A stretch of 64,000 bases of DNA, taken from assembly GCF_004367745.1 (NCBI RefSeq), contig NZ_CP037993.1, positions 186,001 through 250,000 on the forward strand. Reading direction: 5' to 3'. A program made the position numbers and the translations under genes. Shown piece by piece: positions 1 through 64,000 of this stretch (position 1 is the first letter of the stretch; every line of letters begins with the position of its first letter). A model generated the notes under the pieces. That model made no database searches. It was given only the letters and a program-made list of their open reading frames with translations, and was not told the DNA's origin. This DNA comes from Herbaspirillum huttiense. GTDB taxonomy: Bacteria > Pseudomonadota > Gammaproteobacteria > Burkholderiales > Burkholderiaceae_D.

Positions 1-1
1 T

Positions 2-295
2 GCTCTGGAAGGCACCGAAGCGACTGCAGAAGCACCGTCGCGCGCACCGCAGGTCGATCCTATCCTGCTGCGTCCGGTCGACGACCTGGAACTGACCGTC
101 CGTTCGGCAAACTGCCTGAAGGCCGAGAACATCTACTACATCGGCGACCTGATCCAGCGCAGCGAAAACGAACTGCTGAAGACCCCGAACCTGGGTCGCA
201 AGTCGCTGAACGAAATCAAGGAAGTCCTGGCTTCGCGTGGCCTGACCCTGGGCATGAAGCTGGAAAACTGGCCGCCGGCTGGTCTGGAAAAGTAA
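2..295 (+). CDS. rpoA: RNA polymerase alpha subunit, C-terminal part
   Basis: The gene enters from the left edge and only the last 97 codons are present. They encode the alpha C-terminal domain, which contacts UP-element DNA and activators. The reading [20 protein letters not shown] followed by [20 protein letters not shown] and ending in WPPAGLEK is diagnostic for alpha-CTD, with the helix-hairpin-helix GRKSLNEIK that contacts DNA. It is followed 187 bp later by rplQ, the standard last gene of the alpha ribosomal operon. The start lies outside the window. Confidence 0.97.
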
Positions 296-482
296 TTCAC
301 GTCACCTGGCGGGCAGCGGTGCGAGCCGCACCGCCATTCTGACTTGAGGCCGTACCTGAAGTATTCGTCGTATCCGTAGCAAAGAACTTTTATCCGATAT
401 TTACCGGTCCGCGGTCAGGACAGCCCAGCTGGCCTGCCGATAGAAGAACTGGATCAAAACTGTAACCTGAAAGGAAATTACC

Positions 483-878
483 ATGCGTCACCGTCACGGT
501 CTCCGCAAACTGAATCGTACTTCGTCCCACCGTCTGGCCATGCTGCGCAACATGACTGTCTCGCTGCTGCGTCATGAAGCCATCAAGACCACCCTGCCGA
601 AGGCCAAGGAACTGCGCCGCGTCGTCGAGCCGATCCTGACCCTGGGCAAGACCGACACCCTGGCCAACAAGCGCCTGGCCTTCAACCGCCTGCGCGATCG
701 CGAAATCGTCGGCAAGCTGTTCTCCGAACTGGGCCCGCGCTACGCTGCCCGTAACGGCGGCTACCTGCGCATCCTGAAGATGGGCTTCCGCCAAGGCGAC
801 AACGCACCGATGGCCTTCGTTGAGCTGGTCGATCGTCCGGAAGTCACCGACGCTGCTGACGCACCGACCGCTGAATAA
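483..878 (+). CDS. rplQ: 50S ribosomal protein L17
   Basis: A 131-residue protein beginning [17 protein letters not shown], the canonical L17 N-terminus, followed by [21 protein letters not shown]17 is a structural protein of the large ribosomal subunit near the exit tunnel. Length is normal for betaproteobacteria. A GGAAA Shine-Dalgarno-like stretch precedes the ATG. It closes the rpoA operon, and a strong rho-independent terminator follows about 25 bp after the stop. Confidence 0.98.
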
Positions 879-902
879 TTCACCGGACGTTGCTTCACAA
901 AG

Positions 903-930
903 AAAAAGCCAGGCTCTGCCTGGCTTTTTT
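903..930 (+). terminator. Rho-independent terminator of the rpoA-rplQ operon
   Basis: A 12-bp stem (AAAAAGCCAGGC paired with GCCTGGCTTTTT) with a TCT loop runs into a T tract. It begins 25 bp downstream of the rplQ stop codon. Confidence 0.92.
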
Positions 931-1027
931 GTTTTGCGCGGCTGCATTTTCTTTCATCCGGCTGATGTGCGCCGTCACGCCTGGCCTCCGGATGTGGTTG
1001 AATACGGACTCTGCAAGGAGTCCTTTC

Positions 1028-1375
1028 ATGTCCGCATCCCTGTTGAACCAGCCTTTGCTGGTACTGGCCAACGTGCCCGACCAGGCCTTGGCTGAACGCT
1101 TGTCCAATACCCTCGTGGAACAAGGTCTGGCCGCCTGCGTCAACATTCTGTCGCCTGTGCAGTCGGTCTATCGCTGGCAGGGCAAGGTCCAGCGCGATAG
1201 CGAGATCCCCTTGCTGATCAAGACCACCCAGGGCCGCTACCAGGAACTGCAGCAGGCCATTGTCGACGCCCATCCCTACGACGTGCCCGAGATCATCGCC
1301 TTGCCCATCACGGCGGGTCTGCCGGCTTATCTGGCGTGGATGCAGGATGAGACCGCACGTCCTCTGCGCGTATAA
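1028..1375 (+). CDS. cutA: CutA family protein (divalent ion tolerance)
   Basis: The 115-residue product matches the trimeric CutA1 fold: VLANVPDQALAERLSNTLVEQ, then the family hallmark AACVNILSPVQSVYRW, and later HPYDVPEIIALPI. CutA is linked to copper tolerance in E. coli, but its biochemical role is unsettled. The ATG at 1028 is chosen because AAGGAG lies at 1015-1020 and the family starts here; an earlier in-frame start at 890 would overlap the upstream terminator. dsbD follows 33 bp downstream, a common betaproteobacterial pairing that suggests co-transcription. Confidence 0.93.
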   Translation: MSASLLNQPLLVLANVPDQALAERLSNTLVEQGLAACVNILSPVQSVYRWQGKVQRDSEIPLLIKTTQGRYQELQQAIVDAHPYDVPEIIALPITAGLPAYLAWMQDETARPLRV

Positions 1376-1408
1376 GCTCAGAGCATTCCCATCGAACGAG
1401 GAACACCG

Positions 1409-3199
1409 TTGAACCGCATCAACCGGCGCACGCGCCTGACAAGATATCCCCTGCTGATCGTATTGGCGCTGCTGGCCCTGCTCGGCCTGCTGGTGGCCAA
1501 GGCTGCCAAGGCGGCTGAGGATTACCTGCCGCCCGAACAAGCGTTCCAGCTCACCGGCCGCATGGTCGACGCCCAGACGCTGGAGCTGAGCTATCGGATT
1601 GCAGATGGCTACTACATGTATCGCGACCGCTTCCACTTCAGCGCCGAAGGCGCGGCGCTGGGCGAGCCGCAATTCCCGGCGGGTAAACGCAAGTATGACG
1701 AAAACTTCCAGAAGGAAGTTGAAACCTACCATCAGTCGGTGACTGCCCGGATTCCGGTCAGCGGCGCAGTGAAGGATTTTGTCATTTCGGCAGTATCGCA
1801 AGGCTGTGCCGACAAGGGATTGTGTTATCCACCGATGACCTTGAAGCTGGCAATGTCGGCCCAAGATATCGGCAATAGCGTCACCCCGGTGGGCGTCAAT
1901 GCTGATGCGCCGGCCGCGGGCGGCAGCGATATCGATGGCATTGCCGCCGTGCTCAAGGGCGGCAAGCTGTGGAGCATCCTCTCGCTGTTCTTCCTGCTGG
2001 GCATCGGTTTGTCCTTTACGCCCTGCGTGTTGCCGATGCTGCCCATCCTGTCCTCCATCATCATCGGCCAGCAGCCGGGCGCCGGCGGCGGACGCGCGCG
2101 CAGCTTCCTGCTGTCGGTCGATTATTCGCTGGGCATGGCGCTGGTCTACACGGCACTGGGCGTGGCCGCCGGGATGCTGGGAGAGGGCTTGTCGGCCTAT
2201 CTCCAGAACCCTTGGGTGCTGGGTGCGTTTGCCGTGTTGATGGCCGGCCTGGCGTTGTCGATGTTCGACCTCTACACCCTGCAAGTCCCCGCTTCGCTGC
2301 AATCCAAATTATCCACGGCCTCCGGCGGAGGCAGTGGCAAATGGATCGGCGTCTTCCTGATGGGCGCGATTTCGGCGCTGATCGTGGGCCCCTGCGTGGC
2401 GGCTCCCCTGGCCGGGGCTCTGCTTTACATCAGCCAGACCGGCAATGTGGTGTTGGGGGGCAGTGCCCTGTTTTCCATGGCACTGGGCATGAGCGTGCCA
2501 CTGCTGCTGGTTGGCGCGTCCGCCGGTGCCCTGCTGCCGCGTGCCGGGGCCTGGATGGATGCGGTCAAGCGCTTCTTTGGCGTGTTGATGCTGGGCACGG
2601 CCTTGTGGATGGTGTCGCCGGTGATCCCTGCGTGGCTGCAGGTGGCTGGCTGGGCGGCGCTGGGCATCGGCTATGGCGCTTTCCTGCTGTGGACGCGTCC
2701 GGCTGGATGGATATCCCGGGCACTGGGCCTGGTGGCGGTCACGCTGGGCTTGCTGCAACTGGTCAGCGTGGCCACCGGCGGGCGAGATCCGCTGGCGCCG
2801 CTCTCGCATCTGCGCGGCCAGTCAGCAGCCTCGCAGCCCACCGACTTCGTGCGCATCCGCTCCAGCGCTGAGCTGGATGCGGCCCTGAAGGAAAACACCG
2901 CCGGCGAGCGCCGCCCGGTCATGCTGGATTTCTATGCCGACTGGTGCGTTTCCTGCAAGGAGATGGAGCGCTTCACCTTCACCGATCCGCGCGTGAAGGA
3001 ACGTTTCGGCCAGATGTTGCTGCTGCAGATCGACGTGACCGCCAACAATGCCGACGACCGCGCCATGTTGAAGCGCTTCAATCTCTTCGGTCCGCCCGGC
3101 ATCATGTTTTTCGATGCCGATGGCCGGGAACTGGCACAGCGCCGCGTGATCGGTTATCAGGATGCCGACAGGTTCATCTCTACGCTGCAACATCTGTAG
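1409..3199 (+). CDS. dsbD: Thiol:disulfide interchange protein DsbD
   Basis: A 596-residue inner-membrane protein that carries electrons from cytoplasmic thioredoxin to periplasmic DsbC, DsbG and CcmG-type proteins. After a signal sequence (about residues 10-33) comes the periplasmic alpha domain with the GCADKGLC cysteine pair. The eight-helix beta domain holds the two conserved cysteines in FTPCVLPMLP and GPCVAAPL. The C-terminal thioredoxin-like gamma domain has DWCVSCKEME. The start is TTG, with GAGGA about 8 bp upstream; no better ATG exists in frame. All three cysteine pairs are present, so the protein should be functional. It probably supports the cytochrome c maturation genes found at 23.6-27 kb. 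Confidence 0.95.
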   Translation: MNRINRRTRLTRYPLLIVLALLALLGLLVAKAAKAAEDYLPPEQAFQLTGRMVDAQTLELSYRIADGYYMYRDRFHFSAEGAALGEPQFPAGKRKYDENFQKEVETYHQSVTARIPVSGAVKDFVISAVSQGCADKGLCYPPMTLKLAMSAQDIGNSVTPVGVNADAPAAGGSDIDGIAAVLKGGKLWSILSLFFLLGIGLSFTPCVLPMLPILSSIIIGQQPGAGGGRARSFLLSVDYSLGMALVYTALGVAAGMLGEGLSAYLQNPWVLGAFAVLMAGLALSMFDLYTLQVPASLQSKLSTASGGGSGKWIGVFLMGAISALIVGPCVAAPLAGALLYISQTGNVVLGGSALFSMALGMSVPLLLVGASAGALLPRAGAWMDAVKRFFGVLMLGTALWMVSPVIPAWLQVAGWAALGIGYGAFLLWTRPAGWISRALGLVAVTLGLLQLVSVATGGRDPLAPLSHLRGQSAASQPTDFVRIRSSAELDAALKENTAGERRPVMLDFYADWCVSCKEMERFTFTDPRVKERFGQMLLLQIDVTANNADDRAMLKRFNLFGPPGIMFFDADGRELAQRRVIGYQDADRFISTLQHL

Positions 3200-3241
3200 T
3201 TCCACATGTCGCAAGGTAATTTGAAAAGCACTTTATAGTCG

Positions 3242-3269
3242 TTGGCCTGAGGCTGGCCTCGCGTTATAG
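3242..3269 (+). promoter_or_regulatory. Candidate sigma-70 promoter for the peroxiredoxin
   Basis: TTGGCC (3242-3247), a 16-bp spacer, then TTATAG (3264-3269), about 40 bp upstream of the peroxiredoxin ATG. It lies between dsbD and the peroxiredoxin, so it fits independent transcription. Pattern match only. Confidence 0.45.
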
Positions 3270-3309
3270 TCAGCCTTCTGTTTTCATTCTGTCCACCAAG
3301 GAGACCACC

Positions 3310-3948
3310 ATGACGCTGCGCCTGGGCGATACCGCACCGGATTTCGAGCAAGAATCCTCGATCGGCAAGATCAAATTCCACGACTGGGCGGGTGACTCCT
3401 GGGTCGTGCTGTTCTCGCACCCGGCCGACTTCACGCCGGTCTGCACCACCGAGCTGGGGCTGACGGCCAAGCTCAAGCCCGAATTCGACAAGCGCAACGT
3501 CAAGGCCATCGCGCTGTCGGTGGATGGTGCCGAGGCCCACAACCAGTGGATCAAGGACATCGAGGAAACCCAGCAGACCGTGGTCGGCTTCCCCATCGTG
3601 GCCGACGTCGACAAGAAGGTCGCGGGCCTGTACGACATGATCCATCCGAACCAGTCGGAAACGGCGACCGTGCGTTCGCTCTTCGTGATCGACCCGAAGA
3701 AGAAGGTGCGCCTCATCATCACCTACCCGATGAGCACCGGCCGCAATTTCGACGAGGTGCTGCGCGTCATCGATGCGCTGCAACTGACCGACGGTTACAC
3801 CGTGGCCACCCCGGGCAACTGGAAGGATGGCGACGACGTCATCATCCCGTTGTCGGTCAAGGATGAGGAAGTCATCAAGCAGAAGTATCCGAAGGGCTAC
3901 AAGTCGCCGCGTCCGTACCTGCGTATTACGCCGCAGCCGAACAAGTAA
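3310..3948 (+). CDS. 1-Cys peroxiredoxin (Prx6 type)
   Basis: A 212-residue peroxiredoxin that reduces hydrogen peroxide and organic hydroperoxides in the cytoplasm. The catalytic motif HPADFTPVCTTEL places the peroxidatic Cys at residue 45. No second cysteine occurs in the rest of the protein, so it is of the 1-Cys Prx6 class and not the 2-Cys AhpC class. The C-terminal extension with TPGNWKDGDDVIIP and YLRITPQP is typical of Prx6. AAGGAGA precedes the ATG. It appears monocistronic, with a candidate promoter upstream and a terminator downstream. Confidence 0.94.
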   Translation: MTLRLGDTAPDFEQESSIGKIKFHDWAGDSWVVLFSHPADFTPVCTTELGLTAKLKPEFDKRNVKAIALSVDGAEAHNQWIKDIEETQQTVVGFPIVADVDKKVAGLYDMIHPNQSETATVRSLFVIDPKKKVRLIITYPMSTGRNFDEVLRVIDALQLTDGYTVATPGNWKDGDDVIIPLSVKDEEVIKQKYPKGYKSPRPYLRITPQPNK

Positions 3949-4008
3949 GCCTGACCCGCCGTACAGCCCGAAAGCGCTTCTGAAGGTGCGCTTTCGGATG
4001 AGGCATGA

Positions 4009-4041
4009 AGAACCCCGTGTTTGCGAACACGGGGTTTTTTT
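4009..4041 (+). terminator. Rho-independent terminator after the peroxiredoxin
   Basis: Perfect 11-bp stem AACCCCGTGTT / AACACGGGGTT around TGCG, followed by seven T. A second inverted repeat (GAAAGCGC / GCGCTTTC, about 3970-3995) lies just before it without a T tract. Confidence 0.92.
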
Positions 4042-4330
4042 ATGCGCAGAGGAATCGCACGTAGCTGGCCGAAGGTGCAATAGCCAAGCGTTCTGGCGAA
4101 GACTTGATAGAACGATTTCTAGAAGGTTTTTCGAGGACCGTAGACCTTTTCACCGTTTCGGCTCCGCCTGCTGTCCTGAGCCTTATCGAGCGCAAATGAT
4201 GTTGATAACGTATGCCGTTTCGCCAACTTGGAGACGGTATGGGAAGCAGGGCCATTTGCTGTGCAGTCGACACGACTGCAAACGCTGACGCGGGAGTCGG
4301 CGCTGGCAAAAACGATGGCGCTTGCCGCCA
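4042..4330. other. Intergenic region upstream of the first T6SS island
   Basis: About 290 bp between the peroxiredoxin terminator and the first T6SS-associated gene. No convincing promoter, RNA gene or coding frame was recognised. It must hold the promoter of the island or be read through from outside. Confidence 0.5.
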
Positions 4331-5623
4331 ATGCTGAACGTCGAGCAAGCTGCGGCCCTCCCTGATTTGCTGGCGACGACCGCCGAGAAACTGACTGACC
4401 GCCATACGGATCAGTTGGCCTTCGGATGGCGTCGCCGGCCTGATCGCCTGGCCAACCCGGCATTGGACTTCGCCGATCTTGCCGCTTACGACGACCGCAT
4501 GCAGGCGTCGTTGACGGCGCTGGTTCACCTGGGAGAGCCAGCACGGCAACACTTCCACAATCTCCTTGAGGAACCGGTGCGCAGCGCCGAGCTGTTTGCG
4601 GTGACTTGTTACGCGCTGGCCACGCAAGACGCCGAGCTCTTCAGCGCCGCCAGTGCACTGACCACGGCGATCGCTGACCTGATGCCGGCGAAGGTGGCTG
4701 CGTTGCAGTGGGCACCGGACTCTGCGCTGCGCATATCGGCCATCGATTCGCTGTCCGTGGTGCAGCAACTGAGACTGGTGGGTCTGGGCTACCGCCAATG
4801 GCCGGACCTGGATGAACGCGTATTGGCTTGCCTGCGAGCGCAGCAATCCGATGCAGAGAGCGTCAGCGCGGCATTCCAACTGATCCGCAATCTCGGCCGA
4901 ACCGACTGGGCACACACGGGCCTGCGCCACCTCGACGACGATCATCCTGCAGTACGCCTGGCGGCGGCGCAGACCTTGCTGATGCTCGGATCACCCGATC
5001 ACCATGGTCCTGCCTGCGCCACCTTGCAACCCCTGGCAGTGAGCGAGCAGGACGCAACTGCAACCGCCGCGTTACGCGCCCTCGCTTTGCATGCGCCGGC
5101 CTACACCGAACCGGTATTGGCCCGGCTTGCCGCGATGCCGCAGCATCGCCGGCGCTACCTGATGGCCCTCGGATGGATGGGGCGAGCGGACGCCGTTCCT
5201 GGTCTGATGGCGGCCCTGGAGGACCGCCATCATGGCCGGGTCGCTGCCGCCTCGCTGGCACTCATCACCGGCTCCGATCCCGGTCGCGACGGCTGGTCAG
5301 GTCCCAAGCCTGAGCGTCGCCAACGTCCCCCAGAGCCGGGCGATCAACTTTCCGCACATCCCGATGACCACGAATTGCCTTGGCCGGACCCACCCGCCTT
5401 CGCTGCCTGGTGGCGCAAGCACAGCGAACGATTTGCCGCAGACCAGCGCTATTTCGCCGGGCGACCGCTCACGCCAGCTTGGCTTGCGGCGGTCCTGCGC
5501 ACTGGTCCGCTGCCTTGGCGCACCTTGGCGGCCGAGCACCGCCAGCGCTTGCTCCACGCGCCCTTGTTTGCCACGGACTTGCCCGCCGACGTGCAGCGTC
5601 AGCGGCTTCATGAACTCAATTGA
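4331..5623 (+). CDS. T6SS-associated HEAT-like repeat protein (TIGR02270 type)
   Basis: About 430 residues of alternating amphipathic helices with recurrent patterns such as HPAVRLAAAQTLLMLG and HHGRVAAASLAL, which read as HEAT-like repeats. The N-terminal third resembles the TIGR02270 family found in T6SS effector loci of betaproteobacteria (helices around LAYDDRMQASL-type sequence). Its function is unknown; a scaffold or assembly role is inference. It opens a run of six genes that leads into the DUF4150 nuclease effector, with only 18 bp to the next gene. The start is uncertain: ATG at 4331, or TTG nine bases earlier; neither has a clear ribosome binding site. Confidence 0.7.
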   Translation: MLNVEQAAALPDLLATTAEKLTDRHTDQLAFGWRRRPDRLANPALDFADLAAYDDRMQASLTALVHLGEPARQHFHNLLEEPVRSAELFAVTCYALATQDAELFSAASALTTAIADLMPAKVAALQWAPDSALRISAIDSLSVVQQLRLVGLGYRQWPDLDERVLACLRAQQSDAESVSAAFQLIRNLGRTDWAHTGLRHLDDDHPAVRLAAAQTLLMLGSPDHHGPACATLQPLAVSEQDATATAALRALALHAPAYTEPVLARLAAMPQHRRRYLMALGWMGRADAVPGLMAALEDRHHGRVAAASLALITGSDPGRDGWSGPKPERRQRPPEPGDQLSAHPDDHELPWPDPPAFAAWWRKHSERFAADQRYFAGRPLTPAWLAAVLRTGPLPWRTLAAEHRQRLLHAPLFATDLPADVQRQRLHELN

Positions 5624-5641
5624 AGAGAGGAATGAAATCGC

Positions 5642-5896
5642 ATGGAACAGGAACTCGAACTGTTGTTATCCAAATCAGAAGCCGACGCTGCAACTTCGGT
5701 TGCACCCACGTGTGAACCTCCCGCTCCGATGACCGAAGAGCTGGTCCTCGAAGCCAGGCGGCAAATCACCTTGCGATGCGGGAAGTCCAGCATCACGCTC
5801 TATCCCAACGGAAAAATCGCGCTGCGCGGCGAATACATCCTGAGCGACGCGGAAGGTCTCAACCGCATCGTCGGCGGTCAGGTGGAGCTGAACTGA
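5642..5896 (+). CDS. Small DUF6484-like T6SS-associated protein
   Basis: An 84-residue protein whose C-terminal half, EARRQITLRCGKSSITLYP followed by GKIALRGEYILSDAEGLNRI and VGGQVELN, matches the beta-stranded module annotated as DUF6484 in T6SS loci. The pattern resembles the repeated strands of VgrG/DUF2345 proteins. The N-terminal 35 residues are acidic and low in complexity. The biochemical role is unknown. It sits 18 bp after the HEAT-like gene and 3 bp before the DUF2169 gene, so it is part of the same operon. The ATG at 5642 is preceded by GAGAGGAATG-type purine-rich sequence. Confidence 0.72.
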   Translation: MEQELELLLSKSEADAATSVAPTCEPPAPMTEELVLEARRQITLRCGKSSITLYPNGKIALRGEYILSDAEGLNRIVGGQVELN

Positions 5897-5899
5897 GCC

Positions 5900-6979
5900 A
5901 TGTGGGCGCTCGACAACCGCACCCCCTTCGCGGCCGACAGCGGCTGGATTCGTGACAGTGACGGTGCCGAAGTCTGGATCGTCGCCGTCAAGGCCACCTA
6001 TGACATTCTGCCCGACGGCGACACGCGCATCGCCTCCGAACAGGTGCCGGTGCACAGCGGCCCCGTGCCGCATGATGATTTGCGCAGTTTGCGCTACGAC
6101 ATCGACCTCGGCCCGCCCAAGCCCGCCACCGACATCCTCCTCAATGGCCACGCCTATGCACAAGGCACGCAGCCCGTGGAAGAACTCCATGTGGGCTTTC
6201 GCGTGGGCAGCATGAAGCGCTTGGCCAAGGTATCGGGAGATCGTTACTGGCGGCGCGGCATGCTGTTCACTTCGGCGAGCAAGCCTGTTCCTTTCATGCG
6301 CATGCCGCTGGTGTATGAGCGCGCTTTCGGCGGCGATGCGCCGGATGCCGAACATGGCAGCACAAATCCCCTGGGCCGTGGTGTCACGCCAGACGCCGAT
6401 GGGCGGGTCTGGTTGCCCAATGTCGAGCTGCTCACTCATCCCATCCACAAGCCAGGCGACAGGCCTGCACCCATGAGCTTTGGCCCGCTCCCCTGTCACT
6501 GGCCAGAGCGGCAGCAGTATGCCGGCACCTGTGACGAAGCCTGGCTGGAGCAACGCTACCCCCTGCCGCCGAAGGATCTTGATCCACGCCACTGGCAGCT
6601 CGCACCGGCCGCGCAGCAGGTAGACGGGTATCTGCGAGGTGGCGAGGAGGTGGTGCTGGTGAACCTCACCCCGCCCGGCTTTGCGGCTGACGGCAGGTTG
6701 TCGTTCAGGCTGCCCAAGCTCACCCTGGCCTTCCAGACCTACTTCACCGACGGCCACTCGGTGACCAGTCGTTCCAGGATCCACACCGTGATCCTGGAGC
6801 CCGATCATCCACGCGTGAGCATCGTGCACCACATGGCCTTGTCTTGCCATGAGCACATCAACCGGTTGGACAAGACACGCATTCTGCAAAAACGGCGTCC
6901 CCTCGATCGTCCGTTCAGTCCTGTTCACGCAGATCTGGAGTGGCCTGCCGGTGACGATCAGCAAGGAGCGAATCAATGA
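5900..6979 (+). CDS. DUF2169 family T6SS adaptor protein
   Basis: A 359-residue protein with the DUF2169 opening (NRTPFAADSGWIRDSDGAEV, then VAVKATYDI) and the later family features MRMPLVYERAFGG and CHWPERQQYAGT-CDEAWLEQRYPLPP. DUF2169 proteins act as adaptors or chaperones that stabilise PAAR-like DUF4150 effectors and help load them on VgrG; the Agrobacterium Tde2 locus is the known case. Here a DUF4150 effector lies two genes downstream, which supports the same role. The stop overlaps the next start as ATGA (4 bp), so translation is probably coupled. Cytoplasmic, with no signal peptide. Confidence 0.88.
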   Translation: MWALDNRTPFAADSGWIRDSDGAEVWIVAVKATYDILPDGDTRIASEQVPVHSGPVPHDDLRSLRYDIDLGPPKPATDILLNGHAYAQGTQPVEELHVGFRVGSMKRLAKVSGDRYWRRGMLFTSASKPVPFMRMPLVYERAFGGDAPDAEHGSTNPLGRGVTPDADGRVWLPNVELLTHPIHKPGDRPAPMSFGPLPCHWPERQQYAGTCDEAWLEQRYPLPPKDLDPRHWQLAPAAQQVDGYLRGGEEVVLVNLTPPGFAADGRLSFRLPKLTLAFQTYFTDGHSVTSRSRIHTVILEPDHPRVSIVHHMALSCHEHINRLDKTRILQKRRPLDRPFSPVHADLEWPAGDDQQGANQ

Positions 6980-8094
6980 GCAACGCGGTGTTTATCCTGG
7001 GGGCTTCCTGCGTCTTTCCCTCCGGCCCCAGCCTCCCGCTGGCCGATGCAGCGCTACGCAGCCAGCTCTCGCTGCTGCAATACCACCCGCAATACCTGGA
7101 CAGCGCGGGTGCTGCGCCGCGCATCAGTTGCTTCCCCGACCCGCCATCCTTCGATGCCGCCCGTTGGGGCTGGCTCGCTCGCCACGCCTTGGCCCAACTC
7201 ACGCAAAGCCTGACGCCGCAATGGCCCACACTGCAAGCCGCGCCCCGCCTGCTCTGGCTGGTGCTTCCCGACGCGGCCCGGCCATACATGCCAACCGGCC
7301 TGGTGGCGCAAGTCAGCGCCGCCGTCGAGCACGAACAATGGCCGTGGCAGCGTACGCACCTGGTCTGCGGCGGGCACGCCGCCGGCATGGCCGCACTGGT
7401 CGACGCCAGGCTGGCATTGGACGCCCAGCCCGACGCCCTGGCCGTGGTGCTGGCCGTCGAAGCGGGCCTGGGTCGCGAAGCCATGTACTGGCTCGACATG
7501 CAAGGGCTGCTGCATGGTGCCAGCGTGCCGCACCACGGCCAGCTGCGCCGCAACGCCTACGGGCGCGTGCCCGGCGAGGGAGCCGCCGCCGTCGCCCTCA
7601 GTACCTCGCCGCAGCACGCCTCGTCAAGCTGGGGGCGCTTGCTGGGCTGCGCGACCGCCATTGAACCCGTGACTCATGCGTCGTCCCAGCCCTGTACAGG
7701 CCAGGGACTCGCCCAGGCGGCACGACAGGCGATCGAACAGGCGCACCAGCATGGCCCGGTCCGGATCGGCCATCTGTTCGCTGATATGAACGGCGAACCC
7801 TACCGCGCCGACGAGTTCGGTTTCACCGCCTTGCGCCTGGGCCGCTTGCTCACTCCGGACTGGCAGCGCAGCGTACCGGCGCTCGCCAGCGGCGACCTGC
7901 ACTGCGCCAGCGCCGTAGCCGATGTTGCGCTGGCCGCCTACGGCCAGCTGACGCGGCCACAGGCCAACCCGACTCTGGTGCTCGCCAGTTCGGACGACAC
8001 CCTGCGCGGCGCTGCCGTGCTGGCCGCCAATCCACCCATTGAGAACTTTCCGGAGATTCGCGCATGGCGATCACCATCAACGTCAACGGCCTGA
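6976..8094 (+). CDS. Ketosynthase-like (thiolase-fold) protein of a T6SS locus
   Basis: A 372-residue protein related to beta-ketoacyl-ACP synthases. A possible nucleophile elbow lies in THLVCGGHAAGMAAL, where the Cys would match the KS nucleophile. The usual first histidine motif is replaced by ADMNGEPYRADEFG, and the GH motif reads ASGDLHCASAVAD. The Cys-His-His triad is therefore incomplete or rearranged, and normal condensation activity is doubtful. Such KS-like proteins recur beside DUF2169 and DUF4150 genes, but their function there is not known. It overlaps the upstream gene by 4 bp and the downstream effector gene by 31 bp, so it belongs tightly to this operon. Confidence 0.75.
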   Translation: MSNAVFILGASCVFPSGPSLPLADAALRSQLSLLQYHPQYLDSAGAAPRISCFPDPPSFDAARWGWLARHALAQLTQSLTPQWPTLQAAPRLLWLVLPDAARPYMPTGLVAQVSAAVEHEQWPWQRTHLVCGGHAAGMAALVDARLALDAQPDALAVVLAVEAGLGREAMYWLDMQGLLHGASVPHHGQLRRNAYGRVPGEGAAAVALSTSPQHASSSWGRLLGCATAIEPVTHASSQPCTGQGLAQAARQAIEQAHQHGPVRIGHLFADMNGEPYRADEFGFTALRLGRLLTPDWQRSVPALASGDLHCASAVADVALAAYGQLTRPQANPTLVLASSDDTLRGAAVLAANPPIENFPEIRAWRSPSTSTA

Positions 8095-9143
8095 GTCTGT
8101 GCCATCGCGGCAGTGGCGGCGTCAGCCACAACACGCTGCCCAATGTGTGCAAGACGCCCGACAAGGGCATCCCGGTACCCTATCAGAACGAGGCCTACTC
8201 GCGCGACCTTGCCAAGGGAACCGTCAGCGTGTTCGCCGACGGCGGCCACAGCATTGCCAAGGATGGCAGCCAATTCGCCAGGAGTGTGTTCGACGAAGCC
8301 GGTTCGATGGGGGGCATCGTTTCCGGCACCCATTCAGCCGAGACCGACTGGATCAGCCACTCTTTCGACGTGTTCTTCGAGGGCAAGCCCGCCTGCCGGC
8401 TCACCGACAAGCTGTTCATGAACCATCGCAACACGGTGAACATGGCCGGGCTGAAGCAGCGCGATCTGCCCAAGCCGGATCAGGACTTTTTTGACGAGAT
8501 TTGCGAGCTGGCCTGCGAGTGTTGGAACACCCACAAAATTGGCGGGCCGCAGCCGCTGCCAAAGGGGCATACGTTTCAGGAATGCATGCGCAAAAAAATC
8601 GATGACAAGTACTACGGCGGTTCGGCCAATGCCCGTAATGGTCGTTATCCCAAGCCCGATGCCCGCATGTGGCGTGAAGTATCCTTCGACCGCGGCAACA
8701 ACTGGGAGATGATCGGCAGCAAGTCCAACCCGGGCCTGCCCAGCTCGCAATACCCGTGGGCAAATTCGCGCCGTCTGGACATCGCCCGTATCGGACCGGA
8801 TGGCAAGGTGATCAAAATCTTCGATGTGAAGTTCGGGAAGGATCCGCTCACAGACGATGCAGCCAAGGACTACCGCAAGATTGCCGAAAGGCATACGGGT
8901 AGCGACAAGAACTTCGAGAAGTTCGAAGTCAATGAACGCTGTCACTGCGACGACGAGAATCCCCCTCAGCATCCAGTACCGGTCACTGCATCCGAGCCCA
9001 AGAAGAGCCTCCTCGACAAGTTCGGCGACGTGATCCACTCGCACACCGGTGTGAGGTTGGCAGGAGGGCTATTGGTACTTGCGCTGATCATTTCCGAAGC
9101 TACGCGGCTCTTCCCGCCTCGCAATGCCATCCCCATCCCTTGA
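8064..9143 (+). CDS. T6SS effector: DUF4150 (PAAR-like) with C-terminal PD-(D/E)XK nuclease-like domain
   Basis: A 359-residue putative antibacterial DNase. Residues 1-130 are a DUF4150 PAAR-like domain (ITINVNGLSLCHRGSGGVSH, LPNVCKTPDKGIPVPYQNEA), which would cap the VgrG spike. Residues 145-300 carry a VRR-NUC/PD-(D/E)XK-like core: RRLDIAR with D239, then FDVKFGKD giving the D254-x-K256 signature, followed by a helix with DYRKIAERH. A hydrophobic helix (VRLAGGLLVLALIISEA, about 330-346) lies near the C-terminus. Four DUF3396 immunity genes follow, a combination known for VRR-NUC T6SS effectors. DUF2169 two genes upstream is the likely adaptor. DNA cleavage is inferred, not shown. The ATG overlaps the upstream gene by 31 bp. 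Confidence 0.85.
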   Translation: MAITINVNGLSLCHRGSGGVSHNTLPNVCKTPDKGIPVPYQNEAYSRDLAKGTVSVFADGGHSIAKDGSQFARSVFDEAGSMGGIVSGTHSAETDWISHSFDVFFEGKPACRLTDKLFMNHRNTVNMAGLKQRDLPKPDQDFFDEICELACECWNTHKIGGPQPLPKGHTFQECMRKKIDDKYYGGSANARNGRYPKPDARMWREVSFDRGNNWEMIGSKSNPGLPSSQYPWANSRRLDIARIGPDGKVIKIFDVKFGKDPLTDDAAKDYRKIAERHTGSDKNFEKFEVNERCHCDDENPPQHPVPVTASEPKKSLLDKFGDVIHSHTGVRLAGGLLVLALIISEATRLFPPRNAIPIP

Positions 9144-9180
9144 CCTCATCCCGCGCAATCAACTAGGAAAATGAAATCCC

Positions 9181-10161
9181 ATGGACCTCAATCAAGCCAT
9201 TACTGAACTTGTACAACGAGAAGGTGGCATCTGCATTTTCGACAAAATTGCTTTCCCCCTGCCCTACAACACCGATGCCGTCGCCTGCAAATTCGGCCTG
9301 GGGGCCGAGCTTTATATGGTACCGACTAATCAGCCCTTGCTACGCCAGCGCGCACTGGAGTTCATGGTGGATTACTGGGAGACCTTTCCGGACCATGTCA
9401 ACCGCTTTTTGGCCCGAGACACGAGACGGGCAGTCAAGTTCTCTGGCGACCCTCGCGGCCGTATTCAATCCGATATTGACCTTCCACCGCTAAATGGTTA
9501 CGGCGCGGCACTCATGGGCATGGTGGACATTGGCATGAAGATTGACAATGTTAATCCGTACCGCGCCGACGTATTGGTCTCCCGCGCAGAAGAACAGGAG
9601 CTTTCCTGCGTAACCGCTCATTTTCAAATCTGTAACGGGCAGGGCGAGCCAAACTTCGAGGTGCTGCTCGCTGCCACCCTGCGCTGGTGCGCAATTTGCC
9701 AGCCGGTACACGGTAGTGCAGGGTGTGCCTTCATATTCGAGAACGATCAAAAGAGTGAGTACACCCAGAAACTGTTCAAGCGCTTTCCAGGATTCGATTT
9801 CCAGGATGCGGGGGCGTTCTCCTTCCAGGCCCGAGCCATTCACAACCGCATCAAATGCGTGAACTGGCTGACCGTGCTGTGTGATGCGCTGGTTGAAGAA
9901 TTGGGAGGACGCGACAAGATGCGCGCGGCGCTGGAGCCGGTGTGCAAGGTGCACGGCTATCCCGGCGGAGTGGTGATCCAGGCCGGAGCCTATCCGCAGA
10001 TCGGCGACACTTGGCGTGATGAGGTTCCAGAAGCCTACAGATTGGTGGCCCGCTATACCAAAGCGATCCGGTTTGAGACATACCGCAGCGGTCTGTTCCG
10101 CGTCCCGCAGGGTCTGGACGACAAGGAAGAAACCCTCGCGTGGATTCGGCGCTTCGATTGA
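9181..10161 (+). CDS. DUF3396 family T6SS immunity protein, copy 1
   Basis: A 326-residue cytoplasmic protein of the DUF3396 type VI immunity family, expected to bind and neutralise the upstream nuclease. Recognisable blocks are GGICIFDKIAFPLPYNTDAV, TRRAVKFSGDPRGRIQ, EVLLAATLRWCAICQP, CVNWLTVLCDALVEELGG and PGGVVIQAGAYPQIGD. It starts 37 bp after the effector stop, with TAGGAAAATGAAATCCC leading into ATG, a sequence shared with the leaders of copies 2-4. Residues 209-220 (DAGAFSFQARAI) are a hot spot of difference between copies. Base composition is more AT-rich than the housekeeping genes. Confidence 0.88.
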   Translation: MDLNQAITELVQREGGICIFDKIAFPLPYNTDAVACKFGLGAELYMVPTNQPLLRQRALEFMVDYWETFPDHVNRFLARDTRRAVKFSGDPRGRIQSDIDLPPLNGYGAALMGMVDIGMKIDNVNPYRADVLVSRAEEQELSCVTAHFQICNGQGEPNFEVLLAATLRWCAICQPVHGSAGCAFIFENDQKSEYTQKLFKRFPGFDFQDAGAFSFQARAIHNRIKCVNWLTVLCDALVEELGGRDKMRAALEPVCKVHGYPGGVVIQAGAYPQIGDTWRDEVPEAYRLVARYTKAIRFETYRSGLFRVPQGLDDKEETLAWIRRFD

Positions 10162-10238
10162 CATGGATTGGGTGAGAGGGCTGAAGGGGTAATTGCTCGC
10201 CCTCATGCCGCACCATCAACCAGGAGAATGAGACCACC

Positions 10239-11219
10239 ATGGACATCAATCAAACCACAGCTGAACTTGTGCAGCGCGAAGGCGGTATCTGCATTTTCGA
10301 CAAGATTGCTTTCCCTCTGCCCTACAACACCGATGCTGTCGCCTGCAAATTCGGCCTGGGGGCCGAGCTTTATATGGTGCCGACTGATCAGCCCCTGTTA
10401 CGCCAACGTGCTCTGGAATTCTTGGTGGATTATTGGAAGACTTTTCCGGACAAGGTAAACCGCTTTTTGGCCCGAGACACGACCCGCGCAGTCAAGTTCT
10501 CTGGCGACCCTCGCGGCCGTATTCAAGCCGATATTGACCTTCCACCGCTAAATGGTTACGGCGCGGCGCTCATGGGCATGGTGGACATTGGCATGAAGAT
10601 TGACAACGTTAATCCGTACCGAGCCGATGTACTGGTCCGCCGCGCAGAACAACGCGAGCTTTCCTGTGTAACCGCTCATTTTCAAATCTGTAACGGCCAG
10701 GGCACGCCAAACTTCGAGGTGCTGCTCGCCGCGACACTGCGCTGGTGCGCTATTTGCCAGCCGGTACATGGTAGTGCAGGGTGTGCCTTCGTATTCGAGA
10801 ACGACCAAAAGAGTGAGTACACCCAACAACTGTTCAAACGCTTTCCGGGGTTTGATTTCCAGGATGGAGGATGGTTCGCCTTGGAGGCCCGAGACGTTCA
10901 TAACCGCATCAAATGTGTGAACTGGCTGACCGTGCTGTGTGATGCGCTGGTTGAAGAATTGGGAGGACGCGAGAAGATGCGTGCAGCGCTGGAGCCAGTG
11001 TGCAAGTTGCACGACTACCCCGGTGGAGTGGTAATTCAGGCCGGAGCCTCTCCCCAGATCGGCGACACTTGGCGTGATGAGGTTCCAGAAGCCTACAGGT
11101 TGGTAGCCCGCTATACCAAAGCGATACGGTTCGAGGCATACCGCGAAGGTTTGTTCCGCGTCCCGCAGGGTCTGGACGACAATGAAGAAACCCTCGCATG
11201 GATTCGGCGCTTCGATTGA
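10239..11219 (+). CDS. DUF3396 family T6SS immunity protein, copy 2
   Basis: A 326-residue paralogue of copy 1, exactly 1058 bp further on, with the same stop-to-start spacer of 77 bp. The hot spot reads DGGWFALEARDV, and other private changes are VCKLHDYPGG, GASPQ and FEAYREGLF. AGGAG lies about 12 bp before the ATG, as in copies 3 and 4. Presumed to bind the same nuclease or a related toxin from competing strains; which, if any, variant is non-redundant cannot be told from sequence. Confidence 0.87.
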   Translation: MDINQTTAELVQREGGICIFDKIAFPLPYNTDAVACKFGLGAELYMVPTDQPLLRQRALEFLVDYWKTFPDKVNRFLARDTTRAVKFSGDPRGRIQADIDLPPLNGYGAALMGMVDIGMKIDNVNPYRADVLVRRAEQRELSCVTAHFQICNGQGTPNFEVLLAATLRWCAICQPVHGSAGCAFVFENDQKSEYTQQLFKRFPGFDFQDGGWFALEARDVHNRIKCVNWLTVLCDALVEELGGREKMRAALEPVCKLHDYPGGVVIQAGASPQIGDTWRDEVPEAYRLVARYTKAIRFEAYREGLFRVPQGLDDNEETLAWIRRFD

Positions 11220-11296
11220 CATGGATTGGGTGAGAGGGCTGAAGGGGTAATTGCTCGCCCTCATGCGGCACCATCAACCAGGAGAATGAGACCCCC

Positions 11297-12277
11297 ATGG
11301 ACATCAATCAAACCATAGCTAAACTTGTGCAGAGCGAAGGCGGTATCTGCGTTTTTGACAAGATTGCTTTCCCTTTGCCCTACAACACCGATGCCGTCGC
11401 CTGCAAATTCGGTCTCGGTGCCGAGCTGTTCATGTCGCCGATTGATCAGCCCCTGCTACTCCATCGCGCACTTGAGTTCTTGGTGGATTACTGGAAGACC
11501 TTTCCAGACAAGGTCGACCGCTTCCTGGCCGACGAAACGACTCGCACGGTCAAGTTCTCTGGCGACCCTCGTGTCCGTATTCAAACCGATATGGACCGTC
11601 AGCCGCAATATGGTTACAGCGCGGCGCTGATGGGCATGGTCGACATTGGCATGAAGATTGACAATGTGAATCCGTACCGTTCTGACGTGCTGGTCCGCCG
11701 CGCAGAAGAGAACAATCTTTCCTTCGTAAACGCCCATTTTCAAATCTGCAATGATCAGGGCGAGCCAAACTTCGAGGTGCTGCTGGCTGCCACATTGCGC
11801 TGGTGCGCTATTTGCCAGCCGCTACATGGCAGTGCCGGGTTTGTCTTTATATTTGAGAACGACCAAGAGAGTGAGTACACCCAACAATTGTTCAAACGCT
11901 TTCCGGGGTTCGATTTCCAAGATACGGGGGCGTTCTCGTTTCAGGCCCGAGACATTCACAACCGCATCAAATGTGTGAACTGGCTGACCGTGCTGTGTGA
12001 TGCGCTGGTTGACGAATTGGGAGGAAGCGACAGGATGCGTGCGGTGCTGGAGCCGGTGTGCAAGGTGCACGACTACCCAGGCGGAGTGGTGATCCAGGCT
12101 GGAGCCTATCCACAGATCGGTGACACCTGGCGTGATGAGATTCCGGAAGCCTACAGGTTGGTGGCCCGCTATACCAAATCGATCCGGTTCGAGACATATC
12201 GCAGCGGTCTGTTCCGTGTCCCGCAGGGTCTGGACAAGAAAGAAGAAACCCTCGCGTGGATTCGGCGATTCGATTGA
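11297..12277 (+). CDS. DUF3396 family T6SS immunity protein, copy 3 (most divergent)
   Basis: A 326-residue paralogue and the most diverged of the four. Private changes are spread through the N-terminal half: AKLVQSEGGICVFDK, MSPIDQPLLLHRALEF, LADETTRTVKFSGDPRVRIQ, DMDRQPQYGYS and AEENNLSFVNAHFQICND. The frame is intact with no stop, so it is not a pseudogene. The 3' end (LDKKEETLAWIRRFD) is shared with copy 4 but not with copies 1 and 2. The N-terminal divergence could mean recognition of a different toxin variant. Confidence 0.87.
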   Translation: MDINQTIAKLVQSEGGICVFDKIAFPLPYNTDAVACKFGLGAELFMSPIDQPLLLHRALEFLVDYWKTFPDKVDRFLADETTRTVKFSGDPRVRIQTDMDRQPQYGYSAALMGMVDIGMKIDNVNPYRSDVLVRRAEENNLSFVNAHFQICNDQGEPNFEVLLAATLRWCAICQPLHGSAGFVFIFENDQESEYTQQLFKRFPGFDFQDTGAFSFQARDIHNRIKCVNWLTVLCDALVDELGGSDRMRAVLEPVCKVHDYPGGVVIQAGAYPQIGDTWRDEIPEAYRLVARYTKSIRFETYRSGLFRVPQGLDKKEETLAWIRRFD

Positions 12278-12354
12278 GTCGGGTTAGGTGAGAGGGCTGA
12301 AGCGGTAATTGCTCGCCCTCATGCCACACCATCAACCAGGAGAATGAGACCCCC

Positions 12355-13335
12355 ATGGACATCAATCAAACCATAGCTGAACTTGTGCAGCGCGAAGGCG
12401 GTATCTGCATTTTCGACAAGATTGCTTTCCCTCTGCCCTACAACACCGATGCCGTTGCCTGCAAATTCGGCCTGGGGGCCGATCTGTATATGTCTCCCAC
12501 TGATCAGCCCGTGCTACGCCAGCGTGCTCTGGAATTCTTGGTGGATTATTGGAAGACTTTTCCGGACAAGGTAAACCGCTTTTTGGCCCGAGACACGAGA
12601 CGGGCAGTCAAGTTCTCTGGCGACCCTCGCGGCCGTATTCAATCCGATATTGACCTTCCACCGCTAAATGGTTACGGCGCGGCACTCATGGGCATGGTGG
12701 ACATTGGCGTGAAGATTGACCATGTTGATCCGTACCGCGCCGACGTATTGGTCTCCCGCGCAGAAGAACACGAGCTTTCCTGCGTAACCGCTCATTTCCA
12801 AATCTGTAACGGGCAGGGCGAGCCAAACTTCGAGGTGCTGCTGGCCGCCACATTGCGCTGGTGCGCTATTTGCCAGCCGGTACACGGTAGTGCAGGGTGT
12901 GCCTTCATATTCGAGAACGACCAAAATAGCGAGTACACCCAACAACTGTTCAAACGTTTTCCAGGGTTCGACTTCCAAGATGGGGTGCAGTTTTCCCTGC
13001 AGGCCCGACAGATTCACAACCGCATCAAATGCGTGAACTGGCTGACCGTGCTGTGTGATGCGCTGGTTGAAGAATTGGGTGGGCGCGACAAGATGCGTGC
13101 GGCGCTGGAGCCGGTGTGCCAGGTGCACGATTATCCCGGCGGTGTGGTGATCCAGGCCGGGGCCACGCCGCAAATCGGCGACACCTGGCGTGATGAGGTT
13201 CCGGAGGCCTACAGGTTGGTGGCCCGCTATACCAAAGCGATCCGGTTTGAGACATACCGCAGCGGTCTGTTCCGTGTCCCGCAGGGTCTGGACAAGAAAG
13301 AAGAAACCCTCGCATGGATTCGGCGATTCGATTGA
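12355..13335 (+). CDS. DUF3396 family T6SS immunity protein, copy 4 (mosaic)
   Basis: A 326-residue paralogue that looks recombinant. Its 5' part is close to copy 2 (including GGATTATTGGAAGACTTTTC), its middle is close to copy 1 (ACGAGACGGGCAGTCAAG through VSRAEEHELSCVTAHF), and its last 50 bases are close to copy 3. The hot spot is DGVQFSLQARQI. It ends the array: the 77-bp spacer is absent after it, and a short hairpin and a convergent LysR gene follow within 11 bp. Confidence 0.87.
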   Translation: MDINQTIAELVQREGGICIFDKIAFPLPYNTDAVACKFGLGADLYMSPTDQPVLRQRALEFLVDYWKTFPDKVNRFLARDTRRAVKFSGDPRGRIQSDIDLPPLNGYGAALMGMVDIGVKIDHVDPYRADVLVSRAEEHELSCVTAHFQICNGQGEPNFEVLLAATLRWCAICQPVHGSAGCAFIFENDQNSEYTQQLFKRFPGFDFQDGVQFSLQARQIHNRIKCVNWLTVLCDALVEELGGRDKMRAALEPVCQVHDYPGGVVIQAGATPQIGDTWRDEVPEAYRLVARYTKAIRFETYRSGLFRVPQGLDKKEETLAWIRRFD

Positions 13336-13348
13336 CTCGGCTGAGTCA
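13333..13348. other. Short hairpin between convergent genes
   Basis: TGACTC-GGCT-GAGTCA, a perfect 6-bp stem that includes the stop codon of immunity copy 4 and reaches the end of the convergent LysR gene. No T tract follows on either strand, so a terminator role is uncertain. Confidence 0.4.
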
Positions 13349-14290
13349 GCCCGGCGCCGCCACCCCGCGCCCAAATCCATCCACGAACAACCGCGCCACC
13401 GGCGACAGGAGCGTACCGCGCCGCGTCACCAACTGATAGGGTTCGCTGCGCGTATGCAGCTTCAGCGGCAGGATGCGCGTCATGCCGAAGCGCGTGCAGA
13501 ACTGCGCCACATCCACCGACAGCAGCGCCACGAAGTGCGGATTCTTCTGCAGCAGCGACAAGGTGGTGAAGGCCGAGGTGGTCTCCATCAGGTGCAGCGG
13601 AAAGCGCAGGTCGGCATCATGGAATTCCCGCTCCAGCGTCAGCCGCATCGGCATGTTGGCCGAATAGACCACCCAGCGCGAATCGGCCAGGTCCGCCAGT
13701 TGCAGGCTGCTCGCTTCAGCCAGCGGATGCTGCACGCTGGCTACCACAGCCAGCTCTTCCTCATGGATGTTGAAGGCGTCATACAGGTCCGGGCGCTGGC
13801 TGATGCTGGTGCGGCAGATCGCCAGGTCCAGCCGCCCCTGGTCCAGTAGGCGCAGCAGGCGGGCGCTGGTGTCTTCCACGATCTCCACGGACAGGGTCGG
13901 ATGCGCCTCCAGCAATTGCGTGAGCGCATCCGTCAAGAGCGGTACCGCCCCCATGATGGTGCCCACCGCCAGCCGTCCACCATGGCCTTGCATGATGGAT
14001 AACATTTCTTCACGCAGGTGGGTCAGGTCGGTCTGGATCAGCCGCGCATAGCGGATCACGCAATGGCCCAGCTCGGTGGCCTCGAGCCCTCGATTGGTAC
14101 GGGTGAACAATTGCGCACCGAGCGTGCTTTCGATTTCCTGCAAAGCCTTGCTCGCCCCCGGCTGGGTCAGCGCCACCTGCTCGGCCGCCTTGAGCAGGGA
14201 ACCATGGTCGGACAGTGCGATGAGCAGCCGCAACTGCCGCAGGTGCAGGCGCGAAGTGATGGAGGCCAGCGAGGGCAAGGTGGTGTGCAT
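13346..14290 (-). CDS. LysR family transcriptional regulator
   Basis: A 314-residue LTTR. The N-terminal winged helix-turn-helix reads LRQLRLLIALSDHGSLLKAA then EQVALTQPGASKALQEIE; the effector-binding domain follows (LAVGTIMGAVPLLTDAL, ICRTSISQRPDLYD). It is transcribed away from the iron alcohol dehydrogenase gene, and a 10-bp interrupted inverted repeat lies in the shared control region, so it probably regulates that operon. The inducer is unknown. Its 3' end is 10 bp from the immunity array, which it is not obviously related to. Confidence 0.9.
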   Translation of the reverse strand: MHTTLPSLASITSRLHLRQLRLLIALSDHGSLLKAAEQVALTQPGASKALQEIESTLGAQLFTRTNRGLEATELGHCVIRYARLIQTDLTHLREEMLSIMQGHGGRLAVGTIMGAVPLLTDALTQLLEAHPTLSVEIVEDTSARLLRLLDQGRLDLAICRTSISQRPDLYDAFNIHEEELAVVASVQHPLAEASSLQLADLADSRWVVYSANMPMRLTLEREFHDADLRFPLHLMETTSAFTTLSLLQKNPHFVALLSVDVAQFCTRFGMTRILPLKLHTRSEPYQLVTRRGTLLSPVARLFVDGFGRGVAAPG

Positions 14291-14319
14291 GGAAAATCCT
14301 CCCCAAAGAAGTCGCTAGT

Positions 14320-14355
14320 ATGAGTGCTGGTTATACCCATATCAACAGCTCTCAT
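14320..14355. promoter_or_regulatory. Candidate LysR operator in the divergent control region
   Basis: ATGAGTGCTG (14320-14329) and CAGCTCTCAT (14346-14355) form an inverted repeat with nine of ten positions complementary and a 16-bp centre. It lies 30 bp before the LysR start and about 140 bp before the alcohol dehydrogenase start, which suits autoregulation and activation. Pattern only. Confidence 0.55.
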
Positions 14356-14495
14356 TAGCCAAGTGCCCCTTGATGGCTTAGAGTCTGGCTTTCCAAAGCG
14401 GGACTCCCATTGGGGAGCGCTGGCTTCTGCAGGGTTTCGGAGCAAGCCCGCCGATGGCGGACCCGGTGGAGACATCTATAAATCAAGGCTATGTA

Positions 14496-15635
14496 ATGGC
14501 ACTCATCAACTACATTACCCAGGTCCAGTTCGACTACGGCGCGCTGGCGCTGCTGCAGCAGGAATGCGACCGCCTGGGCATCAAGAAGCCGCTGCTGGTG
14601 ACCGACCCGGGCATCCGCAACGCCGGCTTGCTGGACAAGGTCCTGGGCCAGTTGAAGGACGGTGCCGCCACCGTGGTCTATGACCAGACCCCGCCCAACC
14701 CCAATGAGGGTGCCGTGCGCGCCGCCGTGGCATTGTTCCGCGAGCATGGCTGCGATGGCATCGTGGCTGTTGGCGGCGGTTCCTCCATCGACCTGGCCAA
14801 GGGCGTGGCCGTCTGCGGCACCCACGAAGGCCCGCTGAAATCCTTTGCGCTCATCGAAGGCGGCCTGGCCAACATCACGGCCAAGACCGCCCCGGTGATC
14901 GCCATCCCGACCACCGCCGGCACCGGCAGCGAAGTCGGCCGTGGCGCCATCCTGATCCTCGACGATGGCCGCAAGGTCGGCATCATCTCGCCGCACCTGG
15001 TGCCCAAGCTGGCCCTCTGCGACCCCGAACTGACCCTGGGCCTGCCGCCGCTGATGACGGCCGCCACCGGCATGGATGCCATCGCGCACTGCCTGGAAAC
15101 CTTCATGGCCCCGGCCTTCAACCCGCCTGCCGACGGCATCGCGCTGGACGGCCTGTGGCGCGCCTGGGCGCACATCGAGCGCGCCACCCGTGAACCGGGT
15201 GACCGCGAAGCGCGGCTCAACATGATGAGCGCCTCCATGCAGGGCGCCATGGCCTTCCAGAAGGGGCTGGGTTGCGTGCACAGCCTGTCGCACTCGCTGG
15301 GCGGCATCAATCCCAAGCTGCACCATGGGACCCTGAACGCGATCTTCCTGCCGGCCATCATCGCCTTCAACGAAAGCGCGCCCAGCATGGTCAAGGACAA
15401 CAAGATGGCGCGCATGGCCCACGCCATGGGCCTGGCCAGCGGTGCCGGGATCGGCCCGGCCATCCGCGACATGAGCCGCCGCCTTGGCTTGCCGGCCGGG
15501 CTGCGCGAGCTGGGCGTGAGCGAATCCCTGTTCCCGCAGATCATCAAGGGTGCCCTGGCCGACCACAGCCACAAGACCAATCCGCGCGAAGCCTCGGAAC
15601 AGGATTACCTGAACATGCTGCAGCAATCCATGTGA
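14496..15635 (+). CDS. Iron-containing alcohol dehydrogenase
   Basis: A 379-residue group III (Fe-dependent) NAD(P)-linked alcohol dehydrogenase. The cofactor motif GGGSSIDLAKG and the metal-binding region GMDAIAHCLETFMAP with VHSLSHSLGG are clear. Relatives act on 4-hydroxybutyrate, 1,3-propanediol or other short alcohols; the substrate cannot be set from sequence. The ATG at 14496 is preferred (AAGG about 8 bp upstream, family-like MALINYITQVQFDYG); an in-frame ATG at 14454 would add 14 residues. It is followed by an aldehyde dehydrogenase, so together they could oxidise an alcohol to an acid. Confidence 0.88.
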   Translation: MALINYITQVQFDYGALALLQQECDRLGIKKPLLVTDPGIRNAGLLDKVLGQLKDGAATVVYDQTPPNPNEGAVRAAVALFREHGCDGIVAVGGGSSIDLAKGVAVCGTHEGPLKSFALIEGGLANITAKTAPVIAIPTTAGTGSEVGRGAILILDDGRKVGIISPHLVPKLALCDPELTLGLPPLMTAATGMDAIAHCLETFMAPAFNPPADGIALDGLWRAWAHIERATREPGDREARLNMMSASMQGAMAFQKGLGCVHSLSHSLGGINPKLHHGTLNAIFLPAIIAFNESAPSMVKDNKMARMAHAMGLASGAGIGPAIRDMSRRLGLPAGLRELGVSESLFPQIIKGALADHSHKTNPREASEQDYLNMLQQSM

Positions 15636-15775
15636 TGGCCGACAATGAACAGTGCGGGCAGGCCACCAAGGCTCTGCCGCGCATTTCCCCCTCAGCTGCT
15701 CCTGCCTCGCGCGGGCGCAGCTTTCTTGCCTGACCCGACCCCGGGCGGCATCAACGACACCAGCAGGAGCACAAC

Positions 15776-17365
15776 GTGAGCGACAAGATCCTAGGACACA
15801 ACTACATCGGCGGCCAGCGCAGCGGCCAGGGCGACGTCGCCCTGCACAGCGTGGACGCGGCCACCGGTGCCCTCTTCGAAACCCCTTTCCTGACTGCCAC
15901 CGAGCACGAAGTCGCCGCCGCCGTGGATGCGGCCGAGAAAGCCTATCCGCTGTACCGCGCCGTTCCGGCTGAACAGCGCGCGCTGTTCCTGGAAGCCATC
16001 GCCGACGAGATCGATGCCCTGGGCGACGATTTCCTGGCCGCCGTGGCCCGTGAAACCGCCCTGCCGGCCACCCCGCGCCTGGCCGGCGAGCGCGCCCGCA
16101 CCAGCGGCCAGATGCGCTTGTTCGCCAAGGTCCTGCGCCGTGGCGACTTCTACGGTGCCCGCATCGATACCGCCCTGCCGCAACGCCAGCCGCTGCCGCG
16201 CCCGGACATCCGCCAGTACAAGATCGGCGTGGGTCCGGTGGCCGTATTCGGTGCCAGCAACTTCCCGCTGGCCTTCTCGGTGGCCGGTGGCGATACCGCT
16301 GCCGCCCTGGCTGCCGGCTGCCCGGTGGTGTTCAAGGCCCACAGCGGCCACCTCGTCACCTCCGAACTGGTGGCCAACGCCATCGAGCGCGCCGTCAAGA
16401 AGACCGGCATGCCGGCCGGTACCTTCAACATGATCTACGGCGATCGCGTCGGTGCCCAGCTGGTCAAGAGCGCTGGCATCCAGGCCGTGGGCTTCACCGG
16501 CTCGCTGCGTGGTGGCCGCGCCCTGTGCGACATGGCCGCTGCCCGTCCGCAGCCGATCCCGGTGTTTGCCGAGATGTCCAGCATCAATCCCATCATCCTG
16601 ATGTCCGAAGCCCTGAAGCTGCGCGGTGACGCCATCGCCAAGGACCTGGCCGGTTCCGTCACGGTCGGCGTGGGCCAGCTGTGCACCAGCCCCGGCCTGC
16701 TGCTGGGCGTGCGTTCGCCGGAACTGACCGCCTTCATCGAGAAGCTGTCGGCCGCCTTCGGTGGCACCAACCCGGCTACCATGCTCAACAGCGGCGGCTT
16801 GACCCACTACAACGGCGGCGTGGCGCGCTTGACCCAGCTGCCCGGCGTGAAGGTCATCGCCACCGGCGGCACCAGCTATACCCAGGCCGTGCCGCACCTG
16901 TTCAAGGCCGATGCGGCCCTGCTGTTCTCCAAGGAAGCGCCGCTGGAAGAAGAAGTCTTCGGCCCCTCCACCGTGATCGTCGAGCTGGAAAGCCGTGAGC
17001 AACTGCTGGACTTCGCCGCCAAGATGAACGGCCAGCTGACCGCCACCCTGCAAGCCGAAATCGGCGACCTGCAAGGCAACCAGGACCTCATCGCCATCCT
17101 CGAACAGAAGGCCGGCCGCCTGTTGCTGAACGGCTTCCCGACCGGCGTCGAGGTGTGCGATGCGATGGTCCACGGCGGCCCGTATCCGGCCACCTCCGAC
17201 GCGCGTGGCACCTCGGTGGGCACGCTGGCCATCGAGCGCTTCCTGCGCCCGGTGTGCTACCAGAACTACCCGGACGCGATGCTGCCGGCCGCGCTGCAGA
17301 ACGCCAACCCGCTGGGCCTGATGCGCCTGGTCGATGGCGAACAGACGCGCGCTACCGTCGGCTGA
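15776..17365 (+). CDS. NAD(P)-dependent aldehyde dehydrogenase, alpha-ketoglutaric semialdehyde dehydrogenase-like
   Basis: A 529-residue aldehyde dehydrogenase. The catalytic Cys is C303 in GVGQLCTSPGL, and the general base Glu is E266 in FAEMSSINPI. The opening HNYIGGQRSGQGD and ARETALPATPRLAGERART resemble the alpha-ketoglutaric semialdehyde dehydrogenase group that acts in sugar and hydroxyproline breakdown, but related enzymes oxidise other aldehydes. The start is GTG with AGGAG 8 bp upstream. It lies 140 bp after the alcohol dehydrogenase in the same direction. A role in the hydroxyproline pathway at 43-50 kb is possible but not needed, since trans-3-hydroxyproline does not pass through this semialdehyde. 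Confidence 0.85.
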   Translation: MSDKILGHNYIGGQRSGQGDVALHSVDAATGALFETPFLTATEHEVAAAVDAAEKAYPLYRAVPAEQRALFLEAIADEIDALGDDFLAAVARETALPATPRLAGERARTSGQMRLFAKVLRRGDFYGARIDTALPQRQPLPRPDIRQYKIGVGPVAVFGASNFPLAFSVAGGDTAAALAAGCPVVFKAHSGHLVTSELVANAIERAVKKTGMPAGTFNMIYGDRVGAQLVKSAGIQAVGFTGSLRGGRALCDMAAARPQPIPVFAEMSSINPIILMSEALKLRGDAIAKDLAGSVTVGVGQLCTSPGLLLGVRSPELTAFIEKLSAAFGGTNPATMLNSGGLTHYNGGVARLTQLPGVKVIATGGTSYTQAVPHLFKADAALLFSKEAPLEEEVFGPSTVIVELESREQLLDFAAKMNGQLTATLQAEIGDLQGNQDLIAILEQKAGRLLLNGFPTGVEVCDAMVHGGPYPATSDARGTSVGTLAIERFLRPVCYQNYPDAMLPAALQNANPLGLMRLVDGEQTRATVG

Positions 17366-17381
17366 TCATCCACACGCAGGA

Positions 17382-17438
17382 CCGGACCGGCGAGGCACTG
17401 CCGGTCCCGCAAGACCTTCCCCGCACTCGATTGCGGGG
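17382..17438 (+). other. Two intercistronic hairpins before the substrate-binding protein
   Basis: ACCGGC-N8-GCCGGT (about 17382-17401) and CCCCGCA-CTCGAT-TGCGGGG (17419-17438) lie between the aldehyde dehydrogenase and the ABC substrate-binding protein gene. There is no T tract. Such hairpins often stabilise the mRNA of highly made binding proteins; this is inference. Confidence 0.55.
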
Positions 17439-17483
17439 TCGCAACAAGAATCACATTCCAGGACCCCCAAAGGAGGAGACCCC

Positions 17484-18695
17484 ATGACCGCATTCATCCG
17501 GCGCGCCGCGCTGTCGGCCGCCTGTGCCCTGCTGGGCGCAGCCACCCTGCCATCCGCCCAGGCGGCGGGCGACACCATCAAGATCGGCTTCATCACCGAC
17601 ATGTCCGGCACCTATGCCGACTTCGACGGCCAGGGCGGCGTCGAAGCCATCCGCATGGCCATTGCCGACGCCGGCGGCACTATCAATGGCAAGAAAGTGG
17701 AACTGGTCTTTGCCGACCACCAGAACAAGGCCGACATCGCCGCCAACAAGGCCCGCGAATGGTTCGACCGCGATGGCGTGGACATGCTGGTCGGCGGCGT
17801 GAACTCGGCCGCCAGCCTGGCCATGGGCAAGGTGGCGGGCGAGAAGAAGAAGGTCTTCATCTCGGTCGGCGCCGGCACCACCCGCCAGACCAATGAGGAG
17901 TGCAATGCCTACACCGTCCAGTACGCCTACGACACCACGGCCCTGGCGCGCGGCACGGGCGCGGCCATCACGCGCCAGGGCGGCAAGTCCTGGTATTTCC
18001 TGACGGCGGATTACGCCTTCGGTACCTCGCTGGAGAAGGACACCAGCGAGGTCGTCAAGAGCAATGGCGGCAACGTCGTCGGCGCGACCCGCGTGCCGCT
18101 GGCGACGTCGGATTTCTCGTCCTTCCTGTTGCAGGCGCAGTCCTCCAAGGCGCAGATCCTGGGGCTGGCCATAGCCGGGGGCGATGTCATCAATGCGATC
18201 AAAGCCGCCAATGAATTCGGCGTGAACAAGACCATGAAACTGGCCGGCCTGCTGATCTTCATCAACGATACCCATTCGCTGGGTCTGCAGATGACGCAAG
18301 GGATGTATCTCACCGATGGCTGGTATTGGGACCTGAACGAGGAGAGCCGTGCCTGGGCCAATCGCTACTTCCTGAAAATGAAGAAGATGCCGTCCATGTT
18401 CCAGGCCGGTGACGCGTCGGCCGTGGGCCAGTACCTGAAGGCGGTCAAGGCCGTGGGCAGCACCGATGCCGACCAGGTCATGGACTACCTGCGCAAGAAC
18501 CGGATCAAGGATTTCTTCACCAGCAATGGCGTGGTGCGCCCGGACGGCCGCATGGTGCACGACATGTACCTGATGGAAGTGAAGAAACCTTCCGAATCCA
18601 AGCGTCCATGGGATTACTACAAGCTGGTGCAGACCATCCCCGGCGAGCAAGCCTACATGACCAAGGCGGAATCCAAGTGCGCACTGTGGAAGTGA
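17484..18695 (+). CDS. ABC transporter substrate-binding protein (Leu/Ile/Val-binding family)
   Basis: A 403-residue periplasmic protein with a cleavable signal peptide (cut after PSAQAA, about residue 28) and a Peripla_BP_6-type fold: IKIGFITDMSGTYADFDGQG, AFGTSLEKDTSEVVKSNGGN, and a C-terminal disulphide-prone ESKCALWK. The ATG at 17484 is preceded by AAAGGAGGAGA. No permease or ATPase gene lies beside it, so it is an orphan binding protein, probably using a transporter elsewhere. Its position after the alcohol and aldehyde dehydrogenases suggests that the ligand is their substrate or precursor. The ligand is unknown. Confidence 0.9.
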   Translation: MTAFIRRAALSAACALLGAATLPSAQAAGDTIKIGFITDMSGTYADFDGQGGVEAIRMAIADAGGTINGKKVELVFADHQNKADIAANKAREWFDRDGVDMLVGGVNSAASLAMGKVAGEKKKVFISVGAGTTRQTNEECNAYTVQYAYDTTALARGTGAAITRQGGKSWYFLTADYAFGTSLEKDTSEVVKSNGGNVVGATRVPLATSDFSSFLLQAQSSKAQILGLAIAGGDVINAIKAANEFGVNKTMKLAGLLIFINDTHSLGLQMTQGMYLTDGWYWDLNEESRAWANRYFLKMKKMPSMFQAGDASAVGQYLKAVKAVGSTDADQVMDYLRKNRIKDFFTSNGVVRPDGRMVHDMYLMEVKKPSESKRPWDYYKLVQTIPGEQAYMTKAESKCALWK

Positions 18696-18794
18696 GCGCA
18701 CCGACGCCATGAAGCATCAAGCCGGGTGGCGCTGGTAAAGCCGCCGCCCGCCAGGTTTTGAGCAAGAAGTCTGATGTGGATCGGACCATGTTCA

Positions 18795-18828
18795 ACGCAT
18801 CCCGGGTGACCGGGGTGCGTTTTTTTTC
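18795..18828 (+). terminator. Rho-independent terminator after the substrate-binding protein
   Basis: An 11-bp stem ACGCATCCCGG / CCGGGGTGCGT (one G-T wobble) with a GTGA loop, then a run of T. It separates this operon from the convergent AhpD-like gene. Confidence 0.9.
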
Positions 18829-18854
18829 ACCTGTGTGAGATGCCGATGGGCCGA

Positions 18855-19316
18855 TCAGGCGCGGCGCGGTGCCTGCGGGCGCATGGCCACGCCCAGGCGG
18901 TTCCAGGCGTTGATGATGGCGACCGCGAAGGTCAGGTTGGCGATCTCGGTATCGTTGAAGTGCTGCTGCAGCAGGGCGAAGGCGGCATCCTCCTTCTCGG
19001 CATCGGGCTGGTGCAGGTGGGTGAAACGCTCGGCCCAGCTCAGCGCGGCGCGTTCGGCCTCGGTGAAGAAGGCGATCTCGCGCCAGGCCGCCAGGGTGTT
19101 CAAGCGCTGCTGGTCTTCGCCCTTTTGCAGCAGGTCGTGCGAATGCATGTCGGTGCAGAAAGCGCAGCCGTTCAGTTGCGAGACGCGCAGGAATACCAGT
19201 TCCAGCAGCTTGGGATCGACACCGCTCTGGTGCACCACTTCGCTGGCCTTGAGCAGGGCATTGAAGGCCGGGGCGGCGAGCTTGGCGTGGGGCAGGCGTT
19301 GCTTGAAGTCGGACAT
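18855..19316 (-). CDS. Carboxymuconolactone decarboxylase/AhpD-family protein (ECF41 partner)
   Basis: A 153-residue AhpD-like protein. The redox motif NGCAFCTDMH gives the CxxC pair (C51, C54) with a following histidine (H58), as in alkylhydroperoxidase AhpD. It starts at the ATG at 19316 (purine-rich GGAGAA upstream); a longer in-frame start at 19355 would lie inside the transcript leader. It follows an ECF41 sigma factor gene, and proteins of this family are the usual ECF41 targets. A sigma-specific promoter (19376-19402) sits directly upstream. The physiological substrate is not known. Confidence 0.9.
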   Translation of the reverse strand: MSDFKQRLPHAKLAAPAFNALLKASEVVHQSGVDPKLLELVFLRVSQLNGCAFCTDMHSHDLLQKGEDQQRLNTLAAWREIAFFTEAERAALSWAERFTHLHQPDAEKEDAAFALLQQHFNDTEIANLTFAVAIINAWNRLGVAMRPQAPRRA

Positions 19317-19375
19317 GAGGATTCTCCATCGGGGATAAGGTGACAACGACGCCAATCGTCGCTGTTCCCCTTCTA

Positions 19376-19402
19376 GACGGAGTGGGCTCGCCCCTTGTGA
19401 CA
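19376..19402 (-). promoter_or_regulatory. ECF41-type promoter
   Basis: Read on the minus strand: TGTCACA (19402-19396), 16-bp spacer, CGTC (19379-19376). This matches the known ECF41 promoter TGTCACA-N16-CGTC. It lies between the sigma gene and its AhpD-like partner, about 60 bp before the partner ATG. Confidence 0.85.
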
Positions 19403-19439
19403 GATCCGATGAAAAATAAATGAAGAAACCTGAAAAATC

Positions 19440-20402
19440 TCAGGGTGCCGTGTTCTGCTGCGCGATGGCGGCCAGCTTGTCGGGGTTGCGCACCACATAG
19501 ATGGCGTGGATGCGCAGCCCATCCGATTCCAGTACCTGGGCCGATTCCAGCGCACCATCGACGTAGCGCAGCAAGCCCGGGCTGCCGTTGATCCAGGCCG
19601 TGCGATAGACGATGCGTTGGGCGAAGCGCCGCACATTGGCGTAGTACAGCCAGGAGATGCGCTCGCCACCGGCCAGCGGGTGCGGGAACGAGGCCACCTT
19701 GCCGCCACCGTCGCCGATCAGGCGTGCATCCTCGGCCAGCAGGCCCAGCATGGCCTCGCGCTGGCCGCTTTGCACGGCCTGCATGAATTTCTCCAGCAGC
19801 AGGGCGTGGGTTTCGCGCGTAACCGGGCTGGAAGCGGCGCGTACGTTGGTGCGGGCGACGCCATCGGCCTCCTGCCGCGCCAGGCGCTCGCGGGCGCGAT
19901 GCACCAGTTGGCGGCAACTGGCCTCGGATTTCTGCAGGATCGCGGCGATGTCGGGATAGTCGTTGTCAAAGACTTCACGTAGCAGGAAGGCCGCGCGTTC
20001 CTCGGGCTTGAGGCGTTCCAGCAGCAGGAGGTAGGCGAAGGAAACGTCACTTTGCTGCTCCAGCAGGGCTTCCGGCGAGGGAGCCAGTCGGGCCGCGCCG
20101 AACAGGTCGATCTCCGGCGCCGGTTCGGCCAGGCCCACCAGCGGCTCCGGCAGCCAGTGGCCGACGTAGTGCTGGCGCTCCTGCTGCAGCTGGCGCAGGC
20201 GGTCGATGCACAGGCGGGTCACCACCGTGACCAGCCAGGCTTCGGCCGAGCCCAGGACCGACTTGTCCTGGGCGTGCCAGCGCAGCCAGGCGTCCTGCAG
20301 AACGTCGTCGGCCTCGCTGCGCGAGGCCAGCATGCGGTAGGCCACGCCGAACAGGCGCGGCCGCAGCTGCGTGAACTGGGCGAGCGCGGGGTCGTCGGTC
20401 AT
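19440..20402 (-). CDS. ECF41 group extracytoplasmic function sigma factor
   Basis: A 320-residue sigma factor: sigma2 (about 8-75, with RMLASRSEADDVLQDAWLR) and sigma4 (about 115-175), followed by a SnoaL-like C-terminal extension of about 110 residues. The ECF41 hallmarks are all visible: WLPEPL in the linker (83-88), DGGGK (231-235) and NPDKL (306-310). In this group the extension replaces an anti-sigma factor and tunes activity. The gene sits 26 bp after hemB in the same direction and may be co-transcribed with it. No anti-sigma gene is nearby. The likely target is the adjacent AhpD-like gene. Confidence 0.93.
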   Translation of the reverse strand: MTDDPALAQFTQLRPRLFGVAYRMLASRSEADDVLQDAWLRWHAQDKSVLGSAEAWLVTVVTRLCIDRLRQLQQERQHYVGHWLPEPLVGLAEPAPEIDLFGAARLAPSPEALLEQQSDVSFAYLLLLERLKPEERAAFLLREVFDNDYPDIAAILQKSEASCRQLVHRARERLARQEADGVARTNVRAASSPVTRETHALLLEKFMQAVQSGQREAMLGLLAEDARLIGDGGGKVASFPHPLAGGERISWLYYANVRRFAQRIVYRTAWINGSPGLLRYVDGALESAQVLESDGLRIHAIYVVRNPDKLAAIAQQNTAP

Positions 20403-20428
20403 TGGCCGGGCCTGGGGTGGGAGAGGGG

Positions 20429-21739
<1,311 letters not shown>

Positions 21740-22489
21740 TCAGGCTTGCGGTGTGTTGGTGTCGGCGCTGCCAGCACCTTCATTTGCCAGCGCAGCCGGG
21801 GCCACCGGTTCGGCCGTCTCAACTGGCTGGTTCAGGCCGGCCAGTTCCAGGATCTTGTCGTTGGCTTCGTCCAGACCGATGCGCTTCAGCGCCGAGAACA
21901 GTTGGGCCGTGAACGGGAAGGGCTGGCCATCCGCATCCACATAGCTTTGCAGGAAGGTCTGGGCCTGGCGCAGGGCATTGGTGGATTCGTTGCGGTTGAG
22001 CTTGTCGGCCTTGCTCAGGATGCAATGGATGGGTTTGCCGGTGGGGGCGAACCACTCGATCATCTGGATATCCAGGTCGGTGAAGGGACGGCGCGAATCG
22101 ACGATCATTACCAGCGCCGCCAGTTGCTCGCGCTGGCGCACGTAATCACCCAGCAGGGCTTGCCAGTGATGCTTGGCCGAGCCGGAGACCTCGGCGTAGC
22201 CATAGCCGGGCAAATCCACCAGCATGGCGCGGATCTCGTCGGGGCGCGCCTCGTCATTGCGGTGCTGGCCGACGTGGGCGCCGCCCAGCGAGAAATAGTT
22301 GATGTGCTGGGTGCGTCCCGGTGTCTTGGAGGCGAAGGCCAGGCGCTTCTGATTGCACAGCACGTTGATGGCACTGGATTTGCCGGCGTTGGAACGGCCG
22401 GCGAAGGCGATTTCCGGCACACTGGTCTTGGGCAGGTCCCGCAGGTGATTGACGGTGGTGAAGAAACGGGCTTGCCAAAGTTGCGACAT
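21740..22489 (-). CDS. engB: Ribosome biogenesis GTP-binding protein EngB (YsxC/YihA)
   Basis: A 249-residue GTPase needed for large-subunit assembly. G1 is [10 protein letters not shown] (from residue 31), G2 [12 protein letters not shown]3 [10 protein letters not shown] and G4 LSKADKLNR. The C-terminal tail past about residue 215 is low-complexity and longer than in E. coli. It is transcribed away from the cytochrome c4 gene across a 204-bp region, with a possible -10 (TACAAT) near 22537 on the minus strand. Confidence 0.95.
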
Positions 22490-22693
22490 GGTGGGGGGAA
22501 ATCCGAAAGAGGAGGGAAAAACGCGGAGAAGCTATTGTACAATGGCCCGAAACCCAGCGCCTCGTTGACGCCAAGCAAGCAAAAAATATGGCGGCCATTG
22601 GAGACAGGTCAAACAACAGGCATTTGGGCAGGGGGCAGCCAGCCGCCGAACGGGCAAAATCTCTCAATTCCACAATAAGTATTAGGGTGACGA

Positions 22694-23356
22694 ATGAACC
22701 GTGCCTTTTCCCCACTGTTGTATACCGTTCTTGCTGCCGTGCTGGCAGTGTCCTCGGCGGCCCATGCGGCCGATGACAAGAAAGCCCCGATCAAGGCCGA
22801 TCCGGCCAAGGGGGAAGCCCTCTACACCAATGGCGACAATGCCCGCAACATCGTGGCCTGCGTGTCTTGCCACGGCGCAGCCGGCAATTCGACCATCACC
22901 CAGAATCCCAAGCTGTCCGGCCAGCACGAGGCCTACATCGCCAAGCAGCTGCTCAACTTCCGTACCCCTGACCGCAACAACCCGGTGATGTCGCCGCTGG
23001 CCAAGGCGCTCTCGGATGAAGACATCCACAACGTCGCGGCCTACCTGGCTGCCCAGGCGCCCAAGCCGGGTGCCGCCAAGAACAAGGACACCATCGAGCT
23101 GGGCAAGCACATCTGGCGCGGCGGCATCGCCTCCAAGAACGTGCCGGCCTGCGCCGGCTGCCATAGCCCCAATGGGGCCGGCATCCCGGCCCAGTATCCG
23201 CGCCTGGCCGGCCAGCACCAGGATTACACGGTGGCCCAGCTGACCAACTTCCGTGGCGGAGCGCGCACCAACAGCGCCCAGATGACCGCCATCGCCGACC
23301 GCCTGTCGGACAAGGAAATCAAGGCCGTGGCCGACTACATCGCCGGCCTGAAGTAA
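22694..23356 (+). CDS. Cytochrome c4-type dihaem protein
   Basis: A 220-residue periplasmic electron carrier with a signal peptide cut after AAHAA (about residue 25). It has two CxxCH haem sites, CVSCHG and CAGCHS, each in a class I cytochrome c domain of about 90 residues, and axial methionine candidates near NPVMSPLAK and TNSAQMTAIAD. Typically delivers electrons to a terminal oxidase. It lies just upstream of the haem-attachment genes ccsB and ccsA, which mature such proteins. Confidence 0.94.
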   Translation: MNRAFSPLLYTVLAAVLAVSSAAHAADDKKAPIKADPAKGEALYTNGDNARNIVACVSCHGAAGNSTITQNPKLSGQHEAYIAKQLLNFRTPDRNNPVMSPLAKALSDEDIHNVAAYLAAQAPKPGAAKNKDTIELGKHIWRGGIASKNVPACAGCHSPNGAGIPAQYPRLAGQHQDYTVAQLTNFRGGARTNSAQMTAIADRLSDKEIKAVADYIAGLK

Positions 23357-23390
23357 TCAGCCTGCCGCCACACGGCGCGGGAAGGAAAGA

Positions 23391-23415
23391 GGCGGCCGGC
23401 GTGCCGCCTTTTTTC
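23391..23415 (+). terminator. Rho-independent terminator after cytochrome c4
   Basis: GGCGGC-CGGCGT-GCCGCC followed by seven T, 34 bp after the stop codon. Confidence 0.8.
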
Positions 23416-23633
23416 ATGCAGCTTGACGCACGTCGTGGTGAAACATCGTCCAACACGGCATGATCCCTCCCCGCCGGACCAGATAATCGCCCCGGCATAC
23501 CCGGGCTACGCAGGCGCGTATCACGGACTTTCCCCCGGAGCGGTAAAATCCGGGTTCGCATCGCTTTGCCGACCGGCAAGGAGATCCCCCCAGGTAAGCG
23601 GAACCGGCAGGCCCGGTCCGGTAAGGCAGGAAT

Positions 23634-25799
23634 ATGACGACGGGCAGCAGTACCCATGGAATCCAGATCAGGACTCGCCAGCGCTGGCTCGGCGAGGCCG
23701 TCGAAGTGGTCTCATCGATGCGCTTTGCGATCAGCCTGCTGACGCTGATTGCCATCGCCTCGGTGATCGGCACGGTGATGAAGCAGAACGAACCGATGCC
23801 CAACTACGTGAACCAGTTCGGTCCGTTCTGGTTCGAGATCTTCGGCAAGGCCGGTTTGTATGCGGTGTATTCGGCCTGGTGGTTCCTGCTGATCATGGGC
23901 TTCCTGGTGCTGTCGACCTCGCTGTGCATCGCCCGCAATGCCCCCAAGATGCTGCGCGATGTGAAGAGCTGGCGCGACAACGTGCGTGAGCAGTCGCTGC
24001 GCAATTTCCATCACAAGCACGAATGGACGACTGCCGAGGCCCCGGCCGAGGCCGCGGCGCGGCTGCTGCGCCAGGTCGGCGCGCGCGGCTACAAGACCAA
24101 GCTGGCCGACAAGGAAGGCGGCACGCTGCTGGCGGCCAAGCAGGGAGCGGCCAACAAGTGGGGCTACATCTTCGCGCACGCGGCCATCGTCATCATCTGC
24201 CTGGGCGGCCTGCTCGATTCGGATCTGCCGATCCGCTTCCAGCAATGGTTCTACGGCAAGTCGGCCTTTGCCGGCAATGGCATCATTTCCGAGATCCCCG
24301 AACGCTATCGCCTGGGCCTGAACAACCCGACCTTCCGCGGCAACACCCTCATTCCTGAAGGCTCCAGCAGCAGCACCGCCATCATCCCGCAGAAGGATGG
24401 CGTGATGATCCAGGACCTGCCCTTCACCATCCAGTTGAAGCGCTTCATCATCGACTTCTACTCGACCGGCATGCCCAAGCTGTTCGCCAGCGAAGTGGTG
24501 GTGCGCGATCATGAAACCGGCAAGGAAACTGCCGCCACCATCAAGGTCAACGAGCCGTTGATCTACAAGGGTGTGGCCATCTACCAGTCCAGCTTCGAGG
24601 ATGGCGGCAGCAAGCTCAAGCTGGTCGCCTACCCGATGCGCGGCGGCAGCAACAGCCACTTCGACCTGGCCGGCGAAGTCAACGGCAGCACGCCGCTGTC
24701 CTCCAGCAGCGGTGACTACACCATCGAGTGGAGCGGCTTCCGTCCCTTCAACGTCGAGAACATGCAGGCCGCCGCCTCCGGTCAGGCCTCCGGCTCGACC
24801 TCGGGAGATGCGCGCGCGGTCAATGTCGGCAAGAACGTCAATAGCGGCTTCATGGACGGCCTGGACAAGCACCTCGGCTCCAGTGCCAAGAATGCCAACA
24901 GCAAGGACTTCAAGAATGTCGGCCCGAGCGTGCAGTACAAGCTGCGCGACAAGACCGGGCAGGCGCGCGAATACTTCAACTACATGCAGTCGCTGCCCAT
25001 CGATGGTGCCGATGTCTTCCTGGCCGGCATGCGCGAGCAGCCCGACCAGCCCTTCCGTTACCTGCGCATTCCCGCCGATGACAACGACAGCGTCGCCGAG
25101 TGGATGCGCCTGCGCGCGGCCTTGGCCAATCCGGCTTTGCGCCAGGAAGCCGCACGCCGCTATGCGCGGCAGGCCATCAGCAGCGGGCGCGAAGCCTCGC
25201 CCGTGTTGCGCGAGCAACTGGAACAATCGGCCCTGCGCGGGCTGACCATTTTTGCCGGCGACGGCAAGGTCTCGGGCTACATCGCCGTGACGCGCTTCCT
25301 GGAGCAACTGCCCGCGGCCGAACAGGAAAAGGCCGCCGACATCTTCATGAAGATCCTCAACGGCAGCATGTGGGAACTGTGGCAAGCTGCGCGCGCCCAA
25401 GAGGGTCTCGCTCCGGTGGCCAGCGACGAGAAGCACGGACGCTATCTGCAGCTGGCCATCAATGCCCTGGCCGATGCGGCCTTCTATCCGGCACCGGTGT
25501 TCCTGCAGCTCACGAGTTTCCAAGAGATCAAGGCCTCGGTGCTGCAGGTGACGCGTTCACCGGGCAAGAAGGTGGTCTACCTGGGTTGCCTGTTCCTGGT
25601 ACTGGGCGTGTTCGCGATGCTGTACATTCGTGAACGGCGCCTGTGGATCTGGATCAAGCCCGGTCCCGATGGCCAGGGCAGCCAGGCCCTGCTGGCCATG
25701 AGCACGCAGCGCCGCACGCTGGACTTCGACAAGGAATTCGAACAGATGAAAGACCGTCTGACCGGCGCGGGCCAGCCCGCCCCCGGTCCCTCGGCCTGA
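23634..25799 (+). CDS. resB: Cytochrome c biogenesis protein CcsB/ResB
   Basis: A 721-residue membrane protein of the system II haem-attachment complex, which ligates haem to CxxCH motifs in the periplasm. Three hydrophobic segments near the N-terminus (FAISLLTLIAIASVIGTVM, WWFLLIMGFLVLSTSLCIA, FAHAAIVIICLGGLL), a large periplasmic domain of about 430 residues (INEPLIYKGVAIYQSSFEDG-like region) and a last transmembrane helix (VVYLGCLFLVLGVFAMLYI, about 645-663). An IQDLPFTIQLKRFIIDFYSTG-type block is typical of ResB. It partners with ccsA 93 bp downstream. Confidence 0.93.
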   Translation: MTTGSSTHGIQIRTRQRWLGEAVEVVSSMRFAISLLTLIAIASVIGTVMKQNEPMPNYVNQFGPFWFEIFGKAGLYAVYSAWWFLLIMGFLVLSTSLCIARNAPKMLRDVKSWRDNVREQSLRNFHHKHEWTTAEAPAEAAARLLRQVGARGYKTKLADKEGGTLLAAKQGAANKWGYIFAHAAIVIICLGGLLDSDLPIRFQQWFYGKSAFAGNGIISEIPERYRLGLNNPTFRGNTLIPEGSSSSTAIIPQKDGVMIQDLPFTIQLKRFIIDFYSTGMPKLFASEVVVRDHETGKETAATIKVNEPLIYKGVAIYQSSFEDGGSKLKLVAYPMRGGSNSHFDLAGEVNGSTPLSSSSGDYTIEWSGFRPFNVENMQAAASGQASGSTSGDARAVNVGKNVNSGFMDGLDKHLGSSAKNANSKDFKNVGPSVQYKLRDKTGQAREYFNYMQSLPIDGADVFLAGMREQPDQPFRYLRIPADDNDSVAEWMRLRAALANPALRQEAARRYARQAISSGREASPVLREQLEQSALRGLTIFAGDGKVSGYIAVTRFLEQLPAAEQEKAADIFMKILNGSMWELWQAARAQEGLAPVASDEKHGRYLQLAINALADAAFYPAPVFLQLTSFQEIKASVLQVTRSPGKKVVYLGCLFLVLGVFAMLYIRERRLWIWIKPGPDGQGSQALLAMSTQRRTLDFDKEFEQMKDRLTGAGQPAPGPSA

Positions 25800-25892
25800 A
25801 CCCTTCATGCCGCCGGTAATGGCGGCGATCCCCCGGCACATGGGGCAGGCTTGGCTTGCGCATGTGCCGGGACAGCAGCAGTGGAGAACGCA

Positions 25893-27047
25893 ATGCAACT
25901 GACCCAAGCAAACCAGGCCTACGAGCAAGAGCAAGGCTTTTTCCGGCGGCTCAGTCTCGTCGACTGGATCTACGCCGCCGCACTGGTGGCCGGATCGCTG
26001 TACGCCTTCGGGCGCTTCGGCAGCTATATGGATTACTACGAGAAGGCCGTGCTGCTGCTGGCCGCACCGACCTTCGCCTGGCTGGGCTGGCACTGGAAGC
26101 CGGTTCGCCTGCTGATGCTGGTGATCGCCGTGCTTTCGCTGGGGGCCATCGCCATGTATGGCGGCGCGCTGGAACTGGCGGACAAGAAATTCTTCCTCAA
26201 GTACATGCTCTCCAGCCAGTCCGCGATCCTGTGGATGAGCGCGCTGTTCTGCCTCTCCACGCTGTTCTACTGGGGCGGCCTGGCCACCACCGCCGGTACC
26301 GGCAGCGCGATCGGCTCGCGCCTGTGCTGGGCGGCCGTGGTGCTGGGCTTCACCGGCATGATGGTGCGCTGGTACGAGTCCTACCTGATCGGCCCGGATG
26401 TGGGCCACATCCCCATTTCCAATTTATATGAAGTTTTCGTCCTGTTCTGCCTGATTACGGCCCTTTTCTACCTGTACTACGAAGAACGTTACGCCACGCG
26501 CCAGCTGGGTGCTTTTGTGCTGACCGTCATCACGGCGGCGGTCGCTTTCCTGATGTGGTATACCGTCTCGCGGGATGCGGCCGAGATCCAGCCGCTGGTG
26601 CCGGCGCTGCAGAGCTGGTGGATGAAGATCCACGTGCCGGCCAACTTCATCGGCTATGGCACCTTCGCCCTGGCCGCGATGGTAGCGGTGGCCTACCTGC
26701 TGCGCGAGCGCGGCATCCTGGCCGATCGCCTGCCCACGCTGGAAGTGCTGGATGACGTGATGTACAAGGCCATCGCCGTCGGCTTTGCCTTCTTCACCAT
26801 CGCCACCATCCTGGGCGCGCTGTGGGCCGCTGAAGCCTGGGGCGGCTACTGGTCGTGGGATCCGAAGGAAACCTGGGCCCTGATCGTCTGGCTCAACTAT
26901 GCTGCCTGGCTGCACATGCGCCTCATGAAGGGCCTGCGTGGCCGTACCGCCGCCTGGTGGGCGCTGGTGGGCCTGCTGGTGACGACGTTTGCCTTCCTGG
27001 GAGTGAACATGTTCCTTTCGGGCCTGCATTCCTACGGCGAACTTTGA
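25893..27047 (+). CDS. ccsA: Cytochrome c biogenesis protein CcsA/ResC (CcsB type)
   Basis: A 384-residue polytopic membrane protein that exports and presents haem to ResB. The tryptophan-rich haem-handling WWD motif reads WGGYWSWDPKETWALIVWL (about residue 315). Conserved flanking histidines lie in WMKIHVPANFIGYG and near LHMRLMKGLRG. About eight transmembrane helices are visible. The ATG at 25893 fits the family N-terminus; an in-frame upstream start at 25851 is less likely. It forms the system II pair with resB. Confidence 0.94.
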   Translation: MQLTQANQAYEQEQGFFRRLSLVDWIYAAALVAGSLYAFGRFGSYMDYYEKAVLLLAAPTFAWLGWHWKPVRLLMLVIAVLSLGAIAMYGGALELADKKFFLKYMLSSQSAILWMSALFCLSTLFYWGGLATTAGTGSAIGSRLCWAAVVLGFTGMMVRWYESYLIGPDVGHIPISNLYEVFVLFCLITALFYLYYEERYATRQLGAFVLTVITAAVAFLMWYTVSRDAAEIQPLVPALQSWWMKIHVPANFIGYGTFALAAMVAVAYLLRERGILADRLPTLEVLDDVMYKAIAVGFAFFTIATILGALWAAEAWGGYWSWDPKETWALIVWLNYAAWLHMRLMKGLRGRTAAWWALVGLLVTTFAFLGVNMFLSGLHSYGEL

Positions 27048-27105
27048 TGGGGTTGGCGGCTCCTTGAACAGGGCGGCCAACGCCCCCGAACAACAAGGAG
27101 CAATG

Positions 27106-27753
27106 ATGAAGCAGCCCAATGCCGCGCCCGAACTGGTCATCTTCGACTGTGACGGCACCCTGGTCGACAGCGAAGTGGTGGCCGCCCGGGCCTGGTCCGA
27201 GTACGTGGCCACTTACGGCGTCACCCTCAGCCCCGACGAGGCGCTGGCGCGTTTTCGCGGCGTGAGCATGAAGTGGTGCATCTCGCACATCGAGCAATTG
27301 CATGGCCAGACCCTGCCGGGCCACTTCGAGCAGGAACTGCGCGCCCTCATGGGCGGCATGCTGGAGCAGCACCTGCAACCCATCAGCGGTGCCGTCGAGA
27401 TGGTGGAGCAGCTGCACCTGCCCTTCGCCCTGGCGTCCAACGCCCCGCATCACAAGATCGAGCTGTGCCTGCGCGTGACCGGACTGCTGCCGCATTTTGC
27501 CGGCCGCATCTTCAGCGCCTACGACGTGCAACGCTGGAAACCTGATCCCGCCCTGTTCCTGTTCGCCGCAGAACGCCTGGGCGTCCCGCCCCGGCGCTGC
27601 GCCGTGGTGGAAGACAGCCTGCCGGGCGTGCAAGCCGGGCTGGCAGCGGGCATGCGTGTGATCGCCTTGCAGGAGCATGGCGTGCATCCGGAGCTGCCCC
27701 CGGAAGTGGCGGTCATCACCCATCTGGCGCAATTGCGGGCGCAACTGGGCTGA
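27106..27753 (+). CDS. HAD-superfamily hydrolase (subfamily IA)
   Basis: A 215-residue cytoplasmic phosphatase-like protein. Motif I is FDCDGTLVDSE (nucleophile Asp and the +2 Asp), motif II ALASNAPHH, motif III the Lys in RWKPDPALFLFAAERL, and motif IV VEDSLPGVQAGLAAG. It resembles YieH-like sugar-phosphate phosphatases; the substrate is unknown. Two adjacent ATGs at 27103 and 27106 are possible; the second has better spacing (5 bp) from AAGGAG at 27095-27100. It is placed 58 bp after ccsA, possibly co-transcribed, with no functional link evident. Confidence 0.87.
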   Translation: MKQPNAAPELVIFDCDGTLVDSEVVAARAWSEYVATYGVTLSPDEALARFRGVSMKWCISHIEQLHGQTLPGHFEQELRALMGGMLEQHLQPISGAVEMVEQLHLPFALASNAPHHKIELCLRVTGLLPHFAGRIFSAYDVQRWKPDPALFLFAAERLGVPPRRCAVVEDSLPGVQAGLAAGMRVIALQEHGVHPELPPEVAVITHLAQLRAQLG

Positions 27754-27820
27754 CCGCAGGGACAGTTCCGGCACCGTCCAATTTCGGTAAGATCTGCAAG
27801 AAACTTCATCTACGGACCCC

Positions 27821-28411
27821 ATGCTCCGCTCCATCGACCGTGAACGGCAAATCATCTACTGCGACCGCGCCATCGAAGTGCGCCCGCTCGGCCTGCGCGA
27901 GGCCCCGGCGCTGTATGACGCCGTGCGCCAGTCGCGCGATGCCATCGGCCAGTGGGAAGCCTGGTGCACCCCTGACTACGGCCTGCTGGATGCCAAGCTG
28001 TTCCTGCAGCGCGCCATCGAGCAATGGCATGTACACGCGGCTTATGATTTCAACATCATCGATCGCAGCAACGGCCTGGTGATCGGCTCGGTGGCCATCA
28101 ATCAGGTCAGCCAGCTGAACCAGATGGCCAACCTGGGCTACTGGGTGCGCGAGGGCTACACCGGCCGCGGCATCGCCGCCCTGGCCGCGCGGGCGGCGGC
28201 ATCTTTCGCCTTCTCCAGGACCGGGCTCACCCGCCTGGAAATCGTGGCCCAGGCCGGCAACCTGCGCAGCCAGCGGGTGGCGGAGAAGGCGGGTGCGACG
28301 CTGGAATGCCTGGCGCGCAATCGCCTGGTCTTTCATGGTGAACCGCGCGATGCGAAGGTTTTTTCACTCGTCCCGGCGGACCTGGGGCTGCCCGTGCCGG
28401 TGCACGGATGA
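27821..28411 (+). CDS. GNAT family N-acetyltransferase (RimJ/RimL type)
   Basis: A 196-residue acetyltransferase. The fold is clear from IYCDRAIEVRPLGLREAPAL, LGYWVREGYTGRGIAALAAR (acetyl-CoA binding loop with the R/Q-x-x-G-x-G/A element), and SFAFSRTGLTRLEIVAQAGN with RSQRVAEKAGATLE. The relatives acetylate N-terminal amines of ribosomal proteins or small molecules; the substrate here is unknown. It follows the HAD gene by 67 bp. Confidence 0.88.
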   Translation: MLRSIDRERQIIYCDRAIEVRPLGLREAPALYDAVRQSRDAIGQWEAWCTPDYGLLDAKLFLQRAIEQWHVHAAYDFNIIDRSNGLVIGSVAINQVSQLNQMANLGYWVREGYTGRGIAALAARAAASFAFSRTGLTRLEIVAQAGNLRSQRVAEKAGATLECLARNRLVFHGEPRDAKVFSLVPADLGLPVPVHG

Positions 28412-28846
28412 GCTCTCGCAGTGGGTGATAAACATTCTTTGTGGCAAGCTTTTCGTCGTATTTTTGATGCGGGACATGAAGGAAGATACGTTTCGCAACA
28501 CTTTTTTTTCTCTTTTTTTGTTCAGCAAAAGTGCACAATCCGGCGCATTCTGACAGCGCTGTCAGCCTTGATGGCAGCGGGTTTGCGCCATTTTTTGCGT
28601 AGCCGCACGGCTTTGCCGGCGCGCAGAAATTTCAATTTGGCTGACAAAATACTGACTTTTCGCGTATTCCAAAACGCCGCTCGGGCGTTACATACCTAAA
28701 GCACTGTCAAGAAAAGCAGTGCTTGTGTATCTGGAGCAGTCTCCCGGAATCAAGGCAGCAGGCAACATCTTCCGGGGCGCTGCGTGTTCTTCCGAACAAC
28801 AACTCAGGATGGAAGAACGTTGAGCGTCAGCGACGTAAGAGGAAAT
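28412..28846. other. Long intergenic leader with palindromes
   Basis: 435 bp between the GNAT gene and a small conserved-looking ORF. Contents: a pyrimidine-rich tract (28500-28520), a 16-bp perfect palindrome CTGACAGCGCTGTCAG (28550-28565), and an inverted repeat AAGCACTG / CAGTGCTT with a 10-nt loop (28699-28724). No coding frame looks real. It probably holds an operator and a structured 5' leader for the downstream gene. Confidence 0.5.
28550..28565. promoter_or_regulatory. Perfect 16-bp palindrome, candidate operator
   Basis: CTGACAGCGCTGTCAG is fully self-complementary with no spacer. It lies about 280 bp before the 85-residue ORF. No known regulator is assigned. Confidence 0.5.
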
Positions 28847-29104
28847 ATGATGCAAGCCATACAACGCAACAAGACCACGAACAATAACCACGCCGGCCGC
28901 GCCGCCCAGCAATACGTCATGGGCGGGGAAGCGCGCAGTACCCGTCTGGCCAAGCGCCTGAAGGGCGCAGAAGCCGTCCATCAGGACGATGACTGCAGCG
29001 CGCGTTACGACAAGATCTCCAAGCAGATGGATGACGCGCTCGAAGGCGGTTCGCCGCAACGCTTCAAGCGTCCCAAGATGGAAAGCGACATCATCGCACG
29101 TTGA
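28847..29104 (+). CDS. Small hypothetical protein
   Basis: An 85-residue, highly charged, soluble protein (MMQAIQRNKTTNNNHAGRAA at the start, KMESDIIAR at the end). It has no signal peptide, membrane segment or motif that I recognise. AAGAGGAA at 28837-28844 precedes two adjacent ATGs (28847, 28850), and codon use matches the genomic GC-rich third positions in the second half, so it is probably real. A long leader with palindromes lies upstream. Function unknown. Confidence 0.6.
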   Translation: MMQAIQRNKTTNNNHAGRAAQQYVMGGEARSTRLAKRLKGAEAVHQDDDCSARYDKISKQMDDALEGGSPQRFKRPKMESDIIAR

Positions 29105-29159
29105 AGCAGGGCGGATTCGGGCAGCATCCCGCCTGAATCCCTTCCAGTTCCCGTGCGAT

Positions 29160-29194
29160 AAAAAAACAGCCGGAGGCATTTCTGCTCCGGCTGT
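29160..29194 (-). terminator. Terminator of gpsA (minus strand)
   Basis: A perfect 10-bp stem ACAGCCGGAG / CTCCGGCTGT; on the minus strand it is followed by six to seven T. It ends the gpsA transcript, and may also stop the convergent small gene on the plus strand less well (CATTTTCT). Confidence 0.87.
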
Positions 29195-29267
29195 CATTTT
29201 CTCCGCTTCACTTTCAGGTGAGGTTTGGTGAATCTCCCGTCCCAATGTGCGAGCGGGAGTGGCTGTC

Positions 29268-30272
29268 TTACAGGCTTTCTTCGCGCGGATCCCGCGCCAG
29301 CAGCCGGGTCACCATGTCCTGCACCGACACGCCGTCGAACAAGGCTGCCGCCACCGCATCGGTGATCGGCATCTCAATGCCTTTTTCGCGCGCCAGCGCC
29401 CGCACTGCCTGTGCGCAGCGCACGCCCTCGGCCACGTGGCCGAGTTCGGCGACGATATCGTCCAGTTTCTTGTTTTGAGCCAGTCCCAGACCGACGCGCC
29501 GGTTGCGCGAGAGGTCGCCGGTGCAGGTCAGGATGAGATCGCCCACCCCTGAGAGTCCCATGAAGGTTTCTGCACGTCCGCCCAGCGCCACGCCCAAGCG
29601 CGTGATCTCCGCCAGGCCGCGGGTGATCAATGCTGCACGGGCGTTCAAGCCCAGTTGCAGGCCATCGGCCACGCCGGTGGCGATGGCCAGGATATTCTTG
29701 ACCGCGCCGCCGATCTCCACCCCCACCAGGTCATCGCTGGAATAGATGCGGATGTTGTTGCCATGCACGGCCGCGACCACACGCTCGCACAGCGCCGCAT
29801 CGGCACCGGCGATGGTCAGCGCGCAGGGCAGGCCGCGCGCCACTTCCTGGGCAAACGAGGGGCCGGAGAGCACCCCTGCCGCCACGCCTGAACCCAGCAC
29901 TTCCTGCACCACCTGGTGCGGCAGCAGGCGCGTGCCTTCTTCCAGGCCCTTGCACAGCCACACCAGGTTGGGAATGGCATAGGCGCGCAAATGCCCTGCC
30001 AGCTCACGCAGGCCGGACACCGATGAGGCGGCAATGAGCAGCGAATCGGAGGGGGTGTCGCAGACGTGGCGCACGGCGGCATCGAAGTCCGAACTCACCG
30101 CCAGTTCGGGCGGCAGCGGAAATCCGGGCAGGTAGAGGCCGTTTTCGCGTTGCTCGCTGGCGGCCTGCATGGCTTGGGCATTGCGCCCCCACAGCACGAC
30201 CTGGTGCTTGCGCGCCAGGGGAATGGCCAGCGCGGTACCCCATGCGCCGGCGCCGAGAATGGTGATTTTCAT
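29268..30272 (-). CDS. gpsA: Glycerol-3-phosphate dehydrogenase [NAD(P)+]
   Basis: A 334-residue cytoplasmic enzyme that reduces dihydroxyacetone phosphate to sn-glycerol 3-phosphate for phospholipid synthesis. The Rossmann motif [14 protein letters not shown] opens the protein, followed by WGRNAQAM and the catalytic region [15 protein letters not shown] with [10 protein letters not shown]-type sequence ([16 protein letters not shown]). The ATG at 30272 is chosen because the Rossmann strand must start there; an upstream in-frame ATG at 30293 adds only seven residues that overlap the SH3-like gene. It is the last gene of a minus-strand run that starts upstream with secB, grxC and a rhodanese. 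Confidence 0.95.
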
Positions 30273-30289
30273 CTCAGGCCGCTCTTCGC

Positions 30290-30739
30290 TCAATCGCCCC
30301 AGACATCGCCGGCTTTCACGAAGCCGCTCTGGCCGTCGCGATGGCGGACCTTGACCCAGCCGTTGTTGGGGCTTTCCAGCATCTCCAGCAGGACCGACTT
30401 GTCGGCCGTGAAGACCACCGGGCTGCTTTCATCGGCAGCATTGAAGATGCGCGCATTGGCCACCGACACCACCAGCATGCGCTTGGGCGTCAAGGCCTTG
30501 GAGGAGATCCAGGACAGCGTGCCGGCCGCATCTCTGACCTTGCTCCAGTCGCCATAGGTCAGCACAACCTCGACCGGCATGCCGCGCGGCGCGACATAGA
30601 CACGGCGGCCCTTTTCGGACGGGGCGTCATACATGATGGCGGGCGAGGCGCCGACCGACTTGAAGTCCAGGGCCAGGGCATCCTTGGCCATGAAGGCGCC
30701 GAGCAGGGTGGCGCAAAGAATCAGGGGCAGGCGTTTCAT
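30290..30739 (-). CDS. Exported SH3-like domain protein
   Basis: A 149-residue protein with a signal peptide ([18 protein letters not shown], cut after ALA, about residue 23) and two bacterial SH3-like segments: [20 protein letters not shown] with [16 protein letters not shown], and [20 protein letters not shown] with [11 protein letters not shown]. Such domains bind peptidoglycan or other cell-envelope partners. Function is not established. It lies between secB and gpsA in the same direction, a layout often kept in Burkholderiales. Confidence 0.8.
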
Positions 30740-30857
30740 CGTGAAGGTCTCCGCAGAAGGGAAAGCGCCGCAGCACAGGCTGCGGCGGCTCGTTGTCGTG
30801 CCGGGCTGCCGCAGAGGATGCGGCCGGCCCGGCAGGCGGACAGGGGGTGAAACCCGA

Positions 30858-31352
30858 TCAGTTGACGGCGGTGGAGCCGTTGTTGACCAGGGTCGCGCCT
30901 TGTTGCTCGGCCAGGGCCTGCAGGCGCTGCTGGTAGAACACCTCGAAGTTGATCTCGGCCAGGTGCACCGGCGGGAAACCGGCGCGGGTGATGGCGTCGG
31001 CGATGTTGGCGCGCAGGTACGGGTAGATGATGTTGGGGCAGCCGATGCCCAGCAGCGGGTCCAGTTGTTCGGCCGGCACGTTGCGGATCTCGAAGATGCC
31101 GGCTTGCTTGCCCTCGACCAGGAAGGCGACTTTGTCCTTGACCTTGGCGGTCACGGTGATGGTCACGGTCGATTCGAACACGCCTTCAGCCAGCGCTTCG
31201 GCACCGACATCCACCGACACTTCGATCGAAGGGGCTTCCTGTTCCAGGAAGATGGCCGGGGAATTCGGCTGTTCCAGCGACAGATCCTTCAGGTAGACGC
31301 GCTGGATCTGGAAAACGGGTTGCTGTTGGGCTTCTTGGTTCTGTTCCGACAT
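30858..31352 (-). CDS. secB: Protein-export chaperone SecB
   Basis: A 164-residue cytosolic chaperone that holds precursors unfolded for SecA. The SecB signature is visible from [20 protein letters not shown] through [11 protein letters not shown] and [19 protein letters not shown] to [20 protein letters not shown]. Length is normal for the group. It is placed 52 bp after grxC, a common proteobacterial order (rhodanese-grxC-secB-gpsA). Confidence 0.97.
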
Positions 31353-31404
31353 GGATCTCTTTCAGGTTCGGTGAATCGATAGGGGGGAGTGTGCTGCCCT
31401 GGCG

Positions 31405-31665
31405 TCAGGCTTGCAGCAGCGGGTCCAGCTTGCCGGCACGGTCCAGTGCGCTCAGGTCATCGAAGCCACCGACATGGGTGTCGCCGACATAGATCTGGGG
31501 CACGGTACGGCGGCCGGTCTTTTGCATCATCAGCTCACGCTGCTGAGGTTCGAGATCCACGCGGATCTTCTCGATCTGCGTGATTCCCTTGCTGGCCAGC
31601 AAACGCTCGGCCATCATGCAATACGGGCACACGGCGGTGCAATACATGGTCACGGGGGCGCTCAT
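31405..31665 (-). CDS. grxC: Glutaredoxin 3
   Basis: An 86-residue glutathione-dependent thiol reductase with active site CPYC in MYCTAVCPYCMMAERLL, the TVPQIYVGDTHVGGFDDL cis-Pro and glutathione-binding block, and no extension. The ATG at 31665 is chosen because the family starts here; longer frames run into the overlapping rhodanese gene. It overlaps the rhodanese stop by 4 bp (coupled translation). Confidence 0.95.
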   Translation of the reverse strand: MSAPVTMYCTAVCPYCMMAERLLASKGITQIEKIRVDLEPQQRELMMQKTGRRTVPQIYVGDTHVGGFDDLSALDRAGKLDPLLQA

Positions 31666-32075
31666 TTTGCCTCCTTGGTGGTCAGCGGCAGGCCTTGGCC
31701 CTGCCAGGCGGCGATGCCGCCGTTCAAGCCGTAGACTTCGGTGAAGCCGGCTTTCTTCAGGGAAGCTTCGGCACGGTTGGCCTGGGTGCCGGTCTGGCAT
31801 ACCACGATGACCGGGCGGCCCTTGAGCTTGTCGAGCTCGCCGATGCGCTGCGGCAACTCTTTCAAGGGAATGTTGCGGGCGTCGCGCAGGTGGCCGGCGG
31901 CGAATTGCTCGGCATCACGCACATCCAGCACCAGCACCTTGCCCTGGTTGAGCATCTGCGTGGCCTGCAAGAGGCTCAGCTTGTTGCCGCGCTGCTGCAG
32001 GTAGGGAACCAGCAGCGCACCACCCGAGACCAAGGCCAGGGCGATCAGGAAAATATTGTCGATGATGAATTTCAC
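31662..32075 (-). CDS. Rhodanese-like sulfurtransferase, membrane anchored
   Basis: A 137-residue protein with an N-terminal membrane anchor (FIIDNIFLIALALVSGGALL) and a rhodanese domain whose active-site loop VVCQTGTQANRAE carries the persulfide-forming Cys. Family members transfer sulfur from thiosulfate or other donors. It heads the minus-strand run rhodanese-grxC-secB-SH3-gpsA and is divergent from gpmA. Confidence 0.9.
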   Translation of the reverse strand: MKFIIDNIFLIALALVSGGALLVPYLQQRGNKLSLLQATQMLNQGKVLVLDVRDAEQFAAGHLRDARNIPLKELPQRIGELDKLKGRPVIVVCQTGTQANRAEASLKKAGFTEVYGLNGGIAAWQGQGLPLTTKEAK

Positions 32076-32235
32076 GGCAGCCCAATGAGTTTACTGAATC
32101 CCGGCATTATAAAATAGAAGCATTCGCGGTTTGCATCCGGACCGAACAGTCTAGTTTAAGGTGTGCACCCGGTCTCGCGTAGTCGATCTTTGGGGCAGCC
32201 GCAGCGGTTTATCCATCATCAATACAAGTCCTGCT

Positions 32236-32982
32236 ATGTACAAAATCGTATTCATGCGCCACGGCGAATCGACCTGGAACCTGGCCAACCGCTTCACCGG
32301 CTGGGTCGACGTCGACCTGACCGAAAAGGGCGTGGCTGAAGCCCGCCAGGCTGGCAAGCTGCTCAAGGAAGCCGGTTTCTCCTTCGACCTGGCCTACACC
32401 TCGGTGTTGAAGCGCGCCATCCGCACCCTCTGGACCACGCTGGACGAAATGGACCAGATGTACATCCCGATCAAGAACGACTGGCGCCTCAACGAACGCC
32501 ACTACGGCGCCCTGCAAGGTCTGAACAAGGCCGAAACCGCCGCTCAGTACGGCGACGAGCAGGTGCTGGTCTGGCGCCGCAGCTACGATACCCCGCCCAA
32601 CCCGCTGACCCCGGGCGAAGAGCGCGATGCCTTCGGCGACGCCCGCTACGCCGGCCTCTCGCGCGAGCAGGTGCCGCTGACCGAATGCCTGAAGGACACC
32701 GTGGCGCGTGTGCTGCCGGCCTGGAATGACTCCATCGCCCCGGCCATCCGCGCTGGCAAGCAGATCATCATCTCGGCCCACGGCAACAGCCTGCGGGCCC
32801 TGATCAAGTACCTGGACGGCATCAGCGACAACGACATCGTCGGCCTGAACATCCCCAATGGCCAGCCGCTGGTCTATGAACTGGACGCCGACCTCAAGCC
32901 GATCAAGAGCTACTACCTGGGCGACCAGTCCGCCATTGAAGCAGCGCTCAAGGCCGTGGCCAATCAAGGGAAGTCGAAATAA
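32236..32982 (+). CDS. gpmA: 2,3-bisphosphoglycerate-dependent phosphoglycerate mutase
   Basis: A 248-residue glycolytic enzyme that interconverts 3- and 2-phosphoglycerate. The phosphohistidine motif [10 protein letters not shown] is followed by [18 protein letters not shown], and the second catalytic His by [17 protein letters not shown]. The ATG at 32236 matches the family start ([10 protein letters not shown]); the frame stays open upstream but has no support. The length is typical of the cofactor-dependent enzyme. Confidence 0.97.
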
Positions 32983-33095
32983 AACTGCGTTGCTCCAGCA
33001 AGACGCCCGCCGCACAGGCGGCGTCCCTTTCCGGAAAGTGCATTCCACCGGCGCGCTCCGTCCTCCAGTCGGGCGCGCCGCGGGGAGTCTTTCGC

Positions 33096-34487
33096 TTGCT
33101 GGCGACGATGGCTTGCGGTCTGCTGCTGTGTGCCGCGGTGCAGGCGCAGCCGATCACCGAACGGACCCGGCAGAAGCAGGCCGCCGAAAAGGAACAGGCC
33201 GACCTGCAACAGCGCCTGACTACGCTCAAGCGCGATATCGACCAGACCGAGACCGCCAAGGACAATGCCGCCGATGCCTTGGCCGCTTCCGAACAGGCGA
33301 TCTCCAAAGCCAATCGTTCGCTGCGCGATCTGGCGCAGGAGCAGCAGGCCACTGAAGCGCGCCTGGCGCAGCTGGTCAAGCAGTTGAACGAACTGACCGC
33401 GCTGGTCAACGCCCAGCAGGCGCAGCTGTCCAAGCTGCTGCGCGAGCAATATGTGGCCGGCAACGAGGACCGCATCAAGCTGCTGCTCTCCGGCGACAAT
33501 CCCAATCGCATCAATCGCGAGCTGCAGTACATGGGCTATGTCTCGCAAGCCCAGGCCAAGCTGATTGAAACCCTGCGTGCCAACCAGCAGGCGATCCGCG
33601 CCAACAAGGCCGAGACCCAGAATGCCAAGTTCGAACTGGATGAAATCGCCCAGGAAGAACAGGAACAGAAGAAGGTACTGGAACGCGAGAAGGGCCGCCG
33701 CCAGACCTTGCTTGCGCAGCTTTCCACCAAACTCAATGCCCAGCGCCAGGAAGCCGGCCGCATCGAGCAGGATCAGCAGCGCCTCTCCAGCTTGGTGGAC
33801 AAGCTCGCCCAGATCATCGAGCAGCAGAAAAAGGCCGAAGCCGAAGCTCGCGAGAAACGTCGCCAGGAACAATTGGCCAAAGCCAAGGCCGAACGCGAGA
33901 AGCGTCTGGCTGAACAGCGTGCCCGCGCCGAGAAGCGCGCCGCCGAAGCGGCCAAGGCCGCCAAGGAAGGCAAGCCGGCGCCGAAGATGCCCGATCCGGC
34001 CGACGCCATCGATGATGACGAACCGCCGCAACAGGCTTCCTTGGGCCGCAATGACACGCTGCCCGAGCCGCAGGCGGACAATTTCGGCAAGCCCTTTGCC
34101 AGCCTGCGCGGACAATTGCATCTGCCGGTCAGGGGCGAGCTGGTATCGAAATTCGGCAGCCGCCGCGGCGACGGACCGACCAGCCGGGGCCTGTTCCTGC
34201 GCGCCCAGGAAGGCGCGGAAGTGCGGGCAGTGGCAGCAGGACGCGTGGTCTTCGCGGACTGGTTGCGCGGTTTCGGCAACCTGATCATCGTCGATCACGG
34301 CAACCAGTACATGACGATTTACGGCAACAACCAGTCGGTATTGAAACGCGCCGGTGACCTGGTCAAGACCGGGGAAACCATTGCCACTGCAGGCAACAGC
34401 GGCGGCAATGAGCAATCGGGTTTATACTTTGAAATGCGGTATCAAGGCCGCGCATTCGACCCACAGGGGTGGGTAACTTCTAGGTGA
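33096..34487 (+). CDS. EnvC-like murein hydrolase activator (degenerate M23 domain)
   Basis: A 463-residue exported protein: signal peptide (TMACGLLLCAAVQA), a long coiled coil (about 20-270), and a C-terminal LytM/M23 domain (about 350-463). The zinc ligands are lost: the HxxxD motif reads SRGLFLRA, the Y-x-H position reads YGNNQ, and the HxH position reads LYFEMR. This is the pattern of EnvC, which activates amidases AmiA/B at the septum and does not cut itself. The start is TTG with GGGGAG at 33081-33086; an in-frame ATG at 33108 is an alternative. The frame remains open upstream, so a longer N-terminus cannot be fully excluded. It is followed 3 bp later by ctpA. Confidence 0.87.
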   Translation: MLATMACGLLLCAAVQAQPITERTRQKQAAEKEQADLQQRLTTLKRDIDQTETAKDNAADALAASEQAISKANRSLRDLAQEQQATEARLAQLVKQLNELTALVNAQQAQLSKLLREQYVAGNEDRIKLLLSGDNPNRINRELQYMGYVSQAQAKLIETLRANQQAIRANKAETQNAKFELDEIAQEEQEQKKVLEREKGRRQTLLAQLSTKLNAQRQEAGRIEQDQQRLSSLVDKLAQIIEQQKKAEAEAREKRRQEQLAKAKAEREKRLAEQRARAEKRAAEAAKAAKEGKPAPKMPDPADAIDDDEPPQQASLGRNDTLPEPQADNFGKPFASLRGQLHLPVRGELVSKFGSRRGDGPTSRGLFLRAQEGAEVRAVAAGRVVFADWLRGFGNLIIVDHGNQYMTIYGNNQSVLKRAGDLVKTGETIATAGNSGGNEQSGLYFEMRYQGRAFDPQGWVTSR

Positions 34488-34490
34488 CAC

Positions 34491-35987
34491 ATGGGCAGCA
34501 AACTCAAGAATATCGGTTTGATCGGGTTGGGCATGGTGGCAGGCGCCACTGCGATGATTCAGTTCGACGCCATCGCGCAAAAGAATGCAACGGCGTCGCT
34601 GCCCCTGGAGGAGCTGCGCCAGATGGCCGACGTGTTCGGTCTCATCAAGTCAGATTATGTCGAGCAGGTCGATGACAAGAAGCTGCTGACCGAAGCCATT
34701 TCCGGCATGGTCGCTTCGCTCGACCCGCACTCCGCCTATCTGGACAAGAAGGCCTACAAGGAGCTGCGCGAAGGCACCATGGGTAAGTTCGTGGGCCTGG
34801 GCATCGAGGTCGGCATGGAAGATGGCTACGTCAAGGTCATCTCCCCCATCGAGGATTCACCGGCCTTCCGCGCCGGGATCAAGGCCGGTGACCTGATCAC
34901 CCGCCTGGACAGCACCCCGGTCAAGGGCCTGACCCTGGATGAAGCCGTCAAGAAGATGCGCGGCGAACCCAACACCAAGATCACCCTGACCATCGCCCGC
35001 AAGGAAGAAGACAAGCCCATCATCCTGACCATCACCCGTCAGGAGATCCGCGTGCAGAGCGTCAAGTCCAAGGTGGTGGAACCCGGCTACGCCTGGCTGC
35101 GCGTGACCCAGTTCCAGGAACCGACGGTGGACGACATGTCCAAGAAGCTGGCCGCCATCTACGCCCAGGAACCCAACCTGAAGGGCATCGTGCTGGACCT
35201 GCGCAATGACCCGGGCGGCGTGCTGCCGGGAGCCATCGGCGTGGCCGCGGCCTTCCTGCCCAAGGATTCGGTGGTGGTCTCCACCAATGGCCAGCTGCCG
35301 AGCTCCAAGCAGACCTTCTACGCCAAGCGCGAGTATTACGCCGCCAATCCCCTGTCGGATCCGCTGTCGCGCCTGCCGGATGCCATCAAGAAGGTGCCGA
35401 TGGTGGTCCTGATCAACAGCGGCTCGGCCTCGGCTTCCGAAATCGTGGCCGGTGCCCTGCAGGATTACAAGCGCGCCACCATCATGGGCACGCAGTCCTT
35501 CGGCAAGGGTTCGGTGCAATCGGTGATCGCACTGCCGCCGGAGAAGAACACCGCCGTCAAGCTGACCACCGCCCGCTACTACACGCCCAAGGGCCGTTCC
35601 ATCCAGGCGCGCGGCATCGTGCCGGACATCATGGTGGACGAATACCCGGATGGCGATGGCTTGAACGGCCTGCGCCTGCGTGAAGCCGATCTCTCCAAGC
35701 ACCTGACCAACGACACCGACAAGTCCGCTGAAGTCAAGGCCAAGGCCATGGATGAACAATCGGAAGAGCGCCTGATCGCCGCCGAGAAGAAGCGCAAGCC
35801 CATGGACTTCGGCAGCAAGGACGACTTCCAGCTGACCCAGGCCCTGAACCAGCTCAAGGGCCTGCCGGTGAAGGTTTCCAACGCCAAGCCGGAAGTGCGC
35901 AATGAAGAAGGCAAGAACGACACCCCGGTGAAGGACGAGCGCAAGGACAACAAGGCGCCCGCCGAGAAGATCGACACCACCAAGTAA
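34491..35987 (+). CDS. ctpA: S41 family C-terminal processing peptidase
   Basis: A 498-residue periplasmic serine protease with an N-terminal signal anchor (NIGLIGLGMVAGATAMIQF). The PDZ domain spans about 95-180 (GLGIEVGMEDGYVKVISPIE, AGIKAGDLI). The catalytic Ser-Lys-Gln set is S312 in NSGSASASEIVAGAL, K339 in SFGKG and Q343. A charged C-terminal tail (about 400-498) is unusually long. It starts 3 bp after the EnvC-like gene; this pair is also found together in other proteobacteria, which suggests a joint role in murein hydrolase control. Confidence 0.94.
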   Translation: MGSKLKNIGLIGLGMVAGATAMIQFDAIAQKNATASLPLEELRQMADVFGLIKSDYVEQVDDKKLLTEAISGMVASLDPHSAYLDKKAYKELREGTMGKFVGLGIEVGMEDGYVKVISPIEDSPAFRAGIKAGDLITRLDSTPVKGLTLDEAVKKMRGEPNTKITLTIARKEEDKPIILTITRQEIRVQSVKSKVVEPGYAWLRVTQFQEPTVDDMSKKLAAIYAQEPNLKGIVLDLRNDPGGVLPGAIGVAAAFLPKDSVVVSTNGQLPSSKQTFYAKREYYAANPLSDPLSRLPDAIKKVPMVVLINSGSASASEIVAGALQDYKRATIMGTQSFGKGSVQSVIALPPEKNTAVKLTTARYYTPKGRSIQARGIVPDIMVDEYPDGDGLNGLRLREADLSKHLTNDTDKSAEVKAKAMDEQSEERLIAAEKKRKPMDFGSKDDFQLTQALNQLKGLPVKVSNAKPEVRNEEGKNDTPVKDERKDNKAPAEKIDTTK

Positions 35988-36012
35988 TACGCCGCCTGCG
36001 GGCAGGCACATC

Positions 36013-36045
36013 GGGCCGCTAGCACTTGCCAGCGGCCCTTTTTTT
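36013..36045 (+). terminator. Rho-independent terminator after ctpA
   Basis: GGGCCGCT / AGCGGCCC stem (with inner GC pairs) followed by seven T, 25 bp after the stop. Confidence 0.87.
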
Positions 36046-36070
36046 CATCTCAACCTTGTCGGATATGACG

Positions 36071-36826
36071 ATGGATGACCAACAGCTGCTGCGCTACTCG
36101 CGCCACATCCTGCTTGACGAGATAGACATCGAAGGCCAGACCCGCCTGCTGCAAGGCCATGCGCTGGTCATCGGTGCCGGCGGCCTGGGCTCGCCGGCGG
36201 CCATGTACCTGGCGTCGGCCGGGGTGGGCCACATCACCCTGGTGGATCACGACACCGTCGATCTGACCAACCTGCAGCGCCAGATCATGCATACCACCGC
36301 GCGCGTGGGCCAGCCCAAGGTGGCGTCCGGGCGCGAAGCCTTGCAGCAGATCAACCCCGGCATACAGGTCACGGCGCTGGCCGAGCGGGTGGAAGGCGAG
36401 CGCCTGCAGGCGCTGGTAGCGGCGGCCGATGTGGTGCTGGACTGCAGCGACAACTTCGCCACCCGCCATGCGGTCAACCGCGCCTGCGTGGCGGCCGGGG
36501 TGCCGCTGGTGTCGGGGGCAGCGATCCGCTTTGATGGCCAGATCAGCGTTTTCGACCCGCGCCAGGAGGCCAGCCCCTGCTATGCCTGCCTGTTCCCGCC
36601 CGAGCGCGAGTTCGAGGAAGTGCAATGTTCCACCATGGGCGTGTTTTCGCCCCTGGTCGGCATCATCGGCACCATGCAGGCGGCCGAGGCCATCAAGCTG
36701 GTGGCCGGTATCGGCCGCTCGCTGGCGGGACGCCTCCTGATCCTGGATGCGCGCGAGATGGAATGGACCAGCATCGGCATCGGCCGCGACCGCCAGTGCC
36801 CGGTGTGTGCCCGGCGGCACGGATAG
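36071..36826 (+). CDS. ThiF/MoeB/HesA family adenylyltransferase
   Basis: A 251-residue E1-like enzyme. ATP-binding GAGGLGSPAAMYLASAGVG, the arginine region LTNLQRQIMH, the catalytic Cys in EVQCSTMGVFSP, and the zinc pairs CYAC and CPVC. It adenylates the C-terminus of a sulfur carrier such as MoaD or ThiS; no carrier gene lies nearby, so the target is not fixed. The ATG at 36071 (MDDQQLLRYSRHILL) matches the family start; an ATG two codons upstream is possible. Confidence 0.92.
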   Translation: MDDQQLLRYSRHILLDEIDIEGQTRLLQGHALVIGAGGLGSPAAMYLASAGVGHITLVDHDTVDLTNLQRQIMHTTARVGQPKVASGREALQQINPGIQVTALAERVEGERLQALVAAADVVLDCSDNFATRHAVNRACVAAGVPLVSGAAIRFDGQISVFDPRQEASPCYACLFPPEREFEEVQCSTMGVFSPLVGIIGTMQAAEAIKLVAGIGRSLAGRLLILDAREMEWTSIGIGRDRQCPVCARRHG

Positions 36827-37256
36827 ACGCGGGCGCTGTGGATGGCACGCATCGTCGCTTCCATCGGCCCCCGTTCTTCTGGTATAAACACGGATGGATG
36901 TTGCAATGCAAATAGCATGCAGCATGCGCCAGGCTGATGTTCCGAACGACGACAATTCACAAGCGCGATCAGCCCGCCCCGCCTAGCCCGTCACAGGGGA
37001 AGTCATGAACCGCTCCATGAACCGGAACGCCGCCCGAGGAGATGGCCAGCGGGCCGCCGCGCCAAAGGCTTGGCATACGGAATCGTTGGTGTACAATCCT
37101 TGACCGCGAAAAAGCGTACGCCATCGGCAGCGCGCCCCGGTCCTGACGGCCCGGACCTGCGCACTGATCGCGACAACGTCAATCGAAGAGGTGCCAACGC
37201 GGCAAGGGAAGTGGATTCACAAGCGACCTGTTCCGGCAGCCGTGCATCAGCCGGGA
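36827..37256. other. Intergenic region upstream of dksA
   Basis: 430 bp. It contains a short cluster of palindromes (TTGCAATGCAA near 36901 and GCATGCAGCATGC near 36915), a good sigma-70 promoter (37070-37097), and a leader of about 150 nt before dksA. No RNA gene was recognised. Confidence 0.6.
37070..37097 (+). promoter_or_regulatory. Sigma-70 promoter for dksA
   Basis: TTGGCA (37070-37075), a 16-bp spacer, TACAAT (37092-37097). Close to consensus in both elements and the only good match in the region. Confidence 0.7.
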
Positions 37257-37742
37257 ATGGATATAGTTGAAAAACCCGTAGTATTGAAAGTAAGCGAAGT
37301 GGCAACCAAGACTCCCAAAACTACCCCTGCAGCGCAGTTGCTGACCGAGGAACAAATCCTCAAGATGGACGAGAAGGACTACATGAACGAAGCGCAGCTT
37401 GCTTTCTTCAAGGCCCGTCTCCAGCAGCTGGAAAAGGATCTGCTCAAGAACGCGGATGAAACCACCGAACACCTGCGCGAAACCGTGCTGGTGCCGGACC
37501 CGGCTGACCGCGCCACCATCGAGGAAGAACACGCGCTGGAACTGCGCACCCGCGACCGCGAGCGCAAGCTGCTCAAGAAGGTGCAGCAATCCATCGTCTC
37601 CATCGACAATGGCGAGTACGGCTGGTGTGAAGAAACGGGCGAACCGATCGGCATCCCGCGCCTGCTGGCGCGTCCGACCGCGACCCTGTCGCTGGAAGCC
37701 CAGCAACGCCGCGAACTGAAGCAGAAACTCTACGGCGACTGA
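37257..37742 (+). CDS. dksA: RNA polymerase-binding transcription factor DksA, zinc-finger-less type
   Basis: A 161-residue secondary-channel regulator that works with ppGpp. The coiled coil carries the tip acidic pair (PADRATIEEEHALELRTRDR), and the globular part has GEYGWCEETGEPIGIPRLLA. Of the four zinc cysteines of E. coli DksA only the first remains; the others are Thr, Ser and Ala (CEET, then TLSLEAQ). The protein should thus work without zinc. The ATG at 37257 is assumed (MDIVEKPVVLKVSEVATKT); a GTG at 37191 would add 22 residues. Preceded by a sigma-70 promoter. Confidence 0.93.
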   Translation: MDIVEKPVVLKVSEVATKTPKTTPAAQLLTEEQILKMDEKDYMNEAQLAFFKARLQQLEKDLLKNADETTEHLRETVLVPDPADRATIEEEHALELRTRDRERKLLKKVQQSIVSIDNGEYGWCEETGEPIGIPRLLARPTATLSLEAQQRRELKQKLYGD

Positions 37743-37822
37743 TACTCGCCTCGCACGATGACGCCTGCGCCATGCGGTGCGCAGGCGCAGTGCCGCTGTC
37801 GTTTCCAACCTGGTCCCGCCTC

Positions 37823-38224
37823 ATGCACCGTCTGCGCGCCCTGCGAAGCTCCACCGTCATCGCCCTGCTGGCGATGTCGCTGCTGTTCGCGCAGATGCTG
37901 GGTTTCGTGCACGGTATTGCGCACGCCGGCTGGGCACCGGGGACGGTCCATTCGCTGATCAGCGAAGCCCTGTTCGACGAGGGCGAGGAGGCGCACGCCG
38001 AACTCGCTGCCGCCGACGGGCATGATGCCCATCACCACCACGCCCATGGCCTGCACCACTCCTGCGTGGCCTATGACGCCGCCGCCTTGTCGGCGGGTGT
38101 GCATATCGATTTTCCTCCCCTTCCGTTGCTGCCGCCGGTGCGCGTGCTGGCCCTGTGGCTGGCCTTCGCGTCCTGGGACGCGCCGCTGAACTGCCATTTC
38201 TCCTCGCGCGCCCCGCCGCGCTGA
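37823..38224 (+). CDS. His-rich exported protein upstream of a TonB receptor
   Basis: A 133-residue protein with an N-terminal hydrophobic export segment (TVIALLAMSLLFAQMLGF). A His-rich stretch, DGHDAHHHHAHGLHHS (about 65-80), is suited to binding zinc or another transition metal. A second hydrophobic stretch (VRVLALWLAFASW) lies near the C-terminus. The ATG at 37823 gives the best signal; one 17 codons upstream (37772) is in frame. Because a ZnuD-like receptor follows, a periplasmic metal-handling role is likely but not shown. It might belong to the poorly defined DUF2946-type proteins. Confidence 0.65.
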   Translation: MHRLRALRSSTVIALLAMSLLFAQMLGFVHGIAHAGWAPGTVHSLISEALFDEGEEAHAELAAADGHDAHHHHAHGLHHSCVAYDAAALSAGVHIDFPPLPLLPPVRVLALWLAFASWDAPLNCHFSSRAPPR

Positions 38225-38409
38225 ATTCCTTCTCCCTGCAAGACCCGCATTACTGGTTACCGGTTGTCGCTCGCGCATCCGTGCGTGGCGCGGCGTCGTC
38301 CTGACGCCGCCGCCGCGTGCGATCGCGTGCCGACGGCCGGTGTATCCGCGCCGCCCCATCCACCCTCACGACAAGGCGGGCGGCGCTTCGCGCATAACAA
38401 GGAATTCAC

Positions 38410-40461
38410 ATGGCTCTTCAACGCCAACGCATCGCCTCGGCCGTCTTCTCGGCCCTGGCGGCCTGGTCCGCTTCGGCTTCGGCCCAGACGGCTGACACCA
38501 CCGCGACCCCTGCAACCGCTGCCCAACCGGCGCTGCAACCCATCGTCGTCACTGCCACCCCCTTCGCCTCTCAGGAGGATGTACAAGTCCTCACGCCCGC
38601 CAAGGTCATCGCCGGTGACGAACTGCGCAACAAGCTCGGCAACTCGCTGGGCGACACCCTTTCGGGTGAATTGGGCGTGTCCGCCAGCGCCTTCGGTGCC
38701 GGCGCTTCGCGTCCCATCATCCGCGGCATGGAAGGTCCGCGCGTGATGATCCTGCAGAACGGCATGGGCGTCTCCGACGTCTCCACCGTCTCCAACGACC
38801 ATGCGGTCGCCACCGAAGCCGCTACCGCCCGCCAGATCGAAATCCTGCGCGGTCCGGCCGCGCTGCTGTATGGCTCGGGCGCCATCGGCGGCCTGGTCAA
38901 CGTGGTCAATGACCGTATCCCCACCGAGCTGGTCGGCAAGCCCACCGGCACCGTCGAAGGCCGCTACGGTACCGTCGATGGCGAAAAGAACACGTCCTTC
39001 TCGCTGGATACCTCGGCCGGCCAGATCGGCCTGCACCTGGACGGCAACTACCGCGATACCGACAATTACAAGATCCCCGGCAACGCCCGCCAGGGGGACA
39101 GCAGCAGCGCATCGGGCCGCCTGCCCAATTCCTTCACCCACGAGACCAGCCTGGGTGGCGGCATCTCCTATGTGACCAACTGGGGTTACGTCGGCCTGTC
39201 GGTGGCGACCCTGGACGACCACTACGGCATCCCGACCGATGAAAAATCCTTCATCGACCTGCACCAGAACCGCTACGACCTCGATACCGTCGTCAATCAT
39301 CCCTTCGCCGGCATCGAGAAATTCCGCTTCCGCATGGGGTACACCGACTACACCCACATCGAGAAGGCGGAGGATGGCACGCCCAACACGGTCTTCTCCA
39401 ACCGGGCCCTGCAGACCCGCTGGGAACTGACGCACGCACCGCTGGCCGGCTGGCACGGCACCTTCGGCGTGCAGACCGAGCAAAGCAACTACTCGGCCCT
39501 CACGCCCGATACCGGGGTCTCCGAGCTGACTCCGCCCACGCGTTCGACCTCCTTTGCCGGCTTCCTGGTGGAAGAGCGGCAGTTCGGCCAGGTGCTGGCC
39601 AGCGCCGGCTTGCGCGCCGAGAGCGTGAGTCGCCGTCCGGACAGCGGCAGCAGCAGCGACGGCGTCCGGCCGGGACGCGATTTCAGCCTGATCTCCTGGT
39701 CCACCGGCGGTCTGTGGACCTTCCAGCCCGGCTACGGCCTGGGCCTGACCTATTCCTTCGCCCAGCGCGCGCCGACGGTGGAAGAGCTGTACTCCAAAGG
39801 CCCGCATGAATCGACCTCCACCTACGACATCGGCGACAACCAGTTGAAGAAGGAAACGTCACACAACATCGAGTTGAGCCTGCAGAAGACCGAAGGACTG
39901 GTGCGCTGGAAGGGCAATGTGTTCCGCAACAAGGTCAACAACTACATCTACGGCCGTACCAACGGCCAGGTGAACGCTGCCGGCGCGGCCGATCCCGATG
40001 GCGAATTCACCCAGCGCTTCTGGTCGCAGGGCGATGCCACCATCCGCGGCGTGGAAGCCGAGGTCACCTACAACTGGAACGGCGAAGGCGTCTCCGGCCG
40101 GGTCTTTGCCGACACCTCGCGCGGCACGCTCGACAATCTCGGCAACCTGCCCCTGCAACCGTCCACCCGCTACGGCATCGAGCTGGGCTACAAGACCGGC
40201 CCCTGGGCCAGCGGCGTGAAGGTCTTGCGCGCGCAGAAGCAGGATCGCCTGGCTTCCTTCGAAACCTACGAGACCCCGTCCTACACCCAGCTGGACGCCA
40301 ACCTGTCCTATACCCAGCGCCTCAACGGCGTGAAGCTGACCTGGTTCGCACTGGCCCGCAACCTGCTGAACCAGGACATCCGTTTGTCCACCTCGGTGCT
40401 GCGCGAAACGGTACCGCTGGGTGGCCGCAACTTCATCGTGGGGGTACGCACCGCCTTTTGA
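38410..40461 (+). CDS. TonB-dependent receptor, ZnuD-like
   Basis: A 683-residue outer-membrane receptor with a signal peptide (cut after SASAQ), TonB box region PIVVTATPF, plug domain (about 45-165, RPIIRGMEGPRVMILQNGMG and GASRPII), and a 22-strand barrel ending in aromatic RTAF. The plug sequence SDVSTVSNDHAVATEAATAR is shared with ZnuD, the meningococcal zinc receptor, and contains a histidine. Zinc uptake is inferred from similarity and from the His-rich neighbour. No Zur box was seen upstream, so regulation is open. The 186-bp gap before it holds no clear promoter. Confidence 0.85.
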   Translation: MALQRQRIASAVFSALAAWSASASAQTADTTATPATAAQPALQPIVVTATPFASQEDVQVLTPAKVIAGDELRNKLGNSLGDTLSGELGVSASAFGAGASRPIIRGMEGPRVMILQNGMGVSDVSTVSNDHAVATEAATARQIEILRGPAALLYGSGAIGGLVNVVNDRIPTELVGKPTGTVEGRYGTVDGEKNTSFSLDTSAGQIGLHLDGNYRDTDNYKIPGNARQGDSSSASGRLPNSFTHETSLGGGISYVTNWGYVGLSVATLDDHYGIPTDEKSFIDLHQNRYDLDTVVNHPFAGIEKFRFRMGYTDYTHIEKAEDGTPNTVFSNRALQTRWELTHAPLAGWHGTFGVQTEQSNYSALTPDTGVSELTPPTRSTSFAGFLVEERQFGQVLASAGLRAESVSRRPDSGSSSDGVRPGRDFSLISWSTGGLWTFQPGYGLGLTYSFAQRAPTVEELYSKGPHESTSTYDIGDNQLKKETSHNIELSLQKTEGLVRWKGNVFRNKVNNYIYGRTNGQVNAAGAADPDGEFTQRFWSQGDATIRGVEAEVTYNWNGEGVSGRVFADTSRGTLDNLGNLPLQPSTRYGIELGYKTGPWASGVKVLRAQKQDRLASFETYETPSYTQLDANLSYTQRLNGVKLTWFALARNLLNQDIRLSTSVLRETVPLGGRNFIVGVRTAF

Positions 40462-40545
40462 CCGATATGAATGAAACGCCAGCTGCCCCGGGCAGCGGCG
40501 TCATCGGGTGCCGGCGGGAGACTGCGCCTCCCGCCAGCGCAGCTT

Positions 40546-40584
40546 GCCCGGCCGTCTCCGCAAGGAGGCTGCCGGGCTTTTTTT
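40546..40584 (+). terminator. Rho-independent terminator after the TonB receptor
   Basis: GCCCGGC / GCCGGGC outer stem with an inner CTCC-GCAA-GGAG stem, then seven T. A further perfect hairpin (GGCGGGAG / CTCCCGCC, about 40513-40533) lies just upstream without a T tract. Confidence 0.88.
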
Positions 40585-40641
40585 CGTCTGTATGGCGCGT
40601 ATGAAGCAATGAGTCAATTTTCCGGATTTTTTACTGGCCGA

Positions 40642-41175
40642 TTACGGTGCCGGCGGGAAATCCAGAACAGTATCGTTCACACGATTGAACAGATTGGTGA
40701 AGGTAATTGCAGTGACGGCCAGCAGCGTATCGACGATCTGGGCATCGCTGTAGACGGCCCGCACGCGTTCGACCACATCGGCGGGAACGGTGCCACGGGT
40801 AGCGACCAGGCGGCGCGCGAAGTCGGCCAGCACATCCAGGCGGTCATCGCCCGAGGGGCGGTCATGGCGCACGCCGTCGATGGCCTGGGCGGAGAGGCCG
40901 GCCTTCTTGCCCATGAGCGAGTGAGCGGCCAGGCAGTAATCGCAACCGGACTGTTCGCTCACGGCCAGCTTGATGGCTTCGATTTCCTTGGCCGACAGGC
41001 TGCTCTTGCGCAGGGCGCCATCCAGGTGCAGGGCGGACTCCAGCGCGACCGGGCTCAGGCTGCCGATGCCGGCGTAGGCATTGGGCACCATGCCGACTGC
41101 AGACTTGATGGCGGCAAACAGTTGAGCGGCCTGGCCGCTGGCTTCGCTGATGGGGGCAGTGTTCAAACGGGACAT
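40642..41175 (-). CDS. Carboxymuconolactone decarboxylase/AhpD-family protein
   Basis: A 177-residue AhpD-like protein with the redox motif SEQSGCDYCLAAHSLMGKKA (C78, C81, H85). It is a paralogue of the one at 18.9 kb but longer and only distantly similar. It faces an AraC regulator divergently, with a small inverted repeat in between, and has no ECF41-type promoter. A role in peroxide or aromatic detoxification is possible; the substrate is unknown. Confidence 0.9.
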   Translation of the reverse strand: MSRLNTAPISEASGQAAQLFAAIKSAVGMVPNAYAGIGSLSPVALESALHLDGALRKSSLSAKEIEAIKLAVSEQSGCDYCLAAHSLMGKKAGLSAQAIDGVRHDRPSGDDRLDVLADFARRLVATRGTVPADVVERVRAVYSDAQIVDTLLAVTAITFTNLFNRVNDTVLDFPPAP

Positions 41176-41250
41176 GATATTTCTCCTTGGTGAAGGTCCG
41201 CGCCTTGGCCGGGGCAGGATTGCCGCTGGTCCTTGTTGCGCATGGAGGTA

Positions 41251-41264
41251 CTGTAGGCTTACAG
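41251..41264. promoter_or_regulatory. Candidate operator between the AhpD-like and AraC genes
   Basis: CTGTA-GGCT-TACAG, a perfect 5-bp inverted repeat midway between the two divergent genes. Weak on its own; positional support only. Confidence 0.35.
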
Positions 41265-41324
41265 ATTGGAATTATGAATGCCTGAAAATCACATAAAATT
41301 GCTCAAAAAGCTCAACCAAGGAAA

Positions 41325-42326
41325 ATGATGGATGCCCTCAGCCGCCTCCTTTCCCTGCATCCGGTGCGTGCCGCGCTGGATATCCGCTGCCGTTTCGGCC
41401 AGCCCTGGAACCTGCCGCATGCGGCCTTGCCAGCGGGCGTGGCGCCTTATCACTTCATCCTGGAGGGCAGGGCACAACTGCAGTTGGCGGAAGGGGAACC
41501 TCTGCTGCTGGAGGCTGGCGACCTGGTGGTGCTCACCCGGGGCGCAGCGCATGATCTCTTCATCGCGCCCGTCGGCGAAGCCATCGCGGCGCGCCCGGGC
41601 GTGACTGCAGCGCCGGTGCAACTGAATGTGAATGATGAGGATGCCGGCGGCGCGCAGCCCCTGTCGGATTTCCTCTGCGGGCAGTTCCATTTCGATGCCC
41701 CGCACTCCAACGCCCTGGTGCAGGCGCTGCCGGAAGTCTTGCTGGTGCGGGGCCAGCAGCTGCCGCAAGGGGATGGCCTGCACACCCTGGCCACCCTGCT
41801 GCGCAACGAGTGCGGGGGCGCCGATGGCCGCGGAGAATTGCGCGCCGGCGCGCAGGCGGTGGTGGCCGGGCTGGCGGCGGCGCTGTTCGGACTGGCCCTG
41901 CGCGCCTGGCTGGCCCAGGGCGGACCGCAGCCGGGTTTGCTGGCGCTGCTGGCCCATCCCGGCCTGCAACCTGCGATGCAGGCCATGCTGGATGCCCCGC
42001 AGCAGGACTGGACGCTGCCTCGGCTGGCAGCGTTGTGCCACATGTCGCGCGCGACCTTCGTGCGGCGCTTCCAGGAGGTCGGCGGCACTACGCCAGGCGA
42101 ACTCCTGCAGCAATTGCGCATGGCGCGTGCCGCGCAGCTATTGAGCTACAGCAAAATGGGCACGGCCCAGATCGGCGAAGCTGTGGGGTATCAGTCCGAA
42201 GCAGCGTTCAACCGGGTATTCAAGAAGTTCAGCGGAATGGGGCCGGGGGCGTACCGGCGCAAGGGCAGGCTGGAGCAGGGACAGGCCCCGGAAACGGGCG
42301 GGCAGGACGCCGGGATCAGCGGATAG
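41325..42326 (+). CDS. AraC family transcriptional regulator with cupin domain
   Basis: A 333-residue regulator: N-terminal cupin sensor (about 10-170, HFILEGRAQLQLAEGEPLLL and GDLVVLTRGAAHDLF) and C-terminal double helix-turn-helix (about 225-315, LAALCHMSRATFVRRFQEV and IGEAVGYQSEAAFNRVFKKF). Divergent from the AhpD-like gene, which it most likely controls. Two adjacent ATGs occur at 41325 and 41328; AAGGA lies just upstream and the second has better spacing. Its 3' end overlaps the convergent Lrp gene by 11 bp. Confidence 0.92.
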   Translation: MMDALSRLLSLHPVRAALDIRCRFGQPWNLPHAALPAGVAPYHFILEGRAQLQLAEGEPLLLEAGDLVVLTRGAAHDLFIAPVGEAIAARPGVTAAPVQLNVNDEDAGGAQPLSDFLCGQFHFDAPHSNALVQALPEVLLVRGQQLPQGDGLHTLATLLRNECGGADGRGELRAGAQAVVAGLAAALFGLALRAWLAQGGPQPGLLALLAHPGLQPAMQAMLDAPQQDWTLPRLAALCHMSRATFVRRFQEVGGTTPGELLQQLRMARAAQLLSYSKMGTAQIGEAVGYQSEAAFNRVFKKFSGMGPGAYRRKGRLEQGQAPETGGQDAGISG

Positions 42327-42780
42327 GCAGGCGGATGGTGTTCTTCACTTCTTCCATTACCGCATAAGTGTGGGTCTCGCGCACACCCTTCAATTGCAGC
42401 AGCGACTTGCCCAGGAATTCACGATAGGCGTTCATGTCCTTGACCCGCGACTTGACCAGGTAATCGAAGCCGCCGGCCACCATGTGGCATTCCATGATCT
42501 CGGGGATGCTCTGCACGCTCTTCTTGAACTCGGCAAAGACATCCGGCGTGGTGCGGTCCAGCACCACCTCGATGAAGACCAGCAAGGAGACATCCAGCAA
42601 TTCCGGATTCAGCTGCGCCGCATAACCCAGGATATAGCCGGCTTCCTGCAGTTTGCGAACCCGCTCCAGGCAAGCGGCCGGCGACAGGTTCACGCGAGCG
42701 GCGAGGTCGACGTTGCTGATGCGGCCGTCGTTTTGCAGCTCCGCCAGAATTTTCTTGCTGATCTTGTCGAGTCCGGCCAT
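42316..42780 (-). CDS. Lrp/AsnC family transcriptional regulator
   Basis: A 154-residue feast/famine regulator: N-terminal helix-turn-helix (ISNVDLAARVNLSPAACLER) and C-terminal RAM domain (ALLVFIEVVLDRTTPDVFAE-like strand-helix pattern, then ECHMVAGGFDYLVKSRV). It is divergent from the livK-lhpHI-livHMGF operon across a 379-bp AT-rich region with inverted repeats. Lrp-type proteins usually sense amino acids, so control by proline or hydroxyproline is plausible. Confidence 0.92.
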   Translation of the reverse strand: MAGLDKISKKILAELQNDGRISNVDLAARVNLSPAACLERVRKLQEAGYILGYAAQLNPELLDVSLLVFIEVVLDRTTPDVFAEFKKSVQSIPEIMECHMVAGGFDYLVKSRVKDMNAYREFLGKSLLQLKGVRETHTYAVMEEVKNTIRLPIR

Positions 42781-43159
42781 GGTTTCTGAACTTTATTCAG
42801 TTAAAAAAATATAGAGAAAATTTTATTCCGATTATAAGGGGAATAAGCGCGCCTAATATCAAGGAAGAGTCAATAGAATCCTCCCTCATAAAAAACATAA
42901 CGTAATGCGGGCATGAAGCGAAGTTCACCTCGTTTCTGCGCGGATCACAGCAGTATCTCGACAACAGATTTGACGAGTTTTGTTTGCCAGGTCCAGCCTG
43001 CGCGCGGCGGTGAAAACCGGCCTGACGCGGTCGGCCCGGCATCAACGGAATGCACCGCTCCTGCCCACGAGGCTGGGGATGGCGCAAATCCTGCTTTTCC
43101 GGCGTTTTCAATGCAATCACCCACCGCAGTCTGACTTTCTAGAAGAGAGGAAACACCCC
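42781..43159. other. AT-rich control region between the Lrp gene and the liv operon
   Basis: 379 bp. The first 120 bp are notably AT-rich and hold CTGAA-CTTTA-TTCAG (42786-42800) and TTATTCC-N10-GGAATAA (42823-42846), both likely Lrp sites. The remaining part is GC-rich and has no recognised element apart from GAGAGG before the livK start. Confidence 0.6.
42823..42846. promoter_or_regulatory. Candidate Lrp-type inverted repeat
   Basis: Perfect 7-bp arms TTATTCC and GGAATAA with a 10-bp AT-rich centre, about 45 bp upstream of the lrp start and 310 bp upstream of livK. Confidence 0.5.
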
Positions 43160-44296
43160 ATGTTCAAGCGCGTCTCCGGACTCAACATCATCGCCGCCTC
43201 GCTGGCGCTGATCCCTGCTTTCGCCATGGCGCAGGAAACCCAGGTCGTCAAGATCGGTTTCTCCAGCCCGTTGACCGGTCCCCAGGCATCGGCCGGCAAG
43301 GACAACCAGGGCGGCCTGATGATGGCCGTCGAGCGTCTGAATGCGCAACCCATCACCGTGGGCGGCAAGAAGATCAAGTTCGAAGTCCTGGCAGAAGATG
43401 ACCAGGCCGACCCCAAGCAAGGCGTGGCCGTGGCACAGAAGCTGGCTGACCAGGGCGTCAAGGCCATCGTCGGTCCCTACAACTCGGGCGTGACCATTCC
43501 TGCTTCGCGCGTCTACAACGATGCCGGCATCGTGGTGGCCACCGTGGCCTCCAACCCCAAGATCACCCAGCAAGGTTTTGCCACCCTGTTCCGCGTGGCT
43601 GCCAGCGACAGCCAGCTGGGTGGCAAGATGGCCCTGTACGCAGCCAAGGAACTGAAGTTGAAGCGCGTGGCCGTCATCGATGACCGCACCGCCTACGGCC
43701 AGGGCCTGGCCGAGGAATTCGCCAAGGTCGCCAAGGCCAACGGCATCGAAGTCATCAGCAAGGACTTCACCAACGACAAGGCCACCGACTTCACCGCCAT
43801 CCTGACCTCCATCAAGGGCAAGAAGCCCGACGCCGTGTTCCTGGGCGGCTATGCTCCCCAAGGCGGCCCGATCAAGCGCCAGATGAAGCAGCTGGGCATC
43901 GACGTGCCCCTGATGGGCGGCGACGGCATCTGTTCGCCGGAAATGGGTCGCCTGGGTGGCGACGCCATCGGTGAAACCGTCTACTGCACCCAGGGCGGCA
44001 CCATGCTGGACAAGGCCAAGGATGGCAAGGTCTTCGCTGACGACTACCAGAAGAAGTACAGCCGTCCTGCTGAAACCTATGCAGTCTCGTTCTACGATGG
44101 CATGATGCTGATCGCGCAAGCCATGAAGCAGGCCAACTCGGTCGATCCTAAAGCCTTCGGTCCGGCCATGGCCAAGATCAGCTACAAGGGCGTGGCCGGC
44201 CAGTACGACTTCGACGCCAACCACGACCTGAAGCAATCGCCCGTGACCGTCTATCGCTTCAAGGATGGTCTGCCGGTTCCCCTGACCAGCTACTGA
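43160..44296 (+). CDS. livK: ABC transporter substrate-binding protein (LivK type)
   Basis: A 378-residue periplasmic binding protein with a signal peptide (cut after AFAMAQ, about residue 25). It shows the Leu/Ile/Val-binding fold: KIGFSSPLTGPQASAGKDNQ, GPYNSGVTIPASRVYNDAGI, ASDSQLGGKMALYAA and MGGDGICSPEMGRLGGDA. The ATG at 43160 has GAGAGG 11 bp upstream. It leads an operon with the hydroxyproline genes lhpH and lhpI and the liv permease and ATPase genes. The ligand may therefore be trans-3-hydroxy-L-proline or proline instead of a branched-chain amino acid. Confidence 0.92.
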   Translation: MFKRVSGLNIIAASLALIPAFAMAQETQVVKIGFSSPLTGPQASAGKDNQGGLMMAVERLNAQPITVGGKKIKFEVLAEDDQADPKQGVAVAQKLADQGVKAIVGPYNSGVTIPASRVYNDAGIVVATVASNPKITQQGFATLFRVAASDSQLGGKMALYAAKELKLKRVAVIDDRTAYGQGLAEEFAKVAKANGIEVISKDFTNDKATDFTAILTSIKGKKPDAVFLGGYAPQGGPIKRQMKQLGIDVPLMGGDGICSPEMGRLGGDAIGETVYCTQGGTMLDKAKDGKVFADDYQKKYSRPAETYAVSFYDGMMLIAQAMKQANSVDPKAFGPAMAKISYKGVAGQYDFDANHDLKQSPVTVYRFKDGLPVPLTSY

Positions 44297-44501
44297 TCGG
44301 TCCTTTCCCGGCCTGATCCTGCCGCCCGCAGTCGCGGGTGGCGCGCCAGGCCCTGATCCCAGCTCCACATTGCAGTGTCCCGCTTCCCGCCGGTTCCGAC
44401 CGGCCGGGAGCGGCTTGCCGTACCCGCTTGCAGGGCCCATGTCCGGTCCGCAGTGTTACCCTCTGCCCTGGCGGACCCGCAGCATACCCGGAAGGAAGAC
44501 C

Positions 44502-45512
44502 ATGCTCAGCTATACCCGTACCGTCCAGACCATCGATGCCCACACCGGCGGTGAGCCGTTGCGCATCGTGGTCTCGGGCCTGCCCAAGATCCCGGCCGGC
44601 ACCATCCTGGAACAGCGCGCCTGGCTGCGCGAACATCGCGACGACCTCCGCCGCTTCCTGATGAACGAGCCGCGCGGCCATGCCGACATGTATGGTGCGT
44701 ATCTGCTGCCCCCGGTCACGGCTGGTGCCGACTTCGGCGTCATCTTCATCCACAACGAAGGCTACAGCGACATGTGCGGCCACGGCATCATCGCCCTCGG
44801 CAAGGTGTTGGTCGAGATGGGCTACGTCGAACGCACCCAGCCGCAGACCCGCATCTGCTTTGATGCCCCGGCCGGCTTCATCGAAGCCTTCGTCGAGTGG
44901 GATGGCGTGCGCGCCGGCAAGGTCAGCTTCAACAACGTGCCCTCCTTCATCTATCGCCGCGACGTCGAAGTCGAGACGCCCGGGTTTGGCAAGATCACCG
45001 GTGACATCGTCTTCGGTGGTGCCTTCTACTACTACATCAACGCGGCGCAGGCCGGCCTCACCGTCAAGCCTGAACTGGTGCGCCAGCTGATCCAGCTGGG
45101 TGCCGAGACCAAGGCCGCCGTCATGGCCAAGGTCGCCATCGTCCATCCGCTGGAGCCGGGCCTCAACACGCTGTACGGCACCATCATCGACAGCGAACCC
45201 AATTTCCCCGGCGCGGACCAGTCCAACGTCTGCATCTTCGCTGACCGCGAAGTGGACCGCTCGCCTACCGGCACCGGTACCTCGGGCCGCGCCGCCCAGC
45301 TGTTCCTGCGCGGACAATTGGCGCTGAACCAGAACTACGTCAACGGCAGCATCGTCGGCAGCAACTTCGGCGTGCGCGTGACTGCTGCCACCAAGGTGGG
45401 CGACTTCGATGGCGCGCTCACCGAGGTGAGCGGCCATGCCCACATCATGAGTACCAACCAGTGGGTGCTGGAAGAGTCCGATCCCTTCCCGACCGGTTTC
45501 TTCCTGCGCTGA
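44502..45512 (+). CDS. lhpH: trans-3-hydroxy-L-proline dehydratase (proline racemase family)
   Basis: A 336-residue member of the proline racemase family. The first active-site residue is C92 in DMCGHGIIALGK; the second position is Thr (T256) in DRSPTGTGTSGRAA. Cys/Cys is found in proline racemase and 4-hydroxyproline epimerase, whereas Cys/Thr marks trans-3-hydroxy-L-proline dehydratase, which makes 1-pyrroline-2-carboxylate with loss of water. The next gene encodes the enzyme that uses that product, which supports the call. ATG at 44502, with AAGGAAG just before it. Confidence 0.88.
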   Translation: MLSYTRTVQTIDAHTGGEPLRIVVSGLPKIPAGTILEQRAWLREHRDDLRRFLMNEPRGHADMYGAYLLPPVTAGADFGVIFIHNEGYSDMCGHGIIALGKVLVEMGYVERTQPQTRICFDAPAGFIEAFVEWDGVRAGKVSFNNVPSFIYRRDVEVETPGFGKITGDIVFGGAFYYYINAAQAGLTVKPELVRQLIQLGAETKAAVMAKVAIVHPLEPGLNTLYGTIIDSEPNFPGADQSNVCIFADREVDRSPTGTGTSGRAAQLFLRGQLALNQNYVNGSIVGSNFGVRVTAATKVGDFDGALTEVSGHAHIMSTNQWVLEESDPFPTGFFLR

Positions 45513-45530
45513 CTTTCCCACAGGATTCCC

Positions 45531-46469
45531 ATGCACATCCTCAACTCCCTCCAGACCGCGCAGGCAATGCCTTATTCCGCGCTGGTCGATGCCCTCGCAC
45601 GCGCCGCGCAGGAACTGGCCAGCGGTGCCATCCGCGCACCGGAACGCCAGGTCGTTCCCATCGATGCCAACAGCGTCTTGCTGGGCATGCCGGCCATTGC
45701 CGAGGATCTTTCGGTGACCAAGCTCATCACCGTGCATGGCGACAATGCCCGCCATCAGCTGCCGGCGATTCAGGGGGAGGTGATCGCCTTCGAGACCGAT
45801 ACCGGCCGCCGCCTGGCCTTGATGGATGGCCCGACCGTCACGGCGCGCCGCACCGCAGCCATGAGTCTGCTGGGCATTCGCACGCTGTTGCCGCGCACGC
45901 CGCAATCGGCGCTGCTGATCGGTACCGGCGCGCAGGCGGCAGCGCATGCCGATGCACTGGCGGAGGTGTTTGGTGTCCGTCAGTTCTGGGTGGCCGCGCG
46001 TGACCTCGCGCGTACCCAGGCTTTCTGCCAGGCCATCAGCGAACGCCATCCGCAAGTGGTGGCCAGTCCGCTCCCGGCACAGATGTTGCAACAGGAGTTG
46101 CCACGCACTGATGTGGTGATTGCCTTGACTACGTCGCGCGTGGCCGTGATTCCCGAACAGATCGCGGCCGATACGCTGGCCATCGGCGTCGGTGCCTTCA
46201 AGCCGGACATGGTGGAGTTCCCGGCCAGCCTGCTGCATGCACGCCGCATCGTGGTCGATGACCTGGCCGGCGCGCATCACGAAGCAGGCGACCTGATCCA
46301 GGCCAAGGTGGACTGGGCGGGCGTGGTCGGCATCGGCGATGTGCTGGCCGGCAAGACGGCCTTGAACACGCTCGACAGCGCGGGGGCGCTGCCGGTGTTC
46401 AAGACCGTGGGCCAGGCTGCGTGGGACCTGGCGGCAGCGCGCGTGATGCGCACCACACTGGGGATCTGA
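45531..46469 (+). CDS. lhpI: 1-pyrroline-2-carboxylate reductase (ornithine cyclodeaminase family)
   Basis: A 312-residue member of the ornithine cyclodeaminase/mu-crystallin family with the NAD(P) motif LLIGTGAQAAAHADALAEVF and family blocks ITVHGDNARHQLPAIQGEV, DGPTVTARRTAAMSLLGIRT and TTSRVAVIP. LhpI-type members reduce 1-pyrroline-2-carboxylate to L-proline with NADPH. Its position 18 bp after lhpH, whose product is that compound, favours this activity over ornithine cyclodeaminase. The L-proline can then be used by the PutA encoded at 57.3 kb. Confidence 0.88.
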   Translation: MHILNSLQTAQAMPYSALVDALARAAQELASGAIRAPERQVVPIDANSVLLGMPAIAEDLSVTKLITVHGDNARHQLPAIQGEVIAFETDTGRRLALMDGPTVTARRTAAMSLLGIRTLLPRTPQSALLIGTGAQAAAHADALAEVFGVRQFWVAARDLARTQAFCQAISERHPQVVASPLPAQMLQQELPRTDVVIALTTSRVAVIPEQIAADTLAIGVGAFKPDMVEFPASLLHARRIVVDDLAGAHHEAGDLIQAKVDWAGVVGIGDVLAGKTALNTLDSAGALPVFKTVGQAAWDLAAARVMRTTLGI

Positions 46470-46601
46470 AAATTGCGCGTGCATGCGCGCTTAATTTGAT
46501 AAATAATTTACGCTTTTTTCGCGAACGCTCGTGCGTTTGCGGTTTCCTTGCAGTTTCCTGACGTTTCACAACAATCATCCTCCTGAAGGAGACACCGTTT
46601 C
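46470..46601 (+). other. Intercistronic region with hairpin between lhpI and livH
   Basis: 132 bp. It holds GCGAACGC-TCGT-GCGTTTGC (46522-46541), an 8-bp stem with one G-T pair, downstream of a T-rich run, and an imperfect inverted repeat around GCGTGCATGCGCGC (46474-46490). It could be a processing site, a partial terminator or an internal promoter region that sets different levels for enzymes and transporter. Confidence 0.5.
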
Positions 46602-47531
46602 ATGGACATTTTCATCCAGCAGATCATCAACGGATTGGTGCTAGGCAGCATGTACGCACTGATCGCCCTGGGCTACACCATGGTGTACGGGGTGCTGAAC
46701 CTGATCAACTTTGCCCACGGCGACATCCTGATGGTGGGCGCCATGGTCGGCCTGTCGATCCTCAAATTGGTGCAGCAGGTCGCGCCTGACCTGCCTGGCA
46801 TCGTCAAGCTGATCATCGCCATCGTCGGAGCCATTCCGGTGTGCGTGATCGTCAGCCTGCTGATCGAACGCATCGCTTACCGTCCGCTGCGCAACGCGCC
46901 GCGCCTGGCGCCGCTGATCACCGCCATCGGCGTGTCGATCCTGCTGCAGACCTTCGCCATGATGATCTGGGGCCGCAGCCCGCTGCCGTTCCCGCAGATC
47001 ATGCCCTCGACCCCGGTCAACATCGCCGGTGCCCTGATTTCGCCGACCCAGATCATGCTGCTCATCCTGGCCCTGGCCGCGATGATCGGCCTGGTGCTGA
47101 TCGTGGAGAAGACCAAGATGGGCCGCGCCATGCGTGCCACTGCCGAGAACCCGCGCATCGCCGGTTTGATGGGCGTGGATGCCAACCGCGTCATCATCGT
47201 CACCTTCGCCATCGGCGCGGCACTGGCCGCGATTGCCGGGGTGATGTGGGCCGCCAACTATTCCACTGCGCAATTCGCCATGGGCTTCGTGCCGGGCCTG
47301 AAGGCCTTCTCGGCGGCCGTGCTGGGCGGCATCGGCAACATCTACGGTGCCATGCTGGGCGGCATCCTGCTGGGCCTGATCGAGAGTCTGGGTGCCGGTT
47401 ACATCGGCGACCTGACCGGCAACTTCCTGGGCAGCAATTATCAGGACATCTTCGCCTTCATCGTGCTGATCATCGTGTTGACCTTGCGTCCGTCCGGGAT
47501 CATGGGTGAGCGTGTGGCGGATCGGGCCTGA
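46602..47531 (+). CDS. livH: Branched-chain amino acid-type ABC permease LivH
   Basis: A 309-residue inner-membrane permease with about eight helices. Family signatures: QQIINGLVLGSMYALIALGY then TMVYGVLNLINFAHGDILM, and the EAA-like region RATAENPRIAGLMGVDANRV. The ATG follows GAAGGAGAC. It forms the transmembrane channel with LivM, energised by LivG and LivF, in a five-part transporter with the livK product. Confidence 0.95.
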   Translation: MDIFIQQIINGLVLGSMYALIALGYTMVYGVLNLINFAHGDILMVGAMVGLSILKLVQQVAPDLPGIVKLIIAIVGAIPVCVIVSLLIERIAYRPLRNAPRLAPLITAIGVSILLQTFAMMIWGRSPLPFPQIMPSTPVNIAGALISPTQIMLLILALAAMIGLVLIVEKTKMGRAMRATAENPRIAGLMGVDANRVIIVTFAIGAALAAIAGVMWAANYSTAQFAMGFVPGLKAFSAAVLGGIGNIYGAMLGGILLGLIESLGAGYIGDLTGNFLGSNYQDIFAFIVLIIVLTLRPSGIMGERVADRA

Positions 47532-47603
47532 GTTTTTAAGATTTAAAACCTTAAAAACTTAAAAACAGAAACTTAGAAACTTAAGAAATCGGAAGAGAAC
47601 ACT
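47532..47603 (+). repeat. Short AT-rich direct repeats between livH and livM
   Basis: A 72-bp spacer rich in A and T with repeats of CTTAAAAA (two copies in a row) and AGAAACTT (two copies), quite unlike the GC-rich surroundings. It may have arisen by slippage and should be an unstructured, A-rich translation-enhancing leader for livM. Confidence 0.55.
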
Positions 47604-48818
47604 ATGGCTCTCATGACCTTCGACATGAAGCGCAACCCCCAGCAGGCGCGGTTCAGCCTGCTGGCGCTGTTGGCGCTGATGATCATCTTCCCCATGATCG
47701 CCCAGCATTTCGGCAATTCGTGGGTGCGCATCATGGATATGGCGCTGCTCTACATCATGCTGGCCCTCGGCCTGAACGTGGTGGTGGGTTTTGCCGGCCT
47801 GCTGGACCTGGGCTACATCGCCTTCTATGCCATCGGTGCCTACACCGCTGGTTTGCTGGCCTCGCCGCAGTTCGCGCAGGTGATCGAATCCTTCATCAAC
47901 ACCTATCCGGCCATCGGCAATTTCCTGGTCTGGCTGTGCGGTCCGCAGATCGTGCAGAATGGCATCCACTTGTCGCTGTGGCTGATCGTGCCGATCTCGG
48001 GCGTGCTGGCGGCGCTCTTCGGTGCGCTCCTGGGTGCGCCGACCCTGAAGCTGCGCGGTGACTACCTGGCCATCGTGACGCTGGGCTTCGGCGAGATCAT
48101 CCGTATCTTCATGAACAACCTGAACGCGCCGGTGAACATCACCAACGGTCCGCAGGGCATCAACCTGATCGACCCGATCCGCGTGTTCGGTGTGTCACTG
48201 GCCGGTGAACCGGGTTCGGGTTCGATGCTGAAGATCTTCGGCATGAACCTGCCGTCGGTGAACGCGTACTACTACCTGTTCCTGGTGCTGTGCATCTTCG
48301 TGATCTTCTTCTCGAGCCGCCTGCAGGATTCGCGCCTGGGCCGTGCCTGGGTGGCGATCCGTGAAGATGAAATCGCCGCCAAGGCGATGGGCATCAACAC
48401 CCGCAACGTCAAGCTGCTGGCCTTCGCCATGGGCGCGTCCTTCGGTGGCGTGGCCGGTGCCATGTTCGGTGCCTTCCAGGGTTTTGTTTCGCCGGAATCC
48501 TTCTCCCTGACCGAATCCATCGCCGTGCTGGCCATGGTGGTGCTGGGCGGCATTGGCCACATTCCGGGCGTGGTGCTGGGTGGCGTGATCCTGGCCGCGC
48601 TGCCGGAAGTGCTGCGCCACGTGGTGGAGCCGCTGCAGATGGCCATCTTCGGCAAGGTGTGGATCGATGCGGAAGTGCTGCGCCAGCTGCTCTACGGCCT
48701 GGCCATGGTGATCATCATGCTGACCCGTCCGGCTGGCCTGTGGCCCTCGCCGCGCCATGAAGACCGTCCCGAAGTGGACCACACCAAAGTCGGTACCACC
48801 GGCGAAGTCAAAGCTTAA
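47604..48818 (+). CDS. livM: Branched-chain amino acid-type ABC permease LivM
   Basis: A 404-residue inner-membrane permease. Signatures: LALGLNVVVGFAGLLDLGYI, LKLRGDYLAIVTLGFGEIIR and the EAA-like loop AIREDEIAAKAMGINTRNVK followed by AFAMGASFGGVAGAMFGA. The C-terminal tail (RHEDRPEVDHTKVGTTGEV) is polar and cytoplasmic. It pairs with LivH. Confidence 0.95.
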   Translation: MALMTFDMKRNPQQARFSLLALLALMIIFPMIAQHFGNSWVRIMDMALLYIMLALGLNVVVGFAGLLDLGYIAFYAIGAYTAGLLASPQFAQVIESFINTYPAIGNFLVWLCGPQIVQNGIHLSLWLIVPISGVLAALFGALLGAPTLKLRGDYLAIVTLGFGEIIRIFMNNLNAPVNITNGPQGINLIDPIRVFGVSLAGEPGSGSMLKIFGMNLPSVNAYYYLFLVLCIFVIFFSSRLQDSRLGRAWVAIREDEIAAKAMGINTRNVKLLAFAMGASFGGVAGAMFGAFQGFVSPESFSLTESIAVLAMVVLGGIGHIPGVVLGGVILAALPEVLRHVVEPLQMAIFGKVWIDAEVLRQLLYGLAMVIIMLTRPAGLWPSPRHEDRPEVDHTKVGTTGEVKA

Positions 48819-48833
48819 TCTGGAGCACAGAAC

Positions 48834-49601
48834 ATGACACAAACACTGCTCAAGATCCGTGACGTCAGCAAGCGTTTCGGCGGCCTGCAAGCCTTGAATG
48901 GCGTGGGCATCACCATCGAGCGCGGCCAGATCTATGGCCTGATCGGCCCCAACGGTGCCGGCAAGACCACGTTCTTCAACGTCATCACGGGCCTGTACCA
49001 ACCCGATACCGGCAGCTTCGAACTGGACGGCAAGCCCTATTCGCCGAGCGCCCCGCACGAAGTGGCCAAGGCCGGTATCGCCCGTACCTTCCAGAACATT
49101 CGTCTGTTCGGTGAAATGACCGTGCTGGAAAACGTGATGGTCGGTTGCCACGTGCGCACCAAGCAAAATGTCTTCGGTGCCGTATTCCGCCACAAGGCAG
49201 CACGTGACGAAGAAGCGGCGATCCGCGCCAAGTCGCAGCAACTGCTGGACTTCGTGGGCATCGGCCAGTTCGCCAAGCGCACGGCGCGCCACCTGTCGTA
49301 TGGCGATCAGCGCCGTCTGGAAATCGCCCGCGCCCTGGCGACCGATCCGCAACTGCTGGCCCTGGACGAACCGGCGGCCGGCATGAACGCGACCGAGAAG
49401 CTGGCCTTGCGCGAGCTGCTGGTGAAGATCCAGGCCGAAGGTAAAACCATCCTGCTGATCGAACACGACGTGAAGCTGATGATGGGCCTGTGCAACCGCA
49501 TCACGGTGCTGGACTATGGCAAGCCGATTGCCGAAGGGGTGCCGGCCGACGTGCAGAAGAACCCGGCGGTGATCGAGGCCTACCTCGGTGCAGGACATTA
49601 A
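48834..49601 (+). CDS. livG: Branched-chain amino acid-type ABC ATPase LivG
   Basis: A 255-residue ATPase: Walker A GPNGAGKTTFF, signature LSYGDQRRLEIARAL (LSYGDQ variant common to LivG), Walker B LLALDEPAAGMN and H-loop LLIEHDVKLMM. It begins 15 bp after livM and ends 15 bp before livF. Confidence 0.96.
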   Translation: MTQTLLKIRDVSKRFGGLQALNGVGITIERGQIYGLIGPNGAGKTTFFNVITGLYQPDTGSFELDGKPYSPSAPHEVAKAGIARTFQNIRLFGEMTVLENVMVGCHVRTKQNVFGAVFRHKAARDEEAAIRAKSQQLLDFVGIGQFAKRTARHLSYGDQRRLEIARALATDPQLLALDEPAAGMNATEKLALRELLVKIQAEGKTILLIEHDVKLMMGLCNRITVLDYGKPIAEGVPADVQKNPAVIEAYLGAGH

Positions 49602-49616
49602 GCGAGACCACAGAAC

Positions 49617-50342
49617 ATGACAACGAACATTCTCAAAGTCGACCAACTGAGCGTGGCCTATGGCGGCATCAAGGCCGTCAAGGGCATCAGCCTGGAAGTC
49701 AACGACGGTGAACTGGTCACCCTGATCGGCGCCAATGGCGCCGGCAAGACCACCACCCTCAAAGCCATCACCGGCACGCTGCCCAGCAGCAAGGTCGACG
49801 GCCACGTGTATTACATGGGCAATCCGTTGAAGGGCAAGAAGTCCTTCGAGCTGGTCAAGGACAAGCTGGCGATGGTGCCGGAAGGCCGTGGCGTCTTCAC
49901 GCGCATGAGCATCCAGGAAAACCTGTTGATGGGCGCCTACACCAGCAATGACAAGGGCCAGATCCAGGCCGACGTCGACCGCTGGTTCGAGGTCTTCCCG
50001 CGCCTGAAGGAACGTGCGGCGCAGATGGCGGGGACCTTGTCGGGTGGCGAGCAGCAGATGCTGGCGATGGCGCGCGCGCTGATGAGCCATCCCAAGCTGC
50101 TGTTGCTGGATGAGCCCTCGATGGGTCTGTCGCCGATCATGGTGGAGAAGATCTTTGAAGTGATCCGCAATGTGTCGGCACAGGGCATCACCATCCTGCT
50201 GGTGGAACAGAACGCCAAGCTGGCACTGCAGGCGGCGCATCGCGGCTACGTGATGGAGTCGGGCCTGATCACCATGGAAGGGCAGGCGCAGCAGATGCTG
50301 GATGATCCGCGGGTGAAGGCAGCTTATCTGGGTGAGGGTTGA
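49617..50342 (+). CDS. livF: Branched-chain amino acid-type ABC ATPase LivF
   Basis: A 241-residue ATPase: Walker A GANGAGKTTTLKAI, signature LSGGEQQMLAMARALM, Walker B LLLLDEPSMGLSP and H-loop region LLVEQNAKLAL (His replaced by Gln, usual for LivF). Last gene of the operon; a strong terminator follows. Confidence 0.96.
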   Translation: MTTNILKVDQLSVAYGGIKAVKGISLEVNDGELVTLIGANGAGKTTTLKAITGTLPSSKVDGHVYYMGNPLKGKKSFELVKDKLAMVPEGRGVFTRMSIQENLLMGAYTSNDKGQIQADVDRWFEVFPRLKERAAQMAGTLSGGEQQMLAMARALMSHPKLLLLDEPSMGLSPIMVEKIFEVIRNVSAQGITILLVEQNAKLALQAAHRGYVMESGLITMEGQAQQMLDDPRVKAAYLGEG

Positions 50343-50392
50343 GTCGATCGTTTAATTCGTAAATGATATAAATCATTTGTGATGGATCGAAG

Positions 50393-50423
50393 AAAAAAGC
50401 GCAGCCGAGGCTGCGCTTTTTTT
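50393..50423 (+). terminator. Rho-independent terminator after livF
   Basis: AAAAAAGCGCAGC-CGAG-GCTGCGCTTTTTTT, a stem of about 13 bp with a 4-nt loop. The A-run on the left arm makes it work on both strands, so it can also end the convergent immunity operon. Confidence 0.92.
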
Positions 50424-50481
50424 CGTATAAATCTGGTACTTCGTTTGGATGGGATCACGTATATACAGTGATGAGCAATCG

Positions 50482-51222
50482 CTATCGGCCAAACTCAATA
50501 CTCTTCAGCGCTCGCATGAAGTCCCGATAATGCAGTTCGTTCGGTTCCCTGGGATTACGGTCCCGGGCAAGGCAGGTGGCGAACTCCAGGCTGTTTTTCT
50601 GATTGCCGATCAGGGCGATGAAACATCGTTGTGGCCGTTTCGGTGCCGCATCGCCCATCTCCTTTCTGGTCGGCTCCGTGCGCCGCGTCCAGAGATAGCC
50701 GGTCCAGTCCTTGCCGCGGATCTTCTCCCGCTTGATTTCATCTTGTTGGGTGGCCCAGAGAAAATCCACACCGTACTCGTTGAGCTGTATCGCATCATCT
50801 TCCTGATCCAGGTGGTCAGTACGGGCAGGGACGGCGATCCAGTCGGAGATGCCCGAAGCGAGGTAGTCCTGCGTGGATTGTCCCGAGAGAAATCCTTCCG
50901 TATTCGCCAGCAGTCCGGGGCCGGGAAAGTCTTCTGGATAATGGCCCATCTGAAGTACCTTGGCACCAGGATAGTGTGCAAGCGCAGTGCATGTGATGAT
51001 GGGTGAGCTACTCGGTGGACGCATCGAAAAATGGCAGGTTTCCTTGATCCTGCGTTGCTTGAATTTGAAAAGAGTAGCTGCGTTAGCGGCGGCCGCATGG
51101 ACGTGACAGCTTGACGCGAGACACAGCATCAGGAGCGAAATCAGTATCTTCACCGATGAAGATTTTTCGAGGGATCCGGGCGACACGTTTGGTTCTGTGT
51201 TCATGGAAGGGGAAAGTCTCAT
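50482..51222 (-). CDS. Exported T6SS immunity protein paralogue 2
   Basis: A 246-residue protein with an N-terminal export signal (KILISLLMLCLASSCHVHAA, with a possible lipobox-like LASSC). The C-terminal part (KDWTGYLWTRRTEPT, RCFIALIGNQKNSLEFATCL and HYRDFMRALKSIEF) is clearly related to the neighbouring immunity protein at 51219-51902. Its start overlaps that gene's stop as ATGA, so the two are translated together. A periplasmic location fits an effector that attacks the cell wall. No family known to me covers the pair. Confidence 0.75.
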   Translation of the reverse strand: MRLSPSMNTEPNVSPGSLEKSSSVKILISLLMLCLASSCHVHAAAANAATLFKFKQRRIKETCHFSMRPPSSSPIITCTALAHYPGAKVLQMGHYPEDFPGPGLLANTEGFLSGQSTQDYLASGISDWIAVPARTDHLDQEDDAIQLNEYGVDFLWATQQDEIKREKIRGKDWTGYLWTRRTEPTRKEMGDAAPKRPQRCFIALIGNQKNSLEFATCLARDRNPREPNELHYRDFMRALKSIEFGR

Positions 51223-51902
51223 TGACTATCGAAGGTGATGCTGTAGATCATCTTCATGAAGTCGCCCACATCGAACTCTGCCGGGTCAGTTTTTTTTCCG
51301 TTACGCGGCAAGCAGATGAGATCCGAGTACAGCGTCACGGTCGTATTCCCGATGATCAGGAGAAAGCATTCCTTGTCGATTGCATCGTAGGGACAATCCC
51401 GTACAAGGTCGCTCTTTTTCAGTCTGGATGATCTTCGCCAAAGGTAGCCTCGCCAGTTGTTGGCCGCGATCTTTTCTACCTGAACCTGTCTCATGCTCTT
51501 TGCGCACAGGTCCGTCACTAATTGTTCGGTGAGATGCAGTTCTTCGCCAGGGATTGATTCGCCGGTATCGTCATTTCTCTTGAGCTTTCCTTTTGCGCCG
51601 GATCCAACAAGCTTTTCTAAAGAACGATTGGTGATTCCCAAAGTAATCTGGCGAGCAAAGTCGTTATGCTCAAACTGATTCACGAAGTAGCTGATGCTCA
51701 TCGCCCGATAGGCATCGGTCAATTGCCGATCCCCACTGCAGCTAACCCCGTCAATCGTATCGACCAGAGTGATTGCGAACCCACAACGATTCTGCATTTC
51801 TACATCCAGATAGATAGGCTCTTGGTCGACCGCTGCTGCGCCAGCGGAGAATGATATTGCTGCAAGCAGGGAGATTTTCGCGGCCGTGATAATCCGGCTC
51901 AT
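51219..51902 (-). CDS. Exported T6SS immunity protein paralogue 1
   Basis: A 227-residue protein with a Sec signal peptide (MSRIITAAKISLLAAISFSA, cut after AAA). Shared blocks with the downstream paralogue: NWRGYLWRRSS and ECFLLIIGNTTVTLYSDLIC, and FDVGDFMKMIYSITFDS. Conserved cysteines in both suggest disulphides. It starts on the last base of the effector stop codon (TAATG), the arrangement expected for an effector-immunity pair. The sequence is AT-richer than the flanking liv genes. Immunity function is inferred from position and export. Confidence 0.78.
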   Translation of the reverse strand: MSRIITAAKISLLAAISFSAGAAAVDQEPIYLDVEMQNRCGFAITLVDTIDGVSCSGDRQLTDAYRAMSISYFVNQFEHNDFARQITLGITNRSLEKLVGSGAKGKLKRNDDTGESIPGEELHLTEQLVTDLCAKSMRQVQVEKIAANNWRGYLWRRSSRLKKSDLVRDCPYDAIDKECFLLIIGNTTVTLYSDLICLPRNGKKTDPAEFDVGDFMKMIYSITFDSQ

Positions 51903-54175
51903 TATCTGTCCCTTCGCTGGGCTTGGACCTTCGTATTTTTCGTTTGTTTATAGTCTCCGAGTAGCTGCTCAAGATATGACAAATAGGCGAACCGTATTGC
52001 TAAATGCATGTTGCCACCGTTCACAGCCTTTGTCACAAGCACACAACTCTCTTTTGAGAAGCCTTTGTCCGCATGACGATTGATGTTGATCTTGATGTAG
52101 GACTTTGATACCCAATACTTCAACGCCGAATCAATCGTGTTATACGAGACGACAGCAATCAAGTCATTATGTTTTTCAGTCGTAAAGTCCATGCCGCGGT
52201 ACTGCCCGTACTCGCTGTAGTTGGCTCGACCTGTTAGTTGAATCAACCCGCGCCCTTTAAATCGGTTTCCGTCGCCTGGTTGTGTATTGCCTAATTCCTT
52301 CGCCTTTTCTTTTACGACTTCGGGTCGATGCTTTTTATAGGCTTCGAGTTCGTACAGCGTCTTGGTACCTTTGATATACACGAAGTGCAGCTTCCAAGCG
52401 GTACTGGATTTGTTGAGATAGTCTTGCTCGCATTCCTCTGGGGTAATGACTTCGTACATCGTTCTAAAATATCGCTCATTTCCTTTCTCGATGGCGGAAA
52501 AGAACAACTCTGTCTCTTGCAGAACGTGACTAAAAAAATATGATGTACGTGTCGGTGACGCTGCTAGCAGATACTTTCGGGAAAGTAGATTCCAGTTTTT
52601 GTGGATATCTGCAGGCATCGTTCCCTTGTCCTTGATGGTGCCTGCAGTAAGCCTGGCCAGTGCCTCGTCCCAAGCCAGACCATAAGTAATATTGTCGACT
52701 TTTATCGCTCGTGGAATTGTTTGCACCATTTCATCAAGGCACATCCATCCATTTCTTCTAAAGATAAGTAAAAACTCACGCGGATTGAATCGCCATTTCG
52801 CCATCAATACCTCTTTGTGATCGATGCAAAGCGCCCTCGCATGCTTTTTGAATTGCTCAAATCCCTCGGCATTCAATCGCGCCGGCACACCATTCTCACT
52901 GCGTGTCAGCCATGACCATCGCGCCTCCAGCCTGGCCGCATCCCACTCACTTTCCACCCTGCAGATCAAGCGCGAAAGCCGCTGACGTGCAGTCTGGTCA
53001 TCCAGTGCCTTCAAGGCTTCCTGTTCCGTCACCTTGCCGTCGCCATCCAGATCCAGCCAGCGGGAGACGGCGTTGGCTGCGCATCGGCTATCCACGGATC
53101 GGGAATGCTCTTCTTCCCTGACGAGTTGCCAGTGCTGCCAGGGAGGGAAGTCGGCATCGCTGTATTTACGGATTCCCGCGCCATTCAGATTGACCCAGCC
53201 TTTTCCCGTTGGTAGCGCAATCTCCCGCCAGTGCGGTACATCGGACGGTACCAGCGGATCAGGCCCCACGATCCTGCCGAAGCGCAGCAGTTCATAAACT
53301 GCGCTGGGCGCCGGACGCTTGCCTTCGGGATAGGCCAGGCTGATCTTGTTGGCACTGGCGTAGAGGAGATATTCCGCTTCCGGCAAGCGGAGGGATTGCC
53401 CTATCCGTTCCCCATCCGCACGATAGGTCGTGATGAGCAGGTCGCCACGCTGTGCGGGCGCGCCGTCGCCTTCGGCATAACGCAGTCCGACGATCAACAC
53501 CTCCTTGCTCAACTGCAGCGTTTCAGTGTCCGGCGGACTCTGATTGCGCTTTGGTTCTTTGGAATAGAGCCGTGTGCCCGCCGGTATCAGAAAATACATC
53601 TCACCGAAGAGCACATCGGTGCGTCCATCGCGGCTCAGGTCCAGCTTGTTGTCGCTGCGTCCGATCAATTTTCCAAGGTTGACGTCATCGCAAGCGATCT
53701 CGAAGTGGATCAGTTTGCGTGAGCTGTCATGGCACTGGCCGGCCATCCCCAGCAGATCCTTGCGGTAGACTTTTTTGCCTGCCTTCATGCCAGGTTCCAC
53801 TTGGCTCAGATGCATGTAGAGAGAATAGAAGACGATCTGGGTGGCCGCCGCACCCTCACCGATGTCGGTGTCATGGCGAATTACGACGCAACCATCATCG
53901 GTCCATCCCAGATAGTTCAGGGCATGTTCACGATTGTCGTTCTTTGGCGTGGCGCTACGACTGAAGATGACCGTGCCATCGGAAATGGCATGGACCCATT
54001 CCGTGCCCTTGGCGTGAGCTGGAGCCTGCACATGCAGGCCGCCATGCCAGTTGAGATCACGGCTGACAGGAAACAAGCCCTCGCCAGCCGGTGAATCGGG
54101 CAAGAGCGTGTTCAGCCATGCTGCATCAGAGAGATTGCCAGGGCGGGGAGGCAGGAAGGGAGGGCTAAGCAGCAT
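51902..54175 (-). CDS. Putative T6SS peptidoglycan-degrading effector (M23-like plus GH19-like)
   Basis: A 757-residue protein. Residues 40-165 resemble an M23/LytM domain (WHGGLHVQAP, YMHLS, LIHFEIA), but the usual Asp ligand is His48 and the first His of HxH is Leu, so zinc catalysis is doubtful. D375-E386 (DLDGDGKVTEQE) is a perfect EF-hand calcium loop. Residues 540-745 form a GH19 chitinase/lysozyme-like domain with the catalytic Glu in VLQETELFFS (E554) and the typical FKGRGLIQLTGRANYSEYGQ block. No signal peptide, so it needs T6SS export. It sits 6 bp after vgrG and overlaps its immunity gene. The C-terminal half is AT-rich. Confidence 0.85.
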   Translation of the reverse strand: MLLSPPFLPPRPGNLSDAAWLNTLLPDSPAGEGLFPVSRDLNWHGGLHVQAPAHAKGTEWVHAISDGTVIFSRSATPKNDNREHALNYLGWTDDGCVVIRHDTDIGEGAAATQIVFYSLYMHLSQVEPGMKAGKKVYRKDLLGMAGQCHDSSRKLIHFEIACDDVNLGKLIGRSDNKLDLSRDGRTDVLFGEMYFLIPAGTRLYSKEPKRNQSPPDTETLQLSKEVLIVGLRYAEGDGAPAQRGDLLITTYRADGERIGQSLRLPEAEYLLYASANKISLAYPEGKRPAPSAVYELLRFGRIVGPDPLVPSDVPHWREIALPTGKGWVNLNGAGIRKYSDADFPPWQHWQLVREEEHSRSVDSRCAANAVSRWLDLDGDGKVTEQEALKALDDQTARQRLSRLICRVESEWDAARLEARWSWLTRSENGVPARLNAEGFEQFKKHARALCIDHKEVLMAKWRFNPREFLLIFRRNGWMCLDEMVQTIPRAIKVDNITYGLAWDEALARLTAGTIKDKGTMPADIHKNWNLLSRKYLLAASPTRTSYFFSHVLQETELFFSAIEKGNERYFRTMYEVITPEECEQDYLNKSSTAWKLHFVYIKGTKTLYELEAYKKHRPEVVKEKAKELGNTQPGDGNRFKGRGLIQLTGRANYSEYGQYRGMDFTTEKHNDLIAVVSYNTIDSALKYWVSKSYIKININRHADKGFSKESCVLVTKAVNGGNMHLAIRFAYLSYLEQLLGDYKQTKNTKVQAQRRDR

Positions 54176-54181
54176 GGTGTC

Positions 54182-56944
54182 TCACTTTGAAAACGGTGAC
54201 CGGTTGTTTTCCTGAAGAGGGGCTTTGGGTAAAAGAGGGAGTTCGAACTTCATGCGTGCGGCTCCCTCCAGCAGCTTTTGCCCCGCATGCACCGTCAGCG
54301 TCCCGGGACAGAGAACCGTAATATTCCCCCCATCAATGACGATGCCGGCCCCACCCGCCGTGGCCAGCGTGATCTTGCGCGCCGCCGCCCAGGTCACGCC
54401 GGCATTGGCACTGACCACCTGCAACTGGTCACGCGCCTGCACGGTCAAGCTCCCCGCCTGCGCCTGCACATCGATGTCGCGCTGTGCGGCAATCATCTGC
54501 AAGCCGATGCCCTTCTCACCTGCAGCCGTAGCCCCGGCCAGCACACCGATGGCCTGCTGCGTACGCAACCGCAATTGCTGCCCGCTGACGTGCTGCGCAT
54601 CCTGGCCGGCAATGAGGCTCACGCTCCCGCCGTTGGCCATCTGCAGATGCTGGCCCGCCACCACGCCCAGCCCTTCCTTCGCAGCGACCTGGATCAGAGG
54701 CTTGCTGCTGGCAGGCAGGTCCTCCTGGGCGATCTCGGCTTGCGCGGCGATGGCCTTGTTGAGCGCATCAAGCCCTTCTGCCATGCCTACGGTGCGATGC
54801 GTGCGCGCCGCTTCATCGAAGGTCTTGCGTGTCTGTGCAGCCTGCCGCACCATGGCCCGCTGCCCCGAGTTGTCCCCGGCCGGATCACGATGGCCGGCGC
54901 GATGCGCCACCAGATAGCTGGAAAACAGAAGACCGCGCCCCGCACGCATCACGCCGTAGGCATCGGTGCGCAATTCCACGCCCGTGCCACGGAAGCTGCC
55001 GCGATAATTGTCGGCACTGTGAATCAGGTGCCCGAGATTGAGCTCGCTACCGGCCTGGGTGCTCTTGAGCTGGATGCGGCCACGGCCGTCGCTGTCATCG
55101 AAGAGCAGCTGGTTGTACCCCCAGCCACCGAACTCCTTGGAGCGGATGCCCCATTGCGCGGCAGGATTGCGGTGCCCATCCAGATCCGCACTGGCGCCAT
55201 GCCAGGTCGGCGCATGGCCGCCCGCCAGATTGCCCTGGCCGCTGGCGGCCGTATCGCTGGCCGATTGGAACACTTGGGTTTTTGCAGAAAACTTCACTTC
55301 GCCACCGGGCGTCGGCGGCTCGCCCCCCTCCCCACGGCCGTTGTAGAGGGCCGCAAGCACAATCGGCCGCTCCAGGTCGTTATCGAGGAACTGCACCAGA
55401 ACCTCCTGCCCGATGCGCGGCAGGAATTGCATCCCCATGCCCGGCCCGGCGCAGCGTTGGCCTACGCGCACCCAGCAGGTGGCCGCCGCATCCTCATGCC
55501 GCCCTTGCCAGTGGAAACGGATACGGATCCGTCCCAGGCGGTCGCAGCAGATTTCGTCGGGGCCATTGGCTTCGGTCTCGCCCCGATAGCCGACCACGAT
55601 GGCACTCTGGCTGCCCTGCGCCATGGCATGAGGACGACGCGTCAGCCCCGTGCCATCGCCCAGGTCAGGCCGCCAGACAATATCGGCGCGAATCGCTTCG
55701 AAGAGCTTGGCATGGCCCATGCGGCGTGCGAGATCGATCAGGCTGCGGTCCGGTGCCTGTATCTCGCCCACCGTGGCGACCTTGAGGCAGGCATGGAGGG
55801 CGTCTTCCAGCAAGATCGGCAGAGGACCGAACAACTCGGCCAGCGCCGCTTGCGTATCGGCTGGCAGGTTGTTGAAGCCCACGCTCAGTACCGCCAGCAC
55901 GGCGTATTCCTGCTCCTTGCCCGCCAGCGGCCCTTGTCTCAGGCTAAAGCGCGCTCCGGCCCGCAAGCTGCGCACCGTGCTGCGTCCAAGCCAGCGCTTG
56001 TTGCTGGCCTCGGCGGCTTCCATCATCAGGCGTGCATGGCGGTCGGCGGCGTCCTTGTCATCGGTCACCGGGCCTGCGCTGTCATAGCTTTCCAGCCTGG
56101 GCGCGTCGCGCCCGCCGAAGTCGTGATGCGTGGGGATGCTGGCGGTGATGGCTTGTTTGTTCCGGTAGTCATACGACAGCAGCGTGCAGCTGGCCGCCTG
56201 CAGGCTGCGACAGGCCGCCAGGGCCTGGATGCCATCCTGCTGATCCAGCTCCCTGGCACCCTGGAAGCGGATGCCATCATGGGCCGCGCTGGTGGGATCT
56301 TCCGGAAAGGCGCTGCGCGCCGTGCTGTCGGCAAAGATCACCAGGCGATGGCCTTGCGGACTGGGCGCATGTTCTTCGATGCGCCACGACAGTCCTTCTC
56401 CGGCCAGCAGACGGCTGATGAAATCGAGATGCGTCTGCCGGTACTGCACGGTGTAGCTGCGTGGCGGCACCCGAGCCAGATACGCCAGCGCATCAGCCGA
56501 CCAGTGCCAGTCCGCGTGTTGCGGGAATTCGCGGAAGACGTCTTCGACCACTTCGATCAGGGTCTTGTCCTGCCAGACCCGGCTGGTGCTGGCCTGCGAC
56601 AGCAGCCAAGGCCAGGGCGCCATGCGCAGCCGATAGCGGCCGAAGCCGCCGTCGCCACCCAGCTTGGCCACTTCATGGATCAGGCCGGTCGAGCGGCACA
56701 CGCCACCTTCCGCAAGCAGGCTGTTCAGCGTGGCCAGGCTGCCCAGCAGGGACCGGGCTGCCACCTCCGCATCCAGGCTCAGCACGATCAGCTCGGTGGC
56801 ACCGACCGCATGCAGGGACTCTACGGCCGCCCATGCTTCGACCAGAAAGCGGTCCTCGGGCTGGCCGGCGATCTCCAGACGATAGAGGCGCGTTGCCGCC
56901 GAGAATCGCAACAAACGAGAGAGCAACTGACTGGCGTGATCCAT
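54182..56944 (-). CDS. vgrG: T6SS spike protein VgrG (with DUF2345)
   Basis: A 920-residue VgrG. gp27-like domain (about 1-380, with SYTVQYRQTHLDFISRLLAG and EGLSWRIEEH), gp5-like OB domain (about 440-530, EICCDRLGRIRIRFHWQGRH and WVRVGQRCAGPGMGMQFLPR), and a DUF2345 beta-helix needle extension (about 730-890, KEGLGVVAGQHLQMANGGSV). It carries the downstream effector, as shown by the 6-bp spacing. No enzymatic C-terminal domain is visible. The main T6SS structural genes are not in the window. Confidence 0.95.
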   Translation of the reverse strand: MDHASQLLSRLLRFSAATRLYRLEIAGQPEDRFLVEAWAAVESLHAVGATELIVLSLDAEVAARSLLGSLATLNSLLAEGGVCRSTGLIHEVAKLGGDGGFGRYRLRMAPWPWLLSQASTSRVWQDKTLIEVVEDVFREFPQHADWHWSADALAYLARVPPRSYTVQYRQTHLDFISRLLAGEGLSWRIEEHAPSPQGHRLVIFADSTARSAFPEDPTSAAHDGIRFQGARELDQQDGIQALAACRSLQAASCTLLSYDYRNKQAITASIPTHHDFGGRDAPRLESYDSAGPVTDDKDAADRHARLMMEAAEASNKRWLGRSTVRSLRAGARFSLRQGPLAGKEQEYAVLAVLSVGFNNLPADTQAALAELFGPLPILLEDALHACLKVATVGEIQAPDRSLIDLARRMGHAKLFEAIRADIVWRPDLGDGTGLTRRPHAMAQGSQSAIVVGYRGETEANGPDEICCDRLGRIRIRFHWQGRHEDAAATCWVRVGQRCAGPGMGMQFLPRIGQEVLVQFLDNDLERPIVLAALYNGRGEGGEPPTPGGEVKFSAKTQVFQSASDTAASGQGNLAGGHAPTWHGASADLDGHRNPAAQWGIRSKEFGGWGYNQLLFDDSDGRGRIQLKSTQAGSELNLGHLIHSADNYRGSFRGTGVELRTDAYGVMRAGRGLLFSSYLVAHRAGHRDPAGDNSGQRAMVRQAAQTRKTFDEAARTHRTVGMAEGLDALNKAIAAQAEIAQEDLPASSKPLIQVAAKEGLGVVAGQHLQMANGGSVSLIAGQDAQHVSGQQLRLRTQQAIGVLAGATAAGEKGIGLQMIAAQRDIDVQAQAGSLTVQARDQLQVVSANAGVTWAAARKITLATAGGAGIVIDGGNITVLCPGTLTVHAGQKLLEGAARMKFELPLLPKAPLQENNRSPFSK

Positions 56945-57304
56945 GACAAGCCCCAGAACAATGACGGGCCGTCATTCTTGTTCGGCAACTTTGTACTTCC
57001 TGAAAAACCACGAAAATCCCGGGCAAAGCTCGAAAGGCACCGAAGAATGCTTCGAATAAATTGGGATTTGCCACACCAGCAGGCTCACGGGCCGGGTTCA
57101 GGCCGGGTCGGACCGTTCATCGCCCCGGAAGCCGCGACAGTACTGCGAAAGGCGCCATGGTGGCGTAGTTGTGGAAAATTAAAAATCGTATAAATGAAAT
57201 AGTCCGAATTAAATATTGGAGCGATGCATGAAATACAGAATTAATATTGGCATCAAGCACATAGAATCCGGTTGCCCGTTTCCATCCCATTTCGACTCCA
57301 GACC
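56945..57304. other. Control region between vgrG and putA
   Basis: 360 bp. Near vgrG there is a 17-bp inverted repeat AATGACG-GGC-CGTCATT (56960-56976). Near putA (57175-57260) is a strongly AT-rich stretch with TATAAA-like elements, suitable for an Lrp- or PutR-type control site. No ribosome binding site for putA is obvious. Confidence 0.55.
56960..56976. promoter_or_regulatory. Candidate operator before vgrG
   Basis: Perfect 7-bp arms AATGACG / CGTCATT around GGC, 16-32 bp upstream of the vgrG start. It overlaps the place expected for ribosome binding or promoter sequences; the role is unknown. Confidence 0.45.
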
Positions 57305-60300
57305 ATGACCACCGTCGCCTCCGCCGCCCCTGCGGCCTCCGCTTCCAGCCTGCCCTTTGGCACATTCCAGGCCGAGTTGCTGCCGGCCCCCAGTCCGCTG
57401 CGTGCGGCCATCACTGCCGCCTATCGCCGCGACGAGCGCGAGGCCGTGCAATGGCTGCTGCAACAGGTGCAGGGCCAGCAGCCCTGGAAGGACGCCACCC
57501 AGCAACTGGCCAAAAAGCTGGTGCAGCAGGTGCGCGAGAAGCGCACCCGGTCCTCCGGCGTGGATGCGCTGATGCACGAATTCTCGCTGTCCTCCGAAGA
57601 AGGCGTGGCGCTGATGTGCCTGGCCGAAGCGCTGCTGCGCATCCCCGACCGCCAGACCGCGGACCGCCTCATCGCCGACAAGATCAGCAAGGGCGACTGG
57701 CGCAAGCACCTGGGCGAGTCGCCGTCGCTGTTCGTCAATGCCGCCACCTGGGGCTTGCTCATCACCGGCAAGCTGGTCTCCACCAGCAGCGAAAGCGGCC
57801 TCACGCAAGCCATCACGCGCTTGATCGGCAAGGGCGGCGAGCCGCTCATCCGCAAGGGCGTGGACCTGGCCATGCGCATGCTGGGCAACCAGTTCGTGAC
57901 CGGCCAGACCATCGAAGAAGCGCTGGACAACAGCCGCGACAACGAAAAGCGCGGCTATCGCTATTCCTACGACATGCTGGGCGAAGCCGCCCTGACCATG
58001 CACGACGCCGACGCCTACTACCAGTCCTACGAGACCGCCATCCACGCCATCGGCCGCGCCTCCAACGGCCGCGGCATCAAGGATGGCCCGGGTATCTCGG
58101 TCAAGCTCTCGGCCCTGCATCCGCGCTATTCGCGCGCCCAGCATGCACGCGTGATGGGTGAACTGCTGCCGCGCCTGAAGCAGTTGCTGCTGCTGGCCAA
58201 GCAATACGACATCGGCCTGAACATCGACGCCGAAGAAGCCGACCGTCTCGAACTGTCGCTGGACATGATGGAAGAACTGGTGGCCGACCCCGACCTGGCC
58301 GGCTTCGACGGCCTGGGCTTCGTGGTGCAGGGCTACCAGAAGCGCTGCCCCTTCGTCATCGACTACCTGGTCGACCTGGCCCGCCGCAACGGCCGCCGCC
58401 TGATGATCCGCCTGGTCAAGGGCGCTTACTGGGACAGCGAAATCAAGCGCGCCCAGGTCGATGGCCTGGAAGGCTATCCGGTCTATACCCGCAAGGTGCA
58501 TACGGACCTGTCCTACCTGACCTGCGCACAAAAGCTGCTGGCGGCTACCGACGTCATCTATCCGCAATTCGCCACGCACAATGCCCACACGCTGGCGGCG
58601 ATCTATCACTGGGCCAAGCAGCACCAGGTCGACAACTACGAATTCCAGTGCCTGCACGGCATGGGGGAGACCCTGTACGACCAGGTGGTCGGTGCCGAGA
58701 ACCTGGGCAAGGCCTGCCGCATCTATGCCCCGGTCGGTTCGCACCAGACCCTGCTGGCCTACCTGGTGCGCCGCCTGCTGGAAAACGGTGCCAACTCCTC
58801 CTTCGTCAACCAGATCGTCGACGAGGCCGTGCCGCTGGACCGTCTGGTGGCCGATCCCATCGAGACTGTCCGCGCCCAGGGCGGCGTGCCGCATCCGGCC
58901 ATCGCCTTGCCGCAGCAGCTGTATGGCCAGGAGCGCAAGAATTCTTCGGGTATCGATCTCTCCAATGAATCGCGCCTGCAGCAACTGGGCGAGCTGTTCG
59001 TTTCCATGGCCCAGCGCCAATGGCAGGCCGCACCGCTGATCGCGGGCGAATTGGCTGCGCAGCCCGCACAGGCGGTGCGCAATCCGGCCGACCATCGTGA
59101 AATCGTGGGCCAAGTCAGCGAAGCCACCGTGGCCGATGTCGATACGGCGCTGACCGCCGCCACTGCCTATGCGCCGCAATGGCAGTCGACTCCGGCCGCC
59201 GAGCGCGCCGCCATGCTCGAACGCGCAGCCGACCTGCTGGAAGAACATATCGCCGAACTGATGGCACTGGCCGTGCGCGAAGCCGGCAAGTCGCTGCCCA
59301 ATGCGATTGCGGAGGTGCGTGAGGCGGTCGACTTCCTGCGCTACTACGCCATCGCCTCGCGTCACGATGGCAACGTGCTGGCCTGGGGCCCGGTGGTGTG
59401 CATCAGCCCGTGGAATTTCCCGCTGGCGATCTTCATCGGCGAGGTCAGCGCTGCACTGGCCGCCGGCAACGTGGTGCTGGCCAAGCCGGCCGAGCAGACT
59501 GCGCTGATCGCCCATCGCGCCGTGCAACTGCTGCACGAGGCCGGCGTGCCGCGCGCCGCCCTGCAATTGTTGCCGGGCCGGGGCGAGACCGTGGGTGCCG
59601 CATTGACCTCGGATGTGCGCGTCAAGGGCGTGATCTTCACCGGTTCCACCGAAGTGGCGCAGCTCATCAACCGCACCCTGGCCCAGCGCAAGCACGATGA
59701 TGGCGACGGCAGCGGCGAACATGGCGATGTCCCGCTGATCGCCGAGACCGGCGGCCAGAATGCGCTCATCGTCGATTCCTCGGCGCTGGCCGAACAAGTC
59801 GTGCAGGACGTGCTGTCCTCCGCCTTCGACAGTGCCGGCCAGCGTTGTTCGGCCCTGCGCATCCTGTGCCTGCAGGAAGACATCGCCGACCGTACTCTGG
59901 AAATGCTCAAGGGCGCCATGGCCGAACTGCGCGTGGGCCGTCCGGACCGCCTTTCCACCGACATCGGCCCGGTCATCGATGCCGAGGCGCAGCAGAACCT
60001 GCTGGCCCACATCGAGCGCATGCGCAAGAGCGCGCGCGCCGTGCACCAGCTGCCGCTGGGCGAGGATTGCCGGCACGGCACCTTCGTGGCGCCGACCGTG
60101 ATCGAGATCGACGACCTGGCGCAACTGCAGCGCGAAGTCTTCGGCCCCGTACTGCACGTGCTGCGCTATCGCCGCGATGCGCTGCCGCAGCTGATCGATG
60201 CCATCAATGCCACCGGCTATGGGCTGACCCTGGGCGTGCATTCGCGTATCGACGAGACCATCGATTTCGTGGCCCAGCGTGCGCACGTGGGCAACATCTA

Positions 60301-61003
60301 CGTCAACCGCAACATCGTGGGCGCGGTGGTGGGGGTGCAGCCTTTCGGTGGCGAAGGCAAGTCCGGCACCGGTCCCAAGGCCGGTGGTCCGCTCTACCTC
60401 AAGCGCCTGCAGCGCCATGCGCAACTGCACGAGGAACTGACCCGCGCGCAACCGGCGCAAGTGCCCAACACCTTGCTGGACAGCCTGCTGGACTGGGCCC
60501 GCACCCATGGCCACGAGCGCCTGGCCGCCAGTGGCGAGCGCTATCACCGTGACAGCCTGCTGCAGCGCAGCCTGCTGCTGCCCGGCCCCACCGGCGAGCG
60601 CAATACCCTGGGCTTCGCCCCGCGTGGCCTGGTGCTGTGCGTGGCCGCCAGCGTCGGCACGCTCTTGAATCAACTGGCGGCGGCCTTTGCGACCGGCAAT
60701 ACGGTGGTGGTCGATGAGACCACTGCGGCGCTGCTGCCGGCCGGTCTGCCCGCGCCGGTGCGTGCGGCCATCCGCCGTGCCAGCCAGCTGGAGGCCGAAG
60801 CGCTGCAGGCCGCCCTGGTGGACAGCCACCAGGCTGCCGCGTGGCGCGTGCGCCTGGCCGAGCGCGAAGGTGCGCTGGTGCCGTTGATCCTGTGCAGCGA
60901 GGACGGTGCCATTCCCCTGTGGCGCTTGCTGGCTGAGCGCGCGCTGTGCGTCAACACCACGGCCGCAGGCGGCAATGCCAGCCTGATGACGATTTCGGTG
61001 TAA
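57305..61003 (+). CDS. putA: Bifunctional proline dehydrogenase / 1-pyrroline-5-carboxylate dehydrogenase
   Basis: A 1232-residue enzyme that oxidises L-proline to glutamate. PRODH barrel about 170-480 (GPGISVKLSALHPRYSRAQH, LNIDAEEADRLELSLDMMEE, LMIRLVKGAYWDSEIKRAQ). P5C dehydrogenase about 540-1010 with the Glu in AETGGQNALIVDSS and the Cys in DSAGQRCSALRI (about 846). A C-terminal ALDH-like domain follows. The N-terminus lacks the ribbon-helix-helix DNA-binding domain of E. coli PutA, so it should not repress its own gene. ATG at 57305; earlier in-frame TTG/CTG-type starts lack support. It completes the trans-3-hydroxyproline route. Confidence 0.96.
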   Translation: MTTVASAAPAASASSLPFGTFQAELLPAPSPLRAAITAAYRRDEREAVQWLLQQVQGQQPWKDATQQLAKKLVQQVREKRTRSSGVDALMHEFSLSSEEGVALMCLAEALLRIPDRQTADRLIADKISKGDWRKHLGESPSLFVNAATWGLLITGKLVSTSSESGLTQAITRLIGKGGEPLIRKGVDLAMRMLGNQFVTGQTIEEALDNSRDNEKRGYRYSYDMLGEAALTMHDADAYYQSYETAIHAIGRASNGRGIKDGPGISVKLSALHPRYSRAQHARVMGELLPRLKQLLLLAKQYDIGLNIDAEEADRLELSLDMMEELVADPDLAGFDGLGFVVQGYQKRCPFVIDYLVDLARRNGRRLMIRLVKGAYWDSEIKRAQVDGLEGYPVYTRKVHTDLSYLTCAQKLLAATDVIYPQFATHNAHTLAAIYHWAKQHQVDNYEFQCLHGMGETLYDQVVGAENLGKACRIYAPVGSHQTLLAYLVRRLLENGANSSFVNQIVDEAVPLDRLVADPIETVRAQGGVPHPAIALPQQLYGQERKNSSGIDLSNESRLQQLGELFVSMAQRQWQAAPLIAGELAAQPAQAVRNPADHREIVGQVSEATVADVDTALTAATAYAPQWQSTPAAERAAMLERAADLLEEHIAELMALAVREAGKSLPNAIAEVREAVDFLRYYAIASRHDGNVLAWGPVVCISPWNFPLAIFIGEVSAALAAGNVVLAKPAEQTALIAHRAVQLLHEAGVPRAALQLLPGRGETVGAALTSDVRVKGVIFTGSTEVAQLINRTLAQRKHDDGDGSGEHGDVPLIAETGGQNALIVDSSALAEQVVQDVLSSAFDSAGQRCSALRILCLQEDIADRTLEMLKGAMAELRVGRPDRLSTDIGPVIDAEAQQNLLAHIERMRKSARAVHQLPLGEDCRHGTFVAPTVIEIDDLAQLQREVFGPVLHVLRYRRDALPQLIDAINATGYGLTLGVHSRIDETIDFVAQRAHVGNIYVNRNIVGAVVGVQPFGGEGKSGTGPKAGGPLYLKRLQRHAQLHEELTRAQPAQVPNTLLDSLLDWARTHGHERLAASGERYHRDSLLQRSLLLPGPTGERNTLGFAPRGLVLCVAASVGTLLNQLAAAFATGNTVVVDETTAALLPAGLPAPVRAAIRRASQLEAEALQAALVDSHQAAAWRVRLAEREGALVPLILCSEDGAIPLWRLLAERALCVNTTAAGGNASLMTISV

Positions 61004-61021
61004 TCGCTCCCGCTGCCTCAG

Positions 61022-61060
61022 ACGGGCACCCCGGCCTTGTGGTCAGGGTGCCCGTTTTTC
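61022..61060 (+). terminator. Rho-independent terminator after putA
   Basis: 10-bp stem ACGGGCACCC / GGGTGCCCGT with a 14-nt loop, followed by TTTT. Confidence 0.88.
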
Positions 61061-61109
61061 TTGCGGGCGTACAATATTGCCCTCGATGGCGGCCCACCCG
61101 ATGGCATGA

Positions 61110-61137
61110 CTTGCAATCCGGCTGGCCAGCCCCATCT
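61110..61137 (+). promoter_or_regulatory. Sigma-32 (RpoH) heat-shock promoter of hslVU
   Basis: CTTGCAA (61110-61116), a 13-bp spacer, CCCCATCT (61130-61137). The match to the sigma-32 consensus CTTGAAA-N12-15-CCCCATNT is nearly complete, and it lies 66 bp before the start of hslV, a known heat-shock gene. Confidence 0.88.
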
Positions 61138-61202
61138 CGACAGGAATGCGGAACCGGTACGTCCCTCCGCTGCTCCCCGGCACATATTGAACAGAGGCAA
61201 GC

Positions 61203-61739
61203 ATGGAACAATTTCACGGCACCACCATCCTTTCCGTCCGTCGCGGCAACCAGGTCGCGCTCGGCGGTGACGGCCAGGTGACGCTTGGCAACATCGTCAT
61301 GAAGGGCAGTGCGCGCAAGGTGCGCAAGCTCTACCACGGCAAGGTCCTGGTCGGTTTCGCCGGCGGCACGGCCGACGCTTTCACCCTGCTCGACTTGTTC
61401 GAAGCCAAGCTGGAAAAGCACCAGGGCAACCTGATGCGCGCCTCGGTCGAGCTGGCCAAGGACTGGCGCACCGATCGCATGCTGCGCCGTCTCGAGGCCA
61501 TGCTGCTGTGCGCGGACCGCGACACCACCCTGGTCATCACCGGCAATGGCGACGTGCTCGAACCCAATGACGGCATCGGTGCCATCGGTTCCGGCGGCAG
61601 CTATGCTCAATCGGCCGCCAAGGCCTTGTATGAGAACACCGAGCTGACCCCGGCCGAGATCGTCAAGAAGTCGCTGACCATCGCCGGCGAGCTGTGCATC
61701 TACACCAACCTGAACCACATCATCGAGACGCTGGACTAA
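61203..61739 (+). CDS. hslV: ATP-dependent protease peptidase subunit HslV
   Basis: A 178-residue proteasome-like peptidase. Threonine nucleophile is at position 7 in [19 protein letters not shown], so a six-residue propeptide must be removed, as in other betaproteobacteria; in E. coli only Met is removed. Other signatures: [12 protein letters not shown] and [20 protein letters not shown] at 61203 has GAGGCAAGC upstream. It forms a two-gene heat-shock operon with hslU. Confidence 0.96.
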
Positions 61740-61803
61740 GCCGCGCAGCGCGCATTTCCTGCCTGTTTCTCCGATGAATCGTCACAGCGAAAAGATCACC
61801 ACC

Positions 61804-63147
61804 ATGAATATGACTCCCAAGGAAATCGTCTCCGAACTCGACAAGCACGTCGTCGGCCAGGCCCGCGCCAAGCGCGCGGTGGCCATCGCGCTGCGCAACC
61901 GCTGGCGCCGCCAGCAGATCGAGGAGCCGCTGCGCCACGAGATCACGCCCAAGAACATCCTCATGATCGGCCCCACCGGCGTGGGCAAGACGGAGATTGC
62001 GCGCCGCCTGGCCAAGCTGGCCGATGCACCCTTCATCAAGATCGAAGCCACCAAGTTCACCGAAGTCGGCTACGTGGGCCGCGACGTGGACACCATCATC
62101 CGCGACCTGGTCGACATCGGCATCAAGCAGACGCGCGAGCTGGAAACGCGCAAGGTGCGCACCCGCGCCGAGGATGCGGCCGAGGATCGCATCCTGGACG
62201 TGTTGTTGCCGCCGGCCCGCGATTTCGGTTTTACGCCCGATGGCAATGCCAGCCCCGAGAAGGATGACAAGAACACCACCCGCCAGACTTTCCGCAAGCG
62301 CCTGCGTGAAGGCGCGCTGGATGATCGCGAGATCGAACTGGAATTGAATGACGCCGCCCCCTCGATGGAAATCATGGCGCCACCGGGCATGGAAGAAATG
62401 ACCGAGCAGATCAAGACCATGTTCTCGGGCCTGGGCAACCAGCGCAAGAAGGCGCGCAAGATCAAGATCAAGGAAGCCATGAAGCTGCTGATCGAGGAAG
62501 AAGCCGCCAAGCTGGTCAACGAGGAAGAGCTCAAGCAGAAGGCCATTGCCAATGTCGAGCAGAACGGCATCGTCTTCCTGGATGAGATCGACAAGATCGC
62601 CACCCGCTCGCAGAATGGCAATGCCGATGTCTCGCGCGCCGGGGTGCAGCGCGACCTGCTGCCGCTGGTGGAGGGCACGACCGTCAACACCAAGTACGGC
62701 ATGATCAAGACCGATCACATTCTCTTCATCGCGTCGGGCGCGTTCCATCTCTCCAAGCCTTCCGATCTGATTCCGGAATTGCAGGGACGCTTCCCGATTC
62801 GCGTGGAGCTGGACTCGCTGTCGATTGCCGATTTCGAGCGCATCCTGACCGGCACCGATGCCTGCCTGACCAAGCAGTACGAAGCGCTGCTGGCCACCGA
62901 AGGCGTGAAGATCGAATTCGCCGACAGCGGCATCAAGCGACTGGCCGAGATCTCGCATACGGTCAATGAGAAGACCGAGAACATCGGTGCGCGCCGTCTC
63001 TATACCGTGATGGAAAAGCTGCTGGAAGAGATTTCCTTCACGGCGGGTGAAGCTGGTGTGGATGGGCTGCTCATCGATGCCGGGTATGTCAACGAGCGGC
63101 TGGGCGAGCTGGCCGTGGATGAGGACATGTCGCGCTACGTGCTGTAA
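61804..63147 (+). CDS. hslU: ATP-dependent protease ATPase subunit HslU
   Basis: A 447-residue AAA+ unfoldase: Walker [10 protein letters not shown] (about 56-64), I domain (about 110-240), Walker [13 protein letters not shown] (about 257), sensor and C-terminal activating tail SRYVL that docks in HslV. An upstream in-frame ATG at 61774 would add ten residues; 61804 matches the family length (E. coli 443). 64 bp after hslV. Confidence 0.96.
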
Positions 63148-63188
63148 CGCGATGCTGTCATGATGCCCGCCGAGGCAAGGAGAATGCG

Positions 63189-63401
63189 ATGGCCAACAAG
63201 ACTTTGGGAACGCGGCAGAAACTGAGTTTTCGCATCGAGCCATCGCAATCCAAGCCACGCAATCCGGTGGCGCTGGCAGCGCAGCAGCGCGCCGGAGGGG
63301 CCGGTGCACATCGGAAGAATGCATCGGCGCAGCGTCAGCAATTGAAGTCGGAGCTGTTGAAGAAGCTGGCGGGTGAACCCAAGGAAGATAAGCAGGAGTG
63401 A
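63189..63401 (+). CDS. Small basic hypothetical protein
   Basis: A 70-residue protein (MANKTLGTRQKLSFRIEPSQ start), rich in Lys, Arg, Gln and Ala, with a predicted C-terminal helix. AAGGAG lies at 63178-63183, well spaced before the ATG. It follows hslU by 41 bp and may be heat-shock co-regulated. Function unknown; no motif recognised. Confidence 0.68.
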   Translation: MANKTLGTRQKLSFRIEPSQSKPRNPVALAAQQRAGGAGAHRKNASAQRQQLKSELLKKLAGEPKEDKQE

Positions 63402-63823
63402 GTGCAATGCATGGCTGTACAGTGATGGAACGCGATATTGCACGCGACCAGTCGCATTCGCCAGAAACGTACGAAAATGTACGGAAATGCGCAGCGAGTG
63501 ACAAGAAGCCTCGCTGGCTTGCTTAACAAGAACCCATTGTTTGTTGCCAGCAAGATGTATCAAGATGTTAGAAATGACGAAAAGCGCCGGTAGGGATACC
63601 GGCGCTTTTTCCTTGATACAGGCCGATAGCGGGACAGTCCTGCCGCAGCACATCCGAAAGCGGCGATAAAAAAATACAACAATTGCCATTTCAATCTTTG
63701 GCTCCCGTCTAAAAAATGACTTCTATCGACCAAGGTGCAGTCATGGGCGACGAGAAGCATTAATGTTTGCCCATCCGACTGCAAGTGCGGATCCTCAAGA
63801 CTATTTTTAGAGAAGGACGTCAC
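63402..63823. other. Intergenic region with terminator and porin leader
   Basis: 422 bp. It has a bidirectional terminator (63581-63612) and a possible porin promoter TTGGCT-N17-TTCTAT (63698-63726, weak). No gene was recognised in the first 170 bp. Confidence 0.55.
63581..63612 (+). terminator. Rho-independent terminator of the hslVU operon
   Basis: A perfect 12-bp stem AAAGCGCCGGTA / TACCGGCGCTTT with GGGA loop, followed by TT on the plus strand and flanked by A on the left, so it may act on both strands. Confidence 0.9.
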
Positions 63824-64000
63824 ATGAAAAAATCTCTGCTGGCACTCGCCGTTCTGGGCGCGTTCGCAGGCGCAGCCAATGCGCAAAGCTCCGTCACGAT
63901 CTACGGTATCGTCGATACCGGTGTTGTCTACCAAAGCAAGGTTGCTACTGCCTCCGGCGGTACTGGCACCAAGTTTGGCCTGAACTCGGGCATCATCCAG
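63824..64000 (+). CDS. Gram-negative porin, N-terminal part
   Basis: The first 59 codons of a betaproteobacterial general porin: signal peptide ending in GAANA, then QSSVTIYGIVDTGVVYQSKV, the first beta-strand of a 16-strand trimeric porin. GAAGGA precedes the ATG. The gene runs off the right edge, so the type of pore cannot be judged. Confidence 0.9.
   Translation, partial: MKKSLLALAVLGAFAGAANAQSSVTIYGIVDTGVVYQSKVATASGGTGTKFGLNSGIIQ

Follow-up and report, generated by a model that had tools for sequence, protein, structure and literature searches.

A LivK-type binding protein linked to hydroxyproline enzymes and a duplicated LivHMGF core in Herbaspirillum huttiense

Introduction

What does a branched-chain-type ABC transporter import when its operon also carries genes for trans-3-hydroxy-L-proline enzymes? 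Such an operon lies in a 64,000-nucleotide stretch of the Herbaspirillum huttiense genome (the window). The original prediction held that the whole transporter imports trans-3-hydroxy-L-proline or a related imino acid, contrary to the usual leucine/isoleucine/valine annotation, and knew of no importer of the HAAT family for this substrate.

Results

Operon layout

All genes named in the original prediction were recovered in place, livK to livF all on the plus strand, with the dehydratase and reductase genes between livK and livHMGF as it had proposed:

42316..42780, minus strand: Lrp/AsnC-family regulator (PF01037/PF13412)
43160..44296, plus strand: LivK-like HAAT substrate-binding protein (SBP) of a clade tied to (hydroxy)proline genes (PF13458, 206.7 bits)
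44502..45512, plus strand: predicted trans-3-hydroxyproline dehydratase, Cys/Thr type (NF045511; catalytic residues)
45531..46469, plus strand: Delta1-pyrroline-2-carboxylate reductase, OCD/mu-crystallin family (NF005603)
46470..46601, plus strand: spacer from the reductase gene to livH; contains hairpins and lies almost wholly outside the duplicated block
46599..50421, plus strand: duplicated block from the livH start codon to the terminator, with a second copy behind ispH
46602..47531, plus strand: LivH permease (PF02653)
47604..48818, plus strand: LivM permease (PF02653)
48834..49601, plus strand: LivG ATPase (PF00005/PF12399)
49617..50342, plus strand: LivF ATPase (PF00005)
50393..50424, plus strand: terminator-like hairpin and T tract after livF, found by eye and absent from the terminator-scan list
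57272..61003, plus strand: PutA, proline to glutamate (NF008772, 1871.9 against a cut-off of 1750)

With a PF13458 SBP, two PF02653 (BPD_transp_2) permeases and two ATPases, the products constitute an ABC importer of the HAAT type. The regulator gene, behind which the operon had been placed, is indeed present, on the minus strand and divergent from livK. Its product scores 218.7 bits against the E. coli-type Lrp equivalog NF008370 (cut-off 233), and its Lrp/AsnC membership rests on PF01037. It is 95-100% identical across the dehydratase-bearing Herbaspirillum loci that extend that far, and 86-88% identical in four loci from genomes without the dehydratase. This genome holds 12 Lrp/AsnC-family matches. 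The putA gene, also correctly predicted at 57.3 kb, does not belong to the operon, because its start is about 6.9 kb further downstream and minus-strand VgrG-type genes intervene.

A promoter scan returned no sites against 2.0 expected, and a terminator scan returned eight terminator-like sites against 5.9 expected, which is near expectation. The hairpin 3' of livF is common to both livHMGF copies and marks the end of the duplicated block. The hairpins upstream of livH, for which no conservation was found between the species compared, may restrict read-through from the reductase gene. We infer that the operon is co-transcribed and that the Lrp-type protein controls it.

Dehydratase and reductase

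The dehydratase reaches 554.1 bits against the NCBIfam equivalog NF045511 (cut-off 540) and carries the catalytic pair Cys92 and Thr256, that is, Cys/Thr rather than Cys/Cys, which bears out the type originally proposed for it. Profile and catalytic residues together assign its predicted activity. The gene earlier called lhpI encodes a reductase by the family model NF005603 (343.2 bits, cut-off 266); its product stays below the narrower LhpI-type Pyr2C/Pip2C model NF045512 (315, cut-off 400). Gene names vary by author: NCBIfam uses LhpI for the reductase, and in PMC5144071 LhpG stands for the dehydratase, LhpH or LhpK for the reductase and LhpI for aconitase X.

LivK is very probably not a leucine-type binding protein

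Against the leucine/isoleucine/valine SBP model NF011933, LivK scores 214.3 bits (cut-off 477), and another SBP of the same genome (L212:6353-7474), which heads its own complete liv operon, scores 613.6. In E. coli LivK numbering, its pocket columns read A18, YNS77-79, S102, D226 and Y276. We take the LivJ/LivK pocket to be lined by an aromatic residue at 18, LCS77-79, T102 and E226; LivK departs from this pattern and retains S79, Y150 and Y202, with Y276 as in E. coli LivK. That LivK is an SBP for leucine, isoleucine or valine is very improbable, because it falls far below a cut-off that another SBP of its own genome passes, and here the original objection to the usual annotation stood. The score and the pocket residues together led us to reject the leucine transporter reading.

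Structure comparison (AlphaFold model, AF2, pLDDT 91.6, aligned with VIA-align) places LivK in the HAAT SBP fold and does not tell ligand classes apart: the Agrobacterium GABA receptor Atu2422 with alanine (Z 48.4, 35% identity) and a Thermotoga leucine-binding protein (Z 48.0) nearly tie. By sequence, Atu2422 is the closest solved SBP (1.3e-54). Its structures include an alanine complex, a leucine complex of the F77A mutant and, reportedly, a proline complex. Asn78, Ser79, Asp226 and Tyr276 are common to LivK and Atu2422 (PDB 3ip5-3ipc), whereas the sequence alignment indicates Phe18 to Ala, Phe77 to Tyr, Thr102 to Ser and Leu202 to Tyr from Atu2422 to LivK. The apparent likeness to an Atu2422-type GABA/Ala/Pro SBP is one of sequence and fold. 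Against a hydroxyproline ligand, the A18/Y77/D226/Y276 pocket also occurs in orphan LivKs for which no neighbouring hydroxyproline gene was found.

LivK travels with (hydroxy)proline enzymes

Among 34 Herbaspirillum genomes searched, all 27 that bear the dehydratase have a LivK gene next to it on its contig. The pairing recurs in other genera as well, and so is not a chance association. Counted over the best 96 LivK matches (further ones follow below 423 bits) and leaving aside four short racemase fragments (G009 twice, G151:C15 and G102), at least 28 of the 35 close dehydratase orthologues detected across 195 genomes of the family have a LivK within 10 kb; on the same basis, 46 of the 84 racemase-superfamily genes among the matches listed have no LivK within 10 kb, and epimerase-type genes occur no more than 8 kb from at least ten LivK homologues (57-62%). 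At one locus (L216) an orphan LivK is embedded in a 4-hydroxyproline-type cluster, and a sister LivK clade stands behind a D-amino-acid-dehydrogenase-family gene (L225, L226). Outside the family, 16 Burkholderiales genomes have a racemase-superfamily match, and in 9 of them an orphan HAAT SBP is encoded no more than 2.5 kb from it; chance figures for 9/16 genomes and 9/19 genes presuppose independent loci, which these are not.

Permease genes follow a different pattern. Collimonas and Glaciimonas loci contain livK, dehydratase and reductase genes with no livHMGF there, and four genomes of this type with both loci present (G028, G054, G112, G130) have a single LivH match (E 1e-80), behind ispH. 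Just upstream of livK, most Collimonas loci and L159, L161, L163 and L227 encode an NMT1-type SBP, a PF00528 permease, an ATPase and likewise a family-3 SBP, a set that may be the true partner or importer at the loci carrying it; it is absent from Collimonas L106 and Glaciimonas L093 and L108. At Noviherbaspirillum-type loci, no SBP gene adjoins the dehydratase gene.

This conserved linkage points to an imino acid as the predicted ligand of LivK. The data do not allow trans-3-hydroxyproline to be singled out as the substrate, because sister LivKs stand near 4-hydroxyproline-epimerase-type or D-amino-acid-dehydrogenase-family genes and the nearest solved SBP is Atu2422.

The translocator is a homogenised duplicate

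The operon's livHMGF genes are a 3.8-kb second copy of a core behind ispH (G000:C1:1284.8 kb), elsewhere in the genome and outside the window on which the original prediction was based. A search of 22 ispH-liv loci with 27 SBP queries gave no SBP match. The two blocks are 98.2% identical in DNA in this genome, and the four proteins are 100% identical. Two full-length LivH copies occur in 11 of the 34 Herbaspirillum genomes (1e-80); at the same threshold one genome (G212) has two truncated copies, 16 have one match and six have none, and some of these lower counts may reflect assembly gaps. Nine of the 11 two-copy genomes were compared at the DNA level, G101 and G163 being left out as their copies lie near contig ends. 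Within each of the nine, the copies are 98.3-99.9% identical in DNA with 0-2 amino-acid differences, whereas counterparts in different species are 83.8-95.1% identical. Copies cluster by genome rather than by locus in all nine (support 1.000 each), and summed over 36 pairs the site counts are 13926 concerted and 15 locus-specific.

Because copies within a genome are more alike than counterparts between species, the livHMGF copies evolve in concert, presumably through gene conversion. A fresh duplication in each species would likewise cluster the copies by species. Yet all nine genomes have them at the same two places between the same flanking genes, and in all six pairs measured the similarity sets in 1-3 bases ahead of the livH start codon (ATG), so that nine separate events into one spot would be needed; we regard such independent duplication as highly improbable. 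Since the operon's translocator duplicates, in homogenised form, a core that has no SBP, the specificity predicted here must lie in LivK alone. A dedicated whole transporter was rejected on this ground; of the original prediction, the imino-acid link is supported for LivK, and a dedicated translocator is not.

Discussion

On balance, and with modest assurance, we favour reading the operon as a proline/hydroxyproline import module in which LivK binds such ligands and feeds a shared core. LivK would capture L-proline and/or hydroxyproline, trans-3-hydroxy-L-proline among them, and hand it to LivHMGF; the dehydratase and reductase would convert trans-3-hydroxyproline to L-proline, which PutA would oxidise to glutamate. 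A general SBP-less HAAT core behind ispH would have been copied in Herbaspirillum behind the livK-dehydratase-reductase genes, both copies since being kept nearly identical, which is why we infer that LivK, like other orphan SBPs, can probably work with either of them.

A serious though unlikely competitor is that LivK mainly binds L-proline, together with D-alanine or a small neutral amino acid, hydroxyproline being a minor ligand whose accidental entry the enzymes salvage. The alanine complex of Atu2422, with leucine bound by its F77A mutant, and the sister clade behind the D-amino-acid-dehydrogenase-family gene speak for it. So would a GapMind/Fitness Browser listing in which HSERO_RS00870 with RS00885-RS00900 of H. 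seropedicae reportedly figures as an ABC transporter for L-proline and D-alanine; the tags missing from that listing would presumably be the two enzymes. The position of LivK at 180.6 kb in genome G201 fits this gene number. The repeated placement of the SBP beside dehydratase or epimerase genes without LivHM permeases would then be harder to explain. We consider it improbable that LivK is just another SBP of the branched-chain or general amino-acid type, with the enzyme pair inserted by chance into its liv operon. Its annotation family would agree, as would three Herbaspirillum genomes (G205, G214, G215) with Lrp-LivK-livHMGF and no dehydratase match. But NF011933 is reached by another operon of the genome and missed by LivK, and the livK-enzyme link exists in other genera without livHMGF. 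Moreover, the LivKs of those three genomes are only 60-63% identical and have E226 and F276 as in LivJ, so that genomes lacking the enzymes also have a different LivK. The three form one clade, its tree placement weakly supported (0.294 and 0.629), and the shift may therefore be a single event.

Several known systems lie close to the import module favoured here. E. coli LivJ and LivK are two SBPs sharing one LivHMGF core, with the same fold and subunit set; here, by contrast, no SBP gene adjoins the ispH core, the core is duplicated and homogenised, and LivK lacks most of the pocket and scores below the model. Because the H. seropedicae orthologue is reportedly listed as an L-proline/D-alanine transporter, the claim that no HAAT importer has been described may fail for proline. 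HypMNPQ of Sinorhizobium meliloti is probably of the polar-amino-acid type (PAAT), another family than HAAT. Like the LivK operon as read here, it combines ABC import of hydroxyproline with the hyp utilization genes, according to PMC5343134, yet it is not an SBP with a shared core. The t3HypD/Delta1-Pyr2C reductase gene pairs of Zhao et al. 2014 (PMC4113996) represent the same pathway with its two enzymes. Near such racemase-superfamily pairs the authors note genes of ABC and TRAP systems, but the part of the paper considered calls the transport systems not conserved, omits their analysis and does not describe the orphan-SBP pattern. The portion of the PMC9007349 main text consulted contained no HSERO locus tag, and a literature search, with subscription journals mostly out of reach, found no paper on this transporter.

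More tentatively, and perhaps somewhat short of an even chance, the pattern may extend to a hub-and-spoke arrangement. A single LivHMGF core without an SBP of its own, located behind ispH in this family, would serve many orphan SBPs in Burkholderiales, and several of these SBPs would be encoded next to genes for the breakdown of their ligands (3-hydroxyproline, 4-hydroxyproline, D-amino acids). Herbaspirillum would have copied the core into its 3-hydroxyproline operon, and gene conversion would keep both copies identical since each must fit every SBP.

Conclusion

HAAT transporters are reflexively annotated as leucine importers, and our comparison suggests that they include a clade of (hydroxy)proline SBPs. 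The design appears modular: the binding protein moves with the catabolic operon and the translocator may be encoded elsewhere, and therefore uptake may be encoded even by an operon without HAAT permease genes of its own. In the duplicated core, concerted evolution of an ABC transporter is clearly seen, which opens the question of whether the fit to many SBPs drives the concert. For plant-associated Herbaspirillum, such a system would give access to the hydroxyproline of plant cell-wall proteins.

Gene content of the operon and its surroundings

In H. huttiense, whose genome (G000) is one contig of 5.69 Mb, a trans-3-hydroxy-L-proline dehydratase (t3HypD) and a reductase are encoded between the substrate-binding protein (SBP) LivK and livHMGF.

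Features of the operon and its surroundings
42316-42780, divergent: Lrp-family gene
43160-44296, +: LivK
44502-45512, +: t3HypD-type dehydratase
45531-46469, +: Delta1-pyrroline-2-carboxylate reductase
46602-50342, +: LivHMGF (permeases and ATPases)
51902-54175, -: M23 peptidase protein, also with a GH19 match below its cut-off
54182-56944, -: VgrG, within the 50482-56944 cluster
57272-61003: PutA

The dehydratase, with its nearest kin in Herbaspirillum species (e.g. H. aquaticum, 99%), carries Cys92 and Thr256 and scores above the NCBIfam equivalog cut-off, which agrees with the type originally assigned to it. The original prediction also had PutA finish the pathway; its gene is real, but starts about 6.9 kb from the operon, and a VgrG-type cluster on the opposite strand lies between them. 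Hairpins between the reductase gene and livH are not conserved across species; the operon may be co-transcribed and under Lrp control. A second racemase-superfamily gene (G000:C1:5229272-5230273; loci L031, L215) has T3LHypDht as its top NCBIfam match, at 421 bits below the cut-off of 550.

The minus-strand cluster between operon and putA (50482-56944) also encodes two proteins without Pfam match and is probably a type VI effector cluster. At 9181-13335, a 326-aa gene occurs in four tandem copies with a period of 1058 bp; the proteins are 84-92% identical, and in scans of the first and last only, both match TsiV, a type VI immunity family.

Duplication and concerted evolution of livHMGF

The genome encodes LivH twice, with 100% identity, as part of a duplicated 3823-bp block that starts 3 bases ahead of the livH ATG and ends with the terminator behind livF. 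The other block, behind ispH, matches without gaps at 98.2% DNA identity and encodes four identical proteins, and the regions upstream of the two livH genes are apparently unrelated sequences. With 27 SBP queries, no SBP gene was found beside the ispH copy in 22 ispH-liv loci, where the order fkpB-ispH-livHMGF is constant; 11 of these belong to other genera, one for each of the 11 genomes inspected there. The original prediction regarded the whole transporter as dedicated, which may hold for LivK as the specificity part, but is not supported for livHMGF, a duplicate of an SBP-less core. LivH matches at 1e-80 occur in 166 of the 195 family genomes; of the 34 genomes of the genus, 11 carry two full-length copies and one carries two truncated ones, 16 give a single match and the remaining 6 give none. 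Contigs stop within 1.3 kb past the reductase gene in 16 of 20 dehydratase loci (named Herbaspirillum-type records L063-L082), as would be expected of assemblers halting at a near-identical repeat.

In nine genomes with both copies, these are 98.29-99.92% identical within a genome over about 1209 codons (no amino-acid differences in seven genomes, two in two), and the same locus is 83.8-95.1% identical between species. The FastTree tree pairs each genome's two copies in 9/9 cases with support 1.000, and site counts over 36 genome pairs yielded 13926 concerted versus 15 locus-specific sites. Flanking genes diverge normally, with protein identities to the window genome of 70-94% (reductase) and 85-98% (IspH). 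The simplest reading would be a single ancestral duplication with later gene conversion between the copies.

LivK specificity and relatives

Judging from these sequences, specificity must reside in LivK. It reaches 214.3 bits with the Leu/Ile/Val model NF011933 (cut-off 477), and the initial objection to the usual leucine/isoleucine/valine annotation is very probably right for this protein. Another complete liv operon at 1.88 Mb encodes an SBP that passes this model (613.6) and has LivJ-type residues; its LivHMGF are only 42-49% identical to those of the window. The columns compared (18, 77-79, 102, 226 and 276, E. coli LivK numbering) are those which we take to line the ligand pocket. Window LivK has A18, Y77-N78-S79, a one-residue deletion before V-A-S, S102, D226 and Y276; LivJ has Y18, L-C-S, T102, E226 and F276, and E. 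coli LivK W18, E226 and Y276. The Agrobacterium GABA receptor Atu2422, the nearest solved relative by sequence and also top by structure, tied with a Thermotoga leucine-binding protein, has D226 and Y276 in common with window LivK, but differs in F18, F-N-S and T102.

In the tree, window LivK groups with SBPs linked to 3-hydroxyproline, 4-hydroxyproline and D-amino-acid-dehydrogenase genes, apart from its own genome's orphan paralogues (L022, L023) and LivJ-type SBPs (node support 0.877 including the Paraburkholderia SBP L126, 0.986 without it). Orphan LivKs that lack such neighbours also belong to this clade. SBPs linked to 4-hydroxyproline fall into two groups apart from each other, and this link therefore probably had more than one origin. 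Three Herbaspirillum genomes (G215, G214, G205; loci L171, L173, L174) have Lrp-LivK-livHMGF without dehydratase or reductase; their LivK carries E226 and F276, as LivJ does, and no livH was found in about 1.5 kb around ispH. This coincidence of E226/F276 with absent enzymes, in a single clade, is a suggestive natural experiment.

A sister LivK clade (62-63%) lies directly behind a D-amino-acid-dehydrogenase-family gene (L225:7832-10322; L226:6254-8900); the overlapping loci L188 and L200 gave no liv permease match near such LivKs. A further fast-evolving paralogue (42-52%) is located between a TonB-receptor gene and lrp in other Herbaspirillum (L069, L071-L075, L077, L078, L082), with no match at that place in the window's nearest relatives, e.g. 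L063 and L064. Lrp/AsnC-family genes repeatedly adjoin orphan LivK-type SBPs, as in the window (L213:6939-8796; L185; L202).

Linkage of SBP genes to hydroxyproline enzymes

The dehydratase is present at 76% identity or more in 35 of 195 family genomes, and LivK lies within 10 kb of it in at least 28 of these, counted among the best 96 LivK matches and leaving out four short racemase fragments (G009 twice, G151:C15, G102). Of 34 Herbaspirillum genomes searched, 27 have the dehydratase, and in every one of these a LivK of at least 83% identity is its neighbour, in one case as a partial gene. Collimonas and Glaciimonas possess livK-dehydratase-reductase without livHMGF in the locus. An HAAT SBP lies within 3 kb of the dehydratase in 13 of the 60 named loci L083-L142, and no LivH or LivM was seen in the stretch available for 12 of these 13. 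Among the best 96 matches, at least ten LivKs (57-62% identity) are no more than 8 kb away from epimerase-type genes. At one such locus, L216, an orphan LivK is embedded in a 4-hydroxyproline-type cluster (epimerase, FAD oxidoreductases, DHDPS-family gene, GntR regulator, aldehyde dehydrogenase), of which the epimerase alone scores above the cut-off of its model (NF010577, 472.7 of 442) and the others are family-level calls; the other nine loci were judged by similarity, with gene lists for part of them.

Among 399 genomes sampled from the order, 16 from other families contain racemase-superfamily genes at 1e-60, 19 in all; these are 33-58% identical to the window's and therefore need not all be dehydratases. 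Nine of the 19, in nine of the 16 genomes, have an orphan HAAT SBP no more than 2.5 kb away; searches of 16-17 kb around these nine loci gave no LivH or LivM, and four of them have a distant ABC-ATPase match (27-31%). Of the other seven genomes, three gave no SBP match over 16 kb and four were checked over 1.5-kb flanks. The nominal chance of this linkage is about 1e-9 by genomes and 1e-8 by genes, calculated from how densely SBPs occur in the window genome and treating loci as independent, which they are not. Three Deinococcota MAG loci (L119, L124, L138) and one of Rhizobiales (L136) also have t3HypD-like genes at most about 10 kb from HAAT permease/ATPase sets, three of the four with an SBP match, a possible independent HAAT-hydroxyproline link.

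Evidence against the linkage comes from 46 of 84 family racemase-superfamily genes, which have no LivK within 10 kb among the best 96 matches, and from Noviherbaspirillum-type loci, where the dehydratase, in some with the reductase, has no adjacent SBP; in one such genome (G100), LivK is 2.8 kb from the dehydratase. Eight named Collimonas loci have the dehydratase next to livK, and seven of them carry a different ABC set upstream of livK, as do L159, L161, L163 and L227; another importer could therefore serve the pathway in Collimonas. The set comprises an NMT1-type SBP, a PF00528 permease and, where the stretch reaches, an ATPase, accompanied by a family-3 SBP (Pfam cut-off passed in L094, just missed in L227). 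Most Collimonas loci conserve both the set and this SBP immediately ahead of livK (L094, L095, L098, L101-L103, L105, L227), and the set is absent from L106, L093 and L108.

Implications for hydroxyproline uptake

Known or predicted hydroxyproline transporters named in passages of PMC5343134 are HypMNPQ (ABC), HypT (MFS) and HypABC (TRAP). According to sections of PMC4113996, t3HypD genes have ABC and TRAP genes in their vicinity, and transport systems are stated not to be conserved; an excerpt of PMC5144071 notes that such clusters include putative genes for ABC-type L-hydroxyproline transporters. In Herbaspirillum, LivK may bind proline-type ligands and dock on LivHMGF, and either livHMGF copy could serve it; trans-3-hydroxyproline would be dehydrated and reduced to L-proline, which PutA would then oxidise.

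HSERO_RS00870 with RS00885-RS00900 of H. seropedicae is presumably listed as an L-proline and D-alanine ABC transporter in GapMind/Fitness Browser. This set fits the operon in its skipped tags and in the LivK position at 180.6 kb in genome G201, and searches found no confirmation of the listing. If it is right, there is already genetic evidence for proline as a substrate, and what is new would be the link to hydroxyproline, the core without an SBP and its concerted evolution.
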